From: Dactylosporangium sp. AC04546
GTDB taxonomy: Bacteria > Actinomycetota > Actinomycetes > Mycobacteriales > Micromonosporaceae
Assembly: GCF_022095675.1 (NCBI RefSeq)
Contig: NZ_JAHYSG010000019.1
Span: 75,018-139,017 of the forward strand
Direction: 5' to 3'
Length of the DNA stretch: 64,000 nucleotides
Shown here one piece after another: positions 1 through 64,000 of the stretch (its first letter is position 1; each line of letters opens with the position of its first letter). The position numbers and the translations under genes are program-made. The notes below the pieces were generated by a model. It ran no database searches, had not been told where the DNA came from, and was given only the letters and a program-made list of their open reading frames with translations.

Positions 1-78
1 GCCGAAGTCCGCTACGGCTCCCGGCCCACCGGCAGCAGCGCGAACACGACCACGCCGGCAACCGGTCCCCGGACCGGA

Positions 79-735
79 TCACAGGCCCAGGATCGGCGGT
101 TGCCGGTTGGCCTCGACGGTCCGCAGGTCCGCCGCCCGGCCGCGCAGCTCCGCCGCGTGCCCGGTCTCACCGCGGGCCGCGTAGATCCGGGCCGCGTAGT
201 CCATCGCCCACGGGTCGCCGCGGCCGATCGCCGCGTGGAACAGCCGCAGCGCCGTCGCCTCGTCGTCGTGATCACGGAACGCGACCCCCAGCGCGGTCAC
301 CGGGTACACGTCTTCCCGGTCGAGCACCGGCTCGATCCAGCGGGCCGCGGCCGCGTGGTCGCCGCGCCGGAGCGCCAGCCTCGCCAGCTCGAGCATCGCG
401 TCCGCGCTGCCGCGCCCGTCGAGCGCGGCCACCGCGAGCCAGTAGAACTCGGCGCGGTCGAGGTCGCCCCGCAGCGACGCGAACGTCCCGAGGTTGAAGC
501 CGGCGTCCAGATCGCCCGCCTGCCAGGCCCGTTCCAGCCACGGCGTCCCCTCGGCGTGCCGGCCCGCCTGGCACAGCGCCGCGCCGAAGATCCCCACCGC
601 CCCGACGTGCCCGGCCTTGGCGGCCTTGCGCACTGCCGCGAGCGATGCGGCCGTCAACCGGCCGTCCGCGTCGAACTCCAGCCACGGATCCGGCACGACC
701 CGGCCGCGGCGCCTGAACCAACCCACAGGCGACAT
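79..735 (-). CDS. TPR/Sel1-like repeat protein, 218 aa
   Basis: A predicted soluble helical-repeat protein without a recognisable catalytic domain. From about residue 40 it is made of degenerate 35-residue units of the TPR/Sel1 type, each carrying an Ala/Gly-rich helix pair (for example A-L-C-Q-A-G-R-H-A-E-G near residue 55 and L-A-L-R-R-G-D-H-A-A-A near residue 120). There is no signal peptide or membrane segment; the basic N-terminus (GWFRRRGR) precedes the repeats. Such proteins usually act as protein-binding scaffolds, but no partner gene is visible at the window edge. The family call rests on repeat texture only, so the function is unknown. Confidence 0.7.
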   Translation of the reverse strand: MSPVGWFRRRGRVVPDPWLEFDADGRLTAASLAAVRKAAKAGHVGAVGIFGAALCQAGRHAEGTPWLERAWQAGDLDAGFNLGTFASLRGDLDRAEFYWLAVAALDGRGSADAMLELARLALRRGDHAAAARWIEPVLDREDVYPVTALGVAFRDHDDEATALRLFHAAIGRGDPWAMDYAARIYAARGETGHAAELRGRAADLRTVEANRQPPILGL

Positions 736-793
736 GATCAGCCATCGGCGCCGGGGAAAGCCAGGGGGCGATAGGCGCGGCTCGCAGGGGCGG

Positions 794-1336
794 TCAAGCG
801 TCGGCGCGCCGCAGCGCGCGGCAGGCCAGCTCGACCCAGCGCTCGCGCTCCGGCCGCGGGGCCTGGGCGTCCGGGGCCGAGCGCAGCAGGAGCGCGACGT
901 CGCCGACCGTCACATCGGGGGCCAGGCTGCCGTCGGCGTGGCCCGCGGCGACGATCTCGGTCAGCGCCTCCATGGCCTGGCGCTGGATCGCCTCGAGCGC
1001 CTCGCGGCTGGCCAGGGCCTCGCGCAGCAGGCGCTCCTGGCCCATCTCGACGACCACGCGGTGGAACAGCGCGGCGAGCTCGCCGTGCGCGGTTCGGCGG
1101 CCGGCGCGCACCTCCGCCAGGCCGGCGTCGAGCACCTCGCCCACGGTCGCCGCCAGGTCGGCGACGATCGCGCGGACCAGGTCCTCCTTCGCCGGAAAGT
1201 GCCGGTACAGCGTGCCGACCGCGACCCCGGCCGCCGCGGCGAGCTCATCCATGCCCACGCCGGGGCCCCGGGCGGCGATGAGCTGCCGGGCCGCCGCCAG
1301 GATCGCGGACCGGTTGCGGGCGGCGTCCGCGCGCAT
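794..1336 (-). CDS. TetR-family transcriptional repressor
   Basis: An N-terminal TetR helix-turn-helix is clear: an ILAAARQLIAARG helix, GVGMDELAAAAGV, then the recognition helix GTLYRHFPAKEDLVRA (about residues 12-60). The remaining 120 residues form the variable ligand-binding/dimerisation domain. At 180 aa it is of normal family length. The ATG is preceded by a GGGGAG ribosome site on the minus strand. It is divergent from the short-chain dehydrogenase at 1425, and two palindromes in the gap are its likely operators, so it probably represses itself and the dehydrogenase. The inducer is unknown. Confidence 0.92.
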   Translation of the reverse strand: MRADAARNRSAILAAARQLIAARGPGVGMDELAAAAGVAVGTLYRHFPAKEDLVRAIVADLAATVGEVLDAGLAEVRAGRRTAHGELAALFHRVVVEMGQERLLREALASREALEAIQRQAMEALTEIVAAGHADGSLAPDVTVGDVALLLRSAPDAQAPRPERERWVELACRALRRADA

Positions 1337-1358
1337 GCACTCCCCCTGCTTGCCAAAA

Positions 1359-1405
1359 GGTGAACCAGGCGTTCACCATACAACATGAACCGCCCGTTCA
1401 TGTTG
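1359..1405. promoter_or_regulatory. Twin TetR operators
   Basis: Two perfect inverted repeats share the core TGAAC-N5-GTTCA. Operator 1 spans 1359-1377 (GGTGAAC, 5-nt spacer, GTTCACC). Operator 2 spans 1381-1405 (CAACATGAAC, 5-nt spacer, GTTCATGTTG). Their centres are 25 bp apart. They lie between the divergent TetR and dehydrogenase starts, with operator 2 close to the ribosome site of the plus-strand gene. Binding by the adjacent TetR protein is inferred. Confidence 0.85.
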
Positions 1406-1424
1406 TTCGTCGTCAGGAGGAGCC

Positions 1425-2306
1425 TTGCCCAGATGGACTGAGACCGATGTCCCCGACCAGCGCGGCCAGGTGGCCGTGGTCACCGGCGCGAACACCGGGA
1501 TCGGGTTCGAGACGGCCCGCGTGCTGGCGCGGCGCGGCGCCACCGTCGTGCTCGCCTGCCGTGATCCGGCACGTGGCGGTACCGCTGCGGAGAAGATCGG
1601 CGCCGCGGACACCGTGCGGCTGGACCTCGCCTCGCTCGCTTCGGTCCGCGACGCCGCCGAGACGATCCGGCGGCGCTACGACCGGATCGACCTGCTGGTC
1701 AACAACGCCGGCGTCACGGGCATGCGGGGCCGCACCGAGGACGGCTTCGAGCTCCAGTTCGGCGTGAACCACCTCGGCCACTTCGCCCTCACCGGCCTGC
1801 TGCTGGACCGGCTGCACGACGCGCGAATCGTCACCGTCAGCAGCATCGGGCACCGGCTCGCGCGGCTCGACCTCACCGGCGACACCGCCGACCCGCAGCG
1901 CGGCAGGGGCGACGCCTACAGCCGCTCCAAGCTGGCCAACCTGCTGTTCACTCACGAGCTCCACCGCCGCCTGCGCGCGGCCGGGCACGCCACCCAGGCG
2001 CTCGCCGCCCACCCCGGCGGCGCGACGACGGAGATCTTCCGGTACTCGTCGCCGTGGTTCCGCGTGCCCAACCTGCTCATCGCCCGGCTGCTGGGCCGGA
2101 CCCCGGCGATGGGCGCCCTGCCGACCCTGCGCGCCGCCACGGACCCGACCGCGACCAGCGGCGAGTACTACGGCCCGGACGGCCTGCTGGAGATCCGCGG
2201 CTACCCGCGCCGCGTCGAGGCGAGCCGCCGCGCCCACGACCCCGACGCCCAGCGGCGCCTGTGGGAGGCCTCGGAGCGCCTCACCGGCGTCAAATATGCG
2301 ATCTAG
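1425..2306 (+). CDS. Short-chain dehydrogenase/reductase (SDR)
   Basis: An NAD(P)-dependent oxidoreductase of the SDR superfamily, resembling the retinol-dehydrogenase/WW-oxidoreductase branch. It shows the Rossmann motif TGANTGIG near residue 22, the NNAG motif near residue 97, the active-site Ser in VSSIGH, and catalytic YSRSK near residue 166. The start is TTG at 1425, four bases after an AGGAGG ribosome site at 1415-1420; no ATG or GTG fits that site. Length (293 aa) is normal. It is divergent from the TetR gene and separated from it by two palindromes, so it is probably the regulated target. Substrate unknown; a second SDR of the same branch lies at 28931. Confidence 0.9.
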   Translation: MPRWTETDVPDQRGQVAVVTGANTGIGFETARVLARRGATVVLACRDPARGGTAAEKIGAADTVRLDLASLASVRDAAETIRRRYDRIDLLVNNAGVTGMRGRTEDGFELQFGVNHLGHFALTGLLLDRLHDARIVTVSSIGHRLARLDLTGDTADPQRGRGDAYSRSKLANLLFTHELHRRLRAAGHATQALAAHPGGATTEIFRYSSPWFRVPNLLIARLLGRTPAMGALPTLRAATDPTATSGEYYGPDGLLEIRGYPRRVEASRRAHDPDAQRRLWEASERLTGVKYAI

Positions 2307-2418
2307 GTGGCTGGCGGGAATCCGTCGGTTTCTGGCATCGGTGGACGGTGTCGTACCTCTGGCGCCCGGTTAGCTTCGGGGCACCCGACGACGATCGGGT
2401 GATGCGAGGAGGACTGCG

Positions 2419-2802
2419 ATGCTGGGGTACGTCGTGCCGGTGGCGATCGGGGCGCTGTACGTGGCCCTCAACTCGTTCGTGCCCGAACCGCACCGGCGGC
2501 GGTTCAACGCCGTCATGGTCGGTGGGGCCGGCGGGGTCTACATCAGCGGCGGCGGGTTCGGGCTGTGGGAGCTCGCGTTCGCCGCGGTCATGGCGGCCGT
2601 CGCGTTCGCCGGGCTGCGGTCGTACGCGTTCATCGGGCTCGGCTGGCTGCTGCACACGGCGTGGGACGTCGCCCACCACCACCGGGGCGCGCCGATCATC
2701 CCGTCGCTGCACGACTCGTCGTTCGGCTGCGCGCTGTGCGACCCGGTGATCGCCGTGTGGTGCTTCTGGCTCGCGTTCAGACCGTCAGCAGCGGACCGGT
2801 GA
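2419..2802 (+). CDS. DUF6010-like small membrane protein
   Basis: A 127-residue integral membrane protein with about four hydrophobic segments (residues 2-18, 33-50, 52-72 and a C-terminal one around 105-118). Conserved-looking features include a His cluster AWDVAHHHRG and a CALCDP motif before the last helix. This layout matches the DUF6010 family as I recall it; its function is not known. A good ribosome site (GAGGAGG) lies just before the ATG. It stands alone, facing the TetR gene that ends at 2827. Confidence 0.7.
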   Translation: MLGYVVPVAIGALYVALNSFVPEPHRRRFNAVMVGGAGGVYISGGGFGLWELAFAAVMAAVAFAGLRSYAFIGLGWLLHTAWDVAHHHRGAPIIPSLHDSSFGCALCDPVIAVWCFWLAFRPSAADR

Positions 2803-2826
2803 GCGGGTCGTGGTGGAGACCCTCGG

Positions 2827-3381
2827 CTATCGCGGCGCGAGGCCGTCGAAGATGACCGCCAGGGCGCGAGCCTTCGTGTCGTCGTCGAGGCCGGGCTGCG
2901 CGGCGGCGCGGGACATGGCGACCAGCAGGGCATAGACCTCGGGCAGCTCCACGTCGTCGCGGACGGCGCCCGCGCGCTGGGCCCGGTCGAGCAGGGCGCC
3001 GACCGCGCGGCGCAGGCCGAGGGACGCCTCGGCGGCCTCGCCGCCGTCGTCGCCGCCCGCGTCGAGCAGGGCGTCGCCGATCGCGATCTTCGTGGGCGCG
3101 TCGGTGACGAGGTGGCGGAAGAAGCCGAAGAACGCGGTGCCGGGGTCGTCGTCGAGCAGGGCCTCGGCCTGGCCGCGCAGACGGTCGAACCGCCGGACGA
3201 GCACGGCCTGGAGCAGGGCCGCCTTGGTCGGGAAGTGGCGGAAGACCGTGGCGATGCCGACGCCCGCGAGGCGCGCCACCTCCTCGGTCGACGCGGACTC
3301 GCCACCCCGGCCGAAGACGTCCTCGGCGACGTCCAGGATGCGGCCCCGGTTGGCTTGCGCGTCGACGCGTCGGCTCCGCAT
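2827..3381 (-). CDS. TetR-family transcriptional repressor
   Basis: The N-terminal TetR DNA-binding domain is intact: ILDVAEDVFGRGG, ASTEEVARLAGVG and the recognition helix IATVFRHFPTKAALLQA (about residues 15-60). The C-terminal half, rich in Ala and Asp, is of the type often found in actinobacterial regulators next to small enzymes. It starts at ATG 3381 and is divergent from the SnoaL-like gene at 3463. The intergenic region holds several nested inverted repeats that could be its operator. Inducer unknown. Confidence 0.9.
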   Translation of the reverse strand: MRSRRVDAQANRGRILDVAEDVFGRGGESASTEEVARLAGVGIATVFRHFPTKAALLQAVLVRRFDRLRGQAEALLDDDPGTAFFGFFRHLVTDAPTKIAIGDALLDAGGDDGGEAAEASLGLRRAVGALLDRAQRAGAVRDDVELPEVYALLVAMSRAAAQPGLDDDTKARALAVIFDGLAPR

Positions 3382-3392
3382 GCTTCCTCGCC

Positions 3393-3443
3393 CGGTTTGT
3401 TAACCGAAGTCATGACTCCGTACAATCGGAGTACCTACTTCGG
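3393..3443. promoter_or_regulatory. Nested inverted repeats between TetR and SnoaL-like genes
   Basis: Four inverted repeats sit in the 81-bp divergent gap: CGGTT-N4-AACCG at 3393-3406, the palindrome AGTCATGACT at 3408-3417, ACTCCG-N6-CGGAGT at 3415-3432, and the outer pair CCGAAGT (3404-3410)/ACTTCGG (3437-3443) enclosing them. The 3415-3432 repeat is the most TetR-like in size. Which of them is the real operator cannot be decided from sequence alone. Confidence 0.6.
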
Positions 3444-3462
3444 ATACTACCGGAGGTGCCCC

Positions 3463-3891
3463 ATGGCCCGCAGCCCGCGCGAGGTCTTCCTCGCCCTCGT
3501 GAACGGCGTCGCCGAGGAGCGCTGGGAGGAGCTTCCCGGCCTCTACGCCGAACAGACCGACGTGGTGCACCCGTTCGACCCGCTCCGCGCCCCGGCGCTG
3601 CGCACCCGCGACGAGCTGCGCGAGCACTTCCGGCCGACCGGCGACGTCCCGCGGCTGCTGCGCCACGCGGCGAACATCACCGTCCACGAGACGGCCGACC
3701 CGGAGGTCATCGTGGCCGAGTTCGAGTACCGCGGCACGGTCGAGGACACCGGGGAGCCGTTCGCGATCCCGGGCATCTTCGTGATGCGCGTCCGCGACGG
3801 CGAGATCGTGAGCTCCCGCGACTACTTCGACCACCTGACGGCCGCCCGGGTCCGCGGCCGCCTCGACGCCCTGGTCGCCGCGCTTTCCTGA
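3463..3891 (+). CDS. SnoaL-like/NTF2-fold protein
   Basis: A 142-residue protein of the SnoaL-like (NTF2-fold) type: an N-terminal helix (SPREVFLALVNGVAEERWE), the core DVVHPFDP strand/turn, a central EFEYRGTVEDTG strand pair and the closing GEIVSSRDYFDH strand. The same frame is open further upstream, but ATG 3463 is preceded by CCGGAGG and is the clear start. NTF2-fold proteins are small hydrolases, isomerases or ligand-binding proteins; the substrate cannot be inferred. It is divergent from the TetR gene and likely controlled by it. Confidence 0.85.
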   Translation: MARSPREVFLALVNGVAEERWEELPGLYAEQTDVVHPFDPLRAPALRTRDELREHFRPTGDVPRLLRHAANITVHETADPEVIVAEFEYRGTVEDTGEPFAIPGIFVMRVRDGEIVSSRDYFDHLTAARVRGRLDALVAALS

Positions 3892-3928
3892 TCAGCGCAC
3901 CCGGGAATCGGGCGGTACGCTCGTTGCG

Positions 3929-4846
3929 GTGCGGACGAAGCTGGAGTTGACCGAGGCCATCCGACGGGGCCGGCGGGCCGTCCTGGTCGTCAACACACGG
4001 GCGCGGCGGGGGCGCCAGCTGTACGGCGAGGCACGGTCGCGGCTCGTCGCGGCCGGCTTCTCGATCGAGACGGCAGACGGCGGCAACCTGGAGGAGCGGC
4101 TGCGTGCCGCGGTCGACGGCGGGGCGGACCTCGTCGTCGCCGGTGGCGGTGACGGCACGATCAGCACCGCGGCGCGGGTGCTCGCCCATCGGGACGTGGC
4201 GCTCGGCCTGCTCCCGCTCGGCACGACCAACAACTTCGCGCGTACCGTGGGCATCCCCCTCGACCTCGACACCGCCGTCCGCACGCTGGCCGACGGCACG
4301 GTGATCGACGTCGATCTCGGCCTCGCCGGGGACGTGCCGTTCACCAACCACATCGGCGTCGGTTTGTCGGCCCAGGTCATGCTGTCCGCACCCCGGCGAC
4401 TGAAGCGGGTGGTCGGCCGGCTCGCCTACCCGGTCACCGCCGCGGGCCTACTCGCCCGGCACCGGCCGCTGCGGGTGGTGGCGCGCACCGACGGGCGGCG
4501 GCACGAGTTCCACACGCATCAGGTGTACGTCGCGAACGGCGGCTTCCACGCCGGCCGCCCGATCACCGCGGACGCGCACGCCGACGACCGCCTGCTGATC
4601 GCGTACCCGGTCGGCGGCCCCAGCCGCTGGCAGCTCGTGCGCGAGACGACCCGCAACGCGGCCACGGGCCACCGGCGCACGCTCGACGACGAGCCGTTCG
4701 TGGCGACGGACGAGCTCTGGCTGGAGACGGACCGCCCGGCGCCCGTCGAGGTGGACGGCGAGCCCCGGGGCCAGACCCCGCTGCGCATCGGCCTGGCCCC
4801 GAACGCCCTGCGCATCATGGCCCCGCTCGGCACCCCGGATCACTGA
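3929..4846 (+). CDS. Diacylglycerol/lipid kinase family protein
   Basis: A DagK/YegS-type lipid kinase that would transfer ATP phosphate to diacylglycerol, sphingosine-like or similar lipids. The catalytic nucleotide-binding motif is present (VVAGGGDGTISTA, about residues 69-81), followed by the LPLGTTNNFART segment typical of the family. The C-terminal beta domain ends with VEVDGEPRGQTPL, also typical. GTG 3929 appears leaderless: a TACGCT -10-like hexamer at 3916-3921 puts the transcription start at the codon. Length (305 aa) is normal. It stands alone. Confidence 0.9.
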   Translation: MRTKLELTEAIRRGRRAVLVVNTRARRGRQLYGEARSRLVAAGFSIETADGGNLEERLRAAVDGGADLVVAGGGDGTISTAARVLAHRDVALGLLPLGTTNNFARTVGIPLDLDTAVRTLADGTVIDVDLGLAGDVPFTNHIGVGLSAQVMLSAPRRLKRVVGRLAYPVTAAGLLARHRPLRVVARTDGRRHEFHTHQVYVANGGFHAGRPITADAHADDRLLIAYPVGGPSRWQLVRETTRNAATGHRRTLDDEPFVATDELWLETDRPAPVEVDGEPRGQTPLRIGLAPNALRIMAPLGTPDH

Positions 4847-4888
4847 AGCGGCGACCGGTCCCCGACGAGCCATCGGTGGCCCGGCGGC

Positions 4889-5164
4889 CTAACGGTCGCC
4901 GCCGAGGAGGGTGCCGAGGTAGATCAGCGCGCCCGCCGCGGCGACGACGGAGCCGGCCAGTACGAGGGCCCCGTAGGCCGCATCGCGCCGGTCGGGGGCG
5001 ACGGCGAGCGTGCCCGCGACGGCCAGGAACGCGATGGCGCTGGCGAGCACGCCACCGGCCAGGATGAGGCGGCCGGCGTGGTAGATCACCCGGCCGACGG
5101 CCCGCGCGCTCACCCGCTCCCCCGGGGTCCGCTGCAGCAGCACGTTCGCAGCGTACCCACGCAA
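4889..5164 (-). CDS. Small two-helix membrane protein
   Basis: A 91-residue protein with two predicted membrane helices, around residues 29-53 (AGRLILAGGVLASAIAF) and 64-86 (AYGALVLAGSVVAAAGALI), and a basic N-terminal tail. No family is recognised. Strong GC3 bias and a clean hydrophobic pattern support real coding. It ends just beyond the lipid-kinase gene on the opposite strand. Confidence 0.6.
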   Translation of the reverse strand: MRGYAANVLLQRTPGERVSARAVGRVIYHAGRLILAGGVLASAIAFLAVAGTLAVAPDRRDAAYGALVLAGSVVAAAGALIYLGTLLGGDR

Positions 5165-5205
5165 AGGGTGTCAGCGCAGGGCGATCGCCATCGCGCCGGC
5201 GATCG

Positions 5206-5376
5206 TCAGCAGGTGCGGCTGAACCGGCCGTGGCCGCCGGTGGCGTGGTACAGGCGGGGAACGCGGCCCAGTTGGGCGGCGAGTGGCCTGAGGTCGGCAC
5301 AGGCGTCGGCCTGGACGGTGGCGTCGCGGGTGTCGAGGTAGACGGTGGCGGCGAACAGCAGTCCCAGTCCGCCCAC
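5206..5376 (-). CDS. Possible small ORF or gene remnant
   Basis: A GTG-initiated frame of 56 residues on the minus strand, from a hydrophobic start (VGGLGLLFAATVYLDTRD) to a C-terminus LYHATGGHGRFSRTC. The composition looks coding, but I recognise no family and see no good ribosome site. It may be the tail of a decayed gene. It fills the otherwise empty 260-base gap between the small membrane protein and the peptidase. Confidence 0.3.
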   Translation of the reverse strand: MGGLGLLFAATVYLDTRDATVQADACADLRPLAAQLGRVPRLYHATGGHGRFSRTC

Positions 5377-5424
5377 CGACGATCTATGACCGTCGGCCGG
5401 ATTCCGGGGTCCCGCCGGCGGTTG

Positions 5425-6135
5425 CTAGTGGTAGTAGCCGAGGAGGATGCCGCCGCCGTAGACCACGGCGGTCAGGCTGGCCAGCCAGAACAGGCCCGAC
5501 CACAGTGACGCCGGCAGGAAGGTCAGCTGCCGCAGCACGTAGGCGTCCGAGGACTTGTCCGGGCCCGCGCGGCGCAGGCTCTGGAACGCCAGGACGTGGA
5601 TGAAGCCGCCGAAGAGCAGGAACCAGATCCAGGTGTACGCGAAGAACGCCTCCTGACCGTCCGACGCCTTGCGGATGACCATGACGATCACCGCGCCGAT
5701 GGCGATGATCGCGAAGCGGGTGTAGTAGCTGCCGGCCGCGAACAGGGCCATCAGCAGCAGCACGACGCTGATCCACAGCACCGTCCGGACCTGGCCGCGG
5801 GACAGCAGGTATGCGCCGCCGAGGCCGAAGGCGGACGGGCCCACGTAGCCGGCCAGCGCGGTCACGAAGCGGCCGAGCGGGCCGAGGCCGGTGAAGGTCG
5901 TCACGCCGCCCCGCGGGCGCAGGGCATTGAGCGATTTCACCGAGCCGCCCATCAGCGACACCGCCATGGCGTGGCCGCCCTCGTGGGCGAGCGTGATGAG
6001 GACGTGCACGACCGGCCACACGACGACCGAGACCGCGAAGGCGGTCAGGCCGGCGCCGATCACGACGAGCTGTGAGGGCTGCACGCGCCGGACGTTATGC
6101 CGACGCAAGCCGGATTCCATCGGATGATTCGGCAC
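5425..6135 (-). CDS. M50B-type membrane zinc metallopeptidase-like protein
   Basis: An integral membrane protein with about six hydrophobic segments and the motif AHEGGHAMAV (about residues 50-59), which fits the HExxH zinc site of the M50/site-2 protease clan as written HEGGH. The family is the actinobacterial M50B-like set; members are annotated as peptidases but few have been tested. The predicted product is 236 aa from GTG 6135; an in-frame ATG five codons later (MESGLRRHN) is an alternative, and no ribosome site clearly decides. It is divergent from the GH76 gene. Confidence 0.8.
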   Translation of the reverse strand: MPNHPMESGLRRHNVRRVQPSQLVVIGAGLTAFAVSVVVWPVVHVLITLAHEGGHAMAVSLMGGSVKSLNALRPRGGVTTFTGLGPLGRFVTALAGYVGPSAFGLGGAYLLSRGQVRTVLWISVVLLLMALFAAGSYYTRFAIIAIGAVIVMVIRKASDGQEAFFAYTWIWFLLFGGFIHVLAFQSLRRAGPDKSSDAYVLRQLTFLPASLWSGLFWLASLTAVVYGGGILLGYYH

Positions 6136-6233
6136 ATGTTGACGTCAGTCGATTCTTGAGGTTTCCTTACCGCACGACCAGTCGGCGAATCGGATGGCGG
6201 CCCTCCGTCGACGGACCATCCTCCGGAGGGGCC

Positions 6234-7670
6234 ATGTCCATCGTCCTTCGGCTCGCCGTCCTCGCCGCCGCCGTGACGGGCGCCGTCCTCGTTCCGACGC
6301 CCACGCCGGCGTATGCGGCCGCCGACATCTGCAACCGGTACTGCGACGGCCGCGACCCGGGCCTCGCCCCCGCCGACCGCACCGCCGTCGCCGCGACGCT
6401 GTACGGGCGGCGGTTCACGCTGCACCTCGACGACACCGACGCCATGGCCTGGGGTGTGGTCGAGAACGGCAGTCCGGGCGACGAGGTCTGGCTCGACCGC
6501 TCGTTCGACGGCGGCCGCACCTGGGTCGACAGCCGCCTCGGCGCCACGACCGTCCCCGCCGGCGCCCGCAGCAGGCGCACCCTGATGTACAACGTCGACG
6601 ACTGGACCAACCGCGGCGTCGGCGCGCTGCGGGCCTGCGGCAAGGCCGGCGACCGGCCCGAGCTGGTGTGCACGGCGTGGGCGCGCAGCACCTGGAACGC
6701 CTGGGACCGGCGGACCGCGGCGGCGACCGCGCTCATGATGCGGTACGACAGAGGCACCGGGCTCTTCGACGGCAACGCCTGGTGGACCAGCGCCAACGCG
6801 CTCACGGCGGTGATCGACAACATCCGGCGCAGCGGGATGCGCAGCTACGACTACGCGATCGCGACGACCTACGACAAGCAGCTGAACGCCCGGCTCGGCC
6901 AGTTCCGCAACGAGTACCTCGACGACACCGGCTGGTGGGGCCTGGCCTGGGTCGCCGCCTACGACGTCACCGGGAACAGCCGCTACCTGAACACGGCCCG
7001 GGCCGGCGCCGACCACATGTTCGCCTACTGGGACACGCGGTGCGGCGGCGGCGTGTACTGGCGCACCGACCGCACCGTCAAGAACGCCATCGCCAACAGC
7101 CTCTACATCCAGCTCAACGCGGCCCTCGCCCAGCGGATCCCGGGCGACACGGTGTACCGCGGGCGAGCCCAGGCCGGCTGGGCATGGTTCCAGGGCACCG
7201 GCATGCTCAACGCGTCGAACCTCGTCAACGACGGCGTGAACCTGAGCACCTGCCGCAACAACGGCGACGTCACGTGGACGTACAACCAGGGCGCGCTCAT
7301 CAACGCGCTCGTGCAGCTCAACCGCCTGACCGGCGACGCCGCCGCGCTCGCCACCGCCCGGCGCATCGGCGACGCACTGGTCTCCAGCACGTACCTCAGC
7401 CCGAACGGCATCCTGCGCGAGCCCAACGAGAGCAGCACGTGCGCCGGCGACGGCGTCTCGTTCAAGGGCGCGGCGGTGCGGGGCCTGGGCGCGCTGAACG
7501 CGGCGACGGGCGGCGCCTACGACGCCTACCTGAGGCGCAACGCCGACACCGCCTACGCCAACGACCGCGACCCGCTCGACTCGTACGGCAGCCACTGGGC
7601 CGGCCCGAACGTCCCGACCAACCACAGCTGCCAGCACAGCGCCGTCGACCTGCTCAACGCCGCGCCGTGA
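6234..7670 (+). CDS. Secreted glycoside hydrolase family 76 protein
   Basis: A predicted exported endo-alpha-1,6-mannanase-type enzyme. The signal peptide is clear (MSIVLRLAVLAAAVTGAV, cleaved near AYA-A, residue 28). About 120 residues without a recognised domain follow, then the GH76 (alpha/alpha)6 barrel with the catalytic Asp pair in EYLDDTGWWGLAW and later NGDVTWTYNQGALI and HSCQHSAVDLLNAAP. ATG 6234 follows a CCGGAGG ribosome site; longer frames upstream are not needed. Length is 478 aa. Actinomycetes use such enzymes on fungal mannan or mannosylated glycans; the true substrate is inferred only. Confidence 0.9.
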   Translation: MSIVLRLAVLAAAVTGAVLVPTPTPAYAAADICNRYCDGRDPGLAPADRTAVAATLYGRRFTLHLDDTDAMAWGVVENGSPGDEVWLDRSFDGGRTWVDSRLGATTVPAGARSRRTLMYNVDDWTNRGVGALRACGKAGDRPELVCTAWARSTWNAWDRRTAAATALMMRYDRGTGLFDGNAWWTSANALTAVIDNIRRSGMRSYDYAIATTYDKQLNARLGQFRNEYLDDTGWWGLAWVAAYDVTGNSRYLNTARAGADHMFAYWDTRCGGGVYWRTDRTVKNAIANSLYIQLNAALAQRIPGDTVYRGRAQAGWAWFQGTGMLNASNLVNDGVNLSTCRNNGDVTWTYNQGALINALVQLNRLTGDAAALATARRIGDALVSSTYLSPNGILREPNESSTCAGDGVSFKGAAVRGLGALNAATGGAYDAYLRRNADTAYANDRDPLDSYGSHWAGPNVPTNHSCQHSAVDLLNAAP

Positions 7671-7674
7671 AGGC

Positions 7675-7983
7675 CTACGGGAACAGCGTCAGCTCCGGCC
7701 GGACGGCGAGTTCCCGCAGGGCCGGCCGCTCGACGCCGACCGCCGGCCGGGTGATCCGCTCGCCGCTGAAGTTGTCCACGTCCACGAGCACGTGCGTGCC
7801 GTCCGCGCGCCAGGCGCGCACGCCGTAGCCGGCCCTCGGCGTCGTACACGTCGAAGTTGGCGGCGTAGCCGACAGCACGTCGTCCGCCTGGTGCCAGTCG
7901 CCGCTGAGCAGGTAGGCGACCCGGCGCAGGGCCGGCAGGCGGGCGGTGACGTACTCGCGGAAGCTCTCGACGTCGGTTGCCAT
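7675..7983 (-). pseudogene. SigE-family sigma factor fused by deletion to an anti-sigma tail
   Basis: The first 38 codons match the N-terminus of actinobacterial SigE-family ECF sigma factors (DVESFREYVTARLPALRR, then AYLLSGDWHQADDVL). Homology stops abruptly there. The rest reads like the C-terminus of the lipoprotein/anti-sigma gene that normally follows such sigma genes (DGTHVLVDVDNFSGERITRP, ending in PELTLFP). Around 7822-7862 the second gene's frame (NFDVYDAEG) is out of phase with its own continuation, so a further frameshift is present. No region 2 or 4 remains; it cannot be a working sigma factor. Confidence 0.75.
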
Positions 7984-8023
7984 ACCCTGCAAGACACGCG
8001 CACCGGGCCGCCGGGTTGCCCGG

Positions 8024-8434
8024 CTAGTGCTTGGGCTTCTGGTTGAACCGCAGCATGTTTCCCGCGGGGTCGCGGAAGGCGCAGTCGCGCAGGCCGTAGG
8101 GCTGGTCCATCGGCTCCTGCAGCACCTCGGCCCCGCTGATGACGAGCCGGTCGAACAGCGCGTCGACGTCGTCGGTCTGGAAGACCAGGCCGTTCATCGA
8201 GCCCTTGGCGAGCAGCGCCCTGATCGACTCGGCGTCCTCCGGCGAGCGGGCGACGCCAGCCGACTGCAGGACGATGCCGAGCTCGGGCTGCGCCGTCGGG
8301 CCGACGGTCAGCCAGCGCGCGCCCTCCATCGCGACGTCCTGCCGGACCTCGAAGCCGAGCGCGTCGCGGTAGAACGCGAGGGCGGCCTCGTGGTCGTCGA
8401 CCTCCAGGAAGGTGTGTGTCAGTGACAGCTCCAT
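8024..8434 (-). CDS. VOC/glyoxalase-fold protein
   Basis: A 136-residue vicinal-oxygen-chelate protein with two beta-alpha-beta-beta-beta modules: LTHTFLEVDDHEAALAFYRD at the N-terminus and MNGLVFQTDDVDALFDRL in the second half, closing with FRDPAGNMLRFNQ. The pattern fits small single-domain VOC proteins annotated as glyoxalase/bleomycin resistance-like; substrate unknown. ATG 8434 starts just after the AraC-type gene ends, so both are probably one transcript, a common actinobacterial pairing. Confidence 0.88.
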   Translation of the reverse strand: MELSLTHTFLEVDDHEAALAFYRDALGFEVRQDVAMEGARWLTVGPTAQPELGIVLQSAGVARSPEDAESIRALLAKGSMNGLVFQTDDVDALFDRLVISGAEVLQEPMDQPYGLRDCAFRDPAGNMLRFNQKPKH

Positions 8435-8445
8435 GTCACCGAACG

Positions 8446-8865
8446 CTACCGGGACGGGTTGACCTGCGCTTCTCTGTTCCTGCTCGGGCGGGTGACGAGC
8501 TTGGCCCAGCACGCCGGGATCGGGGCGAGGTCGCTGTGGTTGCGGGCCCGGTAGGCGCTCGGGCTCTCCCCCACCAGCTCGGTGAACCGGGTGCTGAACG
8601 AGCCGAGCGAGGTGGCGCCGACCGCCATGCAGACCTCGGTCACCGACAGGTCGCCCCGGCGCAGGAGGGCCTTGGCGCGCTCGATGCGGCGGGTCATGAG
8701 ATACGAGTAGGGGGTCTCGCCGTAGACGGCCCGGAACTGGCGGGCGAAGTGGGCCGGGGACATGAGCGCGGTGCGGGCCATCGCGGGCACGTCGAGCGGC
8801 TGCGCGTAGTCGCGGTCGATCAGGTCGCGGGCGCGGCGCAGGTGCTTGAGGTCCTCCGGCGTCAC
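8446..8865 (-). CDS. AraC-family regulator (DNA-binding domain only)
   Basis: A 139-residue protein that is almost only the AraC double helix-turn-helix: DVPAMARTALMSPAHFARQF, then SVTEVCMAVGATSLGSFSTR and FTELVGESPSAYR. No ligand domain is present. GTG 8865 was chosen because upstream codons do not look coding, although the frame stays open to 9039; the ribosome site is weak. It lies directly upstream of, and probably co-transcribed with, the VOC gene, whose expression it likely controls. Confidence 0.85.
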   Translation of the reverse strand: MTPEDLKHLRRARDLIDRDYAQPLDVPAMARTALMSPAHFARQFRAVYGETPYSYLMTRRIERAKALLRRGDLSVTEVCMAVGATSLGSFSTRFTELVGESPSAYRARNHSDLAPIPACWAKLVTRPSRNREAQVNPSR

Positions 8866-8902
8866 CCCGCCAGCATTGCACAACCCCCTCCCACCTGCGA
8901 AG

Positions 8903-8937
8903 GAACGGGCCGCCCACGGGTGAGGGGCGGCCCGTTC
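8903..8937. terminator. Strong GC hairpin between divergent genes
   Basis: A perfect 13-bp stem (GAACGGGCCGCCC at 8903-8915, complement at 8925-8937) with a 9-nt loop. No T-tract follows on either strand, as is common for actinobacterial terminators. It sits upstream of both the AraC gene and the importer operon, so it does not end any annotated gene; it may insulate the two promoters or mark the 3' end of a lost or unseen transcript. Confidence 0.65.
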
Positions 8938-8990
8938 GGTTACGGAGGGTTCAGCGTCGAGTGCGGAAGGTGGTGGCCGCGGACTACCTA

Positions 8991-9018
8991 TTAAGTCAGT
9001 CGGGTTTATATGTAATAT
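8991..9018 (+). promoter_or_regulatory. Likely promoter of the importer operon
   Basis: An AT-rich island in GC-rich surroundings holds TTAAGT (8991-8996), a 16-nt spacer and TAATAT (9013-9018). Transcription from this -10 element would begin almost at GTG 9027, giving a leaderless mRNA; no ribosome site is seen. Short inverted repeats in the same island (TATTA/TAATA) may bind a regulator. Confidence 0.55.
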
Positions 9019-9026
9019 CTGCGCTC

Positions 9027-9818
9027 GTGACCGTCGCACCCCTCGTGACGACCGCGGTCCCGGTGGGGCTGCGCGGCGTCGGCAAGGCCTGGGCCGGCCA
9101 CGTCGTGCTCCGCGACGTGGACCTGGACCTCGCCGCCGGGCAGGTCGTGGCCATCCTCGGCGCGTCCGGCAGCGGCAAGTCGACGCTGCTGCGGCTGGTC
9201 GCCGGGCTCGACGAGCCGACCACCGGGTCCGTCACCGTCGACGGGCGGCCGGTGCGGGGCATCGAGGCGCGCTGTGCGGTGATGTTCCAGGAGCCCCGGC
9301 TGCTGCCCTGGCGGACGCTCGCCGGGAACGTCGCCTACGGGCTGCCGCGCGGTACCACCGGATCCCAGGCCACCACCGAGGTCGCCGGGCTGCTCGACGT
9401 GGTCGGCCTGACCGACTTCGCCCGGCACCGGCCGCGGCAGGTGTCCGGCGGCATGGCCCAGCGCACCGCCCTGGCCCGCGCGCTCGCCCGGCACCCCGGC
9501 GTGCTGCTGCTCGACGAGCCCCTCGCCGCCCTCGACGCGCTGACCCGGCTGCGCATGCAGGACCTCGTGGACCGCGTGCAGCGCCGGGCGGGCACCACCG
9601 TGCTGCTGGTGACCCACGACGTGGACGAGGCGCTGCGCCTGGCCGACCGGGTGGTCCTGCTGGGCAGCGAGCCAGGCCGGCCCGGCGCCACGATCGTCCA
9701 CGCCGTCGACGTGCCCGGCGCCCGGCCGCGCGACCGGGGTGACGCCGTCCTCGCCGCGATGCGCGCCGATCTGCTCGGTCGGCTCGGAGTACCACCGAAT
9801 CTGGAGGAGTCTCGATGA
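9027..9818 (+). CDS. ABC importer ATPase, SsuB/TauB type
   Basis: A 263-residue ATPase with Walker A GASGSGKST, Q-loop MFQEPRLLPWRTL, signature VSGGMAQRTALARAL, Walker B LLLDEPLAALD and the switch His in LLVTHDVDEAL. The LLPW Q-loop is typical of sulfonate/nitrate/taurine importers. GTG 9027 is favoured over an upstream ATG because the promoter lies just before it. It overlaps the binding-protein gene by 4 bp. With the lipoprotein and permease it forms a complete importer. Confidence 0.92.
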   Translation: MTVAPLVTTAVPVGLRGVGKAWAGHVVLRDVDLDLAAGQVVAILGASGSGKSTLLRLVAGLDEPTTGSVTVDGRPVRGIEARCAVMFQEPRLLPWRTLAGNVAYGLPRGTTGSQATTEVAGLLDVVGLTDFARHRPRQVSGGMAQRTALARALARHPGVLLLDEPLAALDALTRLRMQDLVDRVQRRAGTTVLLVTHDVDEALRLADRVVLLGSEPGRPGATIVHAVDVPGARPRDRGDAVLAAMRADLLGRLGVPPNLEESR

Positions 9819-10819
9819 AGCGTGTCCTGCTCGGGATCGCCCTGGCAGCCGCGGCGCTGCTGACCACCGGCTGCGTCGAGGGCGAGAACAGCGGCCCCGC
9901 ACCGGCGAGCGGCGAGTTTCCCGCCGAGCTCCGCCTCGACTACGCGTACTACAACCCGGCGAGCCTCGTGCTGCGCGAGCAGCAGTGGCTGGAGCAGGAG
10001 CTCGGCGCGAAGGGCACCAAGGTGACCTGGGTGCTCTCGGCCGGCAGCAACAAGGCGAACGAGTCGCTGCGGGCCAACGCCGTCGACCTCGGCTCGACCG
10101 CGGGCGCCGCCGCGCTGCTGGCCCGGGCCAACGCCACGCCGATCAAGGTGGTCACCCTCTACAGCCAGCCGGAGTGGGCCGCGATCGTCGTCGGCAAGAC
10201 CTCCACGATCACCTCTGTCGCGCAGCTCAAGGGCAGGAAGGTGGCCGCGACGAAGGGCACCGACCCGTACTTCTTCCTGCTCCAGTCGCTCAAGGAGGTG
10301 GGCCTGACGTCGAAGGACGTCGAGGTGGTCAACCTGCAGCACGCCGACGGCAAGGCGGCGCTGGAGCGCGGTGACGTCGACGCGTGGGCCGGCCTCGACC
10401 CGATCATGGCGCAGACCCAGGTCGACAGCGGCTCGAAGCTGATCTACCGCAACAAGGCGTTCAACTCCTACGGCACGCTCAACGCCCGCGAGGACTTCCT
10501 GGCGAAGTACCCGGCCGTCGCCCAGCTCGTCGTCAACGCCTACGAGAAGGCCAAGGCGTGGATCGCGGCCAACCCCGACCAGGCCGTGGAGCTGCTCGCG
10601 CGCGAGTCGAAGGTGTCCCCCGCCGTGGCCCGGCTGGTGCTCACCGAGCGCACCACGCTCGACCTCGACCCGGTGCCGGGCGACGCCCAGCGGGCGGTGC
10701 TCCAGACGATCCTGCCGGTGCTCGTCGCCGACGGGAACATCAAGTCGGCGCAGGACGGCCAGGCCGCGCTGGACTCCCTGTTCGAGCCGAGGTTCGCCCA
10801 GGCCCGGACCAAGCCGTGA
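9815..10819 (+). CDS. SsuA/TauA-type substrate-binding lipoprotein
   Basis: The binding protein of the importer. It has a signal peptide with lipobox (LLTTGC, Cys near residue 20), so it is probably anchored outside the membrane. The fold is the periplasmic type II kind used by SsuA and related proteins: LRLDYAYYNPASLVL strand, SNKANESLRANAVDLGSTAG loop, and the DVDAWAGLDPIMAQ hinge. Length 334 aa. Sulfonate-type substrates are the usual ligands of this family; the exact one is not readable from sequence. Confidence 0.9.
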   Translation: MKRVLLGIALAAAALLTTGCVEGENSGPAPASGEFPAELRLDYAYYNPASLVLREQQWLEQELGAKGTKVTWVLSAGSNKANESLRANAVDLGSTAGAAALLARANATPIKVVTLYSQPEWAAIVVGKTSTITSVAQLKGRKVAATKGTDPYFFLLQSLKEVGLTSKDVEVVNLQHADGKAALERGDVDAWAGLDPIMAQTQVDSGSKLIYRNKAFNSYGTLNAREDFLAKYPAVAQLVVNAYEKAKAWIAANPDQAVELLARESKVSPAVARLVLTERTTLDLDPVPGDAQRAVLQTILPVLVADGNIKSAQDGQAALDSLFEPRFAQARTKP

Positions 10820-11559
10820 CGACGACCGTCCGGCGGCTGCTGGCCGGCGCGGTCGTCCCGGTGCTGCTGGTGGCGGCCTGGCAGGCCGCCACCGCGAGCG
10901 GGGTCTGGTCGGCGAGCCAGCTCCCGCCGCCGGCCGACGTGCTCGCCGCCCTGCGGGAGCTGGCGACGCGCGGCGAGCTGGGCCACCACGTCGCGATCAG
11001 CGTGCAGCGGGTGCTCATCGGCTTCGCCTTCGGCTCGGCCGCCGGTCTCGCCCTCGGCGGCCTGGTCGGCCTGTCGCGGCCGGCGCGGGCACTGCTGAGC
11101 CCGACCGTCCAGGCGCTGCGGGCGGTGCCGTCGCTCGCCTGGGTACCGCTGTTGCTGCTCTGGCTCGGCATCGACGAGACGCCGAAGATCGTGCTGGTCG
11201 CGATCGGCGCGTTCTTCCCGGTGTACACCACGGTCGCCGCGGCGCTGTCCCAGGTCGACCCGCACCTGGTGGAGGTCGGCCGCGCCTACGGCCGCTCGGG
11301 CGTGGCCCTGCTGACCACGGTGCTGTTCCCGGCGGCGATCCCCGCGGTGGTCTCGGGCCTGCGCCTCGGCCTGGCCCAGAGCTGGCTGTTCCTGGTGGCG
11401 GCGGAGCTGATCGCGTCGTCGATGGGCCTGGGCTTCCTGCTCATCGACAGCCAGAACACGGGCCGCACCGACGTGATGCTGCTCGCGATCCTGCTGCTGG
11501 CGCTGATCGGCAAGCTCACCGACTCCCTGCTGGCCGTCGCCGAACGTGCCATCCGCTAA
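10816..11559 (+). CDS. SsuC/TauC-type ABC permease
   Basis: The membrane subunit of the importer, 247 aa with about six membrane helices and the BPD_transp_1 EAA-type loop (EVGRAYGRSGVALLTTVLFP). GTG 10816 overlaps the previous stop as GTGA. The C-terminus ends 5 bp from the convergent methionine aminopeptidase gene, leaving no room for a separate terminator. Confidence 0.92.
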   Translation: MTTTVRRLLAGAVVPVLLVAAWQAATASGVWSASQLPPPADVLAALRELATRGELGHHVAISVQRVLIGFAFGSAAGLALGGLVGLSRPARALLSPTVQALRAVPSLAWVPLLLLWLGIDETPKIVLVAIGAFFPVYTTVAAALSQVDPHLVEVGRAYGRSGVALLTTVLFPAAIPAVVSGLRLGLAQSWLFLVAAELIASSMGLGFLLIDSQNTGRTDVMLLAILLLALIGKLTDSLLAVAERAIR

Positions 11560-11564
11560 CCCGG

Positions 11565-12383
11565 TCAGGAGGCTGTCGCGGGCTTCTTCGCGGGGTCGGC
11601 CGGGGTGGCGCCGTGAGTGGGACGGCGGGTCAGGACCTGGGGACCGGCCGGGGTGACGGCGACCGTGTGCTCGGAGTGGGCGGTGCGGGAGCCGTCGGCG
11701 GAGCGGATCGTCCAGCCGTCGCTGTCGTACCTGATCTTGTCGGTGGAGCGGCAGAACCAGGGCTCGATGGCGATGGTGAGGCCGGGTTCGAGTCTCATGC
11801 CGCGGCGGGCGCGGCCGTTGTTGGCGACGTGCGGGGCCTCGTGCATGGTGCGGCCGATGCCGTGACCGCCGAACTCGCCGTTGACGCTGTAGCCGTAGGA
11901 GTGGGCGACCTCGCCGATCGCGGCGGAGATGTCGCCGAGGCGGCCGCCGGGCTGGGCGGCGGCGATGCCGGCCTCCAGTGCGACCTCGGTGGCCTCGATC
12001 AGCTGCAGGTCGGCCGGGTCGGGGGTGCCGACGACGACCGAGAGCGCGGAGTCGGCGACCCAGCCGTCGATGCCGGTCGCCATGTCGATGCTGAGCAGGT
12101 CGCCGTCCTGCAGGACGTAGTCGTGCGGCAGGCCGTGCAGCACCGCGTCGTTGACCGACAGGCACAGCACGTTGCGGAACGGGCCGCGGCCGAACGAAGG
12201 GGCGTAGTCCCAGTAGCAGGACTCGGCGCCGCGCTCTTTGATCCGGCGGCGGGCGTGGTGTTCGAGGTCCATCAGGTTGACGCCGACGGCGGCGGCACCG
12301 CTCAGCTCGGCGAGCAGCTCGCCGACGAACTGGCCGGTCACCGCCATCCGGCCGATCTCCTCGGCGGACTTGAGCTCGATCAC
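11565..12383 (-). CDS. map: Type I methionine aminopeptidase
   Basis: Removes the N-terminal Met from nascent proteins. All dinuclear metal ligands of the family are present: Asp100 and Asp111 (LLSIDMATGIDGWVADS), His174 (FGGHGIG), Glu207 (IAIEPWF) and Glu238 (AHSEHT), with substrate His83 (DAVLHGLP). Length 272 aa; the tail after residue 250 (Thr/Pro/Ala/Lys-rich) is extra. GTG 12383. The sequence resembles the paralogue that, as I recall, often follows an XRE-family regulator gene in actinomycetes; no such regulator is adjacent here, but two palindromes upstream remain. Confidence 0.93.
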   Translation of the reverse strand: MIELKSAEEIGRMAVTGQFVGELLAELSGAAAVGVNLMDLEHHARRRIKERGAESCYWDYAPSFGRGPFRNVLCLSVNDAVLHGLPHDYVLQDGDLLSIDMATGIDGWVADSALSVVVGTPDPADLQLIEATEVALEAGIAAAQPGGRLGDISAAIGEVAHSYGYSVNGEFGGHGIGRTMHEAPHVANNGRARRGMRLEPGLTIAIEPWFCRSTDKIRYDSDGWTIRSADGSRTAHSEHTVAVTPAGPQVLTRRPTHGATPADPAKKPATAS

Positions 12384-12405
12384 GACAGCCTTCCCTTCCG
12401 CACGC

Positions 12406-12444
12406 GGTATTTCTATACCACTCCCCGTGCGGTATTTTTATACC
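12406..12444. promoter_or_regulatory. Two tandem GGTAT-N4-ATACC palindromes
   Basis: Identical 5-bp arms with AT-rich 4-nt centres: 12406-12419 (spacer TTCT) and 12431-12444 (spacer TTTT), exactly 25 bp apart. They lie upstream of the aminopeptidase gene and just beyond the end of the siderophore-importer ATPase gene, so the aminopeptidase promoter is the likely target. The regulator that binds them is not encoded next door. Confidence 0.8.
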
Positions 12445-12451
12445 ACGCCGT

Positions 12452-13225
12452 CTAGGCCGGCACGATGATCGGGGTGCCCGCCACCGGGTCGGGGATGACG
12501 ACGCAGCTCAGGCCGAAGACCTTCTCGATCAGCTCCGCCGTCACCACGTCCGCCGGGGCGCCCTCGGCCACGATGCTGCCGTCGGCCATCGCGATGATGT
12601 GGTCGCAGTACCGGCAGGCGAGGTTCAGGTCGTGCATCACGATCACGATCGTCTTGCCCGACCCGGCGTTGAGGTCGCGGAGCAGGCGCAGCAGCTCGAC
12701 CTGGTGGTTGATGTCGAGGTACGTCGTCGGCTCGTCGAGCAGCAGCAGGTCGGTGTCCTGGGCCAGCGCCATCGCCACCCAGACCCGCTGGCGCTGGCCG
12801 CCGGACAGCTGCCGCAGCGGGCGGTCGATGAGCTCGGCCGTGCCGGTCGCGTCCAGCGCCCGGGCGACCGCGTCGTCGTCGGCGTCGGTCCAGCGGCGGA
12901 ACCAGCCCTGGTGCGGGTACCGCCCCCGCGACACCAGGTCGGCCACGGTGATGCCGTCGGGCGCCACCGGGGTCTGGGGCAGCAGCCCGAGCACCTTCGC
13001 GACCTCGAGTGTGCTCAGCGACGCCATCTGCCGGCCGTCGAGGTACACCGTGCCCTGACGCGGCCGCAGCAGCCGGGCGAGCCCGCGCAGGAGCGTGGAC
13101 TTGCCGCAGGCGTTGGCCCCCACGATGGCGGTGACCTTGCCCTCCAGCACGGTGACGTCGAGGTCCGCGACGACGGTGCGGTCGTCGTAGCCGAGGGTCA
13201 GTCCTTCGGCGCTCAGCCGGGTCAT
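12452..13225 (-). CDS. Iron-siderophore ABC importer ATPase (FepC/FecE type)
   Basis: Energises uptake of Fe(III)-siderophore. Walker A GANACGKST, Q-loop LLPQTPVAPDGI, signature LSGGQRQRVWVAMAL, Walker B LLLDEPTTYLD and switch His in VMHDLN are all present; the LDINHQ and Y-C-D-H segments are typical of FepC/FhuC. The ATG overlaps the stop of the second permease (ATGA). 257 aa, last gene of the four-gene minus-strand operon controlled by the iron box at 16338. Confidence 0.93.
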   Translation of the reverse strand: MTRLSAEGLTLGYDDRTVVADLDVTVLEGKVTAIVGANACGKSTLLRGLARLLRPRQGTVYLDGRQMASLSTLEVAKVLGLLPQTPVAPDGITVADLVSRGRYPHQGWFRRWTDADDDAVARALDATGTAELIDRPLRQLSGGQRQRVWVAMALAQDTDLLLLDEPTTYLDINHQVELLRLLRDLNAGSGKTIVIVMHDLNLACRYCDHIIAMADGSIVAEGAPADVVTAELIEKVFGLSCVVIPDPVAGTPIIVPA

Positions 13226-14265
13226 CCGCCTGCTCCCTGTCGGTTCGTGGTGGCCAGCAGCCACAGGAGGTACGGCGCGCCGACCGCGCCGGTGACCACG
13301 CCGGTCGGTAGTGCGGTCGGCAGCAGGTGCACGGCGACGAGGTCGGCGCCGAGCAGCAGGGCCGCGCCGGCCAGGGCGGCCGGGACGATGCCGCCGGTGG
13401 CCGGGCCCAGCAGCCGGTTCGCGATCGGGCCGGCGACGAGCGCGACGAAGATGATCGGCCCGGCCACCGCGACCGCCAGCGCGATCAGCGCCACGGCCGT
13501 GGCGAGCAGGCCCGCCCGGTTGAGCTCGGTCCGCGAGCCGAGTGCGCGGGCCGAGTCGTCGCCGAGCTCCAGGGCCCGCAGCCCGCGCTGCAGCACGACC
13601 GCCAGCGGCAGCAGCACCAGCAGCGCGATGCTCAGCAGGCGCAGCTCCGGGCCGGAGGCCTGGCCCACCGAGCCGGTCAGCCAGTGGATCGCCTGCCGGG
13701 CCTCGAACAGCTGCGCGCGGGTCAGCACGTAGCCGGTGAGCCCGTCGAAGAAGACGGCCACGCCGATGCCGATGAGGATGAAGCGGTACCCCGTGACGCC
13801 GTCGCGCCAGGCGAGCACGTACATGAGCGTGGCCGCGACGATCGCCCCGCCGAGCGCGAACCCGGTGATCGCCAGCCCGCCGGCCTGGAGTACCACGATG
13901 CCCGTGACGGCCGCGAGACCGGCGCCGGAGGTGATGCCGACGAAGTCGGGCGAGGCGAGCGGGTTGCGCAGCAGCTGCTGGAAGATGGTGCCGGAGGCGC
14001 CGAGGGCGAGCCCGACGGTCAGGCCGGACACCGCGGTCGGCAGCCGCAGCTCGCGGACGACGAAGTCGACGCCCGGGTTGTCGGCCAGGTGCAGCACCGA
14101 CGTGATGACCTCACCGGCGGTGAGCCGGAAGCTGCCGACCATCATGGTGACGACGAAGAGCGCGATCACGGCGGCGGCGAGCCCGCCGGTCACGACCGCG
14201 AACCGGGTGCCGCGGCGCCGCCGGTTCGACCGCAGCGCGCGGACGGTCTCGAGTGTGGCGGTCAT
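13222..14265 (-). CDS. FecCD-family siderophore permease, second subunit
   Basis: One half of the membrane channel of the iron-siderophore importer: 347 aa, about nine to ten membrane helices and the FecCD signature regions LALGASGTIFQQLLRNPLAS and GPIIFVALVAGPIANRLLGP. Its ATG begins 5 bp after the stop of the first permease. Two different FecCD subunits in a row form a heterodimeric channel, as in FepD/FepG. Confidence 0.93.
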   Translation of the reverse strand: MTATLETVRALRSNRRRRGTRFAVVTGGLAAAVIALFVVTMMVGSFRLTAGEVITSVLHLADNPGVDFVVRELRLPTAVSGLTVGLALGASGTIFQQLLRNPLASPDFVGITSGAGLAAVTGIVVLQAGGLAITGFALGGAIVAATLMYVLAWRDGVTGYRFILIGIGVAVFFDGLTGYVLTRAQLFEARQAIHWLTGSVGQASGPELRLLSIALLVLLPLAVVLQRGLRALELGDDSARALGSRTELNRAGLLATAVALIALAVAVAGPIIFVALVAGPIANRLLGPATGGIVPAALAGAALLLGADLVAVHLLPTALPTGVVTGAVGAPYLLWLLATTNRQGAGG

Positions 14266-14269
14266 CGGC

Positions 14270-15298
14270 TCACACCTCCGACAGCTTGCCGTAGCGGACG
14301 ACCGCGACGAAGGCGGGCGCCCCGAGCACCCCGAGCACCACGCCGACCTGGAGCTCGTCGGGCGCGGCGACCACGCGGCCGACCACGTCGCACAGCAGCA
14401 GCACGATCGGCGCGAGGAGCATGGAGTACGGCAGGATCCACCGGTAGTCGGGGCCGCAGATGAAGCGGGCGAGGTGCGGCACGACAAGGCCCACGAAGAC
14501 GATCGGCCCGCAGGCGGCGGTGGCCGCCCCGGCGAGGATCGCCACGACGACGAACGCGGCCGCGCGGGTGCGGCCGACCCGCTGGCCGAGCCCGCGGGCG
14601 ACATCCTCGCCGAGCGCGAGCCCGTTGAGGGCGCGGCCGAAGCCGAGCGACGCGAGCAGCGCGACGACGAGGAACGGGGCGACGCCGGTGAGCACCGGCG
14701 CGTACCGGCCGGCGAGCGAGCCGACCTGCCAGAACCGCAGCTCGTTGAGCGCGTTGATGTTGGTCATCACGATGCCGGTGGTGACCGAGGTCAGCCCGGC
14801 GGTGACGGCGGCGCCCGCGAGCGCCAGCTTGACCGGCGTGGCCCCCTCACGGCCCAGCGACGCGATCGCGTAGACGAGCACCGTCGCCAGGATGGCGCCG
14901 GTGAACGCGAACCAGATCGACACGCCGACGCCGTGCACGCCGAGGACGGTGACGGCGAACACGACCAGGACGGCCGCGCCGGCGTTGATGCCCATGATGC
15001 CCGTGTCGGCGAGCGGGTTGCGCGTGACGCCCTGCAGGATGGCGCCCGCGACGCCGAGGGCGGCGCCGACCAGGATGCCGAGCAGGGTGCGCGGGACGCG
15101 CAGCTCCAGCGTGACGGTGCTGTTGATGGAGCCGTCGTCGTCCATGCCGGTCAGGGCGTGCATGACCTCGGACAGGCTGATGTCGCGGGAGCCCTGGGTG
15201 ACGCTGAGGAACGCGACGACGGCGAGCACGGCACACAGCACGGCGAGGCCCGGCCCGAGGGTCGCGCCTCGCCGCACCGATTGGGCGGTCCGGTTCAT
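14270..15298 (-). CDS. FecCD-family siderophore permease, first subunit
   Basis: 342 aa with repeated hydrophobic segments and the FecCD motifs GAALGVAGAILQGVTRNPLA and CGPIVFVGLVVPHLARFICG. ATG 15298 overlaps the stop of the binding-protein gene (TGATG arrangement). Partner of the following permease and of the ATPase at 12452. Confidence 0.93.
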   Translation of the reverse strand: MNRTAQSVRRGATLGPGLAVLCAVLAVVAFLSVTQGSRDISLSEVMHALTGMDDDGSINSTVTLELRVPRTLLGILVGAALGVAGAILQGVTRNPLADTGIMGINAGAAVLVVFAVTVLGVHGVGVSIWFAFTGAILATVLVYAIASLGREGATPVKLALAGAAVTAGLTSVTTGIVMTNINALNELRFWQVGSLAGRYAPVLTGVAPFLVVALLASLGFGRALNGLALGEDVARGLGQRVGRTRAAAFVVVAILAGAATAACGPIVFVGLVVPHLARFICGPDYRWILPYSMLLAPIVLLLCDVVGRVVAAPDELQVGVVLGVLGAPAFVAVVRYGKLSEV

Positions 15299-16302
15299 CA
15301 GTTCCCGATGTTGGGGTCGGCGCTCTTCACGGCCTCGGTGAGCTTGTCCAGCTCGGTCGCGAAGTGGCCGTAGGTGTGCAGCCAGTACGCCGGCCAGGCG
15401 ACGACCGCGCCGGCCTTGGCCGCCTTGATCTTGAACCAGGTGGGCTGCTTCTGGCCCCACTCGGCGTTGGCCGAGGCGGTGTAGGAGCGGCCGTCCCACA
15501 GGATCAGGTCGGGCTGGTACTTGTCGGCGTTCTCCCAGCTGAGGTTCTCCCAGTACGGGAACGCGGGGTCCGGGCTGTCCGGGTTGATCACTTTGAGGCC
15601 CCAGCGCTGGAAGTCGAGCAGCTCCGGCGCGTACTCCGGGTTGGCGAAGTACACCTTGTCGTCGGCCGGCGACATCGCGCCGACGGTGAGGCCGGGCTTG
15701 GCCGCGACGGCCTCCTTGAACTTGGCGAGGGACTGTTCGAAGCGCTGCTTGTTGGCCGCGATCTTCGGGTCGTCGACCTTGGCGCCGAGGCTCTCGGCGA
15801 GGTCCTCGTAACCCTCGGCGAGCTCGAGGATCGACTTGCCCTGGCTGATGCCGACGATCGGGGCCAGGTCCTTGAGCTTCTTGCTCTTCTCGTCGACGCC
15901 CTCCTCGAGGCCGCTGTTGGCCTTCTCGGCCGGCCACCAGTCGGCGACGATGAGGTCGGGCCGCAGCGAGGCGGCCTTCTCGACGTCGATCTTGCCCCAC
16001 TCCTCACCGAGGATCTCGATGCCGCTGAGGTCGAGGTCCTTGAGGTTGGAGTCGGTCTTGACCGACTCGTCGGCGTAGATGCCGACCGGCTTGATCCCGA
16101 AGGACATCAGGGCGGCCGCCTCGCCGGCGTGGGCGATGATCCGGGTGGGGACCTTGTCGGCGGTGACGACCTTGCCCGACCCGTCGGTGAACTTCCAGGG
16201 GCCGGACGCGCTCGGGCCGGACGAGGGCGAATCCTCGGAACCACATCCGGCGAGGACGGCACTGAGGGCCGCAACGGCGACGATCGAACGCCAGGCACGC
16301 AT
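15298..16302 (-). CDS. Iron-siderophore-binding lipoprotein
   Basis: First gene of the operon. An exported lipoprotein: signal peptide with lipobox LAGC (Cys near residue 20), then a class III binding-protein fold (FepB/FhuD type) with strand VPTRIIAHAGEAAALMSFG, KAASLRPDLIVADWW and the long linker helix around residue 150. Length 334 aa. It would deliver Fe(III)-siderophore to the FecCD permeases. An IdeR-type iron box lies 36 bp upstream of the start, so expression is probably iron-repressed. No siderophore synthesis genes are in the window. Confidence 0.92.
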   Translation of the reverse strand: MRAWRSIVAVAALSAVLAGCGSEDSPSSGPSASGPWKFTDGSGKVVTADKVPTRIIAHAGEAAALMSFGIKPVGIYADESVKTDSNLKDLDLSGIEILGEEWGKIDVEKAASLRPDLIVADWWPAEKANSGLEEGVDEKSKKLKDLAPIVGISQGKSILELAEGYEDLAESLGAKVDDPKIAANKQRFEQSLAKFKEAVAAKPGLTVGAMSPADDKVYFANPEYAPELLDFQRWGLKVINPDSPDPAFPYWENLSWENADKYQPDLILWDGRSYTASANAEWGQKQPTWFKIKAAKAGAVVAWPAYWLHTYGHFATELDKLTEAVKSADPNIGN

Positions 16303-16337
16303 ATGCAGCGACTTCCATTTCAGTCAGCGGTCAGGAG

Positions 16338-16356
16338 TTAGGTTAGGCTAAGCTGA
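16338..16356. promoter_or_regulatory. IdeR/DmdR1-type iron box
   Basis: The 19-mer TTAGGTTAGGCTAAGCTGA matches the known actinobacterial iron-box consensus TTAGGTTAGGCTAACCTAA at 17 of 19 positions. It lies just upstream of the siderophore-importer operon on the minus strand and overlaps its likely -10 region. Fe(II)-loaded IdeR/DmdR1 binding here would repress the importer when iron is sufficient. Confidence 0.9.
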
Positions 16357-16545
16357 CACCTCCCCGGTTGGTCAACATTCGAGACCAAACGGTGACCTGA
16401 CGGGCGGTACAGTGCGGATGGCTGTCCGGGCAGCCTCCGGTCCGCGGAAATGGGCACAGCCCACCCAGTGCGTGACGAACCTGAGGCCTCACCCTCCTTT
16501 CGGCCTGACCCAGCGGACAGCAGGCGCGAACGAGAGGAGGCCCCT

Positions 16546-18018
16546 GTGCCTGACTTCCGGAGAGCCGCCCGAGCCCTGCAGCGCGCGGTGCGCGCCGGCG
16601 ATCCCGACGCGATCGCCCGGGTCGCCACCCGCCACCCCGCCGGCGCGCCGGCCGACCCGGCCGGGTTCGCGCTCACGGCCGCGCAGCTCGTCGTGGCCCG
16701 CGAGCAGGGCTTCGCGAGCTGGCCGCGGCTGCGGCGATACCTCGACACGGTCGCCTCGCACGGCTGGGACAGCCGGACCGCGGCGTCGCCCGCCGCCCAT
16801 CCCGCGGACGAGTTCTGCCGGCTGGCCTGCCTGACGTACACCCGCGACGACGGTCCCGACCGCTGGAGCGCCGCCGGCGGCATGGTGACCGCCGAGCACA
16901 TCTGGGCGGCGTCGGCCGCCGGCCGTCCGGACGACGTCTGGCGGCTGCTCGCCCGCGACCCCGGCCTGGCGGGGGCACGCGGCGGGCCGTTCGGGTGGCG
17001 GCCGCTGCTGTACCTCACGTACTCGCGCGTCGACCCGGCCCCGGCCGAGGCGGACGCGCTCGCCGTCGCCCGGCAGCTCCTCGCCGCCGGCGCCGACCCG
17101 AACGAGGGCCACCTCTTCGACGGGCTGACGTACCCGTTCACCGCCCTGACCGGCGTGCTCGGCAACGGCGAGCTGGGCGCGGCGCGCCAGCCCCGGCACC
17201 CGTACTGGCACTCGCTGGCCGGCCTGCTGCTGCGCGCGGGCGCCGACCCGAACGACGCGCAGGGCCTCTACAACACCATGTTCCTGCCCACGACCGACCA
17301 CCTGGAGCTGCTCTTCGCCCACGGCCTGGGCACGGCTGGCCGCGGCCCCTGGCGCTCCCGGGTCGGCGAGGCGATCCCCCCGCCGGACGAGCTGCTGCGC
17401 ACCCAGCTCCGCTGGGCGGTCGAGCACGACCAGCACGCGAAGGTGCGCCTCCTAGCCTCGCACGGCGTCGACGTCCGGTCGCCGTTCACGGCCGCCGGCC
17501 CGGCCTGGGCACCCGGCGACGGCCGGACCCCGCTCGAGCTGGCCCGGCTGTACGGCCACACGGAGATCGCGGAGCTCCTGGTCGAGCACGGCGCGCCCGC
17601 TCCACCACCGGACCCGGTCCAGAACCTGATCGCGGCCGCCTTCCGCGCGGACCGCCCGGCGGTGCAGGCGCTGCGCGCCGAGCACCCGGACGTCGTCACC
17701 CGCGCCCACGCGGCCCGCCCGGGCCTGGTCGTCTGGGCCGCGGCCCACTCGTCGGTATCCACTGTGGACCTCCTGGTCGAGCTGGGCTTCGACGTCAACG
17801 CCCTGGGCCGCGCGGACGCCCCGGTCGAGGAGCCTTGGGAGACGGCCCTGCACCACGCCGCGGGCGCGGGCGACGTCTCGCTGACCCGCCACCTGCTGGC
17901 GCTGGGCGCCGACCCGCAGGCCCGCGACCGCCGCTTCGCCGCCACGCCGCTGGACTGGGCCCGCCACCTGGGCCGCCCCGCGACCGCCGCCGTCCTGGAG
18001 GAGGCAACGCAGCGGTGA
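16546..18018 (+). CDS. Ankyrin-repeat protein, 490 aa
   Basis: A soluble scaffold protein built from ankyrin repeats: LLLRAGADPNDAQGLYNT, RTPLELARLYGHTEIAELLV, LLALGADPQARDRRFAATPL and others, with the GADPN turn recurring. An N-terminal 90-residue helical part (FRRAARALQRAVRAGDPDAI) precedes them. GTG 16546 follows a GAGGAGG ribosome site and fits better than upstream codons in the same open frame. There is no catalytic domain and no signal peptide. Ankyrin proteins bind other proteins; no partner is evident. Confidence 0.85.
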   Translation: MPDFRRAARALQRAVRAGDPDAIARVATRHPAGAPADPAGFALTAAQLVVAREQGFASWPRLRRYLDTVASHGWDSRTAASPAAHPADEFCRLACLTYTRDDGPDRWSAAGGMVTAEHIWAASAAGRPDDVWRLLARDPGLAGARGGPFGWRPLLYLTYSRVDPAPAEADALAVARQLLAAGADPNEGHLFDGLTYPFTALTGVLGNGELGAARQPRHPYWHSLAGLLLRAGADPNDAQGLYNTMFLPTTDHLELLFAHGLGTAGRGPWRSRVGEAIPPPDELLRTQLRWAVEHDQHAKVRLLASHGVDVRSPFTAAGPAWAPGDGRTPLELARLYGHTEIAELLVEHGAPAPPPDPVQNLIAAAFRADRPAVQALRAEHPDVVTRAHAARPGLVVWAAAHSSVSTVDLLVELGFDVNALGRADAPVEEPWETALHHAAGAGDVSLTRHLLALGADPQARDRRFAATPLDWARHLGRPATAAVLEEATQR

Positions 18019-18019
18019 T

Positions 18020-18318
18020 CCACCGCAGCGCGGCGGCCGCGCCGTGTGTTCCCGGGGCGACCTCGTCCCGCAGCTCGTCGACGCGGCCGTGCCGGGCCAG
18101 GAGGTCGACCAGCCGGCGCCTCGGTGGCGCGACCCCGCCCGACCAGCCGGTCGGCCAGGGCCGCGGCCATCTCGGTGCTGTCGTTCGAGGAGGTGCGGGA
18201 GCGGCGGCGGGACGCCTCCAGCGCCTCGTCCAGGACGTTCGGCCACTGCTGGTCCCGGCCCGCGTGCCACAGGGCCATACCCTCGTCGGGCCGGGCCCTC
18301 GGCGATCACCCTCATGTC
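18020..18318 (-). pseudogene. Broken TPR-protein fragment
   Basis: Minus-strand coding texture that changes frame. One frame reads MALWHAGRDQQWPNVLDEAL and continues with TEMAAALADRLVGRGRATEA; the continuation RLVDLLARHGRVDELRDEVA is in another frame. The LLARHGRVDE unit is the same kind of TPR-like repeat seen in the intact protein at 32479. The fragment runs into the end of the ankyrin gene, so its 3' part has been lost. Not functional. Confidence 0.6.
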
Positions 18319-18340
18319 CACCGGCGGAACTGCTCACCCA

Positions 18341-18412
18341 TCACCGGGCGAAACGCTCGAAGGCCTCGATCCGCCTCGGGTCGATGGTGCGGTGGACGAC
18401 GCAGGTGATCAC
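18341..18412 (-). pseudogene. NIPSNAP-like N-terminal stub
   Basis: A GTG start with a GGGAG ribosome site opens a frame that reads V-I-T-C-V-V-H-R-T-I-D-P then RRIEAFERFAR, the characteristic first strand and helix of NIPSNAP/EthD-like proteins, and then stops after 23 codons. The rest of the domain (about 80 residues) is missing. Together with the TPR fragment it shows that the 500 bases between the ankyrin gene and the operon at 18524 are a small gene graveyard. Confidence 0.6.
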
Positions 18413-18523
18413 GCTCCCACCCTGGGACCCCGGACTGTCGGCAGGCGGTCACTGTCCACATTGGGTATTGCCCGGCGATCTCCCGGTGTGCTACCCGTAT
18501 GGCACACAAATCGGGGGATGGAA

Positions 18524-20029
18524 ATGGATCTTGGTGAGCTCACACCGGAGCTGACCGGCACAGCCGTGTGGTCCGACGGCATGGTGGCCGCGGCCGGCAT
18601 TCCGGTGCACGACGTGCCGTTCGTGACCGTCGGCGGCGGGATCGGCTCGTTCGTGACCGTCGACTACCTGCGGATCGCGGGCGTGCCGCCCGAACAGATC
18701 CGGGTCTTGTCCAACATCGACCATCCGTGGCAGACGTACCAGTACCTCACCCGGGTCTCGCAGATCCCCGAGCCGGAGCGGATCCGCTCGGACTCGTCGT
18801 CGCGGCCCGACAACATCTGGGGCTTCCCGTCCTACGCGCTGGCCGAGGCCTGGCGGGACCGCACCCTGCGGCCGCTGGTGCACGTGCTCGGCGAGCCGGT
18901 CTTCGCCGACTACTGGACCCCGCGGGCCGGTGACGTCTTCGCCGGGCTGCGGCGGGAGTCCGAGCGGATCGGGTACGACGCGATGGTCGCCAAGGGCGTC
19001 GTGCGCATGGTGCGCAAGCGCGACCAGGGCGGGTACTTCACGGTGCTCACCCCGCCGGACGGCGCCACGAAGCGGGTCGCCTACCGGTCACGGTTCGTGC
19101 ACCTCGCCGTCGGCTACCCGGGGCTCAGGTTCCTCCCCGACCTCCAGAAGTTCCGCGAGGAGCACGGCGACTTCGAGCACGTGGTGAACGCCTACGAGCC
19201 GCACGAGCACGTCTACGAGTTCCTCAAGACGCGGCCGGGCACGGTGCTGGTGCGCGGCGGCGGGATCGTCGCCTCCCGGGTACTGCAGCGGCTCATGGAC
19301 GACCGCGCGAAACACGGGCTGCAGACGCAGATCGAGCACCTGTTCCGCACGTACGTCACCGGCGCGCACGGCCCGCACTGGTGGGCCCGGCGCAAGGGCG
19401 GCGACGGCTTCGCCTACCAGGGCTTCAACTACCCGAAGTCGGTGTGGGGCGGGCAGCTCAAGGCCCGCATGCGCCGCCTGGAGGGCGAGGAGCGGGCCGC
19501 CGCCTACAAGGGCATGGGCGGCACCAACACGCCGAAGCGCCGGCGCTGGCAGCGGCAGATGCGGGAGGGCCGGACCGCCGGCTGGTACCGCGCAGCGCAG
19601 GGCACCGTCGAGAAGGTCTGGCCCGACACCGACGGCACGCTGGTCAGCGTCGTCGCCGGCGAGCAGGGCTTCCGGGAGATCCGGGCCGACTACATCATCG
19701 ACTGCACCGGCCTGGAGGCCGACATCGCCGAGCACCGCGTGCTCGCCGACCTCCTGGCGCACGGCGGCGCCGGGCGCAACCCGCTGGGCCGGCTCGACGT
19801 CGAGCGGCACTTCGAGGTGCGCGGCACCGCCAGCGGCGACGGCGCGCTCTACGCCTCCGGCACGACCACGCTCGGCGGCTACTTCCCCGGTGTCGACACG
19901 TTCCTGGGCCTGCAGATCGCCGCCCAGGAGATCGCCGACGACCTCGCCCGGCGCGGCTGGTGCCCGCGCCTCGGGCCGATCCGCTCCACGGTGCAGTGGT
20001 GGCGCTGGGCGCTCGGCCGCTCGATCTGA
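18524..20029 (+). CDS. FAD/NAD(P)-binding oxidoreductase-like protein, 501 aa
   Basis: First gene of the kinase/antiporter operon. An N-terminal Rossmann-type dinucleotide fold is suggested by VPFVTVGGGIGSFVTVDYLR (near residue 30) and a second one by GTVLVRGGGIVASRVLQRL (near residue 240); a C-terminal IDCTGLEAD motif is like the ATG-type motif of flavoproteins. This matches two-dinucleotide-binding flavoprotein reductases in outline, but the close family is not recognised and the substrate is unknown. ATG 18524 gives better ribosome-site spacing (GGGGGA at 18513-18518) than in-frame ATG 18518. No signal peptide. It is followed after 16 bp by the membrane protein. Confidence 0.75.
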   Translation: MDLGELTPELTGTAVWSDGMVAAAGIPVHDVPFVTVGGGIGSFVTVDYLRIAGVPPEQIRVLSNIDHPWQTYQYLTRVSQIPEPERIRSDSSSRPDNIWGFPSYALAEAWRDRTLRPLVHVLGEPVFADYWTPRAGDVFAGLRRESERIGYDAMVAKGVVRMVRKRDQGGYFTVLTPPDGATKRVAYRSRFVHLAVGYPGLRFLPDLQKFREEHGDFEHVVNAYEPHEHVYEFLKTRPGTVLVRGGGIVASRVLQRLMDDRAKHGLQTQIEHLFRTYVTGAHGPHWWARRKGGDGFAYQGFNYPKSVWGGQLKARMRRLEGEERAAAYKGMGGTNTPKRRRWQRQMREGRTAGWYRAAQGTVEKVWPDTDGTLVSVVAGEQGFREIRADYIIDCTGLEADIAEHRVLADLLAHGGAGRNPLGRLDVERHFEVRGTASGDGALYASGTTTLGGYFPGVDTFLGLQIAAQEIADDLARRGWCPRLGPIRSTVQWWRWALGRSI

Positions 20030-20045
20030 GACGGAGAACTCAACA

Positions 20046-20483
20046 ATGGTGCCCATCCTGTCGGGTCGCCTCCAGACCCGCATCTTCCTGCTCGCCGTCG
20101 TCGGCTCGGCCGTCACGGCGCTCATCGTCCCCCTGCTGCCGGGCGGCGGGCCGCTGTCCGAGCGGTACCGCACGGCGTTCCTCGTGCTCGCCGCCGTCGC
20201 CGTGCTCGGCATCGGCTGGGAGCTGCTCTACCACTTCCTCATGCAGTTCCGCTGGGAGAAGGACTGGCCGTCGCTGTTCGGCCTGCTGACCGGCGTGCCG
20301 GAGGCCGTGGTGCTGTGGCTGCTGCTGCGCGCCGGCGCTGTGCCGGGGGTCGCCGCCGTGCCGCCGCTGACGGCGTTCGTCATCCAGTTCGCGGCGGTGT
20401 GGCTCGCCGTCTGGCTGGTCGCCAACGGTCCGATGCGGGTGCCGTTCCTGCGGTGGCGGTTCCGGGGCGGGCGGTTGACGTGA
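20046..20483 (+). CDS. Four-helix membrane protein of the kinase/antiporter operon
   Basis: 145 residues with four predicted membrane helices (about 12-30, 43-63, 76-96, 105-125) and a basic C-terminal tail (RVPFLRWRFRGGR). A charged FRWEKDW segment lies between helices 2 and 3. No family is recognised. The gene follows the oxidoreductase with a GGAG ribosome site and its stop overlaps the start of the FHA gene, so it is very probably co-expressed; it might anchor the oxidoreductase or FHA protein at the membrane (inference). Confidence 0.7.
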   Translation: MVPILSGRLQTRIFLLAVVGSAVTALIVPLLPGGGPLSERYRTAFLVLAAVAVLGIGWELLYHFLMQFRWEKDWPSLFGLLTGVPEAVVLWLLLRAGAVPGVAAVPPLTAFVIQFAAVWLAVWLVANGPMRVPFLRWRFRGGRLT

Positions 20484-21496
20484 CGGATCCGACGGTACTG
20501 CCGATGCCCGGTGCCGGACTGGTCACCCGGGCAGGCGCCCTGCTCGCGGTCGCCGAGCCGGCCGGCGCCGAGGAGCTGCTGACCCTCGTGCGGCGGATCG
20601 CGGCCGACGGCGGCGACGGGCCCGACCTGGTCCGCCGGGTCGCCGAGCTGTTCCCAGCCGGCGAGCTCAGCTGCGCGGTGGCCGGCCCGACCGCCGACGG
20701 CGACCTCGCGGTCCTCGTCTGCGGTCACGCCACCGCGGAGGTCGACGGCCGCCACGAGCAGGTCCGCCTCACCGGCCCGGGTCCCGCCACGCGCGTGGTC
20801 GCCGGACCCGTCGCGGCGGTACGGCTGACGCTGCCCGGGGCCGGCGCGCCCCATCCGCTCGCCCGGCTCGACGGCGGGGTCGTCGGCGGCGCCGGGCTGA
20901 GCGCGCGCTTCCACACCGAACCGGCGCCGCCGCCGAAGGAGCCGGCCCCTCCGTTCGAGGCGGTGCTGCTCGTGCCGGGCTACGCGCCGCCGCTGGCGCC
21001 GGTCGAGCCGGTCGCCGACACGGAGGTGCTCGTCGAGGGGGTCGACTGCAAGAACGGCCACTTCAACGACCCGGCCCTGCGGTACTGCCAACGCTGCGGC
21101 ATCGCCATGCACCAGCTGACGCTCGTGAGCCGGCTCGGGCCCCGCCCGCCGCTCGGCGTGCTGCTGCTCGACAACGGCATGACGCTGCGGGCCGACGCCG
21201 ACTACGTCGTCGGCCGGGACCCGGCCCGCGACCCCGACGTGGCCGCCGGCCGGGCCCGCCCGCTGCGCATCGCCGACTCCTACGGCGGCATCTCCCGCCG
21301 GCACCTGCGCGTCAAGCTGTCCGGCTGGACCGTGCGCGTCGTCGACCTCGGCTCGGCCAACGGCACCTACGTCCAGGGCCCCGGTGCCGACGAGGCGCCG
21401 CGCGTCCCGGCCGGCGGGGCCGTCGAGGTCCGGCCCGGCGCAAAGATCATCTTCGGCCGCCGGTGGCTGCGCTACGAGTCGCACCGCAATCCGTGA
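20480..21496 (+). CDS. FHA-domain protein with Cys-rich central segment
   Basis: A phospho-threonine-binding adaptor. The C-terminal FHA domain (about residues 230-335) shows the family landmarks GRDP, ISRRHLRVKLSGW and LGSANGTYVQG. Before it is a zinc-ribbon-like stretch (DCKNGHFNDPALRYCQRCG, near residue 190). The first 140 residues form a domain often seen in actinobacterial FHA proteins, perhaps a degenerate PP2C-like fold, without metal ligands I can identify. GTG 20480 overlaps the previous stop by 4 bp, and its own stop overlaps the kinase start. It probably reads the phosphorylation made by the neighbouring kinase(s). Confidence 0.88.
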   Translation: MTDPTVLPMPGAGLVTRAGALLAVAEPAGAEELLTLVRRIAADGGDGPDLVRRVAELFPAGELSCAVAGPTADGDLAVLVCGHATAEVDGRHEQVRLTGPGPATRVVAGPVAAVRLTLPGAGAPHPLARLDGGVVGGAGLSARFHTEPAPPPKEPAPPFEAVLLVPGYAPPLAPVEPVADTEVLVEGVDCKNGHFNDPALRYCQRCGIAMHQLTLVSRLGPRPPLGVLLLDNGMTLRADADYVVGRDPARDPDVAAGRARPLRIADSYGGISRRHLRVKLSGWTVRVVDLGSANGTYVQGPGADEAPRVPAGGAVEVRPGAKIIFGRRWLRYESHRNP

Positions 21497-22308
21497 GCGA
21501 AAGAGGTCAGTCCGCCGTGCAGGGAATCGCCGACTACGAGTTCATCCGGCCGCTGGGCGCCGGCAACCACGGCCAGTTCTACCTCGCCCGCCGCCCGGCC
21601 CGGCTGCCGGTCGACGTGGAGCTCGTCGCCGTCAAGGTGCTGTCCGCCGAGTCGAGCGACGCCGCGTTCCGCCGGGCCGTGCGGGAGCTGACCGCGTTCA
21701 GCGCGGTGGCGTCGCCGTACCTCGTCAGCCCGTTCGACGCCGGCCAGCAGGACGGCACGTTCTACTACTCGATGGAGTACCTGCCGGACGGCTCGCTCGC
21801 GAACCCGGCCGCGCCGCTCTCCCCCGCCGCCGCGCTGCGGGCCGTGGCCGACGCCGCCCGCGCGGTCGCCGACCTGCACGCCGCCGGCATCGTCCACCGC
21901 GACGTCAAGCCGGGCAACGTGCTGCTGCACCCGGGCGGCGGGAAGTTGTCCGACCTCGGCCTGGCCCAGGTCTTCACCGAGGGCGTGACGATCACCGGCA
22001 TGGGCCCGCTCGACACGGTCGAGTACGTCGACCCGGCGGTGCTCATGGGCGGCCGGCCGGTGCCCGCCGCCGACGTGTGGTCGCTCGGCGTGCTGCTGCA
22101 CCGGGTGGCCGGCGGCAGCAGCGTGTACGGCGACCTGCCGGACGGCGACGGCCTGCTCGCGCTGCGCCGGGTCCTCGCGGCCACGCCACAGGTCAGCGGC
22201 GCGCTACCCGAACCGGTGGCCGGCATCGTCCGCGCCTGCCTCGGCCCGGCCGGCGAACGGCCGTCCGCCGCGGCGGTCGCCGCGCTGCTGTCTGAGACCG
22301 CTCGATGA
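21493..22308 (+). CDS. Soluble Ser/Thr protein kinase
   Basis: A compact Hanks-type kinase of 271 aa that consists of the catalytic domain only. Visible landmarks: glycine loop LGAGNHGQF, Lys48 in VAVKVL, catalytic HRDVKPGNV (Asp137, Asn142), and the metal-binding motif as SDLGLA, i.e. DLG instead of DFG. The usual APE sequence is replaced by EYVDPAVL. There is no transmembrane or sensor domain. GTGA overlap with the FHA gene, ATGA overlap with the antiporter. A second possible start, GTG 21517, is in frame. Likely substrates are the operon's own proteins (inference). Confidence 0.9.
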   Translation: MSERGQSAVQGIADYEFIRPLGAGNHGQFYLARRPARLPVDVELVAVKVLSAESSDAAFRRAVRELTAFSAVASPYLVSPFDAGQQDGTFYYSMEYLPDGSLANPAAPLSPAAALRAVADAARAVADLHAAGIVHRDVKPGNVLLHPGGGKLSDLGLAQVFTEGVTITGMGPLDTVEYVDPAVLMGGRPVPAADVWSLGVLLHRVAGGSSVYGDLPDGDGLLALRRVLAATPQVSGALPEPVAGIVRACLGPAGERPSAAAVAALLSETAR

Positions 22309-24245
22309 GCGCGCACGCCGTCGGGCAGCTGATGCTCGGCCTCGCCAGCATCATCGTGCTGGCCCGGGTGCTCGGCCTGGCCGCCCGCAAGCTCGGCCAG
22401 CCGCCGGTCATCGGCGAGATCCTGGCCGGCATCCTGATGGGCCCCACGCTGTTCGGCGCCGCGGTCAGCGGCTGGCTGTTCCCCACCGAGGTGCGCACGG
22501 CCCTGGCCGGCCTGGCCAACGTCGGTCTGGTGCTGTTCATGTTCATCGTCGGCTACGAGGTGGACCTGGCCGCCGTGCGCGGCCGGCGCCGGGCCGCGGT
22601 GTCGGTCTCGGTCGGCTCCGTCGTGCTGCCGCTCGGCCTGGGCACCGGGCTCGCCTTCTGGCTGGCCGGCCACCACGACGTCACCGACGTGGCGCCGTTC
22701 GCGCTGTTCATGGGCGCGGCGATGTCCGTGACCGCGTTCCCGGTGCTGGCCCGCATCCTCGCCGACCGGGGCATGCTGCGCACCGAGGTCGGCGGGCTCG
22801 CGCTGGCCAGCGGCGCCGTCGACGACGTCGTCGCGTGGACCCTGCTCGCGGGCGTCGTCGCACTCGGCGCCGGCGGTGGGGAGGTGCCCTGGCAGGTGCT
22901 GCTCGCCCTGCCGTACGTGCTGGTGATGTTCCTGGTCGTCCGCCCGCTGCTGCGGCGGCTCGTCGCCGCCCGCGAGCGGGCCGGCCGGCTCACCCCCGAC
23001 ATCCTCGCCGTGATCCTCATCGGGCTGCTGCTGTCGTGCTGGTTCACCGAGGCCATCGGCGTCCACGCCATCTTCGGCGCATTCCTGTTCGGCGCCGTCA
23101 TGCCCCGGCTCGGCGGCGAGGCGCTGCGCCACGAGACCCTCGAACGGCTGGAGCAGCTCAGCGTCCTCGTCCTGCTCCCGGTGTTCTTCGTCATCGCCGG
23201 CCTGCGCGTCGACCTGTCCACAGTGGATGGCCGTGGGCTGATCGACCTCGCGCTCATCCTGGCCGTCGCGATCACCGGCAAGTTCCTCGGCGCCTACGCC
23301 GGCGCGCGGCTCAACCGGATCGACGCCCGCCGCTCCGGCGCCCTCGCGACGCTGATGAACACGCGGGGCCTGACCGAGATCGTGATCCTCACCGTCGGCC
23401 TGCAACTGGGCATCCTGCCCGCCGACCTGTTCTCGCTGATGGTGGTGATGGCGCTGGTCACCACGGCGATGGCCGGCCCGCTGCTCGCGGTCGTCTATCC
23501 GCGGCGGATGGTCGAGCAGGATGCCGCCGACCTGCGGAAGGCGGCGCTCGGTGTACCGGAGGCATACCGCGTCCTCGTCGTCGTCCCGCCCGGGGCGGCG
23601 GCGGCACCCGTCGTCGAGCTGGCCACCGACCTCGCCGTGCGGCGCGAGCCGGCCGAGGTGCTGCTGAGCCGCGTCGTGCCCTACGAGCAGTCGCGCATCG
23701 AGGTCGGCTCCGGCCTGTCCGGCGACCTGCTCGCGATGACCGCATCGATGGCCGAGCTGCACCGGCTGGCCGGGCCGGTCCGCGAGCGGGGGCCGGCGGC
23801 GCCGGTGTTCGCCCGGTTCAGCGCCGACCCGGCGGCCGAGGTCCGGGCCCAGATCGACGTCGCCCGCCCCGACACGGTCGTGCTCGGCGGCGACCACCCC
23901 GAGCTGGCCGGCGCCGGTCCCCGGCTGGTGACGGTGATCGCGCCGCCGCCGGCCGGCTGGGACACGGTCGTGGTCCGGGCCGGCGACGACGCCGACGGCG
24001 AGGCCGCGGTGCGGGTCGGCGCCGACCTGGCGGCCGCCCGCGACGCGGTCCTGGTGGTCGACGCCGGCCCGCGCCCGCCGCGCCGTATTGTCACGGTGCT
24101 CGACGAGCTCGGCTGGGCCGGCGCCGCCGGCCGGGCCGCTCCGCCGTCGGCGCTCGTCGTCGCCACCGGCCCGGCGGCGGGCGCGCATCTGCTCGTGCGG
24201 GCCCGGACCGAGGCACCGGCCGCGCCTGTACCGGCCCCGGCGTGA
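22305..24245 (+). CDS. CPA2-family cation/proton antiporter with USP-like C-terminus
   Basis: A 646-residue protein: about 12-13 membrane helices of the Na+/H+ exchanger (Kef/NapA-like) fold occupy residues 1-390, with PPVIGEILAGILMGP, the core-helix DD pair (SGAVDDVVAWT) and NTRGLTEIVILTVGLQLG. The remaining 250 residues are soluble and look like tandem universal-stress-protein folds (RVLVVVPPG, DTVVLGGDHPEL, DTVVVRAGDDADGEAAV) in place of the RCK/KTN domain of Kef proteins. It would exchange K+ or Na+ for H+ under control of the soluble domain. Translationally coupled to the kinase. Confidence 0.9.
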   Translation: MSAHAVGQLMLGLASIIVLARVLGLAARKLGQPPVIGEILAGILMGPTLFGAAVSGWLFPTEVRTALAGLANVGLVLFMFIVGYEVDLAAVRGRRRAAVSVSVGSVVLPLGLGTGLAFWLAGHHDVTDVAPFALFMGAAMSVTAFPVLARILADRGMLRTEVGGLALASGAVDDVVAWTLLAGVVALGAGGGEVPWQVLLALPYVLVMFLVVRPLLRRLVAARERAGRLTPDILAVILIGLLLSCWFTEAIGVHAIFGAFLFGAVMPRLGGEALRHETLERLEQLSVLVLLPVFFVIAGLRVDLSTVDGRGLIDLALILAVAITGKFLGAYAGARLNRIDARRSGALATLMNTRGLTEIVILTVGLQLGILPADLFSLMVVMALVTTAMAGPLLAVVYPRRMVEQDAADLRKAALGVPEAYRVLVVVPPGAAAAPVVELATDLAVRREPAEVLLSRVVPYEQSRIEVGSGLSGDLLAMTASMAELHRLAGPVRERGPAAPVFARFSADPAAEVRAQIDVARPDTVVLGGDHPELAGAGPRLVTVIAPPPAGWDTVVVRAGDDADGEAAVRVGADLAAARDAVLVVDAGPRPPRRIVTVLDELGWAGAAGRAAPPSALVVATGPAAGAHLLVRARTEAPAAPVPAPA

Positions 24246-24261
24246 CCTGGAAAGGACGACG

Positions 24262-26091
24262 ATGACCGGCAACCACGCGCCGTTGCGCGACGGGGATCCG
24301 CGGCGGCTCGGCCGGTACACCGTGGTCGGGCGCCTCGGCGAGGGCGGCATGGGCACCGTGTACCTCGCCACCGCCCCCGACGGCGTGCCGGTCGCCGTCA
24401 AGGTGGTGCGCACCGACCTGGCACACGACGAGCAGTTCCGCCGCCGGTTCCGCAGCGAGGTCAACCGGGCCCGGCAGGTGCCGCCGTTCTGCACCGCGGA
24501 GGTGCTCGACGCCGCCCCCGACGACGAGCGGCCCTACCTCGTCGTCGAGTACGTCGACGGGCCGAGCCTGGCCGCCGTGGTCCGCGACCGGGGGCCGCTG
24601 TCCCAGGCGAACCTGCACGGGCTGGCGATCGGCGTCGCGACCGCGCTCACCGCGATCCACGGCGCCGGCGTGGTCCACCGCGACCTGAAGCCCAACAACG
24701 TGCTGCTCGCCGCGGGCAGCCCGAAGGTCATCGACTTCGGCATCGCGCACTCGCCGCAGGCCACCACCGGGCACACCCGGACCGACCAGGTGGTCGGCAC
24801 GGTGGCCTACATGGCTCCGGAGCGGTTCGGGCCGGAGTCGAGCGGCAGCACCACGCCGGCCGCGGACATCTTCTCGTGGGGTGCGGTCATCGCGTACGCC
24901 GGCACCGGGCGCAACCCGTTCGGCTCCGACGCGGCGCCGGTGGTCGCGGCGCGGATCCTGACCCAGCCGCCGGACCTGTCCGGGCTGTCCGGGCCGCTGC
25001 GGGAGCTTGTGGCGCAGGCGCTCGCCAAGGATCCTGCCGAGCGGCCGACGGCTCGGGAGCTCGTCGATCGGCTCCTGACGGCCGGGCCCGCGCAGTCGGC
25101 GCTCGCGCGGCAGCCCGATCTGCTGGCGGCGGTCGAGGAGGTCCAGGCGACGGACGTGGCTCCGGCGCTGGACCCGGTTGCCGCGCCGGGCGTTGGTGCG
25201 GCTGGACTTTCGGCGGACGCGGGCGCCGCGGCTGGGCTCGCCCCCGATGCCACGACCCGGCTGGACGACTCGGCATTGCCGCACGTGCTGGCGGCCTCCG
25301 CTCCCGTGCCCGCTCCCATACCCGTCTCGGCCGCGACGGTCGCCGCGCCGCTTCCCCCGTCGTCGGGGCGGTTCGGGCGGATCACGCTCGCCGTCGTCGC
25401 GGTCGTCGCGCTGCTGACGTCGCTGGCGGTGGCGGGCCTGATGTACGGCATCATCCCCCTGCCGGATCGTGGCCCCCAGGCCCAGGCCTCCAGCGCGCCC
25501 GCCACGTCCGGCGCCGCGTCACCGTCGGGCGCCGCCGACCGGGTGCTGTTCACCGACCGGCTGACGAGCGAGCAGCTCTGGCAGCCCCGCGACGACAAGG
25601 AGAACGACGCGACCTGCGCGTTCCAGAACGCGCTCGTCGTCACCCGGCAGAGTGTCGGCTCGTACCGCTGCCCGGGCCCGCGCAACGAGGTGGCCGACTT
25701 CGCCATGACCGTCGACGTGCGGCTGCAGACCGCCGCCAGCTGCGCCGCGATCTGGTTCCGCTTCGACACCGGCGGCTACGTGCTGCGGGTCTGCGCCGAC
25801 GGCTACCACGTGGCCACCCACGGCGTCGGCGGCCCGGCGGCGGTCACGACGGTGGAGGACTATCCGTTCGCCGCCCCGCTCGCGGTCCAGGCGGTCGCGA
25901 AGGTCGGCATCGAGGCGCGGGGCGCCGACATGACCTTCACCCGCGACGGGCAGCCGCTGGGCACCTATCACGACCCGACGTTCGACCGCGGCCGGGTCGT
26001 CATCGGCATCTTCCCCGACCCGAAGACGACGGCCGCCCCGCCGTTCTCGGTGGCGTTCACGAACATCGAGGTCCGCGTCCCCTCGGCATGA
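24262..26091 (+). CDS. Membrane Ser/Thr protein kinase with extracellular sensor domain
   Basis: A 609-residue receptor-type kinase. Kinase domain residues 18-275: LGEGGMGTVYLA, Lys47 (VAVKVV), HRDLKPNNV with Asp141, VIDFGIA and GTVAYMAPERF, all intact. A Pro/Ala-rich linker leads to one membrane helix at about 374-397, then a 180-residue outside domain (430-609) with Cys residues and the texture of a concanavalin/LamG-like or DUF1080-like beta-sandwich (CAAIWFRFDTGGYVLRVCAD). ATG 24262 follows a GGAAAGG ribosome site, 16 bp after the antiporter. It may be the sensing kinase of the operon; no PP2C phosphatase is nearby. Confidence 0.92.
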   Translation: MTGNHAPLRDGDPRRLGRYTVVGRLGEGGMGTVYLATAPDGVPVAVKVVRTDLAHDEQFRRRFRSEVNRARQVPPFCTAEVLDAAPDDERPYLVVEYVDGPSLAAVVRDRGPLSQANLHGLAIGVATALTAIHGAGVVHRDLKPNNVLLAAGSPKVIDFGIAHSPQATTGHTRTDQVVGTVAYMAPERFGPESSGSTTPAADIFSWGAVIAYAGTGRNPFGSDAAPVVAARILTQPPDLSGLSGPLRELVAQALAKDPAERPTARELVDRLLTAGPAQSALARQPDLLAAVEEVQATDVAPALDPVAAPGVGAAGLSADAGAAAGLAPDATTRLDDSALPHVLAASAPVPAPIPVSAATVAAPLPPSSGRFGRITLAVVAVVALLTSLAVAGLMYGIIPLPDRGPQAQASSAPATSGAASPSGAADRVLFTDRLTSEQLWQPRDDKENDATCAFQNALVVTRQSVGSYRCPGPRNEVADFAMTVDVRLQTAASCAAIWFRFDTGGYVLRVCADGYHVATHGVGGPAAVTTVEDYPFAAPLAVQAVAKVGIEARGADMTFTRDGQPLGTYHDPTFDRGRVVIGIFPDPKTTAAPPFSVAFTNIEVRVPSA

Positions 26092-26101
26092 GGGGACGCG
26101 G
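26073..26101. terminator. Bidirectional hairpin overlapping the kinase stop codon
   Basis: A perfect 11-bp stem (CCGCGTCCCCT at 26073-26083 and its complement at 26091-26101) with a 7-nt loop. It includes the last codons and the TGA (26089-26091) of the kinase gene and lies 11 bp before the end of the convergent gene at 26112. It probably terminates both transcripts. Confidence 0.8.
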
Positions 26102-26111
26102 CCTCGTGCCG

Positions 26112-26618
26112 TCACGCGTGGGCCATGTGCTGGGCCTCGATCGCGGCGCGCAGCCGCTGCTCCGCGTCCATGTTCAGCGAGCTGTGCAGGAGCCGCCCGC
26201 CGAAGTTGTGCGGCGCCATCTCCGCCATCACCTTGTCGACCGTCACCTGGTCGACGAGCAGGAACATGGCCGCCGTCCCGGGCTCGAGCGACTGGGCGAG
26301 GTCCTTCATGAACTTGTCGTCGACCCCGACGTCCGTGGCCTTCCCGGCGAGCGCGCCGGCTCCCGCGCCGATCGCCATGCCGAGGAACGGGGCGAAGAAC
26401 AGCAACCCGATGAGTCCACCCCAGAGCGCCCCACCGGCCGCACCCATGCCCGCCATGGAGCTGGACTGGTGCAGCTTGATCTTGCCGTCGGTGCCGACGT
26501 CGACGACCGCGGCATCCCGCACCGAGATGAGGCCCTGCCGCTGCAGGTCCATAATCTTGTCCCGCGCCGCGTTGGCGGTGGACAGGTCGCGGTAGCCGAT
26601 CGCAACGAGCTCAGTCAT
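26112..26618 (-). CDS. DUF1269-family membrane protein
   Basis: 168 residues. An N-terminal ferredoxin-like part (ELVAIGYRDLSTANAARDKI) is followed by a Gly/Ala-rich hydrophobic segment (GAAGGALWGGLIGLLFFAPF and GMAIGAGAGALAGKATD) and a C-terminal soluble part (DKFMKDLAQSLEPGTAAMF). The arrangement is that of DUF1269 proteins, whose role is not established. A strong AGGGAAGG ribosome site precedes the ATG. Single gene, convergent with the kinase. Confidence 0.85.
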   Translation of the reverse strand: MTELVAIGYRDLSTANAARDKIMDLQRQGLISVRDAAVVDVGTDGKIKLHQSSSMAGMGAAGGALWGGLIGLLFFAPFLGMAIGAGAGALAGKATDVGVDDKFMKDLAQSLEPGTAAMFLLVDQVTVDKVMAEMAPHNFGGRLLHSSLNMDAEQRLRAAIEAQHMAHA

Positions 26619-26827
26619 GGATCCTTCCCTTTCTCCACACCGGCCGCGGCGGCCCGGTCGGACGCCGCACGAGGCAAGCGTCGCGGCGGATGCCCGAACC
26701 GAACCCACCCGAGCCGGGCTAGGTCCGTTCCGCCCACCCGGATGGGCGATCCCGCTTTGGGTGTTGTAGTTCGCCGAAGGGCTCCCCATCGGCCACCGCC
26801 ACGCCCTCTCCCAGATCACTATGAGCG

Positions 26828-27430
26828 TCACGGCTCCGTGGCACGCCGTGCGCGGAGCGCCCGGACCTTGTGGCGGTTGCCGCAGCGCTCCATCGCGCAC
26901 CAGCGGCGGGCGCCGGGGCGGGACGAGTCGACGAACACCAGCGGGCAGTTGTCGCCGGCGCACTCACGGATGCGTCCGGACAGCGGCCCGGACAGCAGCT
27001 CGACCATCTCCCGCGCCAGCGTCGAGAGCGCCTGCGTGGCCCGCACCGGCGGCGCCCATCTCGCGGTCGTGCCGCTGTCGGCGAGCTCGGGGACCAGCGA
27101 CGGCGCTGCCGCGGCGCGGTTGATGATCGCGATGGCGCCGGCGTCGAGGGGCTGCCCCGCCGCCCGGGCGTGCGCCGTTTCCCAGATCGCCTGGCGAAGT
27201 GCCTTCGCGGCGGCCAGCTCTTGGGCCGTCACGGGGATCGGTATGACGGCGGCCAGCGGCGGTGCGGCCAGCCAGTCGCCGAGGTCGCCGGGCTCGTGGA
27301 GGGTTTCGAACACCGCGTACTGACCCTCGCCGCCCGTGTGGGCGAAGTCCAGGCAGACGGCGCCGGCGTCGAACCAGAACGACCCTCCCTTGGGGTCGTG
27401 CAGCACCCGCCCGGTTGCGTAGGTCCGCAT
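26828..27430 (-). CDS. CGNR zinc-finger/ABATE-domain regulator
   Basis: 200 residues. The N-terminal ABATE domain (CLDFAHTGGEGQYAVFETL, LRQAIWETAHARAAG) precedes a C-terminal CGNR zinc finger with ligands in ECAGDNCPLVFVDSS and WCAMERCGNRHKV. Such proteins are presumed transcriptional regulators. The ATG at 27430 is used although the frame is open further upstream, because the promoter/operator region starts there. It is divergent from a RidA-family gene and two near-identical 14-bp sites lie between them. Confidence 0.88.
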   Translation of the reverse strand: MRTYATGRVLHDPKGGSFWFDAGAVCLDFAHTGGEGQYAVFETLHEPGDLGDWLAAPPLAAVIPIPVTAQELAAAKALRQAIWETAHARAAGQPLDAGAIAIINRAAAAPSLVPELADSGTTARWAPPVRATQALSTLAREMVELLSGPLSGRIRECAGDNCPLVFVDSSRPGARRWCAMERCGNRHKVRALRARRATEP

Positions 27431-27469
27431 GTAACCACTATAACTGGTGTCAGCAGTAACCCCTATTAC
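27431..27469. promoter_or_regulatory. Twin 14-bp sites between CGNR regulator and RidA gene
   Basis: GTAACCACTATAAC (27431-27444) and GTAACCCCTATTAC (27456-27469) agree at 12 of 14 positions and are spaced exactly 25 bp. The second is a perfect GTAA-N6-TTAC palindrome. The first site touches the CGNR start codon. They probably bind the CGNR protein and control both genes (inference). Confidence 0.75.
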
Positions 27470-27496
27470 CGGTTTCATGGTCGAGGAGGTCACCAC

Positions 27497-27886
27497 ATGA
27501 GCACGCGCCACATCAACCCGGAAGGGCTGCACCGCAGCCCCGCCTTCAGTCAGGCCGTCGTGGTGGAGCAGCCGACGAAGACGATCTACATCGGCGGGCA
27601 GAACGGCGTCGACTCCGACGGAAAGGTCGTCGGTCCCACCGTCGGAGAACAGGCCCTGCAGGCGTTGCGCAACCTCGCGACGATCCTGGAGAGCGAGGGA
27701 GCGAGCCTGGCGAACATCGTGCACTGGACCATCGCCGCGGCCGACGGCCACGCCTTCGACGAGGGCGTGGCGGCCTTCCAGCAGGTGTGGAATCCCGCCG
27801 ACCCGCCGCCGGCCATCACGGTCCACGTGGTCGCCGGCCTGGGCCCCGGCTTCCTCGTCGAGATCGACGCCATCGCGGTCATTTGA
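27497..27886 (+). CDS. RidA-family protein
   Basis: A 129-residue RidA/YjgF/UK114-fold protein, in which the family acts on reactive enamine/imine intermediates. Family features: the IYIGGQNGVDSDGKVVG strand, the helix AALQALRNLATILES-like segment, and the C-terminal VHVVAGLGPGFLVEIDAIA. In active RidA a conserved Arg lies before VLVE-type residues; here the position reads LGPGFLVEI, without an obvious Arg, so it may belong to a RidA subfamily with another role. GAGGAGG ribosome site before ATG. Divergent from the CGNR regulator. Confidence 0.85.
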   Translation: MSTRHINPEGLHRSPAFSQAVVVEQPTKTIYIGGQNGVDSDGKVVGPTVGEQALQALRNLATILESEGASLANIVHWTIAAADGHAFDEGVAAFQQVWNPADPPPAITVHVVAGLGPGFLVEIDAIAVI

Positions 27887-27937
27887 CGACGCTGCTCGAT
27901 GAGCAGCGCCGGCGAGATGCCCGGACCGGCTCCGGCA

Positions 27938-28825
27938 TCACGACCGGAGTGACTCCTCGGTGAGGTACAGCGGGGCCAGGTCGCTCGTGCTGACGGCCAG
28001 GGCGCCCGCGCGGGAGGCCTGGCGTAGGCACTCCTCCAAGGGGGCGCCGCGGAGGTGGGCCGCCAGGAATCCCGCGAAGAAGGCGTCGCCCGCGCCGTTC
28101 GTGTCCACCACCTCCTCCACTCGCGTCGCCTCCACGTGGATCGGGGTGCCGACCCGGGCCAGCGCCGTCGCGCCCCTGGCGCCGTGGGTGCAGACCGCCA
28201 GGCTCGCGCCGGCCGCCACCCGCTCGCGCAGGAACGACGACGGGTCCCGCAGGCGTTCGTCGCTGACGAAGACGTAGTCCGCCGCCTCGGCGAACTCGCG
28301 GTGGAAGTCGCTCTCGCCGTCGTAGTCGTGCAGGTCGCACCAGATCGGCTTGCCGGCCGCCCGGGCCGCGCGGAGGAACAGGCGGCTGTGGTCGGCCAGG
28401 TCGGCGACGACCGCGTCCGCCGCCTCCAGCACCGCGGAGGGCACCGTGGCGGGCTCGGAAGGGACCGGGAGGGTCAGGTACACCGACAGCCGTGAACCGT
28501 GGCGGTCCATGAGGTTGACGTGGCGCTCCGAGCCGTTCGCGCTCGGCGTGGCCAGCAGCTCGATGCCGGGGCCGGCCAGCGCCGCCCTGATGCGTGACGC
28601 CGACTCGTCGTCGCCCAGCAGCGTCGCCAGCGTCACGTCGATGCCCAGGCGGCTGAGGTTGAGGGCCTTGCCGGCCGACGTGCCGCCCAGGGTCTCGTGG
28701 TGGCGGGCGGCGAAGACCGTGTGCGGCTCGGGGCGGGGAAGCTCGTCCACGTAGACCAGCAGGTTCCAGGCCACCGGGCCGGCGATGAGGACGTTCGGCA
28801 CGTCAGTCTGCAACCTCTGCCTCAT
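27938..28825 (-). CDS. PfkB-family carbohydrate kinase
   Basis: A 295-residue ribokinase-fold sugar or nucleoside kinase. N-terminal signature region GGTSAGKALNLSRLG is present, and the C-terminal signature VVDTNGAGDAFFAGF carries the catalytic Asp and anion-hole Gly-Ala-Gly. The lid region AARHHETLGG is of normal size. The start ATG 28825 (MRQRLQTDVPNVLIAG) is better than the much longer open frame upstream, which runs antisense to the SDR gene. Substrate unknown; stands alone. Confidence 0.9.
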   Translation of the reverse strand: MRQRLQTDVPNVLIAGPVAWNLLVYVDELPRPEPHTVFAARHHETLGGTSAGKALNLSRLGIDVTLATLLGDDESASRIRAALAGPGIELLATPSANGSERHVNLMDRHGSRLSVYLTLPVPSEPATVPSAVLEAADAVVADLADHSRLFLRAARAAGKPIWCDLHDYDGESDFHREFAEAADYVFVSDERLRDPSSFLRERVAAGASLAVCTHGARGATALARVGTPIHVEATRVEEVVDTNGAGDAFFAGFLAAHLRGAPLEECLRQASRAGALAVSTSDLAPLYLTEESLRS

Positions 28826-28930
28826 GGCACACGATCTTGCCGTCATCGCAGGGCCGAACGGAAGTCCCGGCTGTGAGCCTTGTACTCGCGGTACATGGAT
28901 CACCCGGGGAAACGGGGCGACGGTGGACGC

Positions 28931-29833
28931 ATGAGTGAACACACCGGACGCTTCGCCGTCGTCACGGGCGCGAGCGGCGGGCTGGGGCTGACGCTGGCCA
29001 CCCGGCTGGCCGCCGACGGCGCCGAGGTCCTGCTGGCCGCCCGCAGTCCCGGCAGGGCGGCCGAGCGCATCCGCGCCGAGGTACCGGATGCGCGCATCGA
29101 AGAGCGGATCCTCGACCTCGCGTCGCTGGCGTCCGTCGCCGCCTTCGCCGGCGCCCTCGACCGGCCGATCGACCTGCTGGTCAACAACGCCGGGGTGATG
29201 GCGCCGGCCACCCGGCACACCACCGCCGACGGGCTGGAGCTGCAGTTCGGCACCAACCACATCGGGCATTTCGCCCTCACGGCGCGGCTCCTGCCGCAAC
29301 TGCGCGCCGGGCGCGCCCGGGTCACGACCGTGACGAGCAGCGCCGCCCGCCACGCGAAGATGCAGTGGACCGATCCGCAGTTCACGCAGCGGTACTCCCC
29401 GGTGCGCGCCTACAACCAGTCCAAGCTGGCGAACCTGCTGTTCGCGCTGGAGCTCGACCGGCGGTCCCGCGCGGGCGGCTGGGGGATCGCCAGCAACGCC
29501 GCCCACCCGGGCACGACGCTCACCGGGCTCTACGCCGCCGGGCCGAACCTGGGCCGGGCCAAGCCGGCCCCGCACGAGGCGATCATGACCCGGCTCGCCC
29601 GCTGGGGCCTGCTGGTCCAGGGCGTCGACCGGGGCGTGCTGCCGATCCTGCACGCGGCGACCAGCCCGGTGGCGCTCGGCGGCCGCCTGTACGGGCCGGA
29701 CGGCTTCGGCCAGTTCACCGGCGATCCGACGGAGCTTCAGGTGTACCGCCCGGCGCGCGACGAGGCCGCCGCCGCCCGGCTGTGGGACCTCTCACTGCGC
29801 CTCGCCGGGGTCGAGTTCGCGTTGGCGAGATAG
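28931..29833 (+). CDS. Short-chain dehydrogenase/reductase (SDR)
   Basis: A 300-residue NAD(P)-dependent oxidoreductase with TGASGGLG (residues 11-18), NNAG (near 81), TVTSSA and catalytic YNQSK (near 160). It is of the same branch as the SDR at 1425 (both have LELQFG.NH.GHFALT segments), so the two are paralogues. It is followed by a helix-turn-helix regulator 4 bp downstream that is likely co-transcribed and may regulate it. Confidence 0.9.
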
Positions 29834-29837
29834 GCAG

Positions 29838-30671
29838 GTGGGTGTGGACCGCGCGCGACTGGCCGAGTACCTGCGCACCCGGCGGGAGGCCCTCCAGCCG
29901 GAGGACGTGGGCCTGCCCCGCGGGCAGCGCCGGCGCACGCACGGGCTGCGCCGCGAGGAGGTCGCGGTGCTGTGCGACATGTCGATCGACTACTACAGCC
30001 GGCTCGAGCAGCCGCGCGGTCCGCACCCGTCCGAGCAGATGCTGGGCGCCCTGGCGCGCGGGCTGCGGCTGTCCCTGGAGGAGCGCGACCACCTGTTCCA
30101 GCTCGCCGGGTACGCCACACCGCGGCGCACCGCCGACTCAGAGGCCGGCTCAGCGCACGTCAACCCCGGCATGATGCGCATCTTCGACGGCCTCCAGGAC
30201 GCCGCCGCGCAGGTCGTCAGCCACCTCGGCGAAACGCTGCTGCAGACCCCGCTGTCGGTCGCGCTGCTCGGCGACGAGCGGGCGCATGCCGGGCTGGCCC
30301 GCAGCATGCACTACCGCTGGTTCACCGACCCGGCGACGCGGTCGCGGCATCCGCAGGAGGCCCGCCTCATCGTGGCGGACCTGCACGCCGCTTTCGTCCG
30401 CGACGGGGCCGGCTCCCGCGCGGGCTCGATCGTCGAAGCGCTCCTTTCCAGCGGTACCGAATTCGCCGCACTCTGGCGGGAACACCCCGTGGCCGCCCGC
30501 TACTGCGGGCCCACGCGGATCGTGCACCCCTCGGTGGGCGTGCTCGACCTGCACTGCCAGCGGCTGGTCGACCCGGACCAGTCACAGCAGCTCGTGGTGT
30601 ACACGGCGGCGCCGGGCACCGAGAGCGCCGAGAAGCTCCGGCTGCTGTCGGTGCTGGGCGCGTCAGCCTGA
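29838..30671 (+). CDS. XRE/MmyB-type helix-turn-helix regulator
   Basis: 277 residues. The N-terminal HTH (about 10-85) has the typical actinobacterial text TRREALQPEDVGLP, THGLRREEVAVLCDMSIDYY, SRLEQPRGPHPSEQML. The C-terminal 170 residues fit the MmyB-like ligand-binding domain (PLSVALLGDERAHAG, GPTRIVHPSVGVLDLHCQ). Such pairs with SDR genes are common, and the regulator often controls the enzyme. GTG 29838; GTG 29844 is an alternative with better ribosome-site spacing. Its end overlaps the convergent cupin gene by 9 bp. Confidence 0.9.
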   Translation: MGVDRARLAEYLRTRREALQPEDVGLPRGQRRRTHGLRREEVAVLCDMSIDYYSRLEQPRGPHPSEQMLGALARGLRLSLEERDHLFQLAGYATPRRTADSEAGSAHVNPGMMRIFDGLQDAAAQVVSHLGETLLQTPLSVALLGDERAHAGLARSMHYRWFTDPATRSRHPQEARLIVADLHAAFVRDGAGSRAGSIVEALLSSGTEFAALWREHPVAARYCGPTRIVHPSVGVLDLHCQRLVDPDQSQQLVVYTAAPGTESAEKLRLLSVLGASA

Positions 30672-31070
30672 GTGTCGCCGGCCGGCGCGCTTGGCCAGTT
30701 CCTGGGCCGGCACGGGCGTGAGCATCGGCTTACCCTCTTCGCAGAACATGGTGACGGTGAACTTCAGCCGCCGGTCGCTGCGGTGGTTGCCGTCCTGGTA
30801 GTGGATGACGTCGCCGCCGGGCTCCCAGAACGCCTCGCCGGCCTTGAGCACGCGCGGCGGCTCGCCCTCGAGCTCGAACACCATCTCACCCTCGACGACG
30901 TACCCGAACGCCGGCCCGGGGTGCCAGTGCGGCGGCGCGCCCGGGTCGCCGGGCGGGTATTCGACGGCGACGGTCATCACGTGGCCGCCGGGCGGGAAGA
31001 AGGGCGGGTGGGCTTCCTGCAGTACCGTGACCGCCGTCTTCCAGACGTCGGACTTCGTGGCGTGCGTCAT
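30663..31070 (-). CDS. Cupin-domain protein
   Basis: A 135-residue single cupin barrel. Motif 1 is [21 protein letters not shown] (His-x-His and later Glu ligands, read as HWHPG...GYVVEGE) and motif 2 contains [12 protein letters not shown]. Likely a small metal-binding enzyme or sensor; substrate unknown. Its ATG overlaps the stop of the broken arsenate-reductase-like gene just upstream, so it was probably once downstream in that operon. Confidence 0.85.
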
Positions 31071-31276
31071 GCGGCCCCCGCTACCCCCGCGATCCCGAAC
31101 CAACCGCGACCCGTGACGGCGATGCCGACCTCGCGCATGGCCTCGACGGCGACCGGGTTGACCCGGTCGGCGGGCTCGCTGCCGGCGGAGCGCACCTCGA
31201 CCGCGTCGCCGGCGAGGTCGCGCAGCCGGCCGGCGTTGTGGGCGCAGACGAACAGGACGGCGGGCTTGGTGCTCAT
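31067..31276 (-). pseudogene. Arsenate reductase (LMW-phosphatase type) remnant
   Basis: Starts like an actinobacterial ArsC ([12 protein letters not shown], the P-loop start) but then jumps straight to [20 protein letters not shown]: the segment after HNAGR that normally reads SQMAAAFL and beyond is missing. After [11 protein letters not shown] the protein ends in unrelated residues (WFGIAGVAG) instead of the second half with the catalytic Asp. At 69 residues it is about half the normal length. An internal deletion plus 3' loss make it non-functional. Confidence 0.75.
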
Positions 31277-31422
31277 CGGTCGGTTCCTTCGTGGGTCAGG
31301 GCGGCCGGGTGGGCGACGACGACGTCATCCGCGGTGCGGCCGGCCGTCGGGTACAGGGTGAGGACCAGGGCGACGCCGACGGCCAGGCCGGCGAGCTGGG
31401 CGGCGATGAAGCCGGGCAGGGC
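31273..31422 (-). pseudogene. C-terminal stub of an aquaporin-family channel
   Basis: A 49-residue frame with a membrane-helix texture: PGFIAAQLAGLAVGVALVL then [18 protein letters not shown]. This is the last helix and tail of MIP/aquaporin proteins that precede arsC in many actinobacterial ars operons. An in-frame stop (31423-31425) cuts off everything upstream. Its own stop overlaps the arsC-like ATG, the original operon junction being kept. Confidence 0.7.
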
Positions 31423-31424
31423 TC

Positions 31425-31444
31425 AGCCGGTCACCGAACCGGCT
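31425..31444. repeat. Hairpin at the edge of the broken ars operon
   Basis: Perfect 7-bp inverted repeat AGCCGGT-N6-ACCGGCT exactly where the aquaporin homology ends. TTT follows on the plus strand. It may be a terminator left by a lost gene or part of the recombination junction. Confidence 0.5.
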
Positions 31445-31511
31445 TTGCTCACGCACCGTGATGAGCGCTCCCGACGCGGCGTACGTTGTCTGCGGCAGAT
31501 CAGGATGCTGT

Positions 31512-31546
31512 CGGACCGGAGGGGATTGAACCCCCGGTGGGGCACG
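31512..31546 (-). other. tRNA T-arm/acceptor-like fragment
   Basis: On the minus strand the sequence GGGGGTTCAATCCCCTC folds as a standard T-arm (GGGGG stem, TTCAATC loop, CCCTC with one G-T pair) and is followed by CGGTCCGA, a possible acceptor strand plus discriminator base. A weak complementary strand (TGGACCG) appears at 31633-31639, but the 128-nt distance is too long for a tRNA and I cannot build D and anticodon arms with confidence. It may be the 3' end of a tRNA duplicated as an attachment site, or a tRNA pseudogene. Confidence 0.4.
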
Positions 31547-31785
31547 GCACGCCAGCGGCCCCACACACCTTCGAGCCGCCCGTGCGTGCCCGGCCTTCGA
31601 CGCTGAGTGCTGCAATAACCCGGCTCTGTCACCGGTCCAGACGCAGTACGGTTCGATCTCGCCAACCAATTACGCGGGTTTCTCGACGGCATTGCACGCT
31701 GTCGGCGGCTACCCGATCAAGCGGTAGGTTTGTCGAAACGCTCTTGCCCCAGTGCCCACCTCGGCCGAGACATACGATCTTGCGC

Positions 31786-32241
31786 GTGGGGCTTCTCCAT
31801 ACATACTTCGCAGCAGCATCCGACGAGCGGGCAGCTGCCACCGCCGAACACGGTCCGAACCGGTCCCGGCCCGACGTCGTGGACCTGCCCGACCTGGACC
31901 CGACGATCGTCCTCGCAACAGTCGAGGCCCTGCTCCTCGGAATCGACGAAGACCAGGTCAACGCCCGACCACGATTCGCCGAGACCGTCGGTGACGCCGG
32001 CGAGCCGTGGGTCTTCACTGTCACCGATGAACTGCAGTATGCCATCGCCTCGGCCACCCCTCAACGCCTGGCCGAGGTTGCTGCGGAGATTATCCATGGC
32101 GCCGAGCCCGATGACCCTACGTACGAAGCCGACCCCGAGTTCGCGCTCAACGCACTTACCGGCCTTCTCATCGACCTCGGCGGGCTCGCCCGTCGTGCCC
32201 TCGCCGACGGCAACCGCGTCTACGCCTGGGTTTGCCTGTAA
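31786..32241 (+). CDS. Hypothetical acidic protein, 151 aa
   Basis: GTG-initiated, apparently leaderless (a TACGAT -10-like hexamer at 31772-31777, no ribosome site). The protein is acidic and mainly helical: HTYFAAASDERAAATAEHG, then DLPDLDPTIVLATVEALLLG and a central WVFTVTDELQYAIAS strand/helix, ending in AYAWVCL-like hydrophobic residues. The general look is of small DUF1877-like or immunity-type proteins, but I do not recognise the family. No signal peptide. First intact gene of the island. Confidence 0.6.
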   Translation: MGLLHTYFAAASDERAAATAEHGPNRSRPDVVDLPDLDPTIVLATVEALLLGIDEDQVNARPRFAETVGDAGEPWVFTVTDELQYAIASATPQRLAEVAAEIIHGAEPDDPTYEADPEFALNALTGLLIDLGGLARRALADGNRVYAWVCL

Positions 32242-32260
32242 CAGGAGATCGACATCGCCT

Positions 32261-32653
32261 ATGCATCCACTCATCGGCCATGTGAGGACACTGGCTGGGC
32301 AACTCCGCGTCACGGTGGGTAGCGAGCGGATCGCGGCATGTGCGGATGCCATGATCGAGCGCCTCGCGGAGGCTCGCCTTGTCCACGCGCAGGCGGTGAG
32401 CCGCTGCGGCACGGTCCCCGTTCCCGGCCACAGCACCGCTGCATCCTTGACGGAAGGCGCGAGGTTAGGGTGCCTCTCATGGACGCTGCCAGGTCCCCAC
32501 GGGATGGACTGCCGCGAATGGTCGTGCAGTTGCTCGCGGAGCACGGACACCTGGACCTGCTGCGCCGCGAGGCCGACGACGGCGACTACGAATGCGCCGA
32601 AACGCTGGCACGGCTGCTGCGGGCCCGCGGCGAGCCGCCGGCGACAGCCCTGA
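32261..32653 (+). CDS. Doubtful small ORF before the TPR gene
   Basis: From ATG 32261 a frame with coding-like codon use reads HPLIGHVRTLAGQLRVTVG, then ERIAACADAMIERLAEARLV for about 65 codons; afterwards the texture degrades and it overlaps the TPR gene in another frame. An AGGAG lies 13 bases upstream, too far to be convincing. It is either a small gene, or the head of a gene truncated when the TPR gene was placed next to it. Confidence 0.3.
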   Translation: MHPLIGHVRTLAGQLRVTVGSERIAACADAMIERLAEARLVHAQAVSRCGTVPVPGHSTAASLTEGARLGCLSWTLPGPHGMDCREWSCSCSRSTDTWTCCAARPTTATTNAPKRWHGCCGPAASRRRQP

Positions 32654-33813
32654 CGTTGCTGCGGCCCTTCGTCGGTACGGACTGGGCAGTGCGGGTCGTG
32701 GACGACTACACCGGGTACCTTGCGGAGTCCGGCGACGTCGACGCGGCGATGGTGATGCTGCGCCCGTACGCCGACGAGGGCCAGCCCGAGGCCGTGGAAC
32801 GTCTCGGGACGCTGCTGATCCAACAGGGCTGTGCCGACGACGTGCTCACCATGCTGCGGCAGGGCCTCGATGACTACATGTACCCGATCGACGTGCCGGT
32901 CGAACTGACCCGCGGCCTGGGCCGCGACGACGAGGTGATCGAGCTGCTGCGGTCGCGGATCGACGCCGGGCGGCTCGGCCTGGAGAGCCTGCTGGCCTCC
33001 GTGCTGGAACGGGGCGGCCGGCTGGAGGAGGCGATTGCCGCGCTGTCCGACGGCCTTCGCGAAGGGCCGTACAACGTCGCGGACGCCCAACAGCTGGCCG
33101 ATCTGCTCGCCCGTCACGACCCCGCGGCGCTCGCTCGGTTCGCCGCCGGCGATGACCGCAGCGGACGCAGGTACGGCGCGCATCGACTCGCTCGCTGGTA
33201 CGAGGAACAGGGCCGCATCGACGACGCGGTGGCGGTGCTGGCGCCCCGCGCGGCACGGGTATACCGCATTCATGAGCAGCACGGCCTGCCCCACTACGCC
33301 GCGGCGGCGGAACTGGGGCGGGTTGTCCGCCAGGACGAGCCGTGCCTTCTTGCCGACCTGCTGGCCCGGCACGGTCGGGTCGACGAGGCGGTCACCGTGC
33401 TGCGGACGGCGGCCGTCGCGAAGCCGGCCCTGCTGCGCCCGCTGTGCGTGCTGCTGATCGAGCACGACCGCCTGGACGAGGCACAGGCCGCTGTGGCCGA
33501 GGTCGTCGCCGAGGTCTGGCCGGACCCGGTCAGACTGCGCCTGGAATGGATCGAGGCGTTGGTCGAATGCGGCCGCTACGAGCAGGCGATCGCCGAGCTG
33601 CGAGCGGATCCCGAGGCGGGCAGCGGGTACGCCCGCGAACGCCTGGCCGCCCTGCTGACCGACCACGGTCCACCGGACGAGGCCATCGCCATGCTCAGCC
33701 CGGCCGCCGAAGGATGGTCCCGCATGCTGTTCGCGAAGGCGTTGATCCGCGCGGGCCGAGCCGAGGAGGCGATTGCGGCGATCCGCGCCAGACCGGCGAC
33801 AGAGCAGCTCTGA
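32479..33813 (+). CDS. TPR-like repeat protein, 444 aa
   Basis: A soluble all-helical repeat protein. About ten 34-residue units follow the pattern L-L-x-x-x-G-x-x-D-E-A-x-x-x-L-R, e.g. LLAEHGHLDLLRREADDGDY, LADLLARHGRVDEAVTVLRT, LIEHDRLDEAQAAVAEV and LTDHGPPDEAIAMLSPAAEG. ATG 32479 has no ribosome site; the upstream TTAGGGT may be a -10 element for a near-leaderless mRNA. No catalytic part is visible. Remnants of the same repeat family lie at 18020-18318, so this family seems to expand and decay in this genome. Confidence 0.8.
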   Translation: MDAARSPRDGLPRMVVQLLAEHGHLDLLRREADDGDYECAETLARLLRARGEPPATALTLLRPFVGTDWAVRVVDDYTGYLAESGDVDAAMVMLRPYADEGQPEAVERLGTLLIQQGCADDVLTMLRQGLDDYMYPIDVPVELTRGLGRDDEVIELLRSRIDAGRLGLESLLASVLERGGRLEEAIAALSDGLREGPYNVADAQQLADLLARHDPAALARFAAGDDRSGRRYGAHRLARWYEEQGRIDDAVAVLAPRAARVYRIHEQHGLPHYAAAAELGRVVRQDEPCLLADLLARHGRVDEAVTVLRTAAVAKPALLRPLCVLLIEHDRLDEAQAAVAEVVAEVWPDPVRLRLEWIEALVECGRYEQAIAELRADPEAGSGYARERLAALLTDHGPPDEAIAMLSPAAEGWSRMLFAKALIRAGRAEEAIAAIRARPATEQL

Positions 33814-34163
33814 GCGCGACTGGGTCGGTGCGGCCTGCGGCGAGCGACTGCTGTTCCGGCCGCTGACGTGTTGGTCGACGGCACAGCGCGGAACGTGATC
33901 AAGCATTTCGCCATCTTTGCGTGCGCGGCGGGTGGGTGCGTGGGCGATCAGATCGGTTTCGGGAGTTGGGCTCGTTCGTGGCGGAGTTCTTCGAGGGTGG
34001 CGGTGTCGTCAGCGAGCCGCCGCGCGAGATCTGCGGCAGATCCGCGGACGTGGCCATGGGCTTGCCACGTCAACCTCCCGGAAGAACGGTGCGGAATTCG
34101 CACCACCGGCGGTGGGCCGTCGGGTGATCGAGGACGGCTGCGCAGCCCCAGGCTGAGGCGTAA
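33814..34163. other. Gene-poor stretch with a minus-strand tail remnant
   Basis: No intact gene. On the minus strand, about 33948-34095, an uninterrupted frame reads LTWQAHGHVRGSAADLARRL then ADDTATLEELRHERAQLPKPI and a stop. It looks like the charged helical C-terminus of a lost protein, family not recognised. A copy of the ACGTGATCA element lies at 33893-33901. Nothing else is seen. Confidence 0.45.
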
Positions 34164-34583
34164 TCACTCCCGGCCGGCGAGCGATAGGGCGATGTCCAGC
34201 TCGTGCTGCTTGGCCGGGGATAGGACGCTAATCTTCTCGATCAGGAACTCCACGCTGACAGTCGTCTCCCAGGTGCAGAAGATTTTGCCGTCCTTGGGCA
34301 GCGCCACGCGAACCACGCCGCTCTCCCCCAGGCCCTCCTCGGCTCCGAAAAAGACCTCGATGCCGATGGCGCGTGCGTCCGGCCCGGCCTCCTCTACGAT
34401 CCGGCGTCGCTCGTCGACATCGACCGCCTGCTCGCCAGACATCAGGACGAAACCGAGCTTCTGCAACGGGGTGGCGGGTTCGACGATCTGCATCGCCAGG
34501 AATTCCGGCCCCGCGCCCCCCGAGAGCAGCACGACGGGCCGCTGTTCGTCGATCTGAGCCCACCAAAGCTCGCCGCGCTCCAC
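34164..34583 (-). CDS. PemK/MazF-like toxin-family protein
   Basis: 139 residues beginning ERGELWWAQIDEQRPVVLLS, the typical first strand of PemK/MazF-fold mRNA interferases, and ending with GVVRVALP, CTWETTVSVEFL and KISVLSPAKQHELDIALSLA, also typical. An extra stretch of about 35 residues (near 45-80) makes it longer than the usual 105-120. GTG 34583 follows a GGGGAGGG ribosome site. No antitoxin gene is recognised beside it, so it may be an orphan or regulatory member rather than an active toxin. Confidence 0.75.
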   Translation of the reverse strand: MERGELWWAQIDEQRPVVLLSGGAGPEFLAMQIVEPATPLQKLGFVLMSGEQAVDVDERRRIVEEAGPDARAIGIEVFFGAEEGLGESGVVRVALPKDGKIFCTWETTVSVEFLIEKISVLSPAKQHELDIALSLAGRE

Positions 34584-34913
34584 ATGCCCTCCCCGCATTC
34601 GGTCCTTATCAGCATCGCCCTGCTGGCCGGGCTCGTCGTCGCCTTTGCCGTCCTCTGGTTCGTCAATCGCAACGAGCCGGTGAAGGCCGATGCCGGCGAC
34701 TGCCTGAAGGGCACCACGGCGGACGAGATGGAGATCGTCGACTGCACTTCCCCCGACGCGGTCTACACGGTGCTCGGCAGGGTCGAGGACCGCAGCGAGA
34801 CAGACGCGGAGTCGATCGAGAGCGTCTGCAGCCAGTGGCCGGAGGCGACGCATGACTACTGGCGCAGCCAGAAGGACAGCAAGGGCATCGTGATCTGCCT
34901 CAAGCAGCGATAG
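34584..34913 (+). CDS. LppU/SCO3897-like single-pass membrane protein
   Basis: 109 residues with one N-terminal membrane helix (VLISIALLAGLVVAFAVLWF) and an outside domain with the LppU/SCO3897 pattern: DAGDCLKGTT, EIVDCTSPDAVYTVLGRVED and a closing IVICLKQR, with four Cys likely forming disulfides. Function unknown. The start ATG directly abuts the start codon of the divergent toxin-like gene with no base between them; the frame stays open upstream, so a slightly longer protein is possible. Confidence 0.7.
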   Translation: MPSPHSVLISIALLAGLVVAFAVLWFVNRNEPVKADAGDCLKGTTADEMEIVDCTSPDAVYTVLGRVEDRSETDAESIESVCSQWPEATHDYWRSQKDSKGIVICLKQR

Positions 34914-35438
34914 GCCGCTGTTCGGCGCGACCGAAGGTGACGTTCGTCGCCTCGACCAGGTGGTACCACACGCTCGAGCACCCGCATGTAGCCATGTAGT
35001 AGCTGCGGCGACCAACGGCTCCGCGACCGGGCACAGCGGCGACACAGCTCTCGTTGGGACGGTGATCGACAATGGCGACCGCTTCCTCGGCGTTGACGAC
35101 GCTGCTCGTGCAGTCGCCGCTGTGGCGATTGTTTCGGCAGAACTGGCTGGAGCTTCGCAAGGAGGTCGGGGCGCCCGACCTGGTCGGCCTCGATGGTGAG
35201 ACCACACCGCGACAGTGACCATCAACGCGAGTGCTGCCGCCGTCCCATCGTCCGACCCGGGCGTCTCCAGCGGAACTGCCCACAAGCGCGGATCGCGGCT
35301 ACGTATTGACTGGCGGTACGACCGCAGCCCGGCCAGATGCGGACAATGAGTAGACGGTATTGACGCGTGCACCGGGACCGGTCCGCGGTGGCCGCTCATG
35401 CCGATCGCTGCACTTCCTCTGCTGCACGTTCCAGTGCA
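34914..35438. other. Gene-poor stretch with one small coding-like ORF
   Basis: The only convincing frame is 35072-35218 plus: ATG, then 48 residues including ALTTLLVQSPLWRLFRQNWL and ELRKEVGAPDLVGLDGETT, ending at TGA. It reads like a helical fragment of a larger protein, family unknown, without a ribosome site. The rest has no clear coding bias on either strand. Confidence 0.4.
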
Positions 35439-35770
35439 TTAGGGCGTCGTGAGGTACCGCTGCAGGACGTCGAGCCGGTTGTCCCAGTCGTGGGCGAGCG
35501 CGGCGAGGAACTGCTGGGCGATCCGCACTGGCGCGGGCTCAGCCGGAAGCGCACTCGACGGCGCTCGCCTGGCTCGGGCACGACCAGTCCCGCCTCGGTC
35601 AGGAGTGTCAGGTGCTTGGCGATGGCCTGGCGGGTGATCGGCAGCCGACCGGCGAGATCGGTCACGGTCGAGGGCCCGTCGGTGGCCAGGGCGGCCAGGA
35701 TAGCTCGGCGGGTCGGGTCGGCCAGCGCAACGAAGACCTGCTCAGCGACAGCCTCGATGTCAGCCGCCAT
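35439..35770 (-). pseudogene. ArsR-family regulator with a one-base frameshift
   Basis: The first 75 codons from ATG 35770 give a full ArsR winged helix: QVFVALADPTRRAILAAL, PSTVTDLAGRLPITRQAIAK, HLTLLTEAGLVV. After RFRLSP (near 35531-35537) the natural continuation APVRIAQQFLAALAHDWDNR and LDVLQRYLTTP is in another frame. Restoring one G in the CCCGCGCC run would rejoin them and give a normal 110-residue protein ending at 35439. It is either a real inactivating deletion or a sequencing error. It overlaps the SRPBCC pseudogene, the usual ArsR/SRPBCC operon pair. Confidence 0.8.
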
Positions 35771-36033
35771 CGAGGTGTTCCACCAACTCGGCCAGCTCGC
35801 GCATCCAACCCTCGCTGTGGGAGTCGTAGGTCGCGCGGCGCGTGTCGGGCGGAAGCTGCGCGAAGCCGGTCTCGACGACACGTAGCACGGTGCCGTCGCC
35901 GTCGGGATCCAGCGTGAACTCCACGTAGGTGCGCCGGGGGGTCATCCTCTGGTAGATCGGGCAGCCGCCAGGTGTAGGCGAACACCGTCGATTCACTGGC
36001 TGTAACGGCGCCCCAGCCGGCCGCTGCGCGCAC
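35760..36033 (-). pseudogene. AHSA1/SRPBCC-domain protein remnant
   Basis: Two frames make up one domain. VTASESTVFAYTWRLPDLPE in the first is followed by RRTYVEFTLDPDGDGTVLRV, GFAQLPPDTRRATYDSHSEG and WMRELAELVEHLD in the second, with the shift in a run of C/G near 35931-35942. The first half of the fold, about 60 residues, is missing upstream. Its stop overlaps the ArsR start, as in intact ArsR-AHSA1 operons. Confidence 0.75.
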
Positions 36034-36060
36034 GGTCGGCGGCTAGATGTGCGCACGTGA

Positions 36061-36210
36061 TCAAGGCAGTGTCATGGACGTCGGGAACTTCAGGCAGTCG
36101 CTGACAAGGCACACAGGCACGATCGTGTAGTAGTCGCGTTCGGCGTCGCACGTCGTTGTGTTGCGAAACGTCGTCTTGCTGGATTGCGGCGATGGGTGGG
36201 TACTGGCCAT
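36061..36210 (-). CDS. Possible small Cys/Thr-rich peptide, 49 aa
   Basis: An ATG-started frame with good codon bias: MASTHPSPQSSKTTFRN, then TTTCDAERDYYTIVPVC and LVSDCLKFPTSMTLP. Three Cys and many Thr/Ser in the C-terminal half give it the look of a small secreted or modified peptide, but there is no signal peptide, no good ribosome site and no modification enzyme nearby. Its TGA overlaps one ACGTGATCA element. It may also be a fragment. Confidence 0.35.
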   Translation of the reverse strand: MASTHPSPQSSKTTFRNTTTCDAERDYYTIVPVCLVSDCLKFPTSMTLP

Positions 36211-36219
36211 GATCGACGT

Positions 36220-38025
36220 GTGGTTCCGGTGGAGGTTGACGTCGTTCGGGTCGTGGCGCTGGCGCGTGCGGTGTGCGCGGCGGCGCATGTCGAAGGGTGG
36301 CTGACGTCGCCCGTTGCGGCATCGTCAGCGCTGCAGCGGGCGGTTCGGCAACTCGCTGACGTGCTCAACACGTCGGATGGTCAGCATGGTGTACCGACCA
36401 TAGACGATCTGCTGTCGTTCGCATCCACGATCGACGACGACGGCTACCGGGCGTCGGCGCTTGCCGACCTTGTGCCCTACGTCGACGAGGCCCAGCGGTC
36501 GCGGCTGCTCGCCGCCGGGCACGCAATCCACGACGAGTACCAGCGCTGCCGGGTGTTCGCAGCGGTCGCGCTGCGGGCCTCTGCACCCCAATTGGCTGAC
36601 ATCCTCGCCGCCGTACACGGATTCGAATTCTCCAGGAACCGCATGTTCGGGCTGCGGGTCCTGCTGCCGTATGTTGCCGGCGCCGACCGGAACGTGGTCA
36701 TCAATGCGGCCGTGGACGCGATCGAGGAGAATGGCGAGTTCTACTTCGCGTCGGCGACGCTCGAACAGCTCGCGCCGCACCTGACCCCGGCCCAGATCGA
36801 CCGGGCCCTCGCCGCGGTGGGCCGGTCGGTGACCAGCGAGACCGACCAATCGAATCTCCTGACCGGGTTCGCATCGCTGCGGCCGCACGCGTGGTGGGGT
36901 GAGGCCGTGGCCGCGGCGGCGGCCATCGAGCAGCAGAACCTGCGCGCGGTCACGCTGATCGGCCTCGCGCAGCAGGCGCCCGCCGAGCACCTCGACGCGG
37001 TGCTCGCCGCGGCCCATGCCATCGGCGACGCCAGCACCCGGGCCCGCGCGCTGGCCGGGGTCATACCGCACCTGCACGAACATCAACGTGCCGCAGCGAT
37101 CGACGCCGCCATCGATATCCTGCTCACCGCGCCGGTCGATGATTCGTTGCGCGGCATAGCGCTCAGCATGCTGCTGCCGCTGCTCGACCAGGACCAGATT
37201 GCCGCCATCCTCGATCATGATGCCCGCGGCCCGCGCTCGACTGGCTGGTCGTTGGTATTGGCGGCGCCGTACGCCGGCCCGCAGCACCTGGCCACGGCTC
37301 TGGCCGCCACGATCGCACCGGATCGACTTGGTGACCCACTGACCAATGTCCCGATGACGTTGCGCTACGAGTTCGGCAAGCTCCTCGAGCACCTGCCGGT
37401 CGACCAGCAGAACGCGGGAGCGGTGAGCGCCATCTCGCTTCGCGGTCAGCTCGGCGACTTCGCCTGGAGCGACCGCCTGCGGGGGTTGGCCGCGTACCTC
37501 ACACCGCCACAGCTGGACCAGCTCCTGACCTCGATGGACGCGCTCGAGGCCTCCGCAGCCGGCACCGCGATCGCGAACCTCGCCGCTCACCTCACCCCCG
37601 GCCAGCTCGACACCGCGCTGACCATGATCCCCGCCATCGACATCGAGTACAGCCGCGGTATCGCCCTTGCCGGCATCGCCCCATTTCTGACCGACGACGC
37701 TCACCTCGAGCGGCTCGTCGCCGCCGTGCTCGATCTGCACGACCCGGAGACCCTCGTCGACACCGTCACCGCGGTCCTGCCGCACACCTCCGCCGCGCAG
37801 CAGGCACTGCTCGCCCAGACCGCGCTGCATGCGGCCACCGCCATCGACGACCCCGACAGCCGCGCCGGCGCATTGCTCACGCTCGCCGCGGCGGACCCGA
37901 GCCGCCGCGACGCCGCACTGGCTCGCGCCTTCGCCGCGATGACCACCATGACCGACGCGAACGCCCAGGTCCGCATGCTCAACCGCATCGTCCCACTCGC
38001 CACCGCAGCACCTCAACCACACTGA
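36220..38025 (+). CDS. Large alpha-helical repeat protein, about 600 aa
   Basis: Almost the entire protein is made of 30-to-35-residue helical units with the pattern A-I-x-D-x-x-x-R-A-x-A-L-A-x-L-x-P-x-L, e.g. ASALADLVPYVDEAQRSRLL, THARALAGVIPHLHEHQ-like, AAHAIGDASTRARALAGVIP and ALHAATAIDDPDSRAGALLT. Similar repeats form the C-terminal sensor arm of actinobacterial NACHT/STAND proteins, but no NTPase or effector domain is present here. The start is unclear: the frame opens at TTG 36184, and GTG 36220, 36232 and 36253 are options. No membrane helix. Confidence 0.7.
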   Translation: MVPVEVDVVRVVALARAVCAAAHVEGWLTSPVAASSALQRAVRQLADVLNTSDGQHGVPTIDDLLSFASTIDDDGYRASALADLVPYVDEAQRSRLLAAGHAIHDEYQRCRVFAAVALRASAPQLADILAAVHGFEFSRNRMFGLRVLLPYVAGADRNVVINAAVDAIEENGEFYFASATLEQLAPHLTPAQIDRALAAVGRSVTSETDQSNLLTGFASLRPHAWWGEAVAAAAAIEQQNLRAVTLIGLAQQAPAEHLDAVLAAAHAIGDASTRARALAGVIPHLHEHQRAAAIDAAIDILLTAPVDDSLRGIALSMLLPLLDQDQIAAILDHDARGPRSTGWSLVLAAPYAGPQHLATALAATIAPDRLGDPLTNVPMTLRYEFGKLLEHLPVDQQNAGAVSAISLRGQLGDFAWSDRLRGLAAYLTPPQLDQLLTSMDALEASAAGTAIANLAAHLTPGQLDTALTMIPAIDIEYSRGIALAGIAPFLTDDAHLERLVAAVLDLHDPETLVDTVTAVLPHTSAAQQALLAQTALHAATAIDDPDSRAGALLTLAAADPSRRDAALARAFAAMTTMTDANAQVRMLNRIVPLATAAPQPH

Positions 38026-38421
38026 GCGGCACAGAGCTCAGCCAACGACGCCCCGTGGCCGCCTCGTCGATGCTCGACGCCACCAGCTGATATCAGAGGT
38101 CTGCAAAACCGTCCACGGCCAGCGACCACACGCTTGCTCATCGGCACGATCGGAAGCTCCGGCTCGCCGCGTCATTCACCGTCGGTAACGCTTGTGACCG
38201 GCCTCGATCGCCCGCAGCGGCAGATCCGTGCACGTGATCAAGCTGCGACCGTTCGTCGACTGACACAGGCAGCGAGCAGGACATGAACGGGCACCGGCTC
38301 ACGCACAGGTGACGCAGGTGCGAGCAGACGGGCGGGCTGCGAGGCGACCAGCGGGGATCTGGCGGCACAGCCGCGACCTTGCCGATGCTCAATGCAACAG
38401 TGCCGGTACGGTGTCGCAACT
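38026..38421. other. Intergenic stretch without a gene
   Basis: About 400 bases with no frame of coding texture on either strand. It contains the first copy of the 26-bp dispersed repeat (38215-38240) and, near its end, a TACGGT hexamer at 38406-38411 that may be the -10 element of the following gene. Confidence 0.5.
38215..38240 (+). repeat. 26-bp dispersed repeat, copy 1
   Basis: CAGCGGCAGATCCGTGCACG followed by TGATCA. It matches the copy at 40934-40959 at 23 of 26 positions. The 3' core ACGTGATCA also occurs alone at 33893-33901 and 36055-36063. All four are intergenic within the island. Confidence 0.65.
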
Positions 38422-39306
38422 ATGGAGCCCGACGGCATGATCTTCTATGCGGTGACCGCGCTGTCGGCGAACGCAGCGGCCGTCGTGGCGATGCCCGAGG
38501 GCGCGGGCGACGGTTGCGACGGGGACGAGTCGAGCTGTGTGTTGGTGTCGACATCCGGCGGCTGGGTGGCCGCTCCGCCCGTTCCCTGGCCCACCGTTGC
38601 GTGCCTGGATACCGAGGACGCGTTGGTCAACGTCGGACTCTATGGCCACCTTCAGCATCTGCCCTGGGCGGGAGGGGAGATCCGCGAGACGCAGCTGCCC
38701 ACCTCACCGGCGTTGCCGCTGCGGGTGCAGGGAGCGCGTAGGGTCGGCGACCTGCTCTACGTGTGTGGAATGCAGCGCCAGGTTCTCGTTTCGCCGGACG
38801 GCAGCTCGTGGGCGACGATGAACGATGGACTGGAGCCCGGCCCCGACGAGCCGGTGACGTCTCTGTCGAATCTCGCGGGAAACGGCACGAGCCTGGTCGC
38901 GGTGGGGCTTCACGGATCCGTCTACCGCAGTGACGGCGGGCCGTGGCAGCCGCTGGTGTCCGGAGTCCGGTCGTGGCTGAAGGATGTGGCCTGGCATGAG
39001 GGCGCCTTCTGGATCTGCGGGAAGAACGGACTGCTGCTAACCGGCGACGTCCGGTCCCCCCAGAAGCTCACCCGAATTCACTCGGGTACCACTGGGACGC
39101 TGCATGCCCTGAAGACCTTCCAGGGGAGGCTGTACGCTCTCGGCGATAACGGCCTGTTCCGGATCGACGGGACGTCCACGATTCCCGTGACCACGCCGGG
39201 AACTCCGCGCGCTATTGATGTCTGCGATGACGCGTTGTGGGTCGTGACGGAGCAGCGCGACCTGTTCGTCTCGGACGACGGCGAACACTTCGCCAGGCGT
39301 GGTTGA
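38422..39306 (+). CDS. Beta-propeller-like protein, 294 aa
   Basis: Repeated beta-sheet units of about 40 residues with the texture of sialidase/YCF48-type propellers: LVSTSGGWVAAPPVPWP, GDLLYVCGMQRQVLVSPDGS, NGTSLVAVGLHGSVYRSDGG, GAFWICGKNGLLLTGD, GRLYALGDNGLFRIDG and ALWVVTEQRDLFVSDDGEHF. Five to six blades can be counted. No signal peptide, so cytoplasmic. ATG 38422 has no ribosome site and may be near-leaderless. Partners unknown; its 3' end overlaps the decayed HIT gene on the other strand. Confidence 0.75.
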   Translation: MEPDGMIFYAVTALSANAAAVVAMPEGAGDGCDGDESSCVLVSTSGGWVAAPPVPWPTVACLDTEDALVNVGLYGHLQHLPWAGGEIRETQLPTSPALPLRVQGARRVGDLLYVCGMQRQVLVSPDGSSWATMNDGLEPGPDEPVTSLSNLAGNGTSLVAVGLHGSVYRSDGGPWQPLVSGVRSWLKDVAWHEGAFWICGKNGLLLTGDVRSPQKLTRIHSGTTGTLHALKTFQGRLYALGDNGLFRIDGTSTIPVTTPGTPRAIDVCDDALWVVTEQRDLFVSDDGEHFARRG

Positions 39307-39666
39307 TCGCGCGAGCCGTGTTCGGCTGGGGTGCCGGGATGGCGGACGAACAGGTGTTGATGGAAGTGCGGGACAGCCATGCCGACGATCGCGGAGAACA
39401 CGAAGTCGGCACCCAGTTCGGTGCGGAGCCCGACCGCGGCGCGCCGCACCGATCGTTTCAGCCACACCGTCGGTGAGGTCGGCGAGATATGGCACGTGCC
39501 GACGGGTCTCCACATACAGGTAGCCGAGCACGGCTGTGCCGTCTTCACCAACGGGCCGGTGAGAGATCAGCACGTGCTCGTCCTCCCAGACTATCGGCCC
39601 GACCAGCGGCCCCTGGCCGCGATGCTTGGCGCAGATCAAGCAGTCTGGCTTTGGTTGCTCGGTCAT
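39300..39666 (-). pseudogene. HIT-family hydrolase, frameshifted and truncated
   Basis: The N-terminal part from ATG 39666 reads like a HIT protein (PDCLICAKHRG, GPIVWEDEHVLISHRP, GYLYVETRRHVPYLADLTD) up to VAETIGAA. The continuation AVGLRTELGADFVFSAIVG and the His-triad VPHFHQHLFVRHPGTPAEH is in another frame; one inserted or deleted base near 39437-39450 explains it. The last 25-30 residues of the family are also missing. A nucleotide hydrolase once, not now. Confidence 0.75.
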
Positions 39667-39867
39667 GACCATGACCGCACCGTAGCCCACCAGCTCAGCA
39701 ACCCGCTGAACTGGCGGAGTCGGCCAAAGCCGTTCGTTGATGGCTCTCCGCGCGGTTTACGGGCGGCCTGGCGACGCGGTGTGGTGGTACATCATCGGGC
39801 CAGGTGCCAGGTGGACGGCGCGCAGTATCCTCGGCGCCCAGAGCCTCGCGTCCCAGGAGAAGCATGC

Positions 39868-40713
39868 ATGCCGCGACGACGATCTGGTGGCGGAACGGCG
39901 CCTCGACCACGCAAGCCACCGGCGACGCCGGCCACGGAATCCCCGGCACCAAAGCAGCCCGCTCGAGAACTGCCGCAACCCCGAGCATCGACCACAGCCC
40001 TGCACAGCAGACCCACCACGGAGCAAGGTGCACGTCAACGGGGCCTTGACCAGGCTTCCGTCACGTTCGTCGTCGCGCTGCTCGGGATCGTCGCCGCCGG
40101 CTTGCTGATCAACGAAGGAAGCGCTGATCTCGTGCGAGCGGGGCGCATCTGGGTCGAGGGGCGTTCAGCCTCGGCCGAACCGCTGTGGGGCAAGACCGTG
40201 CTTTGGTGGGCCAGGGCCGGAAAGATCCTGCAGTTCGCGGCCGGGCTGGTGGTGATCCTCGACCTGATCGGGCCGGAACGCCTGCGAGGCGTCGGGCGGC
40301 GAACGGGCGAGCAGGCCGCAGCAGTCCGGGCCCAGTTGATCCGTATGCGTGCGATGCCGGAACAGACACCCAACGGCGCCGTGCACATGGCGTTCGGGGT
40401 TTTCCTCTTCGGTATCAACGCCTTCCTGCTGGTCCTGCTCGCCATCGACTGGTCACGGGTCACTCAAACCCCTACGGCGATCGGCCCGTACGTGGTAGCG
40501 CCGATCGTGCTGCTGGTCTTTCTCGCCGTCGGCCAGCCCGAGCGGACCGCTGGCGCCCGACTCCCGCTACTCGGACTGAGCTGGCTGGTGGCGTGGCTCC
40601 TGCTCGGGCTCCCTGCAGCGGTGCTGGACAAGGCCAACCCGGGCCACATCCTGCGCTGGCTAGGTCTGCTTGTCTTCATCGTCGGGTTCGGCCTCGACCT
40701 CCTGGGATCCTGA
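39868..40713 (+). CDS. Multi-helix membrane protein, 281 aa
   Basis: A Pro/Ala/Arg-rich N-terminal 65 residues (PRRRSGGGTAPRPRKPP) precede about seven hydrophobic segments: ASVTFVVALLGIVAAGLLI, ILQFAAGLVVILDLIG, VHMAFGVFLFGINAFLLVLL, YVVAPIVLLVFLAVG, LLGLSWLVAWLLLGLPAAVL and ILRWLGLLVFIVGFGLDLL. ATG 39868 follows AGGAGA with correct spacing. No family recognised. It is the last intact gene of the island. Confidence 0.75.
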   Translation: MPRRRSGGGTAPRPRKPPATPATESPAPKQPARELPQPRASTTALHSRPTTEQGARQRGLDQASVTFVVALLGIVAAGLLINEGSADLVRAGRIWVEGRSASAEPLWGKTVLWWARAGKILQFAAGLVVILDLIGPERLRGVGRRTGEQAAAVRAQLIRMRAMPEQTPNGAVHMAFGVFLFGINAFLLVLLAIDWSRVTQTPTAIGPYVVAPIVLLVFLAVGQPERTAGARLPLLGLSWLVAWLLLGLPAAVLDKANPGHILRWLGLLVFIVGFGLDLLGS

Positions 40714-41569
40714 GCGCCGCGTCACGTCCGCTCAGCCGTGCTCAGGGTCGCTTCGTCGGTGACTTCGGGACCCCATTTTCTGGCGAGTCTGGGTCCCACC
40801 AGCCGACGGCCGGTTCTTGTGTTCGTGAGTTTGGGCCCAGTCACGGGGCGGGCAAGGACAAGACAGCGGGCCGACGCAGTGCGTGTCGCTTGCGTGCGGC
40901 ACGTGGCGCTTAGGGCGCGCCGCAGCGCTCGACCAGCGGCAAATCCGTAAACGTGATCATGGTGGCGTGGACCCGATGACGCCGTCAATCGGCGACCGCA
41001 ATCCAGCTCCGCGACGTCGTCGGTCGGGCGCGCCGAGACAGCAGCGAACCGGCGCCAGATTCGCCCAGGCGGGACGTCCGACGGGCGGGGTTCGGTGCGC
41101 CTGCCAGCGAACTACGCCGACAGGCTGCGCTACGACAGGGGTCATCACCATGCTGTCGGCGCTGAACCCGACCCAGACCGTGTCGTGCGGTGACGGCAGG
41201 AGGTCGGTCAGCCCGGACTGTGGCATCCACGGGCACAGATACGGGGCGTCGTCCCCGTTCATCGGCAGGATGTCGGTCTGCCGGACCTTGGGGATCCAGG
41301 GCTCTGGTGACCTCGGACCACGACGATTCCGAGGTCGTTCATGCGGTTCTTAGGCTAGATATGATTTTCGCTATCGACGAATTCTTATCTCGCCTGTCCG
41401 AGGGTGTGGCCCGCTCCTGGCTGGCGGCCTCATCTTCACCGGTACGCCGGCGGCATCGGCAATCTCGGCGTTTTCCCGAGCCCGGCCAGACACCGTTTAG
41501 CCGGTTGGAAGGCGTCGGTGAGAGCCGGCGACCTTACCGTCTGATCGATCCGTACGGTTAAGGAGAGCC
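40714..41569. other. Long intergenic stretch, no clear gene
   Basis: About 850 bases. Minus strand 40957-41262 has an open frame with some coding texture (APYLCPWMPQSGLTDLLPS, DTVWVGFSADSMVMTPVVA) that may be a fragment of a lost gene; nothing else is supported. An AT-rich spot at 41345-41395 includes TATGAT (41360-41365), a good -10 hexamer. Just before the esterase is an imperfect inverted repeat, CCTTACCGT (41532-41540) and ACGGTTAAGG (41554-41563), next to its ribosome site. Confidence 0.45.
40934..40959 (+). repeat. 26-bp dispersed repeat, copy 2
   Basis: CAGCGGCAAATCCGTAAACG followed by TGATCA, 23 of 26 identical to the copy at 38215-38240. It lies in the gene-free stretch at the right side of the island. 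Confidence 0.65.
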
Positions 41570-43087
41570 ATGTCCGTGATAGTGCAGACCCGAGCGGGTG
41601 GGGTACGAGGCGTGACGGAGGACGGGATCTCGGTCTTCCGCGGCATCCCGTTCGCCGCCCCACCGGTGGGACCGCGCCGATTTCAGGCGCCCGAGTCGGC
41701 GCAGCCCTGGGACGGGGTACGCGAGGCCGACGTCTTCGGACCGCCGCCGCCCCAGTCGCGGATGGGTCTGCCGCCCAACGCCGTGCCGGCGGGGCCTATC
41801 CGGCACGACCCGACCGACTGGCTGACCCTCAACGTCTGGACGCCCGATCTGGGCGCCACGAACCTCCCCGTCCTGGTCTGGATCTACGGCGGCGCCTACC
41901 GGTTCGGGTCAGGTGGTGACTACAACGGCCGCCCGCTCGCGGGCTCTGGCGTGGTGATCGTGACCGGCAACCACCGCGTCGGCGTCGAAGGTTATGCCCA
42001 ACTCGACGGCGCGCCCGCGAACCGTGGCCTGCTCGACCAAATGGCGATCCTGCGCTGGGTCCAGGCCGAGATCGCGGCCTTCGGTGGGGACCCGTCGCGA
42101 GTCACCATCTTCGGCGAGTCGTCCGGGGCCGGCGCGGTCGCGGCGCTGTCGGTGATGCCCTCCGCTGTTGGACTCTTCGCCGGCGCCGTCGCGCAGAGCG
42201 TTCCCGGCACCTTCTTCACCACGGCACTCGCCCGTGATATCAGCGCCGAACTGGTCGCGCCGCTGGGGCTCGAACCGTCGGCGGCCGCGCTCGCCGACGT
42301 CGAGCCAGACCGCCTGCTGGCCGTGCTGAGGCAGCTCGACGCCCGGATGCCCACGATCGGGCGCTGGGGAAGGATCGCGCACTCGTCCACGCCGTTCTCC
42401 CCGCTCATCGACGGTACGGTCCTGCCCGTCGATCCGTGGCGGGGTCTCGCGTCCGGCGCCGGACGCGACGTGCCCCTGATGGTCGGGCATAACCGAGACG
42501 AGTGGCAGCTCTTCCACGTCATGGACGGCCAGCTGGGCAAGGTCACCGACGAGATGGCGACGGCGACGATGGAGGCATTCGGCCCCGGCCCCGACGCCCC
42601 GGCGCGCCTCCGCGCCGCCTATGCAGGGGCGAGCCCGGAGGAGCTGTCCGTCATCGTGCTGTCCGACCGCCTGTTCCGTGTGCCGAGCCAGCGCCTCGCC
42701 GCCGCGCAGACCGCCGGTGGCGGGCGGGCCTACCTCTACGAGCTGACCTGGCCGAGCCCGGCCGCCGGTGGCGCCCTGCGCGCCTGCCACGGACTCGACG
42801 TACCGCTCGTCTTCGGCGCGCTCACCGATGGCCTGGCCGAGTTCCTCGTCGGCAGCCCGCCCGACCCCGGCGCGATCGAGATCTCGGCCCAGATGCGCGG
42901 GGCCTGGGTCGCGTTCGCCCGCGACGGGGACCCCGGCTGGCCAACCTACGACGAGCGGCAACGGTTGACCCGCGTCTTCGACCGCGACCCGAACGGTGGC
43001 GTGCGCGCCTATCCAGAGGAGGTCAGCCGTGAGCTCTGGGCCGCGTACGAGATCGAGGTCGCCGATCTGTCATCCACAAAGGACTAG
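41570..43087 (+). CDS. Type B carboxylesterase
   Basis: A 505-residue alpha/beta-hydrolase of the carboxylesterase/para-nitrobenzyl-esterase family. Landmarks: FRGIPFAAPPVGPRRF at the N-terminus, oxyanion-hole VWIYGGAYRFGSG, nucleophile Ser184 in FGESSGAG, and the catalytic His in ACHGLDVPLVFG. The acid residue should lie near GHNRDEWQLF. No signal peptide, so probably intracellular. AAGGAG ribosome site before ATG. GC-rich again, marking the end of the island. Confidence 0.92.
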   Translation: MSVIVQTRAGGVRGVTEDGISVFRGIPFAAPPVGPRRFQAPESAQPWDGVREADVFGPPPPQSRMGLPPNAVPAGPIRHDPTDWLTLNVWTPDLGATNLPVLVWIYGGAYRFGSGGDYNGRPLAGSGVVIVTGNHRVGVEGYAQLDGAPANRGLLDQMAILRWVQAEIAAFGGDPSRVTIFGESSGAGAVAALSVMPSAVGLFAGAVAQSVPGTFFTTALARDISAELVAPLGLEPSAAALADVEPDRLLAVLRQLDARMPTIGRWGRIAHSSTPFSPLIDGTVLPVDPWRGLASGAGRDVPLMVGHNRDEWQLFHVMDGQLGKVTDEMATATMEAFGPGPDAPARLRAAYAGASPEELSVIVLSDRLFRVPSQRLAAAQTAGGGRAYLYELTWPSPAAGGALRACHGLDVPLVFGALTDGLAEFLVGSPPDPGAIEISAQMRGAWVAFARDGDPGWPTYDERQRLTRVFDRDPNGGVRAYPEEVSRELWAAYEIEVADLSSTKD

Positions 43088-43331
43088 CGGCTACCGCGGG
43101 TGCCACGGCCAGTCGACAATGAAGCCGCTGCGGTCGAAGCCCGCCCTCGGGAAGGCAGCGAAACGCCGACGCCGCACCGCCTGGCGTGCGACCCTGCGTA
43201 ACGGACACGGCGACCCGGCGACCGCACCGGGTGCGGCAAATGAGGATACGACCGGGGGCGTCCGCGGTGAACAACGCCATGTCCGCAGCCGTTGTCAGCG
43301 GTCAGCCAGTTGGAAGTGCCAGCTGACTGCG
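43088..43331. other. Short gap with a C-terminal gene remnant
   Basis: On the minus strand a frame ending at 43098 reads AFPRAGFDRSGFIVDWPWHPR and a stop, like the tail of a lost protein of unknown family. Nothing else is supported in this gap. Confidence 0.35.
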
Positions 43332-43640
43332 TCAGTAGGGTCGCCCGGACAGCGCGGTCGCGAGCGCGGCGGCGAGGGTACGGGCGGTCGAGCCGTCCGG
43401 CTCGCCGCGGTCGGGGTTGAACTCCGTGACGGTCAGGCCGGCGCCGCCCGGATGGCCGACCAGGACGGCGAGCGCCGCCGTGGCGTCGGCCAGCGTGAGC
43501 CCTTTGTTGTATTCGGGCCAATTCGCGGCCGGAAGGTCGTAAAAGTCGATCACGTCGACGTCGAAGTGAAGAAGGAACCGGTCAGCCGTGGCCGTGAGGG
43601 CAGTGGCCGCCTCGCGGGCCGCAGCGACCGGGTCGGCGGC
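43332..43640 (-). pseudogene. Arginase/agmatinase-family C-terminal remnant
   Basis: The last 100 codons of a ureohydrolase: RFLLHFDVDVIDFYDLPAA carries the metal-binding D-x-D-x-x-D pattern, and ADATAALAVLVGHPGGAGLT, VTEFNPDRGEPDGSTAR follow to the stop. The N-terminal two thirds, with the other metal ligands, are absent; upstream sequence has no matching frame before the terminator at 43719. Non-functional fragment. Confidence 0.75.
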
Positions 43641-43718
43641 CACGGCTCGGTCATGGTCGCCATCGGCGTCGCATGCCTCATCGCGGCCGGCGGCATTCTG
43701 GCCCGTGCGGGCACAGCG

Positions 43719-43748
43719 CCGCCCGGCGCCCCGAGGGACGCCGGGCGG
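43719..43748 (-). terminator. Terminator of the methionine operon
   Basis: Perfect 10-bp stem (CCGCCCGGCG at 43719-43728, complement at 43739-43748) with a 10-nt loop, six bases after the stop of the CoA-binding gene on the minus strand. No T-tract, as usual in high-GC organisms. Confidence 0.75.
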
Positions 43749-43753
43749 TGTCG

Positions 43754-44236
43754 CTACTGCAGGCCGCCCCGCACGGCCGTGATGCGCTGGGTGTTGAAGC
43801 CCAGCCAGTGCATCCGGCCCACGTAGCGCGCGTGTTCCACCTTCAGGCAGCGGTCCATGATGACCGTCAGGCCGCCCTCCTCGGCGATCTGGGCGCCCTC
43901 CTCGTTGATGACGCCGAACTGGCACCACAGCGCGGACGCGCCGATGGCCACCGAGGAACGGGCGATCTCCGGCAGCGCGTCCGGGGCGCGGAACACGTTC
44001 ACCACGTCCACCGGGACCGGGACGTCCTCCAGGCGGGCGTAGCTCGGCTCGCCCAGAATTGCCGTCGCCCTCGGGTTCACCGGGATCACGCGGTAGTTGT
44101 GGCGCTTCAGGTAGTAGCCCACGAAGTAGCTCGCCCGGAGCTCGTTGTTCGACAAGCCTACGATCGCGATCGTGCGGGTGCCGTGCAGGACCCGCTGGAT
44201 CGTCAGCGGGTCCTGGTAGCGGGCCAGGTCGGTCAT
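43754..44236 (-). CDS. CoA-binding-domain protein (YccU-like)
   Basis: A 160-residue single Rossmann-type CoA-binding domain: TIAIVGLSNNELRASYFVG, YYLKRHNYRVIPVNP, VDVVNVFRAPDALPEIA and LTVIMDRCLKVEHARY. The family is like the isolated CoA-binding domain of succinyl-CoA ligase; its role is unclear. Its ATG overlaps the stop of metY (ATGA), and it is the last gene of the metX-metY operon, an arrangement known in actinobacteria and suggesting a link to acyl-CoA-dependent homoserine acetylation. Confidence 0.9.
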   Translation of the reverse strand: MTDLARYQDPLTIQRVLHGTRTIAIVGLSNNELRASYFVGYYLKRHNYRVIPVNPRATAILGEPSYARLEDVPVPVDVVNVFRAPDALPEIARSSVAIGASALWCQFGVINEEGAQIAEEGGLTVIMDRCLKVEHARYVGRMHWLGFNTQRITAVRGGLQ

Positions 44237-45543
44237 TCCGCACCTCCGGACGAAGCCACCAGCTTGAAAGCCTGTTCCAGGTCCCAGATCAGATCGTCCA
44301 CCGACTCGGTGCCCACCGACAGGCGGACCGTGCCGGGGCCTACGCCCGCCGACTGGAGCTCGGCGTCGCTCAGCTGGCGGTGCGTGGTGCTTGCCGGGTG
44401 GATGATCAGGCTCTTCGCGTCGCCGACGTTCGCCAGGTGGGACCACAGGGAGACGCCGCGGATCAGGTTCTGGCCGCCCTCCCGGCCGCCGGCCACGTCG
44501 AAGGAGAACACCGCGCCCGCGCCGCGTGGGAGGTACTTCTCGACCAAGGCCTCATAACGACCAGGCAGGCCCGGATAGGTCACGTTCGACGCCAGCGGGT
44601 GCGACGACAGGAACGACGCCACCGCGGCCGCGTTCGCCACGTGGCGCTCCATCCGCAGCGACAGCGTCTCCAGGCCCTGCAGGAACAGGAACGCGTTGAA
44701 CGGCGAGAGTGCGCCGCCCAGGTCGCGCAGTGTCTCGGCGCGCAGCTTCATGAGGTAGCCGTACGTGCCGAACGTCTCGTGGAACTGCAGGCCGTGGTAC
44801 GCGGGGCTGGGGTCCGCGATCACCGGGTAGCGGCCGTTCGACCAGTTGAACGTGCCGGCCTCGACCACGACGCCGCCGATCGATGTGCCGTGGCCGCCGA
44901 TGAACTTCGTCGCCGAGTGGATGACGATGTCGGCGCCCCACTCGATCGGGCGGCAGAGGTACGGCGTGGCGAAGGTGTTGTCGACGATCAGCGGGATGTC
45001 GTGCTCGTGCGCGACCGCCGCGACGGACGCGATGTCCAGGACGTTGCCGGCGGGGTTGCCGATCGTCTCGGCGAAGAAGGCCTTGGTCTCCGGCCGCACC
45101 GACGAACGCCACGCGGCGGGGTCGTCCGGGTCGACCCAGCTCAACGAGACGTTCATCTTGCGCAGCAGGTGCTTGAGCTGGTTGACCGTGCCGCCGTACA
45201 GCGCCGAGGAGGACACGACGTGGTCGCCCGGCTGGAGCAGCGTGAACAGCGCGGCGGCCTGGGCGGCGATGCCGCTGGCGAAGGCCACGCCGCCGGCGCC
45301 GCCCTCCAGGTTGGCCACGCGCTCCTCGAAGACCGCGACGGTCGGGTTCATGATGCGGGAGTACGTGTTGCCGTACTCCTGGAGGTTGAAGTACGCCGCC
45401 GCCGACTCCGGGTCCTCGAACACGTAGCTCGTCGTCTGGAAGATCGGCACGGCCCGGGCGCCCGTGTTCGGGTCGGGCCGCTGCCCGGCGTGCAACTGCC
45501 GGGTCTCGAACCCGAAGTCGCGAGGCTGATCCAGAGAAGTCAC
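44233..45543 (-). CDS. metY: O-acetylhomoserine aminocarboxypropyltransferase (sulfhydrylase)
   Basis: A PLP enzyme that makes homocysteine (or methionine directly) from O-acetylhomoserine and sulfide or methanethiol. 436 aa, normal for the OAH-sulfhydrylase branch. Seen: FETRQLHAGQRPD start, YSRIMNPT, GGAGGVAFASGIAAQ, and the PLP Lys213 in HSATKFIGGHGTSIGG. GTG 45543 lies 4 bp inside the end of metX, so the two are translationally coupled and provide consecutive steps. Confidence 0.95.
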   Translation of the reverse strand: MTSLDQPRDFGFETRQLHAGQRPDPNTGARAVPIFQTTSYVFEDPESAAAYFNLQEYGNTYSRIMNPTVAVFEERVANLEGGAGGVAFASGIAAQAAALFTLLQPGDHVVSSSALYGGTVNQLKHLLRKMNVSLSWVDPDDPAAWRSSVRPETKAFFAETIGNPAGNVLDIASVAAVAHEHDIPLIVDNTFATPYLCRPIEWGADIVIHSATKFIGGHGTSIGGVVVEAGTFNWSNGRYPVIADPSPAYHGLQFHETFGTYGYLMKLRAETLRDLGGALSPFNAFLFLQGLETLSLRMERHVANAAAVASFLSSHPLASNVTYPGLPGRYEALVEKYLPRGAGAVFSFDVAGGREGGQNLIRGVSLWSHLANVGDAKSLIIHPASTTHRQLSDAELQSAGVGPGTVRLSVGTESVDDLIWDLEQAFKLVASSGGAE

Positions 45544-46715
45544 GAAGCCCCCAAGAGGAAACGGCGGATGATCGGCGTCTGCCGCGCCTCTTCCAGCAGG
45601 AAGCAGTCGTGGCCGTACGGCGCGTCGATCACGTGGAACTCGACCGGCTTGCCCAGCCCCTCCAGCACCGCGGAGATCTCCTGCGAGGCGGCCGGCGGAT
45701 AGAGCCAGTCGGAGCTGAAGGCGATCAGCAGCGTCCGCGCCGTGACCCCCTCGAAGGCGCGGTGCAACGACCCGAACGAGCGGGCCAGGTCGAAGTACGT
45801 CAGCGCGCGCGAGGTGTAGAGGTACGTGTTGGCGTCGAAGCGCTTGACGAACGAGGCGGCCTGGTGGCGCAGGTAGCTCTCGACCTGGTACTCCGGCTCG
45901 GTGATCGTGTACCGGATGTCGTCGGCGAACTGCAGCCGCCGGCCGAACCGGTCGTGCATCGCCGGCGCCGACAGGTACGTGACGTGGCCCACCATCCGGG
46001 CCACGCCCATGCCGGCGTCGGGCGTGCGGCCCGTGCCGTGGTAGTGGCCGCCCTGCCAGTCGGGGTCGCGCATGATCGCGTCCCGGGCGATCGAGTTCCA
46101 GGCCACGCCCTGCGGGTGCAGCGCGTGGGTGCTGGCGATCACCACGATGGCGTCGACCTGGTCGGGGTACGACACCGCCCATTGGAGCGCCTGCATGCCC
46201 CCGAGGGAGCCGCCCGCGACGGCCGCGAGCCGCTCGATGCCGAGCTCGTCGAGGAACGCGCGCTCGGTGCGCACCATGTCGGCCACGGTGACGACCGGGA
46301 AGTCCGAGCCGTAGGGACGGCCGGTCGCCGGGTCGGTCGAGGACGGTCCGGTCGTACCACGGCAGCCGCCGAGCAGGTTCGTGGACACCACGTAGTAGCG
46401 GTCGGTGTCGAACGCCTTACCCGGGCCGATCATGCCGTCCCACCAGCCGAGGCCCTTGCCCGCGGTACCGTCGCGATCCTCGGCGCCGAAGCCGTCGCGG
46501 GTGCTCTCGCCCGGCGTCGCCGCGACCCCGGCGGCGTGCGCGTCGCCGCTGAGGGCATGACAGACCAGGATCACGTTGTCCCGTTCGGGCGACAGCGTGC
46601 CGTATGTCTCGTAGGCGATCCGGACCTGATGCAGCTCTCGCCCGCAGTCCAGACGGACCGGTTTCGGCAGGTCAAGGAACTGCGTTTCGACCCGTCCGAC
46701 CGATCCCGCTTCCAT
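45540..46715 (-). CDS. metX: Homoserine O-acetyltransferase
   Basis: Acetylates L-homoserine with acetyl-CoA, first committed step of methionine synthesis by direct sulfhydrylation. An alpha/beta-hydrolase fold: ILVCHALSGDAHAAG, GGCRGTTGPSS, nucleophile Ser170 in VAGGSLGGMQ, the acid in AFSSDWLYPP and catalytic His in APYGHDCFLLE. 391 aa from ATG 46715; an in-frame ATG at 46727 is an alternative. Divergent from the OsmC gene. I see no SAM riboswitch or other attenuator in the short leader. Confidence 0.95.
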   Translation of the reverse strand: MEAGSVGRVETQFLDLPKPVRLDCGRELHQVRIAYETYGTLSPERDNVILVCHALSGDAHAAGVAATPGESTRDGFGAEDRDGTAGKGLGWWDGMIGPGKAFDTDRYYVVSTNLLGGCRGTTGPSSTDPATGRPYGSDFPVVTVADMVRTERAFLDELGIERLAAVAGGSLGGMQALQWAVSYPDQVDAIVVIASTHALHPQGVAWNSIARDAIMRDPDWQGGHYHGTGRTPDAGMGVARMVGHVTYLSAPAMHDRFGRRLQFADDIRYTITEPEYQVESYLRHQAASFVKRFDANTYLYTSRALTYFDLARSFGSLHRAFEGVTARTLLIAFSSDWLYPPAASQEISAVLEGLGKPVEFHVIDAPYGHDCFLLEEARQTPIIRRFLLGAS

Positions 46716-46793
46716 GCGGGCGATCATAGCCTGGGGCCCGACGGCCGGTGTACTGTCAACCAACCCGATCGGAAATATGGGAGGTACATCATC

Positions 46794-47342
46794 ATGACAA
46801 CCGTCGAGAACGGGGTCAACGTCCAGGCGCTGCTGGAGGCGCGCACGGCGCTCCAGGGCGCTCCCGAGGCCGCTCAGTTCACCTGGCGGGCCTCGTCCAA
46901 GTGGCAGAACGGGGTGCACAGCACCACCCGGATCCAGAAGTACTACGGACTCGGCCAGGAGCAGAGCCACAAGAGCGAGTCGGTGTTCGAGGCCGACCAC
47001 CCCGAGGTGTTCGCGGCCGAGGACAACGGCGTGACCCCGATCGAGTACCTCCTCGTCGGGCTGGCCGCCTGCCTGACGGCGGGCGTGGCGTCGGTCGCCC
47101 AGAACCGGGGCATCCAGCTGCGCTCGGTCGAGGCGTCCGTCGAGGGCCAGCACGACATCCGCGGCATCCTCGGCGCCGACAGTGACGTCCGCAACGGCTT
47201 CAACGACATCAAGGTGACCTTCAACATCGACGCCGACGCGACGAAGCAGGAGATCGAGGCGCTCGTCGCCCAGTCGCAGAAGCGCTCGGCCGTCTTCGAC
47301 GCGCTCACCAACCCGACCGACGTCACCGTCGAAGTCGCGTAA
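46794..47342 (+). CDS. OsmC-family protein
   Basis: A 182-residue OsmC/Ohr-fold protein. It has the central GVTPIEYLLVGLAACLTAGV helix with one Cys (LAACLTA), corresponding to the second redox Cys of the family; the partner Cys position is not evident, so it may be an OsmC-like thiol protein without classical peroxidase activity. GGGAGG ribosome site upstream of ATG. Divergent from metX, and followed by a flavoprotein in the same direction after about 50 bp. Confidence 0.88.
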   Translation: MTTVENGVNVQALLEARTALQGAPEAAQFTWRASSKWQNGVHSTTRIQKYYGLGQEQSHKSESVFEADHPEVFAAEDNGVTPIEYLLVGLAACLTAGVASVAQNRGIQLRSVEASVEGQHDIRGILGADSDVRNGFNDIKVTFNIDADATKQEIEALVAQSQKRSAVFDALTNPTDVTVEVA

Positions 47343-47395
47343 GGGCCCGGGTCCAGAACGCATAGGCCCGACCAAACAGCTAAAGAGGTCCCGTC

Positions 47396-48616
47396 ATCGA
47401 AGCCGTCACCACTGTCGTCATCGGCGCCGGCCACGCCGGTCTCGCCGCCAGCCGGTTCCTCGCCGACCGGTCGATCGACCACGTCGTGCTGGAGCGCGGC
47501 GAGGTGGCCAACTCGTGGCGGCGCGAGCGCTGGGACTCCCTGCGGCTGCTGACGCCCAACTGGCAGAGCGGCCTGCCCGGGCTGCCGTACGACGGGCCGG
47601 ACCCGGACGGGTACCTGACGATGGGCGAGGTGGTCGACCTCATCGAGCGCTTCGCCGCCGTCACCCGCGCGCCCGTCCGGACCGGCACGGTGGTCACGTC
47701 GGTCCGCCGCACCGACGCGGGCTACCGCGTGACGACCGACCAGGGCGAGCTGACCTGCCGGACCGTGGTCATCGCGAGCGGGGCCTGCAACCGCCCGACG
47801 GTGCCGCCGTTCGCGAGCGCCGTGCCGCCCGAGGTCGAGCAGCTCACCCCGTTCGACTACCGCGGGCCCGCCAAGCTCGCCGAGGGCGGGGTGCTCGTGG
47901 TCGGCGCGTCGGCGACGGGCGTGCAGCTCGCCGCCGAGCTGCAGCGGTCGGGCCGCCCGGTGACGCTTTCGGTCGGCGAGCATACGCGGCTTCCCCGCCT
48001 GTACCGTGGGCACGACGTGCTCTGGTGGATGGACGCCTCGGGTGTGTGGAGCCAGCGGTACGACGAGATCGACGACCTGACGCGGGCCCGGCGGCTCCCG
48101 TCACCGCAGCTCGTCGGCGCCCCCGACCGCGCGACCCTCGACCTCAACGCGCTGACCGAGCTGGGCGTGACGCTCGTCGGCCGCTGGGCCGCGGTGCGCG
48201 ACGGCAGGGCGCTGTTCTCCGGCGGCCTGCGCAACGTGTTCTCGCTCGCCGACCTGAAGCTGGACCGCCTGCTGGACACGTTCGACGAGTGGGTGGGCGA
48301 CGGCACAGGCGAGCGTTTCGAGCCGACCCGCGTCCCGGCGTCGAGCCGGCTGCAGCTCGACCTGCGCAGCGGCGAGGTCCGCACGATCGTGTGGGCGACC
48401 GGCTTCCGCCCGTCGTACGACTGGCTCGACGTGCCGGTCGTCGACGCGAAGGGCCGCCTGGAGCACGACGGCGGCGTGGTCGCCAGCCCCGGGATGTACG
48501 CGCTGGGCCTGCCGGTGCTGCGCCGCCGCAAGTCGACGTTCATCCACGGCATCGAGGACGACGCCCGCGAGGTGATCGACCACCTCGCCGCCCACCTGGC
48601 CGCCGATCTGGCCTAA
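47396..48616 (+). CDS. Flavin-containing monooxygenase-like protein with non-canonical start
   Basis: A 406-residue FAD/NAD(P)H oxidoreductase. FAD motif VVIGAGHAGLAASRFL, then WRRERWDSLRLLTPNW, the NADPH-binding VLVVGASATGVQLAAEL and IVWATGFRP near the C-terminus place it with FMO/YpeA-like flavoproteins. In frame, a TAA stands at 47381 and the only codons before the FAD motif are aga, ggt, ccc, gtc, atc, gaa; an AAAGAGG ribosome site fits initiation at ATC 47396 (or GTC 47393). The next normal start, GTG 47486, would cut off the FAD motif. Either a rare start codon or a mutation/sequence error. Confidence 0.85.
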   Translation: MEAVTTVVIGAGHAGLAASRFLADRSIDHVVLERGEVANSWRRERWDSLRLLTPNWQSGLPGLPYDGPDPDGYLTMGEVVDLIERFAAVTRAPVRTGTVVTSVRRTDAGYRVTTDQGELTCRTVVIASGACNRPTVPPFASAVPPEVEQLTPFDYRGPAKLAEGGVLVVGASATGVQLAAELQRSGRPVTLSVGEHTRLPRLYRGHDVLWWMDASGVWSQRYDEIDDLTRARRLPSPQLVGAPDRATLDLNALTELGVTLVGRWAAVRDGRALFSGGLRNVFSLADLKLDRLLDTFDEWVGDGTGERFEPTRVPASSRLQLDLRSGEVRTIVWATGFRPSYDWLDVPVVDAKGRLEHDGGVVASPGMYALGLPVLRRRKSTFIHGIEDDAREVIDHLAAHLAADLA

Positions 48617-48780
48617 GCCTGGACCTTCTGCGGCCGGGCGGTCATCTCGACCAGGGCGTGGCGGGCCACGAACGGCGGCTCGCCGAAGCGGTGGTACGCG
48701 ACCCGCCCGGCCCGGCCCAGCCACGACGGCTCGCGGCGGGCGGCGCAGATGGGGCACCACCAGCGGGGAGACTCGGTCAT
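48613..48780 (-). CDS. Small CPIC-motif protein, 55 aa
   Basis: ATG 48780 opens MTESPRWWCPICAARREPSW, then LGRAGRVAYHRFGEPPFVA, ending in TARPQKVQA. The WCPICAARR motif gives one Cys pair, half of a zinc ribbon; dimerisation could complete a site. A TACCGT hexamer shortly upstream may be the -10 element of a leaderless transcript. Its end overlaps the flavoprotein stop on the other strand. Function unknown; codon bias and the conserved-looking motif support it. Confidence 0.55.
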   Translation of the reverse strand: MTESPRWWCPICAARREPSWLGRAGRVAYHRFGEPPFVARHALVEMTARPQKVQA

Positions 48781-48836
48781 AGCCGAACGGTAGGACCCAC
48801 GCGCACGTCGATCACGCGAAGCACTTCCGCTCGGTT

Positions 48837-48852
48837 CTCTACCTATATAGAG
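48837..48852. promoter_or_regulatory. Palindromic promoter/operator of the padR operon
   Basis: CTCTACCTATATAGAG (5-bp arms CTCTA/TAGAG) includes the AT-rich -10-like TATATA and lies 7 bp before GTG 48860. A dimer such as PadR bound here would block the promoter; autoregulation is inferred. Confidence 0.6.
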
Positions 48853-48859
48853 TTATCGC

Positions 48860-49174
48860 GTGACCCGGAACCGGCGGCCGTCGCCGCAGACCGTCGCGGT
48901 GCTCGCCGCGCTCGCCGCGGAGCCGTCCGCGTGGCGGTACGGCTACGAGCTGGGCCAGGAGGTCGGCCTCAAGGCCGGCTCGCTCTACCCGATCCTCATG
49001 CGCCTGTGCGACCGCGGGCTGCTCGACGCCGCCTGGGAGACCGATCCGCCGCCGGGAAGACCGCCCCGGCACCTGTACCGGCTGACCGACAGCGGCCGGC
49101 AGCACGCCGAGGAGACCGCGCTCGCCCCCGAGCCGCCCCGCCCCGCCCCGCTGCGCCCACGGAGCGCCTGGTGA
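48860..49174 (+). CDS. PadR-family transcriptional regulator
   Basis: A 104-residue PadR winged helix: SPQTVAVLAALAAEPSAW, YGYELGQEVGLKAGSLYPIL, MRLCDRGLLDAAWE, PPRHLYRLTDSGRQHAEE. GTG 48860 appears leaderless. Its TGA overlaps the GTG of the following membrane protein (GTGA). PadR/membrane-protein pairs are a standard actinobacterial arrangement; the membrane protein is probably its regulated target. Confidence 0.92.
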   Translation: MTRNRRPSPQTVAVLAALAAEPSAWRYGYELGQEVGLKAGSLYPILMRLCDRGLLDAAWETDPPPGRPPRHLYRLTDSGRQHAEETALAPEPPRPAPLRPRSAW

Positions 49175-50097
49175 ACCGGGACGCACCCGCGTGGGCGCTC
49201 ACCGCCGCGACCCGGCTCCTGCCGGCGACCCGGCGCGACTGGGGCGCGGCGATGTCGGCCGAGCTGGCCGGGGTCGAGGGCCGGCCGGACCGCCGGCGGT
49301 TCGCCGCCGGCTGCGTGGCCGCGATCGTCACGCGGCCCGCGGTGCTGCTCCGGGCCGGGTACCTGCTGGCCCCGGTCGCCGTGGTGGCGTACGTCGTGCG
49401 GTGGAGCGCGACGATCGGCGAGCCGCCGCGGCGATGGGGCGTGGTCGCGTTGGTCGCCGTGCTGGCGCTCGTCATGGAGCTCGGCGTGGTCGGCCCGCTG
49501 GGCCCGGTGGGCGGCGGCCGAGCCGCGCGGCTCGTGCGCGTCACCGGCTACGCCCTGGTCGGCGTGCTCGCCGTCGAGGCCGTGCTGTTCCTGGCCGGCC
49601 GCACGGGCCCCGACCTGGCGGGCGTGCCCGTCTTCGGCGTCATGTTCGCCGGCTACCTGGCCGCCGGGCAGGCCCTGACGGCACACCGCTCGACCGCCAC
49701 GCCCCGCGCCCTGCTCACGGGCGCTGCGGCCGGCACCGCCGCCGCGGCCGCGTGGACCGCCGCCGCGCTGCTGGCGCCACCGATCCCGCCCGGCCCCTGG
49801 CTGGCGATCCTGCTGATCGCCGCAGGCATGGCCGCCGCCGGCCGGATCGGCGGACGGGCGGCCGCACTGGGCGCCGGCACCACGGCGGCGCTGCTGATCC
49901 TCAACCTGGTGACCGCGGCGTCGGTCCTCGCCCCGGCCTGGCTCATCCCCCACCTGGCCCCGCCGGCGCTCGCCCCGGCCACGCAGCTCGCCGAGAGCCG
50001 CATCGAACTGCCGGACCCGTACCTGTGGCTGCTCCTGCTCGGCTGGTTCGTCGCCCTCGCACAATGGGTGGCGGCCACCCCGCGCCGCGCACGGTGA
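49171..50097 (+). CDS. Membrane protein paired with PadR regulator
   Basis: 308 residues with an N-terminal soluble helix (LLPATRRDWGAAMSAELAGV, the pattern typical of proteins that follow PadR genes) and about seven to eight membrane helices. No transport signature is recognised. GTG 49171 is coupled to the PadR stop. Function unknown. Confidence 0.85.
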   Translation: MNRDAPAWALTAATRLLPATRRDWGAAMSAELAGVEGRPDRRRFAAGCVAAIVTRPAVLLRAGYLLAPVAVVAYVVRWSATIGEPPRRWGVVALVAVLALVMELGVVGPLGPVGGGRAARLVRVTGYALVGVLAVEAVLFLAGRTGPDLAGVPVFGVMFAGYLAAGQALTAHRSTATPRALLTGAAAGTAAAAAWTAAALLAPPIPPGPWLAILLIAAGMAAAGRIGGRAAALGAGTTAALLILNLVTAASVLAPAWLIPHLAPPALAPATQLAESRIELPDPYLWLLLLGWFVALAQWVAATPRRAR

Positions 50098-50103
50098 CCG
50101 CCC

Positions 50104-51753
50104 CTATTCGAGGGAACGCAGCGGCGGCGGGATCGGCCCGGTCGTGTGCCGCACCTCACGGACCACCGAGTGGACGAGGCCGTCGACCCGGTCCGGCGTG
50201 AGGTGCACGACCTGGTCGGCGTGGACCTCCTCGCCCAGCATGAGCGCGGCCGGGATGGCGTCGCCGGGGGCGACCAGGACCACCGGCACCGCGCCCACCT
50301 CCAGCAGCTCGGACACGGTGGCGATCTCGTGCGGGTGCGGCGGGGTGTCGGCGCTGAGCGCCAGGATCGTGTGGGCGGGCAGCCGCATGCGCAGGCAGGT
50401 GATCAGCTGGCCGGCGCCGGACGGCGGGTCCGGTTCGAAGACGACGACGAGCTCGTGCCGGGTCGCCAGCGCCGCCAGGGCCGAGATGACGTCGCCGAAC
50501 TGGGAGCGGGTCTGCCGGCCCGACAGTGACACGACGGTCAGGGCGGCGTCGGGCGGGGCGGGCGTGGGCACCGGGAAGTGCATCGCGGCGCTGAGCCAGC
50601 GCCGGCTGGCGTGCAGCTTGCCGGCGCTGGCGACCGCGCCGCCGGCGAGCAGCATGAGGGCGATGGTGTACGAGCGGTCGATGCCGTACACGCCGATCAC
50701 GAGCAGCGCCGGGAGCATGGCGATAGCGGTGCCCATGGCGCTGACCGCGCCGTAGGTGGCGCCCGCGTGGCGGGCCGGTGCCGCCCGGCCGATGAGGGAG
50801 CATGCGGTACCCCAGGCGACCCCGATGCCGACCGCCACCCCGGCGAGGGCGGGCGCGGCGACGCCGGCCAGCGGCGGGTGGAACGCGAGCAGCAACAGCA
50901 GCGGCGCGACGGCGGCCCAACAGCCGCGCAGCACGGCCATCGGGTCGTGACGCCGGGTCAGCCAGCCGCTGAGCGCGGCCGCGGCCGCGCTCAGGGCTAC
51001 GGCGACGCCGGTGGCGACGATGGCGTCGGACCGGCTCAGCCCGTAGGCGTTGGTCAGGTACGACGGCATCGTGAGGTCGAGCGCGGTGATGCCGCCGCCG
51101 GACACGCCGAACCAGACGGCCAGGTGCCGGGTGGCCGGGGCCCGGATGAGTGCGAGCGCCGCCGGGTGCCGGCCCGGCGGCGCGGACCGGTCGACGTCGC
51201 CGCGCAGCAGCCACAGCGCGAGCAACGCGTACCCGAGCAGGGTCCCCGCGAGGATCCGCAGGCTGACCTCGGACGTGGCGACCGGCAGCACCCGCGACGC
51301 GATCCCCACCGCCGTGGCGAAACACATGGCGGCCGCGAAGAGGCTCATCGCCGGGCCGCGCCGGCCCGGCGGGAAGGCGCGGATGATCGCCCCGACGCCG
51401 GCCGGGAACGCGGCGCACGCCAGCCCCACCGCGCACGCGACGCCGACCAGCGCGAGCACAGAGTGGGCGAGTTCGAGCGCGAGCACCGTCAGCGCCGCGA
51501 CGACGCTGACGGCGGGCACGACGACGTGGGCGCCGAACCGGTCGGCGAACATCCCGGCCGGGATGCGGGCCAGCACGCCGACCACCACGGGGATGGTGCC
51601 CAGCAGCGCCCACTCTCCGGAGGTGAAGTCGTAGCGGTGGCCGATGTGCAGCCCGAACGGTCCGACCAGCGTCCACGTCAGGTACAACAGACCGAGCCCG
51701 GAGACGGTGACGACGAGCGTCCGGAGGGGGCGCGGCCCGGCCAGCATGCCCAT
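50104..51753 (-). CDS. MFS transporter with a C-terminal soluble domain
   Basis: 549 aa. The first 390 residues form an MFS transporter with about 12 helices, the A-motif-like GMFADRFGAH and P-S-Y-L-T-N-A-Y in the middle; it is closest in style to the NarK/nitrate-nitrite branch. Residues 405-549 form a soluble alpha/beta domain (LTVVSLSGRQTRSQFGDVIS, ATVSELLEVGAVPVVLVAP, LMLGEEVHADQVVHLTPDRV) resembling the amino-acid-kinase (carbamate-kinase-like) fold. ATG 51753; ATG 51745 region is an alternative. Confidence 0.85.
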   Translation of the reverse strand: MGMLAGPRPLRTLVVTVSGLGLLYLTWTLVGPFGLHIGHRYDFTSGEWALLGTIPVVVGVLARIPAGMFADRFGAHVVVPAVSVVAALTVLALELAHSVLALVGVACAVGLACAAFPAGVGAIIRAFPPGRRGPAMSLFAAAMCFATAVGIASRVLPVATSEVSLRILAGTLLGYALLALWLLRGDVDRSAPPGRHPAALALIRAPATRHLAVWFGVSGGGITALDLTMPSYLTNAYGLSRSDAIVATGVAVALSAAAAALSGWLTRRHDPMAVLRGCWAAVAPLLLLLAFHPPLAGVAAPALAGVAVGIGVAWGTACSLIGRAAPARHAGATYGAVSAMGTAIAMLPALLVIGVYGIDRSYTIALMLLAGGAVASAGKLHASRRWLSAAMHFPVPTPAPPDAALTVVSLSGRQTRSQFGDVISALAALATRHELVVVFEPDPPSGAGQLITCLRMRLPAHTILALSADTPPHPHEIATVSELLEVGAVPVVLVAPGDAIPAALMLGEEVHADQVVHLTPDRVDGLVHSVVREVRHTTGPIPPPLRSLE

Positions 51754-51837
51754 TCAACGAACCTGTGGGCGAGTGGTGACGGCCGGTGTGATGACCATCA
51801 CCCGGAGCGCTCAACTCGGCCGCACCGGCCGCGGTTG

Positions 51838-52791
51838 CTAGGGTACCGGCTCCCCGGCGACCAGGCGGACGGTGAAGGCGGCGCCGGCGAACTCCAGCGC
51901 GACGTGCGCGCAGACCTGGTGGGCGATCCACAGGCCCAGGCCGCCGAGCGTCGCGCCGGTCGGGCGGAGGCCGACGAGCGGGTCCTGCGGGCCGCGGCCC
52001 CGGTCGGTGACGGTGACGACCATGCGCCGCTCGGCGGCCCAGAGCCGTACGTCGACGGGTGCCGCTCCGTGGATCATCGCGTTGGTGACGGCCTCGGTCG
52101 CGGCGAGCGCGAGGCCGTCGAGATCCGCCGGGGACACCTCGGTACCGTGCCCGGCCGCCTCGATCGCCGCCCGGACCGCGACCGGGGCCGGGTCGGTGAA
52201 CGCGAAGCGGGCCGGGGTGTGCTCGAGCGGGTCCTGCCACGCGGAAGCCCGGTCGCGCACGAAGTCGGCCGGCTCCTCGTATCGGCCGCTCGCGCGGTGC
52301 CCGGTGGCCGTGGCGACGTGCGGATGGGTGCGCAGCACCTCATCGACGACGTGGGCCGGGCTGGTGCGGCTGTCGTACGGGCACAGGCCGTACATCGGGA
52401 AGTCGTCGTACGCGTGGTTGGCGATCGCCTCGTAGCGGGCCCACCAGTCCCACGGCACCCCGACGCCGGGGTGCGGGACGTCGCCGGCGATGCGGATCTG
52501 CGCCGCGCCCTCCCGGACGTACTCGGCGAGCATCTCGCGGTGCCGGCCGACGACCGTCGCCGGCTTGCTGTAGTGCTCGCCCCCGTCGATGAACCGCACG
52601 CCGTCGTCCGGGCCGAACACGTCGCGCAGCAGGGCCTGCCGGCACGGCTCGAAGATCGACACGACCGGCTCGCCGGCGTCGAGCCCTTCGGTGAAGAACG
52701 GCGTCACGAGGGCCACGAACTCCTCGTCCGAGCCGTAGAACCCGGCCTCGTGGAAGTGGCCGCGATACCCGGCGGCCGGGCCCGACCTCAT
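51838..52791 (-). CDS. MEDS-domain anti-sigma factor kinase (RsbW-like)
   Basis: 317 residues. N-terminal MEDS sensory domain (HFHEAGFYGSDEEFVALVTP, GEPVVSIFEPCRQALL, GVPWDWWARYEAIANHAY) followed by a HATPase_c_2 kinase domain: N-box LAATEAVTNAMIHG, G1 VTDRGRGP, G2 LGGLGLWIAHQV. It would phosphorylate a STAS-type antagonist and sequester a sigma factor. Its ATG overlaps the stop of the MEDS-STAS gene, which is therefore its likely partner. Confidence 0.9.
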   Translation of the reverse strand: MRSGPAAGYRGHFHEAGFYGSDEEFVALVTPFFTEGLDAGEPVVSIFEPCRQALLRDVFGPDDGVRFIDGGEHYSKPATVVGRHREMLAEYVREGAAQIRIAGDVPHPGVGVPWDWWARYEAIANHAYDDFPMYGLCPYDSRTSPAHVVDEVLRTHPHVATATGHRASGRYEEPADFVRDRASAWQDPLEHTPARFAFTDPAPVAVRAAIEAAGHGTEVSPADLDGLALAATEAVTNAMIHGAAPVDVRLWAAERRMVVTVTDRGRGPQDPLVGLRPTGATLGGLGLWIAHQVCAHVALEFAGAAFTVRLVAGEPVP

Positions 52792-53627
52792 CGCCCGCCC
52801 CCGTTCCGACCCTCCGCGACCAGCTCCAACACGAATGCCAGGTGCGCGGACGCACCGATGACCCGCACCTCGGGCGCCCGCGCCAGGGCCGCAACCGTCG
52901 CGACGTCGGCGAACGCCAGCCCGGACACGTCGACGTGCAGCGGGCCGTCGCCGGGCACGTCGGCGGACAGCCCGTCGAGCACGGCAGCGAACGCGGCGCC
53001 GGTCGCGAGGTCCGACTCCCCGGTCACGACCAGCCCGCGCGGCTCGCTGGTGTGCCGCAGCCGCAGCTGGACGCTCAGCACGCCGTCGCCCGGCAGGATC
53101 GTGCCCGGGTGCGAGGCACCGCACTCGCGCAGCCACTCGGGCGGGAAGATGGTGGTGTCGTACAGGCAGACGCCGCGCACGTAGCCGCCGGCGTACACCC
53201 GGTTCGCCTGCGCCTCGTACCAGGCCAGCCGGCTCACCCCGGCGACCGGCCCGGCCGCCCAGCTCATGTCGCTGATCATGCACAGCCCGGGGTAGCCGGC
53301 CGCGCGGGTCTCGCCGATCTCGGCGCGCCAGCCGTCGATCATGCCGTCGGGCTCGAACGCGCCCGTGATCAGGTACGTCTCCTCGGCGGCGCGGAAGACG
53401 AGCTGCCCGGTGTCGCGCGCGGCGGCGGTCCGCGGGTCGGCGGCCCGCAGCGCCTCGACGACCTCGTCGGAGGACAGCTGGTTGGTATAGCAGATCACCC
53501 GCTCGGCCGCGCCGAGCGCGGACAGCGCGAGGTCACGGACGATGCCGAGCTGCTGCTCGCGGCTCGCATAGCCCACGCACAGGTGGTCGCCGGCGGCGAA
53601 CCCGTCGACCGTCACACTGCCTGTCAC
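52788..53627 (-). CDS. MEDS-STAS anti-sigma factor antagonist
   Basis: 279 residues. An N-terminal MEDS domain (GDHLCVGYASREQQLGIVRD, AERVICYTNQLSSDEVVEAL, SDMSWAAGPVAGVSRLAWYE) and a C-terminal STAS domain (LVVTGESDLATGAAF, PLHVDVSGLAFADVATV); the Ser in VSGLAFADV sits where the phosphorylated Ser of SpoIIAA-like proteins lies. GTG 53627 chosen; GTG 53612 region is also possible. With the next gene it forms a partner-switching pair, both carrying the same sensor. Confidence 0.9.
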   Translation of the reverse strand: MTGSVTVDGFAAGDHLCVGYASREQQLGIVRDLALSALGAAERVICYTNQLSSDEVVEALRAADPRTAAARDTGQLVFRAAEETYLITGAFEPDGMIDGWRAEIGETRAAGYPGLCMISDMSWAAGPVAGVSRLAWYEAQANRVYAGGYVRGVCLYDTTIFPPEWLRECGASHPGTILPGDGVLSVQLRLRHTSEPRGLVVTGESDLATGAAFAAVLDGLSADVPGDGPLHVDVSGLAFADVATVAALARAPEVRVIGASAHLAFVLELVAEGRNGGGR

Positions 53628-53729
53628 GCCGACCACTGTAGTTGCCGTTCGACAACTGAGCGGGATTCGTCCGACGGACAGGCGACAGCAGCCTTGATCA
53701 CCGCGGGCGCGGGTCCGCACAATCCGCCC

Positions 53730-54143
53730 GTGGAAGAGGGTATCGACGTCGAGCAGGGCAAGAAGCAGAGCAGCTGGTTCAGCGGGACGCCGTCCTGCGA
53801 CCTGGGCGGCTGCGACGGGTGTGACGGCTGTGACGGGTGTGACTGCAACCCGTTCATGCTCAGCTCGCTGCTGCTCGGCGCGATCGCGCTGACCCGCCCG
53901 GGCCGTCCGCCGCGCCGCTCGGCCAGCGGGCCGGGGCGGGCCGGCATGGTGGCGATCCGGGGGTACCAGCGGTTCCTGTCACCGCACCTGCCGACCCGCT
54001 GCCGGCAGACCCCGACGTGCAGCAGCTACGGGCTGGAGGCGGTCCGCCGCTACGGCCTGGTGACCGGCTCGCGGCTCACCGCCGCCCGCATCCGCCGCTG
54101 CAACGCGTCGACCCCGCGCGGCACCCACGACCCGGTGCCGTAG
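53730..54143 (+). CDS. yidD: Membrane-insertion factor YidD with Cys-rich N-terminal extension
   Basis: The C-terminal 75 residues are YidD: VAIRGYQRFLSPHLPTRCRQ, TPTCSSYGLEAVRRYG, LTAARIRRC. YidD assists YidC/Sec membrane-protein insertion. In front is an unusual 60-residue extension with a repeated CDGCDGCDGCDC cluster and a hydrophobic MLSSLLLGAIAL segment. GTG 53730 seems leaderless. The last 94 bp overlap the end of the convergent MmpL gene. Confidence 0.85.
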   Translation: MEEGIDVEQGKKQSSWFSGTPSCDLGGCDGCDGCDGCDCNPFMLSSLLLGAIALTRPGRPPRRSASGPGRAGMVAIRGYQRFLSPHLPTRCRQTPTCSSYGLEAVRRYGLVTGSRLTAARIRRCNASTPRGTHDPVP

Positions 54144-56287
54144 TCCGGCGGCGGCTCGTCGACCGGCGGGCCGGCCTTCGAGCCCAGGACGCTCAGCAGC
54201 GCCGGGGCGAGCAGCGACCGCACGACGAACGCGTCGATGAGCACCCCGGCCGACAGCGCGAACGCGAGTTCGTGGAACGGCCGCAGCGGCACGATCCACA
54301 GCAGGCCGAAGCTGACGGCCAGGGTGAACGCGGCCGTGCGGATGGCCCGGGCCGAGTGCGGCAGCGTCATCGCCAGGGCCTCGCGCAGCGGACGTTTCCG
54401 CGCCTCGCGCCAGGCCGGCCCGATGCCGAAGATGTTGTAGTCGGAGCCGAGGGCCACCAGGAGTACCGCTGCCGCAAATGGCACGTAGAAGGTCAGACCG
54501 TCGGCGTCGAGCACGTCCTGGAACAGCCACGTCGTGAGCCCGAGCGTGGCGCCGATGGCCAGCACGCTGCACACCAGCAGGCCCACCGGCGCGACGAGCG
54601 CGCGCAGGAACAGCACCAGGAACAGCAGGTTGGCCAGCAGCGCGGCGATCGCGATGCGGCCGAGGTCGTCGACGGTCTGGTCCACGATCACGTGCGCGAC
54701 CGCGGTGTCGCCGCCGAGGCTCGCGGTCGCGTCGCCGAGGCCGGCCGCGGCGAGCAGGCCGGGCAGCTGCCGCTCCAGCCGGTCGGCGGTGGCCACGGCG
54801 GTCGCGCCGAGCGGCTCGTCGGCCAGGATGACCAGGAACCGGGCGGCGCCGCCGTCCGGGGACTCGAAGACCGGGAGGTGCTCGGGGACGCCGGCGGTAC
54901 CGGGCCCGAGCACCGCGGCGACGCCGGGGACACCGGCGATGGACTGCTGGAGGCGGGCCAGCTCCGCCTTCCGGCCGGCGGCGCCCTCGACCAGCACCTC
55001 CGTCGGCGACAGGATGCCGTCGGCGAAGCCGGCCTCCGCGGCGTCGGCCGCCGTCCGGGTCGGGTTGTCCGCCGGCAGCGCCTCGACGAAGGAGACGCCG
55101 AGCTTGAGGTGCCGCGCCGGCAGCGCGGCGACGATCAGCCCGCCGACGCAGACCAGCAGCAGCGGCAGGGCGAACCAGCGGCGGGTGAGCAGCCGCGACC
55201 ACCAGCGGCCGCGGGCCGTCTCCTGGTGGACCTCCGCCGTGGTGGACCGGAACGCCGCCCGGCCGAGGATGGCGAGGAGGGCCGGGACCAGCGTCACCGC
55301 CACGACCAGGCCGATGAGGATGGCGAGGGCCATGCCCGGGCCGAACGCGCGGAACGCCGGCGAGCCGGCGATGACCAGCACCCCGGTACCGGCGGCGGCG
55401 GTCGCGCCCGCGGTGGCGACGATCGGCGTGAACCGGGCGGTGGCGTGCCGGGCGGCGGCGAGGCGGTGGTCGCCGGCCGCGAGCTGCCGCCGCACGCCGG
55501 CCAGGTAGAACACGACGTAGTCGGTGACGACGCCGAGCAGCAGCGCGACGAGCAGCGGCTGGGTCTCCTGCGGTACCGGCACCCCGAGCCGCACCGCGAG
55601 CGCGCCCCCGACGTGCAGCGTCAGCAGCGTCGCCACCCCGGCGACGGCGAGCGCGACCAGGGGCGCGACCAGCGACCGGAACGCGGCGGCGACGATGAGG
55701 AACACGAACGCGACCGTGATCCCCTCCAGCCACGGCAGCGACGACTGCACCAGCCGGGCCTGCTCGACCCGGGCCGGCACCGAGCCGGTGATCCCGACGA
55801 CCGCGTCGCCCGGGCCGTAGTGCGCGGCGACGAACCGCTCGGCGGCGAGGACCTGGCTCGCGAACGTCACGTCGGGGTCGGTGAACAGCAGCGTCACGAT
55901 CGTCGTGCCGTCCTCGGCCGAGCCGGGGAACAGCCCGAGGGTGTTCATCACCGGCACCGCGGCGCGGATCGGCCCGGCGTCGGTGACCCTGCCCTCGCTG
56001 ACGGACCGGGCCCGCTCCACCGCCTCGGCCTGGACCTGCGGGGAGAGCCCGCCCGGGTCGCGCTGGACCACCGCGGCCCGGCTGAGCAGCGGGAAGCCGA
56101 ACCGCTCGAACGAGCGCAGCTCGCTGCGCACGGCCGGGTTGTCGGTGGCGACCAGCTGCTCGAGGTCGCTGCCGCCCTGGCCGGCGGCGGGGAGGTAGAC
56201 CAATGAGGCGGCGACGGCGGCCGCCCAGGCGGCGACGATCGGCCAGCGCAGGAACACGACGACCCGGGCGTACGCGCGCAGCAGCAT
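54050..56287 (-). CDS. MmpL/RND-family transporter
   Basis: A 745-residue MmpL-type RND exporter with two halves, each a helix followed by an outside domain and five to six helices. Seen: first helix FLRWPIVAAWAAAV, TDYVVFYLAGVRRQL and SDYNIFGIGPAWREA, the D-Y motifs of helices 4 and 10 that carry the proton relay, and LRPFHELAFALSAGVLIDAF. Substrates of this family in actinomycetes are lipids or small lipophilic molecules; nothing nearby identifies one. It overlaps yidD tail to tail. Confidence 0.92.
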   Translation of the reverse strand: MLLRAYARVVVFLRWPIVAAWAAAVAASLVYLPAAGQGGSDLEQLVATDNPAVRSELRSFERFGFPLLSRAAVVQRDPGGLSPQVQAEAVERARSVSEGRVTDAGPIRAAVPVMNTLGLFPGSAEDGTTIVTLLFTDPDVTFASQVLAAERFVAAHYGPGDAVVGITGSVPARVEQARLVQSSLPWLEGITVAFVFLIVAAAFRSLVAPLVALAVAGVATLLTLHVGGALAVRLGVPVPQETQPLLVALLLGVVTDYVVFYLAGVRRQLAAGDHRLAAARHATARFTPIVATAGATAAAGTGVLVIAGSPAFRAFGPGMALAILIGLVVAVTLVPALLAILGRAAFRSTTAEVHQETARGRWWSRLLTRRWFALPLLLVCVGGLIVAALPARHLKLGVSFVEALPADNPTRTAADAAEAGFADGILSPTEVLVEGAAGRKAELARLQQSIAGVPGVAAVLGPGTAGVPEHLPVFESPDGGAARFLVILADEPLGATAVATADRLERQLPGLLAAAGLGDATASLGGDTAVAHVIVDQTVDDLGRIAIAALLANLLFLVLFLRALVAPVGLLVCSVLAIGATLGLTTWLFQDVLDADGLTFYVPFAAAVLLVALGSDYNIFGIGPAWREARKRPLREALAMTLPHSARAIRTAAFTLAVSFGLLWIVPLRPFHELAFALSAGVLIDAFVVRSLLAPALLSVLGSKAGPPVDEPPPDYGTGSWVPRGVDALQRRMRAAVSREPVTRP

Positions 56288-56358
56288 GCTCCGGTGGGTA
56301 CCCCGCGGCCGGATCCGAAAAACGGCGCCGCTCGATCGGTGGAACCTGGCGGACCGGC

Positions 56359-56988
56359 TCAGCGCACGATCTCCACGCCCTGGACGCCGTCAAGCCGGCG
56401 GAGCCGCTCGGCGACGGCGGGCAGTGACGTGAAGTCGTCGGCGCGGGCCATGAGGACGAGCTGCTGGTCCTGCCGGGCGTAGTCGATCCGGAGCACGGCC
56501 GCGGCCGTCAGTGCCCCGGACGCTTCCCGCTCGGCCACGTCGAGCGGGAAGCCCGGGGCCAGCGTCAGCGTCACCCGGATGCGGTGCCGGTCGGGCAGCC
56601 AGTGCGCCTCGGCGAACTTGAACAGCCACAGCGCGGCCAGCGCGACCGCCGTCGCCGCGGCCGCCGCCCAGTACAGCTGCAGCCCGGCGACCAGGCCGAT
56701 CGCCGCGGTCACCCACAGCGACGCGGCGGTGGTCAGGCCGCTGATGGTGACGCCCTCCCGGAGGATGGCACCCGCGCCGAGGAAGCCGATGCCGGTCACC
56801 ACCTGCGCCGCGATGCGCGTGGGGTCGGTGCCGACCTCGTACCCCGCGATCGTGAACAGCGACGCGCCGGCCGCCACGAGCATGTGGGTGCGCAGGCCGG
56901 CCGGCTGCGCGCCCAGCTCCCGCTCCAGCCCCAGCACAGCCCCGAGCAGGATGGCGACCAGCAGCGGCGGGATCACGGTCCACTCCAT
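56359..56988 (-). CDS. MgtC/SapB-family membrane protein
   Basis: 209 residues. N-terminal MgtC domain with about five helices and the family text LLGAVLGLERELGAQPAGLR, THMLVAAGASLFTIAGYE, GIGFLGAGAILREG and GLTTAASLWVTAAIGLVAG. A C-terminal ACT-like domain (IRVTLTLAPGFPLDVAEREA, RLRRLDGVQGVEIVR) follows. The role of MgtC proteins outside pathogens is uncertain. ATG 56988 is preferred; the frame is open to GTG 57012. Confidence 0.9.
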   Translation of the reverse strand: MEWTVIPPLLVAILLGAVLGLERELGAQPAGLRTHMLVAAGASLFTIAGYEVGTDPTRIAAQVVTGIGFLGAGAILREGVTISGLTTAASLWVTAAIGLVAGLQLYWAAAAATAVALAALWLFKFAEAHWLPDRHRIRVTLTLAPGFPLDVAEREASGALTAAAVLRIDYARQDQQLVLMARADDFTSLPAVAERLRRLDGVQGVEIVR

Positions 56989-57057
56989 CGCCACCGCATA
57001 CCGAACCGTCACGCTTCGAAACTTGGATCCGAATTCGGGCTCACTTACCGTCGACGG

Positions 57058-57843
57058 ATGGAAGATCTCGTGCTCGCCGAGCGTCGCGGCCCGGTGCTGG
57101 TGCTGGTGCTGAATCGGCCCGAGCGGCTCAACGCGTGGACGAACGAGCTGGAGGACGCGTACTTCGCCCGCCTCGACGAGGCCGAGGACGACCCTTCGGT
57201 GCGGGCGGTCGTGGTCACCGGGGCGGGCCGGGGCTTCTGCGCCGGCGCTGACCTCGCGGCGCTCGGTGCCATCTCGGACGGTGCCGACGTACCGCCGCGG
57301 CCGCGGCCCCGCACCTTTCCGCTCACGCTGCGCAAGCCGCTGATCGCCGCGATCAACGGCCCGGCCGCCGGCCTCGGCCTGGTGGAGGCGCTGTACTGCG
57401 ACCTGCGCTTCGCGACGCCCGACGCCAAGCTGACGACGTCGTTCGCGCAGCGCGGCCTGATCGCCGAGTACGGCATCGCCTGGCTGCTGCCCCGGCTGGT
57501 CGGGCTGAGCCGGGCCCTGGACCTGCTGCTGTCGGCCCGGGTCGTCTCCGGCGCGGAGGCCCTCACGATGGGCCTCGTCGACCGGGTCGTCGACGCCGGT
57601 GAGCTGCTGGACGCCGCCGTCGCCTACGCGCAGGCACTCGCCGACACCTGCGCGCCGGCGTCGATGGCGACGATCAAGGCGCAGGTGTACGCGGCGCTCG
57701 ACACCGACCTGCCCACCGCGGTCGCCGAGTCGGAGCGGCTCATGGCGGCGTCGTTCACCGGCCCCGACCTGGCCGAGGGCGTGCGCAGCTACCTGGAGCG
57801 CCGCCCGCCGTCGTTCCCGGGCCTGCCGCCTACGGCTCGTTGA
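57058..57843 (+). CDS. Enoyl-CoA hydratase/isomerase family protein
   Basis: 261 residues of the crotonase fold: VLVLNRPERLNAWTNELED, oxyanion-hole segments GRGFCAGADLAAL and AAINGPAAGLGLVEALYCDL, and TTSFAQRGLIAEYGIAWLLP carrying a likely catalytic Glu. It probably acts on acyl-CoA thioesters; the precise reaction is unknown. ATG 57058 has no ribosome site. Its end overlaps the convergent channel gene by 14 bp. Confidence 0.92.
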   Translation: MEDLVLAERRGPVLVLVLNRPERLNAWTNELEDAYFARLDEAEDDPSVRAVVVTGAGRGFCAGADLAALGAISDGADVPPRPRPRTFPLTLRKPLIAAINGPAAGLGLVEALYCDLRFATPDAKLTTSFAQRGLIAEYGIAWLLPRLVGLSRALDLLLSARVVSGAEALTMGLVDRVVDAGELLDAAVAYAQALADTCAPASMATIKAQVYAALDTDLPTAVAESERLMAASFTGPDLAEGVRSYLERRPPSFPGLPPTAR

Positions 57844-58267
57844 GGGGCGCGCCGCGCTCGGACTCCATGCGCTCCAGCATCGTCCGGATCGCCCGCAGGT
57901 GCTGCTTGATCTCCTCCTGCTCCTCGTGGCGGAACGCGTCGTTGTCCACGATGAGCTTGCTCGCGAAGTGCGCGGTGATGAGCGGGATGACGACCAGGAC
58001 CATGATGGAGATCAGCAGCCCGGCGACGATCCGGCCGGGCACCGTGGTCGGGTAGGTGTCGCCGTAGCCGACCGTCGAGGCCGTGACGACCGCCCACCAG
58101 AACGAGTCGCCGATGCTCTTCTCCTCGAAGACGCTGTACAGCGCGCCGCTGATCAGCATCAGGGTGAGGTAGGTCGCCACCGTCGCCTTCACGGAGTTGG
58201 CGATCCAGATCAGCCCGCCGAACACCGCCTTCGCCGCGGCGATCACCGCGGCAAGCATTCCGCGCAT
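57830..58267 (-). CDS. Two-helix potassium channel-like protein
   Basis: 145 residues: two membrane helices flank a pore loop with the K+ selectivity filter TVGYGD (WAVVTASTVGYGDTYPTT), the Ion_trans_2 architecture. A charged coiled C-terminus (RHEEQEEIKQHLRAIRTML) may help tetramer assembly. An additional hydrophobic segment at the N-terminus could be a pre-helix. No regulatory RCK domain. A K+ antiporter system is encoded 34 kb away; no direct link is shown. Confidence 0.92.
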   Translation of the reverse strand: MRGMLAAVIAAAKAVFGGLIWIANSVKATVATYLTLMLISGALYSVFEEKSIGDSFWWAVVTASTVGYGDTYPTTVPGRIVAGLLISIMVLVVIPLITAHFASKLIVDNDAFRHEEQEEIKQHLRAIRTMLERMESERGAPLNEP

Positions 58268-58351
58268 CGAGGTTGGCTCCCGTCCGGCCGCTGTTGTCCC
58301 TGCTTAGCGCCGTAGTATCGCACCCCGGGAGCCCGCCCGACTGTCGGATCT

Positions 58352-60373
58352 TCAGTAGCGATCGTGGTCCGCGATGTCGTCGACGAGGTCGTACTCGTCG
58401 TCCAGGTCGTAGTCCTCGTCGACGCCGTGCTCCTCCATCAGGGCCATGGCCTCGACGGGCCGGCCCTGGGCGCGCAGGCTGCGGGCGACGAGGACCCAGG
58501 CGGTCCAGCTCTGGCTCCCGTCGTCGTCGGCGTCCATGATCGGACGGGCGAGCGCCTCCGCCTCCGCCGGGCGGCCCAGGCGGAGCAGGAGGTGGGCCTG
58601 CCGCAGCGGGAAGGGGTACGGCTCGACCCGCCGGAGGGCGCCGTCGAGGTCGCCGATGAGCTCCTGCATGCGCGACAGCCCGCCCTGCACGCCCGGCAGG
58701 TCGGCGGCGGGCACATGGCCGGCCGCGATCAGGGCGTCGAGGCGGGTCACCAGCTCGGGATCGGCGGGGTACTCGTCGTACCGACGCGGCAGCGACGCGC
58801 GCAGGCAGCGCGCCTCGGCGGCCGGGTCGCCCGCGGCGCGGTACAGATCGGCCGCCCGGAACCGCTGCTCGACGCCGGGCTGCCAGTCCAGCGCGAAGCT
58901 GGTCTCCTCCAGCACCGCGGCCCGCGACGGCAGCGACGGCGGCCACGCGGGCGCCGCCATCAGCTCGTCGACCAGCGCCGCGATCAGCCCCCGGTGGCGG
59001 CTGCCGCGCCGGTAGAGCTCGATCAGAAGGTACCGCGCGGCCGCCGCGTCCTCGGCGAGCCCGGCCCCGTCGAGGCTGCGCTGGGCCTCCTCCGCCGTCT
59101 CGATCGCGTCGCTCCACTGGGCCGCGTTACGCAGGGCGTAGGCGACCTCCAGCTGGGTGCGGGCCGCGCCCTCCCGGTCGCCGGCCGCGGTCAGGTCGGC
59201 GACCCTGCGCACGAGCGCGGCCGTCGCCTCGCCGCCCGGCACCGGCGCGATCGGCCGGCCACCGAGGACGGTGAGCGGCAGCTCGCCGACGACCGGCGCC
59301 GCCGCGAGCCGCGCCTCGATGCGCCGGCCCTGGTAGTCGTTGCCGTTGCGGGCGTCGAACTCGGCGGCCAGCTTCCGGGCGAGCACCACCAGCTCGTCGT
59401 GGGTCTGCCCGACCGTCGACACCCACCGGCGGGTGCCGTCGTCGCTGCGCCGGCGGACCGGCGCGCCGGCGTCGCCCCGCTCGGCGAGGCGCCGCAGCAC
59501 CAGCGCCGCGCCGGAGGCGAACTCCAGCGCCGCGTACGGCGACGAGGGCCGGTCGAGCCACGGCAGGTGCCGCTCGACGATCGGCAGCGCGTGCCGTTCG
59601 TTGCCCGAGCGGCCGCAGAACTCCAGGTTGAGGCCGATGAGCTCGAGGTGGTGGCGGCTGTCCCGGACGCGCTCGTAGGCCCGCTTGTGCCCCGTCGCCG
59701 CCTCGTCGAGCCGGCCCGTGTGCAGGTAGGCCATGAGCAGCTCGCTGAGCATCCAGTGCGGCTGCTCCGTGCACCCGCCGTTGGTGTATGGCGCGCCGGT
59801 CTCGACCGCCTCCTCGTACCGCCCGGCGGCCACGAGGTGCGCGACGTGGCCCGACGGGACGCAGGCGGCGCAGTCGGACAGCGCGTCATGGCGCGCGGTG
59901 AGCATCTCGCCGTACCACCGGCCAGCGCCGTCGAGGTCGCCCAGGTGCTGCGCGACGAGCCCGCGGTGCTGGAACACGGCGTGCAGGCTGTGGCCGCCCG
60001 CCTGGTAGCGGCGCTGCATGTCGTCGAGCAGCCCCGTCGCGCGGTCGAGGGCCACGCCGGGGAACTGGGTGACCTCCCAGACGATCCACTTGTACTGCCA
60101 CAGCAGCCGGTGCGCGTCGTACGCGGTGGTGAGCTCCGGCTCCCGGTCGAAGGTCGCCAGGCACCAGGAGAACGCGGTCAGCGCCCGCGCGTACTCGCCG
60201 CTGTGGTGCAGGTCGGAGATGGCGCTCATCCGGGCCCGGAACCCGAACGCCGTGTTGTCCGCGGCGTCGGCGTGGCGGAACACCGCGTCCAGCGCGGCCC
60301 AGCGCGCCGGGCCGCGCTCCAGCCCATACGCCTCCGTGAGCATCCGCTGCAGGTCCGGCTCCGGCGTGGTCAT
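58352..60373 (-). CDS. TPR protein paired with Hsp90
   Basis: A 673-residue soluble helical-repeat protein with many TPR-like units (GPARWAALDAVFRHADAADN, HLGDLDGAGRWYGEMLTARH, HTGRLDEAATGHKRAYERV, LLRLGRPAEAEALARPIMDA) and an acidic C-terminal tail (DEDYDLDDEYDLVDDI). Its ATG overlaps the stop of the Hsp90-like gene, so the two are made together. In eukaryotes Hsp90 works with TPR co-chaperones; here the TPR partner is encoded in the same operon, but Hsp90 lacks the C-terminal EEVD that those bind, so the contact would differ. Confidence 0.88.
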   Translation of the reverse strand: MTTPEPDLQRMLTEAYGLERGPARWAALDAVFRHADAADNTAFGFRARMSAISDLHHSGEYARALTAFSWCLATFDREPELTTAYDAHRLLWQYKWIVWEVTQFPGVALDRATGLLDDMQRRYQAGGHSLHAVFQHRGLVAQHLGDLDGAGRWYGEMLTARHDALSDCAACVPSGHVAHLVAAGRYEEAVETGAPYTNGGCTEQPHWMLSELLMAYLHTGRLDEAATGHKRAYERVRDSRHHLELIGLNLEFCGRSGNERHALPIVERHLPWLDRPSSPYAALEFASGAALVLRRLAERGDAGAPVRRRSDDGTRRWVSTVGQTHDELVVLARKLAAEFDARNGNDYQGRRIEARLAAAPVVGELPLTVLGGRPIAPVPGGEATAALVRRVADLTAAGDREGAARTQLEVAYALRNAAQWSDAIETAEEAQRSLDGAGLAEDAAAARYLLIELYRRGSRHRGLIAALVDELMAAPAWPPSLPSRAAVLEETSFALDWQPGVEQRFRAADLYRAAGDPAAEARCLRASLPRRYDEYPADPELVTRLDALIAAGHVPAADLPGVQGGLSRMQELIGDLDGALRRVEPYPFPLRQAHLLLRLGRPAEAEALARPIMDADDDGSQSWTAWVLVARSLRAQGRPVEAMALMEEHGVDEDYDLDDEYDLVDDIADHDRY

Positions 60374-62154
60374 GACCGTCCCTCCAGCGCGAGCCGCAAC
60401 AGGCCCAGCAGCGACTGGTTGAAGGCCGCGGTGGCGGCCGGGGTCAGCGGCTGCCGCGCGAGCAGCAGCGCCTGGGTGAACAGGCCCTCGATCGCGTACG
60501 TCGTGAGCTGCTCGTCGCCGGCGTTCATCGCCTCCCGGGCGAGCGGGTTGCGGTGGTTGAGCACCAGCCGCGGCCGCTCGTCACGGCCGGTCGCGACCGC
60601 GCCGAGCAGCGACGCCCACAGCTCGTCGGAGCCGGCCTGGACACGGCGCAGGTCGTCCTGGAACGCGGCCTCGCCGTCGAGCAGGTACAGCGCGGGCAGG
60701 CTCGGCGGGTCGAACGCCCGCACCGACACCTCGACGCCCTGCCGGTCGAGCACCCGCTGGGCGAGGGCCAGGAACGGGCGCAGCGCCGCCGCCTCGTCGG
60801 CCGTCAGGTGCTCCAGCCGCATCGACAGGTCGGCCGGGGTGAGCACCTCCGCCACGACGTCCGGCCGCGCTGCCGGCAGCCGCTGCAGCAGGCTCGCCTC
60901 GTAGACGTAGCCCGCGTTGACGAGCGGGATGCCCTGGGCCGCGGCGACCGCCGCCATCTGCCGGAACTCGTCCACGGAGGTCGTGTACCGCACCACGCCG
61001 TAGCGGTCGTGGAACTCGGCGAGCGTCAGCGGGCCGACGTTGGTCTCGAACGGCCAGCACTCGTGGATCAGGCGCAGCATCTCGTCGTCGTGCACGGCCA
61101 GGGCCTTCACGCCCAGATGATGGGTCTGCAGGAACGAGCTCAGCCGGGCCGGGTCGGTCGCGGCCAGGGCGGCCAGCCACCGCCGCAGCCCGCTGCCGAG
61201 GGTCTCGCGCACCTGCTCCAGCAGACTGTCGTCGTACAGCGCCTCACGGCTCGCCGTCGGCCGCAGCTCCGTGGTGTCGAACACGCAGCGGACGAAGAAC
61301 GCCCACGGCGGCAGCAGGCCCTCGACGTCCTCCGACAGCAGCATCTGCTTGAGGTACACCCGATGAGCCACCCGGACCGCCGGATTGGCCGGGGCCGGCA
61401 GCACGAACGCGACGCCCCGCACGCCGCCCTCGGGCGCCGACAGCTCCACGATGTCGAACGGCATGAAGCCGAACGTCTCCTGCGCGTAGCCGGCGAGCCG
61501 CGCCCACCGGGCCGCCGGCGTCTCGTCGGCGCCCGGCTCCCACGGCGGCAGGCCGGTCGTCACCGGGTCGTCACCGACCCGCACGCCGATCGGCAGCATC
61601 GAGCCATACAGCGTGGCGAGCTCCCGCACCGTCCGCTCGGCCAGCCAGTGCTCCTCGCCGCGCCGCGGCACCAGGGTCACCGTCGTGCCCGGCTCGGCGC
61701 GCTGCTCGGCCGGCAGCTCCACCGCGTAGCGCCCGTCGCCGAACCCGGTCCACAGCACGGTCGGCGCGTCGCCGCAGCGGGTCACGACGCGGATCTCGTC
61801 GGCGACCATGAAGCACGACAGCAGGCCGATGCCGAACTGCCCCAGGAACTCGTGCCGGGCGAAGCCGAGGTCGTCGCGCTTGGAGCTGCGCCCGATCGTG
61901 GCCAGCAGGTCGTGCACCTGCGCCTCGGTGAGCCCGATGCCCGTATCGTGCACGCGCAGCGTGCCGTCGCCGGTGCGCTGCGGCGGCTCGAACCAGATCT
62001 CTCCGGCCGCCCTCGGATCCGTCAGCCGCCGCGCGGTGATCGCGTCGACGGCGTTCTGCATCAGCTCCCGCACATACACCCGCGGCGTCGCGTAGAGATG
62101 GTGACTGAGCAGGTCGACCACGCCGCGCAGATCGACCCTGAACGTGAAGCTCAC
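60370..62154 (-). CDS. Hsp90-family chaperone-like ATPase
   Basis: 594 residues. The N-terminal GHKL ATP site is complete: YVRELMQNAVDAI (Glu, Asn), VHDTGIGLTEAQV, and GQFGIGLLSCFMVADEIRV. The middle domain with the ATP-contacting Arg region (FVRCVFDTTELRPTASREAL) is present; the C-terminal part is divergent and shorter than in HtpG. It is the actinobacterial HSP90-family paralogue, not canonical htpG. GTG 62154 has a TATGCT -10-like hexamer 30 bp upstream. Operon with the TPR gene. Confidence 0.92.
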   Translation of the reverse strand: MSFTFRVDLRGVVDLLSHHLYATPRVYVRELMQNAVDAITARRLTDPRAAGEIWFEPPQRTGDGTLRVHDTGIGLTEAQVHDLLATIGRSSKRDDLGFARHEFLGQFGIGLLSCFMVADEIRVVTRCGDAPTVLWTGFGDGRYAVELPAEQRAEPGTTVTLVPRRGEEHWLAERTVRELATLYGSMLPIGVRVGDDPVTTGLPPWEPGADETPAARWARLAGYAQETFGFMPFDIVELSAPEGGVRGVAFVLPAPANPAVRVAHRVYLKQMLLSEDVEGLLPPWAFFVRCVFDTTELRPTASREALYDDSLLEQVRETLGSGLRRWLAALAATDPARLSSFLQTHHLGVKALAVHDDEMLRLIHECWPFETNVGPLTLAEFHDRYGVVRYTTSVDEFRQMAAVAAAQGIPLVNAGYVYEASLLQRLPAARPDVVAEVLTPADLSMRLEHLTADEAAALRPFLALAQRVLDRQGVEVSVRAFDPPSLPALYLLDGEAAFQDDLRRVQAGSDELWASLLGAVATGRDERPRLVLNHRNPLAREAMNAGDEQLTTYAIEGLFTQALLLARQPLTPAATAAFNQSLLGLLRLALEGRS

Positions 62155-62220
62155 TGTTGCCCCCGTGCCTCGATGCCGGGGGGAGCATAGCGGCCCCGGA
62201 GCATCGCGGCTGCCCCGTTT

Positions 62221-63891
62221 TTACGGCACTCCGGCCGGGTGGTAGTCGGTCGAGGACATGGCCTTGCCGAGGCGGACCAGCGGTTCGGGGGCGTCGAGCT
62301 CGTCCATCACGGCCTCGATGAAGACCAGCCGGTCCCGGTTGCTCCCCGCCGTCTCCAGCGCCCGCATCAGCTCGGCCTCGGTCGTGGCCCGGGCGGTGAC
62401 CGCGCGGCCGGCCGGGTCGAACGCCTCGACGAGCTTGTCGTAGCGCCAGGGCGCGATCGTGTTGTACTCGGCGTGCGCGCCCAGGATGCACCGCTCCACC
62501 GTGTACCCCCCGTTGTTGATCATCACGACCACCGGCGTCAGCCCACGTCTCAGCACCGTCGAGAGCTCCTGCGCGGTCAGCTGCAGCGAGCCGTCCCCGA
62601 TCATCAGCACGTGCCGTCGTTGTGGCGCCGCCAGCAGGGTGCCGAGCAGCGCCGGCAGCGTGTAGCCGATCGAGCCCCACAGCGGCTGTCCCACGAACGA
62701 GCAGCCGCGCGGCAGCGGCAGCGCCGAGCCGCCCACGTACGAGGTGCCCTGGTCGGCGATCACGACGTCGCCGGGCTCGAAGAAGCCGGCCATCCGGGTC
62801 CAGAACCGCTCCTGGACCAGCCGGCCGTCCTGCGGCTTCGCGGCCGGCGCCGTGACCCGGCGGGCCTGGGTGATCGTCGCCGCCGGGCGCGCGCCCGCCC
62901 CGGCGAGGACCTGCATCGCGTCGGTCATGGAGAGGTGGGGGTACTGCCGGCGGCCGGCGGACGACGCCGTCGGGTGCACGGCGACAATGCGGCCGGGGTC
63001 GATGTCCGGCAGCCCGCCGCTGACGGTGTCGGCGAACTGGGTGCCGATCGCGAGCAGGCAGTCCGCCTCCTCGACCATCCGCCGCACCCCACGGTCCCCG
63101 ATGCGCCCGGCGTACCCGCCCACGAACTGGTCGTGGTCCTCCGGGAACACGCCTTTCGCGGTGCTGAGCGACGCCACCGGACAGCCGAGCGCCTCGGCAA
63201 GCTTGAGCAGCTGCGGCGCGAGACCGTACCGGTCCACTTCGGGCCCGACGAGCAGCGCGACGGACCCGGCCGCCTGCAGCCGCTCCCCCACGTCGTCGGC
63301 GAACCGCGCCAGCACCGCCGGGTCCGTCGTCGGCTCCGGCAGCGCGAGCGGCCCGTCCGGCGCGTCGATCGTCTGGTACGCGACGTCGCACGGCAGCATG
63401 AGGTACACCGGCCGCTTCGTGAGCCAGCAGAGGCTGAGCGCCCGGTCGATCTCGATGGCGGCGTTGTCCCGGTCGAGCATCACCTGCGCCGCCGTGAACT
63501 GCGCCGCACAGGCCTCCGCCCGCCCGAACTCCCCGTCCCCGGCGGTATGGTGCACGGCTTGCTTGTCCCGCATGACAAACGTCGCCGGCGTCCCGACGAT
63601 CGACACGACCGGCACCAGCTCGGCGAACGCTCCCGCAACCCCGTTGAGCGCACTCAGCTCCCCGACGCCGAACGTCGTGACGACGGCGCCGATCCCGTTG
63701 AGCCGCGCATACCCGTCCGCCGCGTACGCGGCGTTCAGCTCGTTGCAGTTGCCGACCCACTCGATCCCGTCCGCGGCCTCGATCTGGTCGAGAAACTCCA
63801 TCTCGTAGTCACCGGGCACGCCGAAGACATGCCGGACCCCGACCTCCCGCAGCCGCCGCAGCAGATGGTCACCAACCGTCATTTCCGCCAT
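62221..63891 (-). CDS. ThDP-dependent 2-oxoacid decarboxylase
   Basis: A 556-residue thiamine-diphosphate enzyme of the pyruvate/indolepyruvate/phenylpyruvate decarboxylase family. N-terminal PYR domain with the catalytic Glu in GNCNELNAAYAADGYAR, the middle domain around residue 200, and the C-terminal PP domain with the Mg/ThDP motif GDGSLQLTAQELSTVLR...NN (VVVMINNGGYTVE). It would decarboxylate a 2-keto acid to an aldehyde. ATG 63891 used; ATG 63882 is possible. Upstream to the window end no gene is seen. Confidence 0.93.
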   Translation of the reverse strand: MAEMTVGDHLLRRLREVGVRHVFGVPGDYEMEFLDQIEAADGIEWVGNCNELNAAYAADGYARLNGIGAVVTTFGVGELSALNGVAGAFAELVPVVSIVGTPATFVMRDKQAVHHTAGDGEFGRAEACAAQFTAAQVMLDRDNAAIEIDRALSLCWLTKRPVYLMLPCDVAYQTIDAPDGPLALPEPTTDPAVLARFADDVGERLQAAGSVALLVGPEVDRYGLAPQLLKLAEALGCPVASLSTAKGVFPEDHDQFVGGYAGRIGDRGVRRMVEEADCLLAIGTQFADTVSGGLPDIDPGRIVAVHPTASSAGRRQYPHLSMTDAMQVLAGAGARPAATITQARRVTAPAAKPQDGRLVQERFWTRMAGFFEPGDVVIADQGTSYVGGSALPLPRGCSFVGQPLWGSIGYTLPALLGTLLAAPQRRHVLMIGDGSLQLTAQELSTVLRRGLTPVVVMINNGGYTVERCILGAHAEYNTIAPWRYDKLVEAFDPAGRAVTARATTEAELMRALETAGSNRDRLVFIEAVMDELDAPEPLVRLGKAMSSTDYHPAGVP

Positions 63892-64000
63892 GCAGGGGGC
63901 TCTACCCGGCGCCCGAACCTTCATACGCCGCCCACCGACCGCCCACCCGCACCGCGCACTCCGCCGCGCGCTCTGCCGCCCGCACGCTCGCCCACCGACC

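Follow-up and report, generated by a model that had tools for sequence, protein, structure and literature searches.

A conserved actinobacterial gene set that places a predicted flavoprotein, a small membrane protein and an FHA protein beside a Ser/Thr kinase and a CPA2 antiporter

A conserved set of genes encoding a predicted flavoprotein (OXR), a membrane protein (TM4), an FHA protein, a soluble Ser/Thr kinase (KIN1) and a cation antiporter (CPA2) is carried by many soil actinobacteria and is apparently undescribed as far as the literature was searched. OXR, TM4 and FHA form its constant core, to which CPA2 and KIN1 usually add a second unit, the two being mostly either both there or both missing. 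The set was encountered in a 64,000-nucleotide stretch of the Dactylosporangium sp. AC04546 genome (the window), where a first-pass annotation had described six plus-strand genes at 18524-26091 and knew of no described system with such a set. All six genes were found (GC3 0.95-0.97), so that the six-gene observation is confirmed, and a literature search found no paper on the set. The genes are:

OXR, 18524-20029, + strand, 501 aa, predicted FAD/NAD(P)H flavoprotein (the ATG at 18518 is an alternative start)
TM4, 20046-20483, + strand, 145 aa, membrane protein with about four hydrophobic segments
FHA adaptor, 20480-21496, + strand, 338 aa, PF00498
KIN1, 21493-22308, + strand, 271 aa, soluble Ser/Thr kinase, PF00069
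CPA2 antiporter, 22305-24245, + strand, 646 aa, PF00999, USP-like tail
RK2, 24262-26091, + strand, receptor-type Ser/Thr kinase, PF00069

Four of the genes had been described as overlapping by 4 bp, and three such overlaps, at 20480-20483 (GTGA), 21493-21496 (GTGA) and 22305-22308 (ATGA), do join TM4, FHA, KIN1 and CPA2, which therefore constitute an overlap-linked set. The remaining two junctions, OXR/TM4 and CPA2/RK2, are gaps of 16 nt. The Pfam matches bear out the naming of one FHA protein (PF00498) and two Ser/Thr kinases (PF00069 in KIN1 and RK2), and the remark that no PP2C phosphatase is present agrees with the lack of any PP2C family match in the six genes (Pfam, E 0.01).

The window copy of OXR has no Pfam match over cut-off and no NCBIfam match, and a profile of the family run against PDB sequences reached E 0.087 at best. 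Its predicted structure is a double-Rossmann flavoprotein, in keeping with the two dinucleotide folds read earlier from the sequence, and in a structure search it resembles FAD/NADPH N-hydroxylases and the bacillithiol-disulfide reductase Bdr, the latter giving the highest Z (25.9). Assessed as a flavin N-hydroxylating monooxygenase, OXR shares the overall FAD/NADPH fold at 10-16% identity to the solved N-hydroxylases. In Bdr/YpdA the active-site cysteine sits by the FAD. None of the OXR cysteines is invariant (C394 is present in 76 of 81 sequences), and no redox site was identified in OXR. Conserved threonines occur at T334/T336.

TM4, correctly described as a four-helix membrane protein in so far as it has about four hydrophobic segments, carries the motifs GR(I/L)QTR and WExxYHxxxQxRWExDWP. 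No Pfam family matched it over cut-off, and NCBIfam SLATT_1 scored far below cut-off. TM4 adjoins OXR in all 80 sampled loci and occurs in exactly the 18 of 200 family genomes that hold OXR. At T11, within GRIQTR, all 84 sequences have Thr or Ser.

The FHA protein begins with a beta/alpha domain (residues ~1-143) and continues through a flexible linker and a zinc-ribbon-like CxxxHxxxPxxxxCxxCG (190-207) to a C-terminal FHA domain (~222-338) with intact pThr-site residues. In 45 sequences G245, R246, H275, N294 and G295 are invariant and S272 is conserved in at least 90%; the fold, Gly-Arg, Ser-x-x-His and Asn-Gly features of phosphothreonine-binding FHA domains are thus all present, and the structure-search matches listed for the protein are FHA domains. 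The N-terminal domain (three strands, two helices, then strands) was considered as a degenerate PP2C, which was not supported: Pfam found no PP2C in 45 FHA orthologues, and hhalign against same-genome PP2Cs gave a probability of 2%, for a set of eight sequences in which one (L188) was in the wrong frame and from which the strongest PP2C (L182) was left out.

KIN1 in the window has all of the catalytic motifs VAVK, HRD and DLG, and its activation-loop T159 is conserved. Nine of 63 rows have another residue in place of the catalytic Asp; eight of these are Gordonia loci with HAN for HRD, so catalysis may be lost in that one lineage. RK2, which has a TM segment at ~367-401 followed by a C-terminal domain, is present in the window as the receptor kinase that the annotation reported. 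As a core component it was rejected: strict matches are confined to Micromonosporaceae (8 of 80 loci), weaker ones (e.g. L079, 45%) being uncounted, and by that strict count RK2 is a local add-on.

CPA2 consists of a NapA-like transport domain (~1-400) and a USP-like tail (~405-646). Its sole Pfam match at E 0.01 is PF00999, as expected of the antiporter that had been proposed, and no RCK (TrkA_N) match was found. The USP-like designation of the tail stands for the family, PF00582 being matched by the tails of 8 among 12 orthologues with E values of at most 1 (the best 3.3e-7), but is weak for the window copy, which at E 0.11 falls below the Pfam cut-off; a USP tail profile had no significant match among PDB sequences. 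The core aligns with NapA at E 6e-21, and alignment with PDB 4bwz identifies D173-D174 and K326 as the NapA-type motif. Among 53 antiporters longer than 600 aa, the ion-site motif is DD in 35, ID in 16, ND in 2 and QD in none, and K326 is retained in all 53.

These features bear on the version put forward in the first-pass annotation, a K+ efflux system of Kef type whose glutathione/RCK control has given way to a kinase and an oxidoreductase. A CPA2 antiporter does lie beside an oxidoreductase gene, as Kef does with KefF. KefF, however, is a flavodoxin-like quinone reductase, whereas OXR is by prediction a two-dinucleotide-fold flavoprotein. PMC11150392 describes Kef as working with KefF, an ancillary NADH-binding protein, gives the ion-site motif as QD in KefC and DD in NapA, and reports that the KefC variant Q155D lost K+ binding. 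Because CPA2 has DD and Lys as in NapA rather than QD, and a USP-like tail in addition, the Kef and K+ analogy is weak; together with the missing RCK match this makes Kef-like efflux improbable. Phosphorylation of the antiporter tail, also suggested earlier, finds no support in conservation, since the tail lacks any conserved Thr; the conserved Thr of CPA2, T230, lies outside it.

Conservation was surveyed in 80 of 300 loci found, 71 of which extend at least 7.4 kb beyond the OXR start. TM4 and FHA follow OXR in all 71, KIN1 and CPA2 are nearby in 59 each, and all five genes occur together in 57 despite inversions and reordering, with gene order and strand varying among lineages. Over 57 loci the pairwise distances of the five proteins correlate at r 0.85-0.95, without species-tree control. 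The expectation that FHA, kinase and antiporter would be conserved jointly in relatives is thereby borne out. The 17 loci from family genomes all have TM4 and FHA, 14 have CPA2 and 12 have KIN1. Across the 71 loci, CPA2 and KIN1 are both present in 57, both absent in 10, and found singly in 2 and 2 (Fisher p 9e-9, uncorrected for kinship). In Rhizohabitans the two adjoin each other about 16 kb beyond OXR, on a contig of equal length. In a phylum-wide sample, two loci look like genuine exceptions to the core: L063 combines OXR, a CPA2 and a kinase but lacks TM4 and FHA, and L072 has OXR-TM4 with no FHA, KIN1 or CPA2 in the 6 kb downstream.

That such genes might be neighbours by descent only, with no functional connection, is scarcely credible. 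Much of the sampling is from related genera. The set nevertheless persists over many families through inversions, reordering and different CPA2 lineages, and OXR, TM4 and FHA stay close even at ~25% identity: among distant OXR homologues from five genomes, TM4 is nearby in 5, FHA in 4 and CPA2 in 1. The host genome has only 10 Na_H_Exchanger places (11 matches, two being pieces of one) in 13 Mb; with CPA2 nonetheless found no more than a few kb from OXR at 59 of 71 loci (partly kin), the arrangement exceeds chance. A tree of 90 CPA2s clusters the 62 linked rows (6 changes against a shuffled mean of 24.3). They form no single clade, some being long branches, which suggests repeated recruitment of CPA2. 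On contig C89 of the host genome, an FHA match close to the two-piece exchanger match raised the prospect of a second cluster copy; this was rejected, as only RK2 of the six proteins matches there, at 29% and through its kinase domain. That stretch, which also has a PP2C match and on visual inspection contains vWA and kinase genes, looks like a different cluster.

The core may not depend on its antiporter. CPA2 is missing near OXR in 12 of 71 loci, and in 9 of those genomes no tail-reaching match was found elsewhere, which argues that the core is able to work without it. In the phylum-wide sample, 11 clear OXR matches had TM4 nearby in 10, KIN1 in 8, FHA in 6 and CPA2 in 5, some contigs being short. 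Such counts, with the core complete in 71 of 71 loci, would fit a membrane-bound oxidoreductase or monooxygenase, OXR-TM4-FHA(-KIN1), which acts on a substrate of its own and is restrained by phospho-FHA as OdhI/GarA restrain 2-oxoglutarate dehydrogenase; the antiporter would then handle the pH or ion load rather than be the direct target. The resemblance of the OXR fold to N-hydroxylases and other NADPH flavoenzymes is consistent with that proposal, as are the conserved phosphoacceptor candidates in OXR and TM4 rather than the antiporter tail and the variety of transporters that adjoin the core. The kinase, however, tracks the antiporter and not the core, and the Rhizohabitans pair sits away from OXR. 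Among 20 neighbour genes scanned non-systematically with Pfam, moreover, metabolic genes occur in single lineages only. We therefore regard an enzyme with its own substrate as rather unlikely. Individual neighbours seen were RuBisCO and fructose-bisphosphatase genes close to the core in Nocardia amamiensis, a glycosyl hydrolase (the one neighbour scanned) in a second Nocardia locus, and a glutamate dehydrogenase downstream of FHA in locus L068.

A role in phage defence or another conflict might be suggested by the patchy presence of OXR (18 of 200 family genomes) and by matches of both kinases to PADLOC kinase models (RK2 best to PD-T4-6, E 9.9e-66; KIN1 best to Mad6, E 3.7e-36). Those matches look generic, however, and OXR, TM4, FHA and CPA2 are unmatched. 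No phage record matches OXR, the single OXR match in a plasmid collection is an 11.85-Mb Nonomuraea replicon that is probably a chromosome and has no genes listed there, and the neighbourhood of the cluster is stable in Streptosporangiaceae. Such a role is very unlikely.

The gene set itself is firmly established. From it we infer, as mechanism, a membrane signalling module dedicated to controlling an ion antiporter through redox and phosphosignalling gating, a reading held tentatively, at slightly under an even chance. With TM4 as its membrane anchor, OXR would bind FAD and NAD(P)H and serve as an enzyme or as a sensor of redox state or NAD(P)H. KIN1, and in this genome possibly also RK2 relaying an outside signal, would phosphorylate threonines of the complex, the best-conserved candidates being TM4 T11 and OXR T334/T336 and not the antiporter tail. 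The FHA/zinc-ribbon protein would bind phosphothreonine and couple OXR-TM4 to the antiporter, turning exchange of Na+ (or another cation) for H+ on or off; cytoplasmic pH and the level of cations might in this way come under the joint control of redox state and kinase input.

Other transporters also seem able to serve as the output of this core: where CPA2 is missing, TauE can lie inside the operon (two loci) and SulP can follow FHA (four Frankiaceae loci). Possibly, though this is doubtful, OXR-TM4-FHA is a general-purpose membrane-anchored redox-phosphothreonine core of Actinomycetota that plugs into interchangeable transporters, mostly CPA2 of several lineages, TauE in two distant genomes and a SulP-STAS permease in Frankiaceae. 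If so, it would be the first known case, as far as the searches made here extend, of ion transport gated by a flavoprotein together with an FHA adaptor and a Ser/Thr kinase. The antiporter-controlling module, if real, would bring ion/pH homeostasis together with redox state and Ser/Thr kinase signalling within a single operon, supply a target for an actinobacterial FHA protein and small kinase, and offer bacterial kinase-gated antiport testable with a handful of genes. Homologous protein clusters number 2227 for OXR, 2052 for TM4 and 1068 for the distant OXR form, yet for all these thousands neither protein in the window matches a Pfam family over cut-off.

Several known systems share parts of this design. 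KefC-KefF, the glutathione-gated K+/H+ efflux system of E. coli, likewise combines a CPA2 antiporter, a cytosolic control domain and a co-encoded ancillary oxidoreductase; here a USP-like tail and DD replace RCK and QD, the predicted oxidoreductase fold differs, and TM4, FHA and kinase are extra. The c-di-AMP-controlled K+/H+ antiporters KhtTU/CpeAB of Bacillus and Streptomyces also co-encode their regulator in the operon, an RCK_C protein that binds c-di-AMP according to PMC10117811, whereas RCK_C/TrkA_C is unmatched in all six proteins here. The Na+/H+ antiporter NapA (4bwz) has the same transport domain, DD motif and following lysine, in a solved chain of 394 residues that contrasts with the ~240-residue tail and the kinase/FHA/flavoprotein neighbourhood of CPA2. 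From the actinobacterial Ser/Thr kinase pathways, OdhI/GarA and FhaA share the FHA fold, the pThr-site residues and an adjoining Ser/Thr kinase, but the FHA domain described here is preceded by a zinc-ribbon-like motif and an N-terminal domain, and it is linked with a membrane protein and a flavoprotein, in most cases with an antiporter too. Finally, the N-hydroxylating SidA, PvdA and DesB, and Bdr, have the double-Rossmann fold, binding FAD and NAD(P)H, that is predicted for OXR. OXR is set apart from them by its ~10-16% identity, the lack of a Pfam match in its window copy and its companion TM4, alongside in 80 of 80 loci.

The cluster in the window consists of genes for a predicted FAD/NAD(P)H flavoprotein (OXR), a small four-segment membrane protein (TM4), a phosphothreonine-reading adaptor (FHA), a soluble Ser/Thr kinase (KIN1), an antiporter with a USP-like tail (CPA2), and a receptor-type Ser/Thr kinase (RK2). 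The start positions listed were judged by means of orthologues and gene overlaps.

18524-26091, plus strand: six-gene cluster OXR-TM4-FHA-KIN1-CPA2-RK2
20480, plus strand: start of FHA (GTG)
21493, plus strand: start of KIN1 (GTG)
22305, plus strand: start of CPA2 (ATG)
24262, plus strand: start of RK2

Three junctions (TM4/FHA, FHA/KIN1, and KIN1/CPA2) show 4-bp overlaps, and 16-nt gaps separate OXR from TM4 and CPA2 from RK2. From this spacing we infer that the six genes form a single transcript. A search for sigma-70-type promoters at the cluster found none, and the sole terminator-like site lies on the minus strand and is no better than those in shuffled sequence. The contig (C19) belongs to a 13.0 Mb genome with a contamination estimate of 11.5%. 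The nearest named relative, Dactylosporangium sucinum, has all six genes in its locus at 81-95% identity, which argues strongly against contamination or mis-assembly.

Several other genes were observed in the window. Genes for an ABC ATPase (PF00005) and a periplasmic-binding protein (PF01497), perhaps a ferric-siderophore importer, lie upstream of the cluster at 12452-16302 on the minus strand, and a 522-residue ankyrin-repeat protein is encoded at 16450-18018 on the plus strand, about 500 bp upstream of OXR. Directly downstream of RK2, on the opposite (minus) strand, is a DUF1269 protein (PF06897; 26112-26963). A tandem pair at 58352-62154 on the minus strand, overlapping by 4 bp, encodes a TPR protein together with a protein that weakly matches HATPase_c (GHKL). 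Elsewhere in the same genome, a separate cluster (contig C89) has FHA, PP2C, and exchanger matches close together; its kinase alone resembles a protein of the window.

OXR is patchy in distribution, found in 18 of 200 family genomes, 4 of 7 genus genomes, and 17 of 396 genomes of the phylum sample (its own genome and weak matches included); the 18 family genomes with TM4 are exactly those with OXR. A scan of a species-genome collection matched 300 relatives, and neighbors were counted for 80 of these: TM4 was present in 80, FHA in 77, KIN1 in 63, CPA2 in 61, and RK2, under a strict cut, in 8. At the three loci lacking FHA, the sequence ends 2.1-3.0 kb past the OXR start. Removal of nine shorter loci left 71 that extend at least 7.4 kb past the OXR start; all have TM4 and FHA, 59 have CPA2, 59 have KIN1, and 57 have all five genes, RK2 being left aside. 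The genera represented include Dactylosporangium, Micromonospora, Actinoplanes, Streptosporangium, Planobispora, Thermomonospora, Pseudonocardia, Nocardioides, Gordonia, Nocardia, Parafrankia, and Actinomadura. Seventeen additional family loci gave TM4 17, FHA 17, CPA2 14, and KIN1 12, while the 11 clear phylum-sample matches, several on short contigs, gave TM4 10, KIN1 8, FHA 6, and CPA2 5. Searches confined to PMC full text found no paper on an FHA-kinase-antiporter-flavoprotein set; the few matches were off topic as judged by title and opening abstract, and among the 15 of 60 matches listed on CPA2 antiporters, USP domains, and phosphorylation, no title pointed to such a set. The gene set, put forward in the first-pass annotation as a candidate undescribed system, is real and conserved, and apparently undescribed.

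Gene order and content vary. Most loci in Streptosporangiaceae, Nocardioides, and Pseudonocardia carry CPA2 in inverted orientation, and in three others (L064, L067, L068) it lies upstream of OXR; KIN1 in Nocardioides is upstream and divergent. At locus L063, OXR is accompanied by CPA2 and a kinase, without TM4 or FHA, and L072 has OXR-TM4 alone, the rest of the set being absent from the 6 kb downstream. In Nocardia amamiensis (L154, 14743-18887), genes for a RuBisCO large chain, an AAA ATPase, and a fructose-bisphosphatase adjoin OXR-TM4-FHA.

CPA2 and KIN1 tend to be present or missing jointly. Among the 71 long loci, 57 have both genes and 10 have neither, and each occurs without the other in just 2 (Fisher p 9e-9, with related loci not independent). 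Streptosporangium subroseum has neither gene between FHA and the next gene, TetR-like by eye (cluster c13), where its relatives carry both; the best CPA2 match in that genome, at 37%, lacks the tail. In Rhizohabitans, KIN1 (60%) and CPA2 (49%) adjoin each other some 16 kb beyond OXR, on a contig whose length equals that of the OXR contig, 1,491,478 bases. Of the 12 loci without a nearby CPA2, three (L086, L095, L124) come from genomes with a tail-reaching match elsewhere; no such match was found elsewhere in the other nine genomes. The distant CPA2 adjoins a different kinase in the genome of L095 (at L205) and no gene of the set in that of L124 (at L206). CPA2 is dispensable, which counts against reading the set as a device for antiporter control.

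Other transporters stand beside the OXR-TM4-FHA core. Two loci (L069, L070), with no CPA2 near, have a TauE/SafE-family gene within the operon, between TM4 and KIN1. Four Frankiaceae loci (L146, L147, L148, L151), at which CPA2 and KIN1 were not detected, have FHA followed by DUF305 and SulP-STAS permease families (clusters c48 and c49, each assigned from one scanned member). In Actinomadura (L155) an MFS gene, which may be there by chance, occupies this place after the core. These neighbors, a small sample, suggest a core that serves transporters generally.

In a tree of 90 CPA2 domains, the 62 linked to the set are clustered (6 changes, vs 24.3 in shuffles). They do not form one clade: L042, L150, and a group of L063, L064, L067, and L068 fall outside the main group, and some of these branches are long. 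This makes repeated recruitment of CPA2 likely, though not proven. The tree carries L157 as a far-linked row, though OXR and TM4 were not detected in its genome (G018). There, near the start of contig C124 (1933-5442), a CPA2 match (77%) missing its first 125 residues accompanies RK2, reflecting either a decayed cluster or an assembly gap. All 20 sampled unlinked CPA2s lack the tail. Pairwise distances between proteins of the set correlate at 0.85-0.95 (57 loci, uncorrected for the species tree). Comparison of orthologues revealed no conserved threonine in the antiporter tail. Among the 53 antiporters longer than 600 residues (nine shorter ones dropped), the DD motif is replaced by ID in 16, all from Streptosporangiaceae; ion stoichiometry may therefore vary. 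The HRD motif of KIN1, across 63 rows, reads HAN in eight Gordonia loci (L122, L137, L139, L140, L143, L144, L145, L152) and HRA in one other locus, and from the HAN reading the kinase may be inactive in the Gordonia lineage while the cluster is kept.

A second OXR family, at 22-29% identity, recovers the OXR of the window at E 6e-11 when used as query. It has 1068 database relatives, with Thermoleophilia and Solirubrobacteraceae names among the 120 listed, and in the phylum sample gives strong matches in five genomes and a fragment in a sixth. A TM4-like gene follows in five of the five, and FHA is near in four, the contig of the fifth ending there; a kinase is near in two and CPA2 in one, counts limited by short contigs.

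The most economical reading, drawn throughout from sequence and gene context, is that the antiporter would be under the control of kinase, FHA, and flavoprotein. Besides the dispensability of CPA2, points against it are the altered HRD motif in some KIN1 copies, the ID variant of the DD motif, the lack of a conserved threonine in the tail, and the CPA2-RK2 remnant of G018. Kinship to Kef, with which the first-pass annotation compared the antiporter, is unsupported; the sources for comparison with known systems were the KefC structure report (PMC11150392) and a review of c-di-AMP in Streptomyces (PMC10117811).
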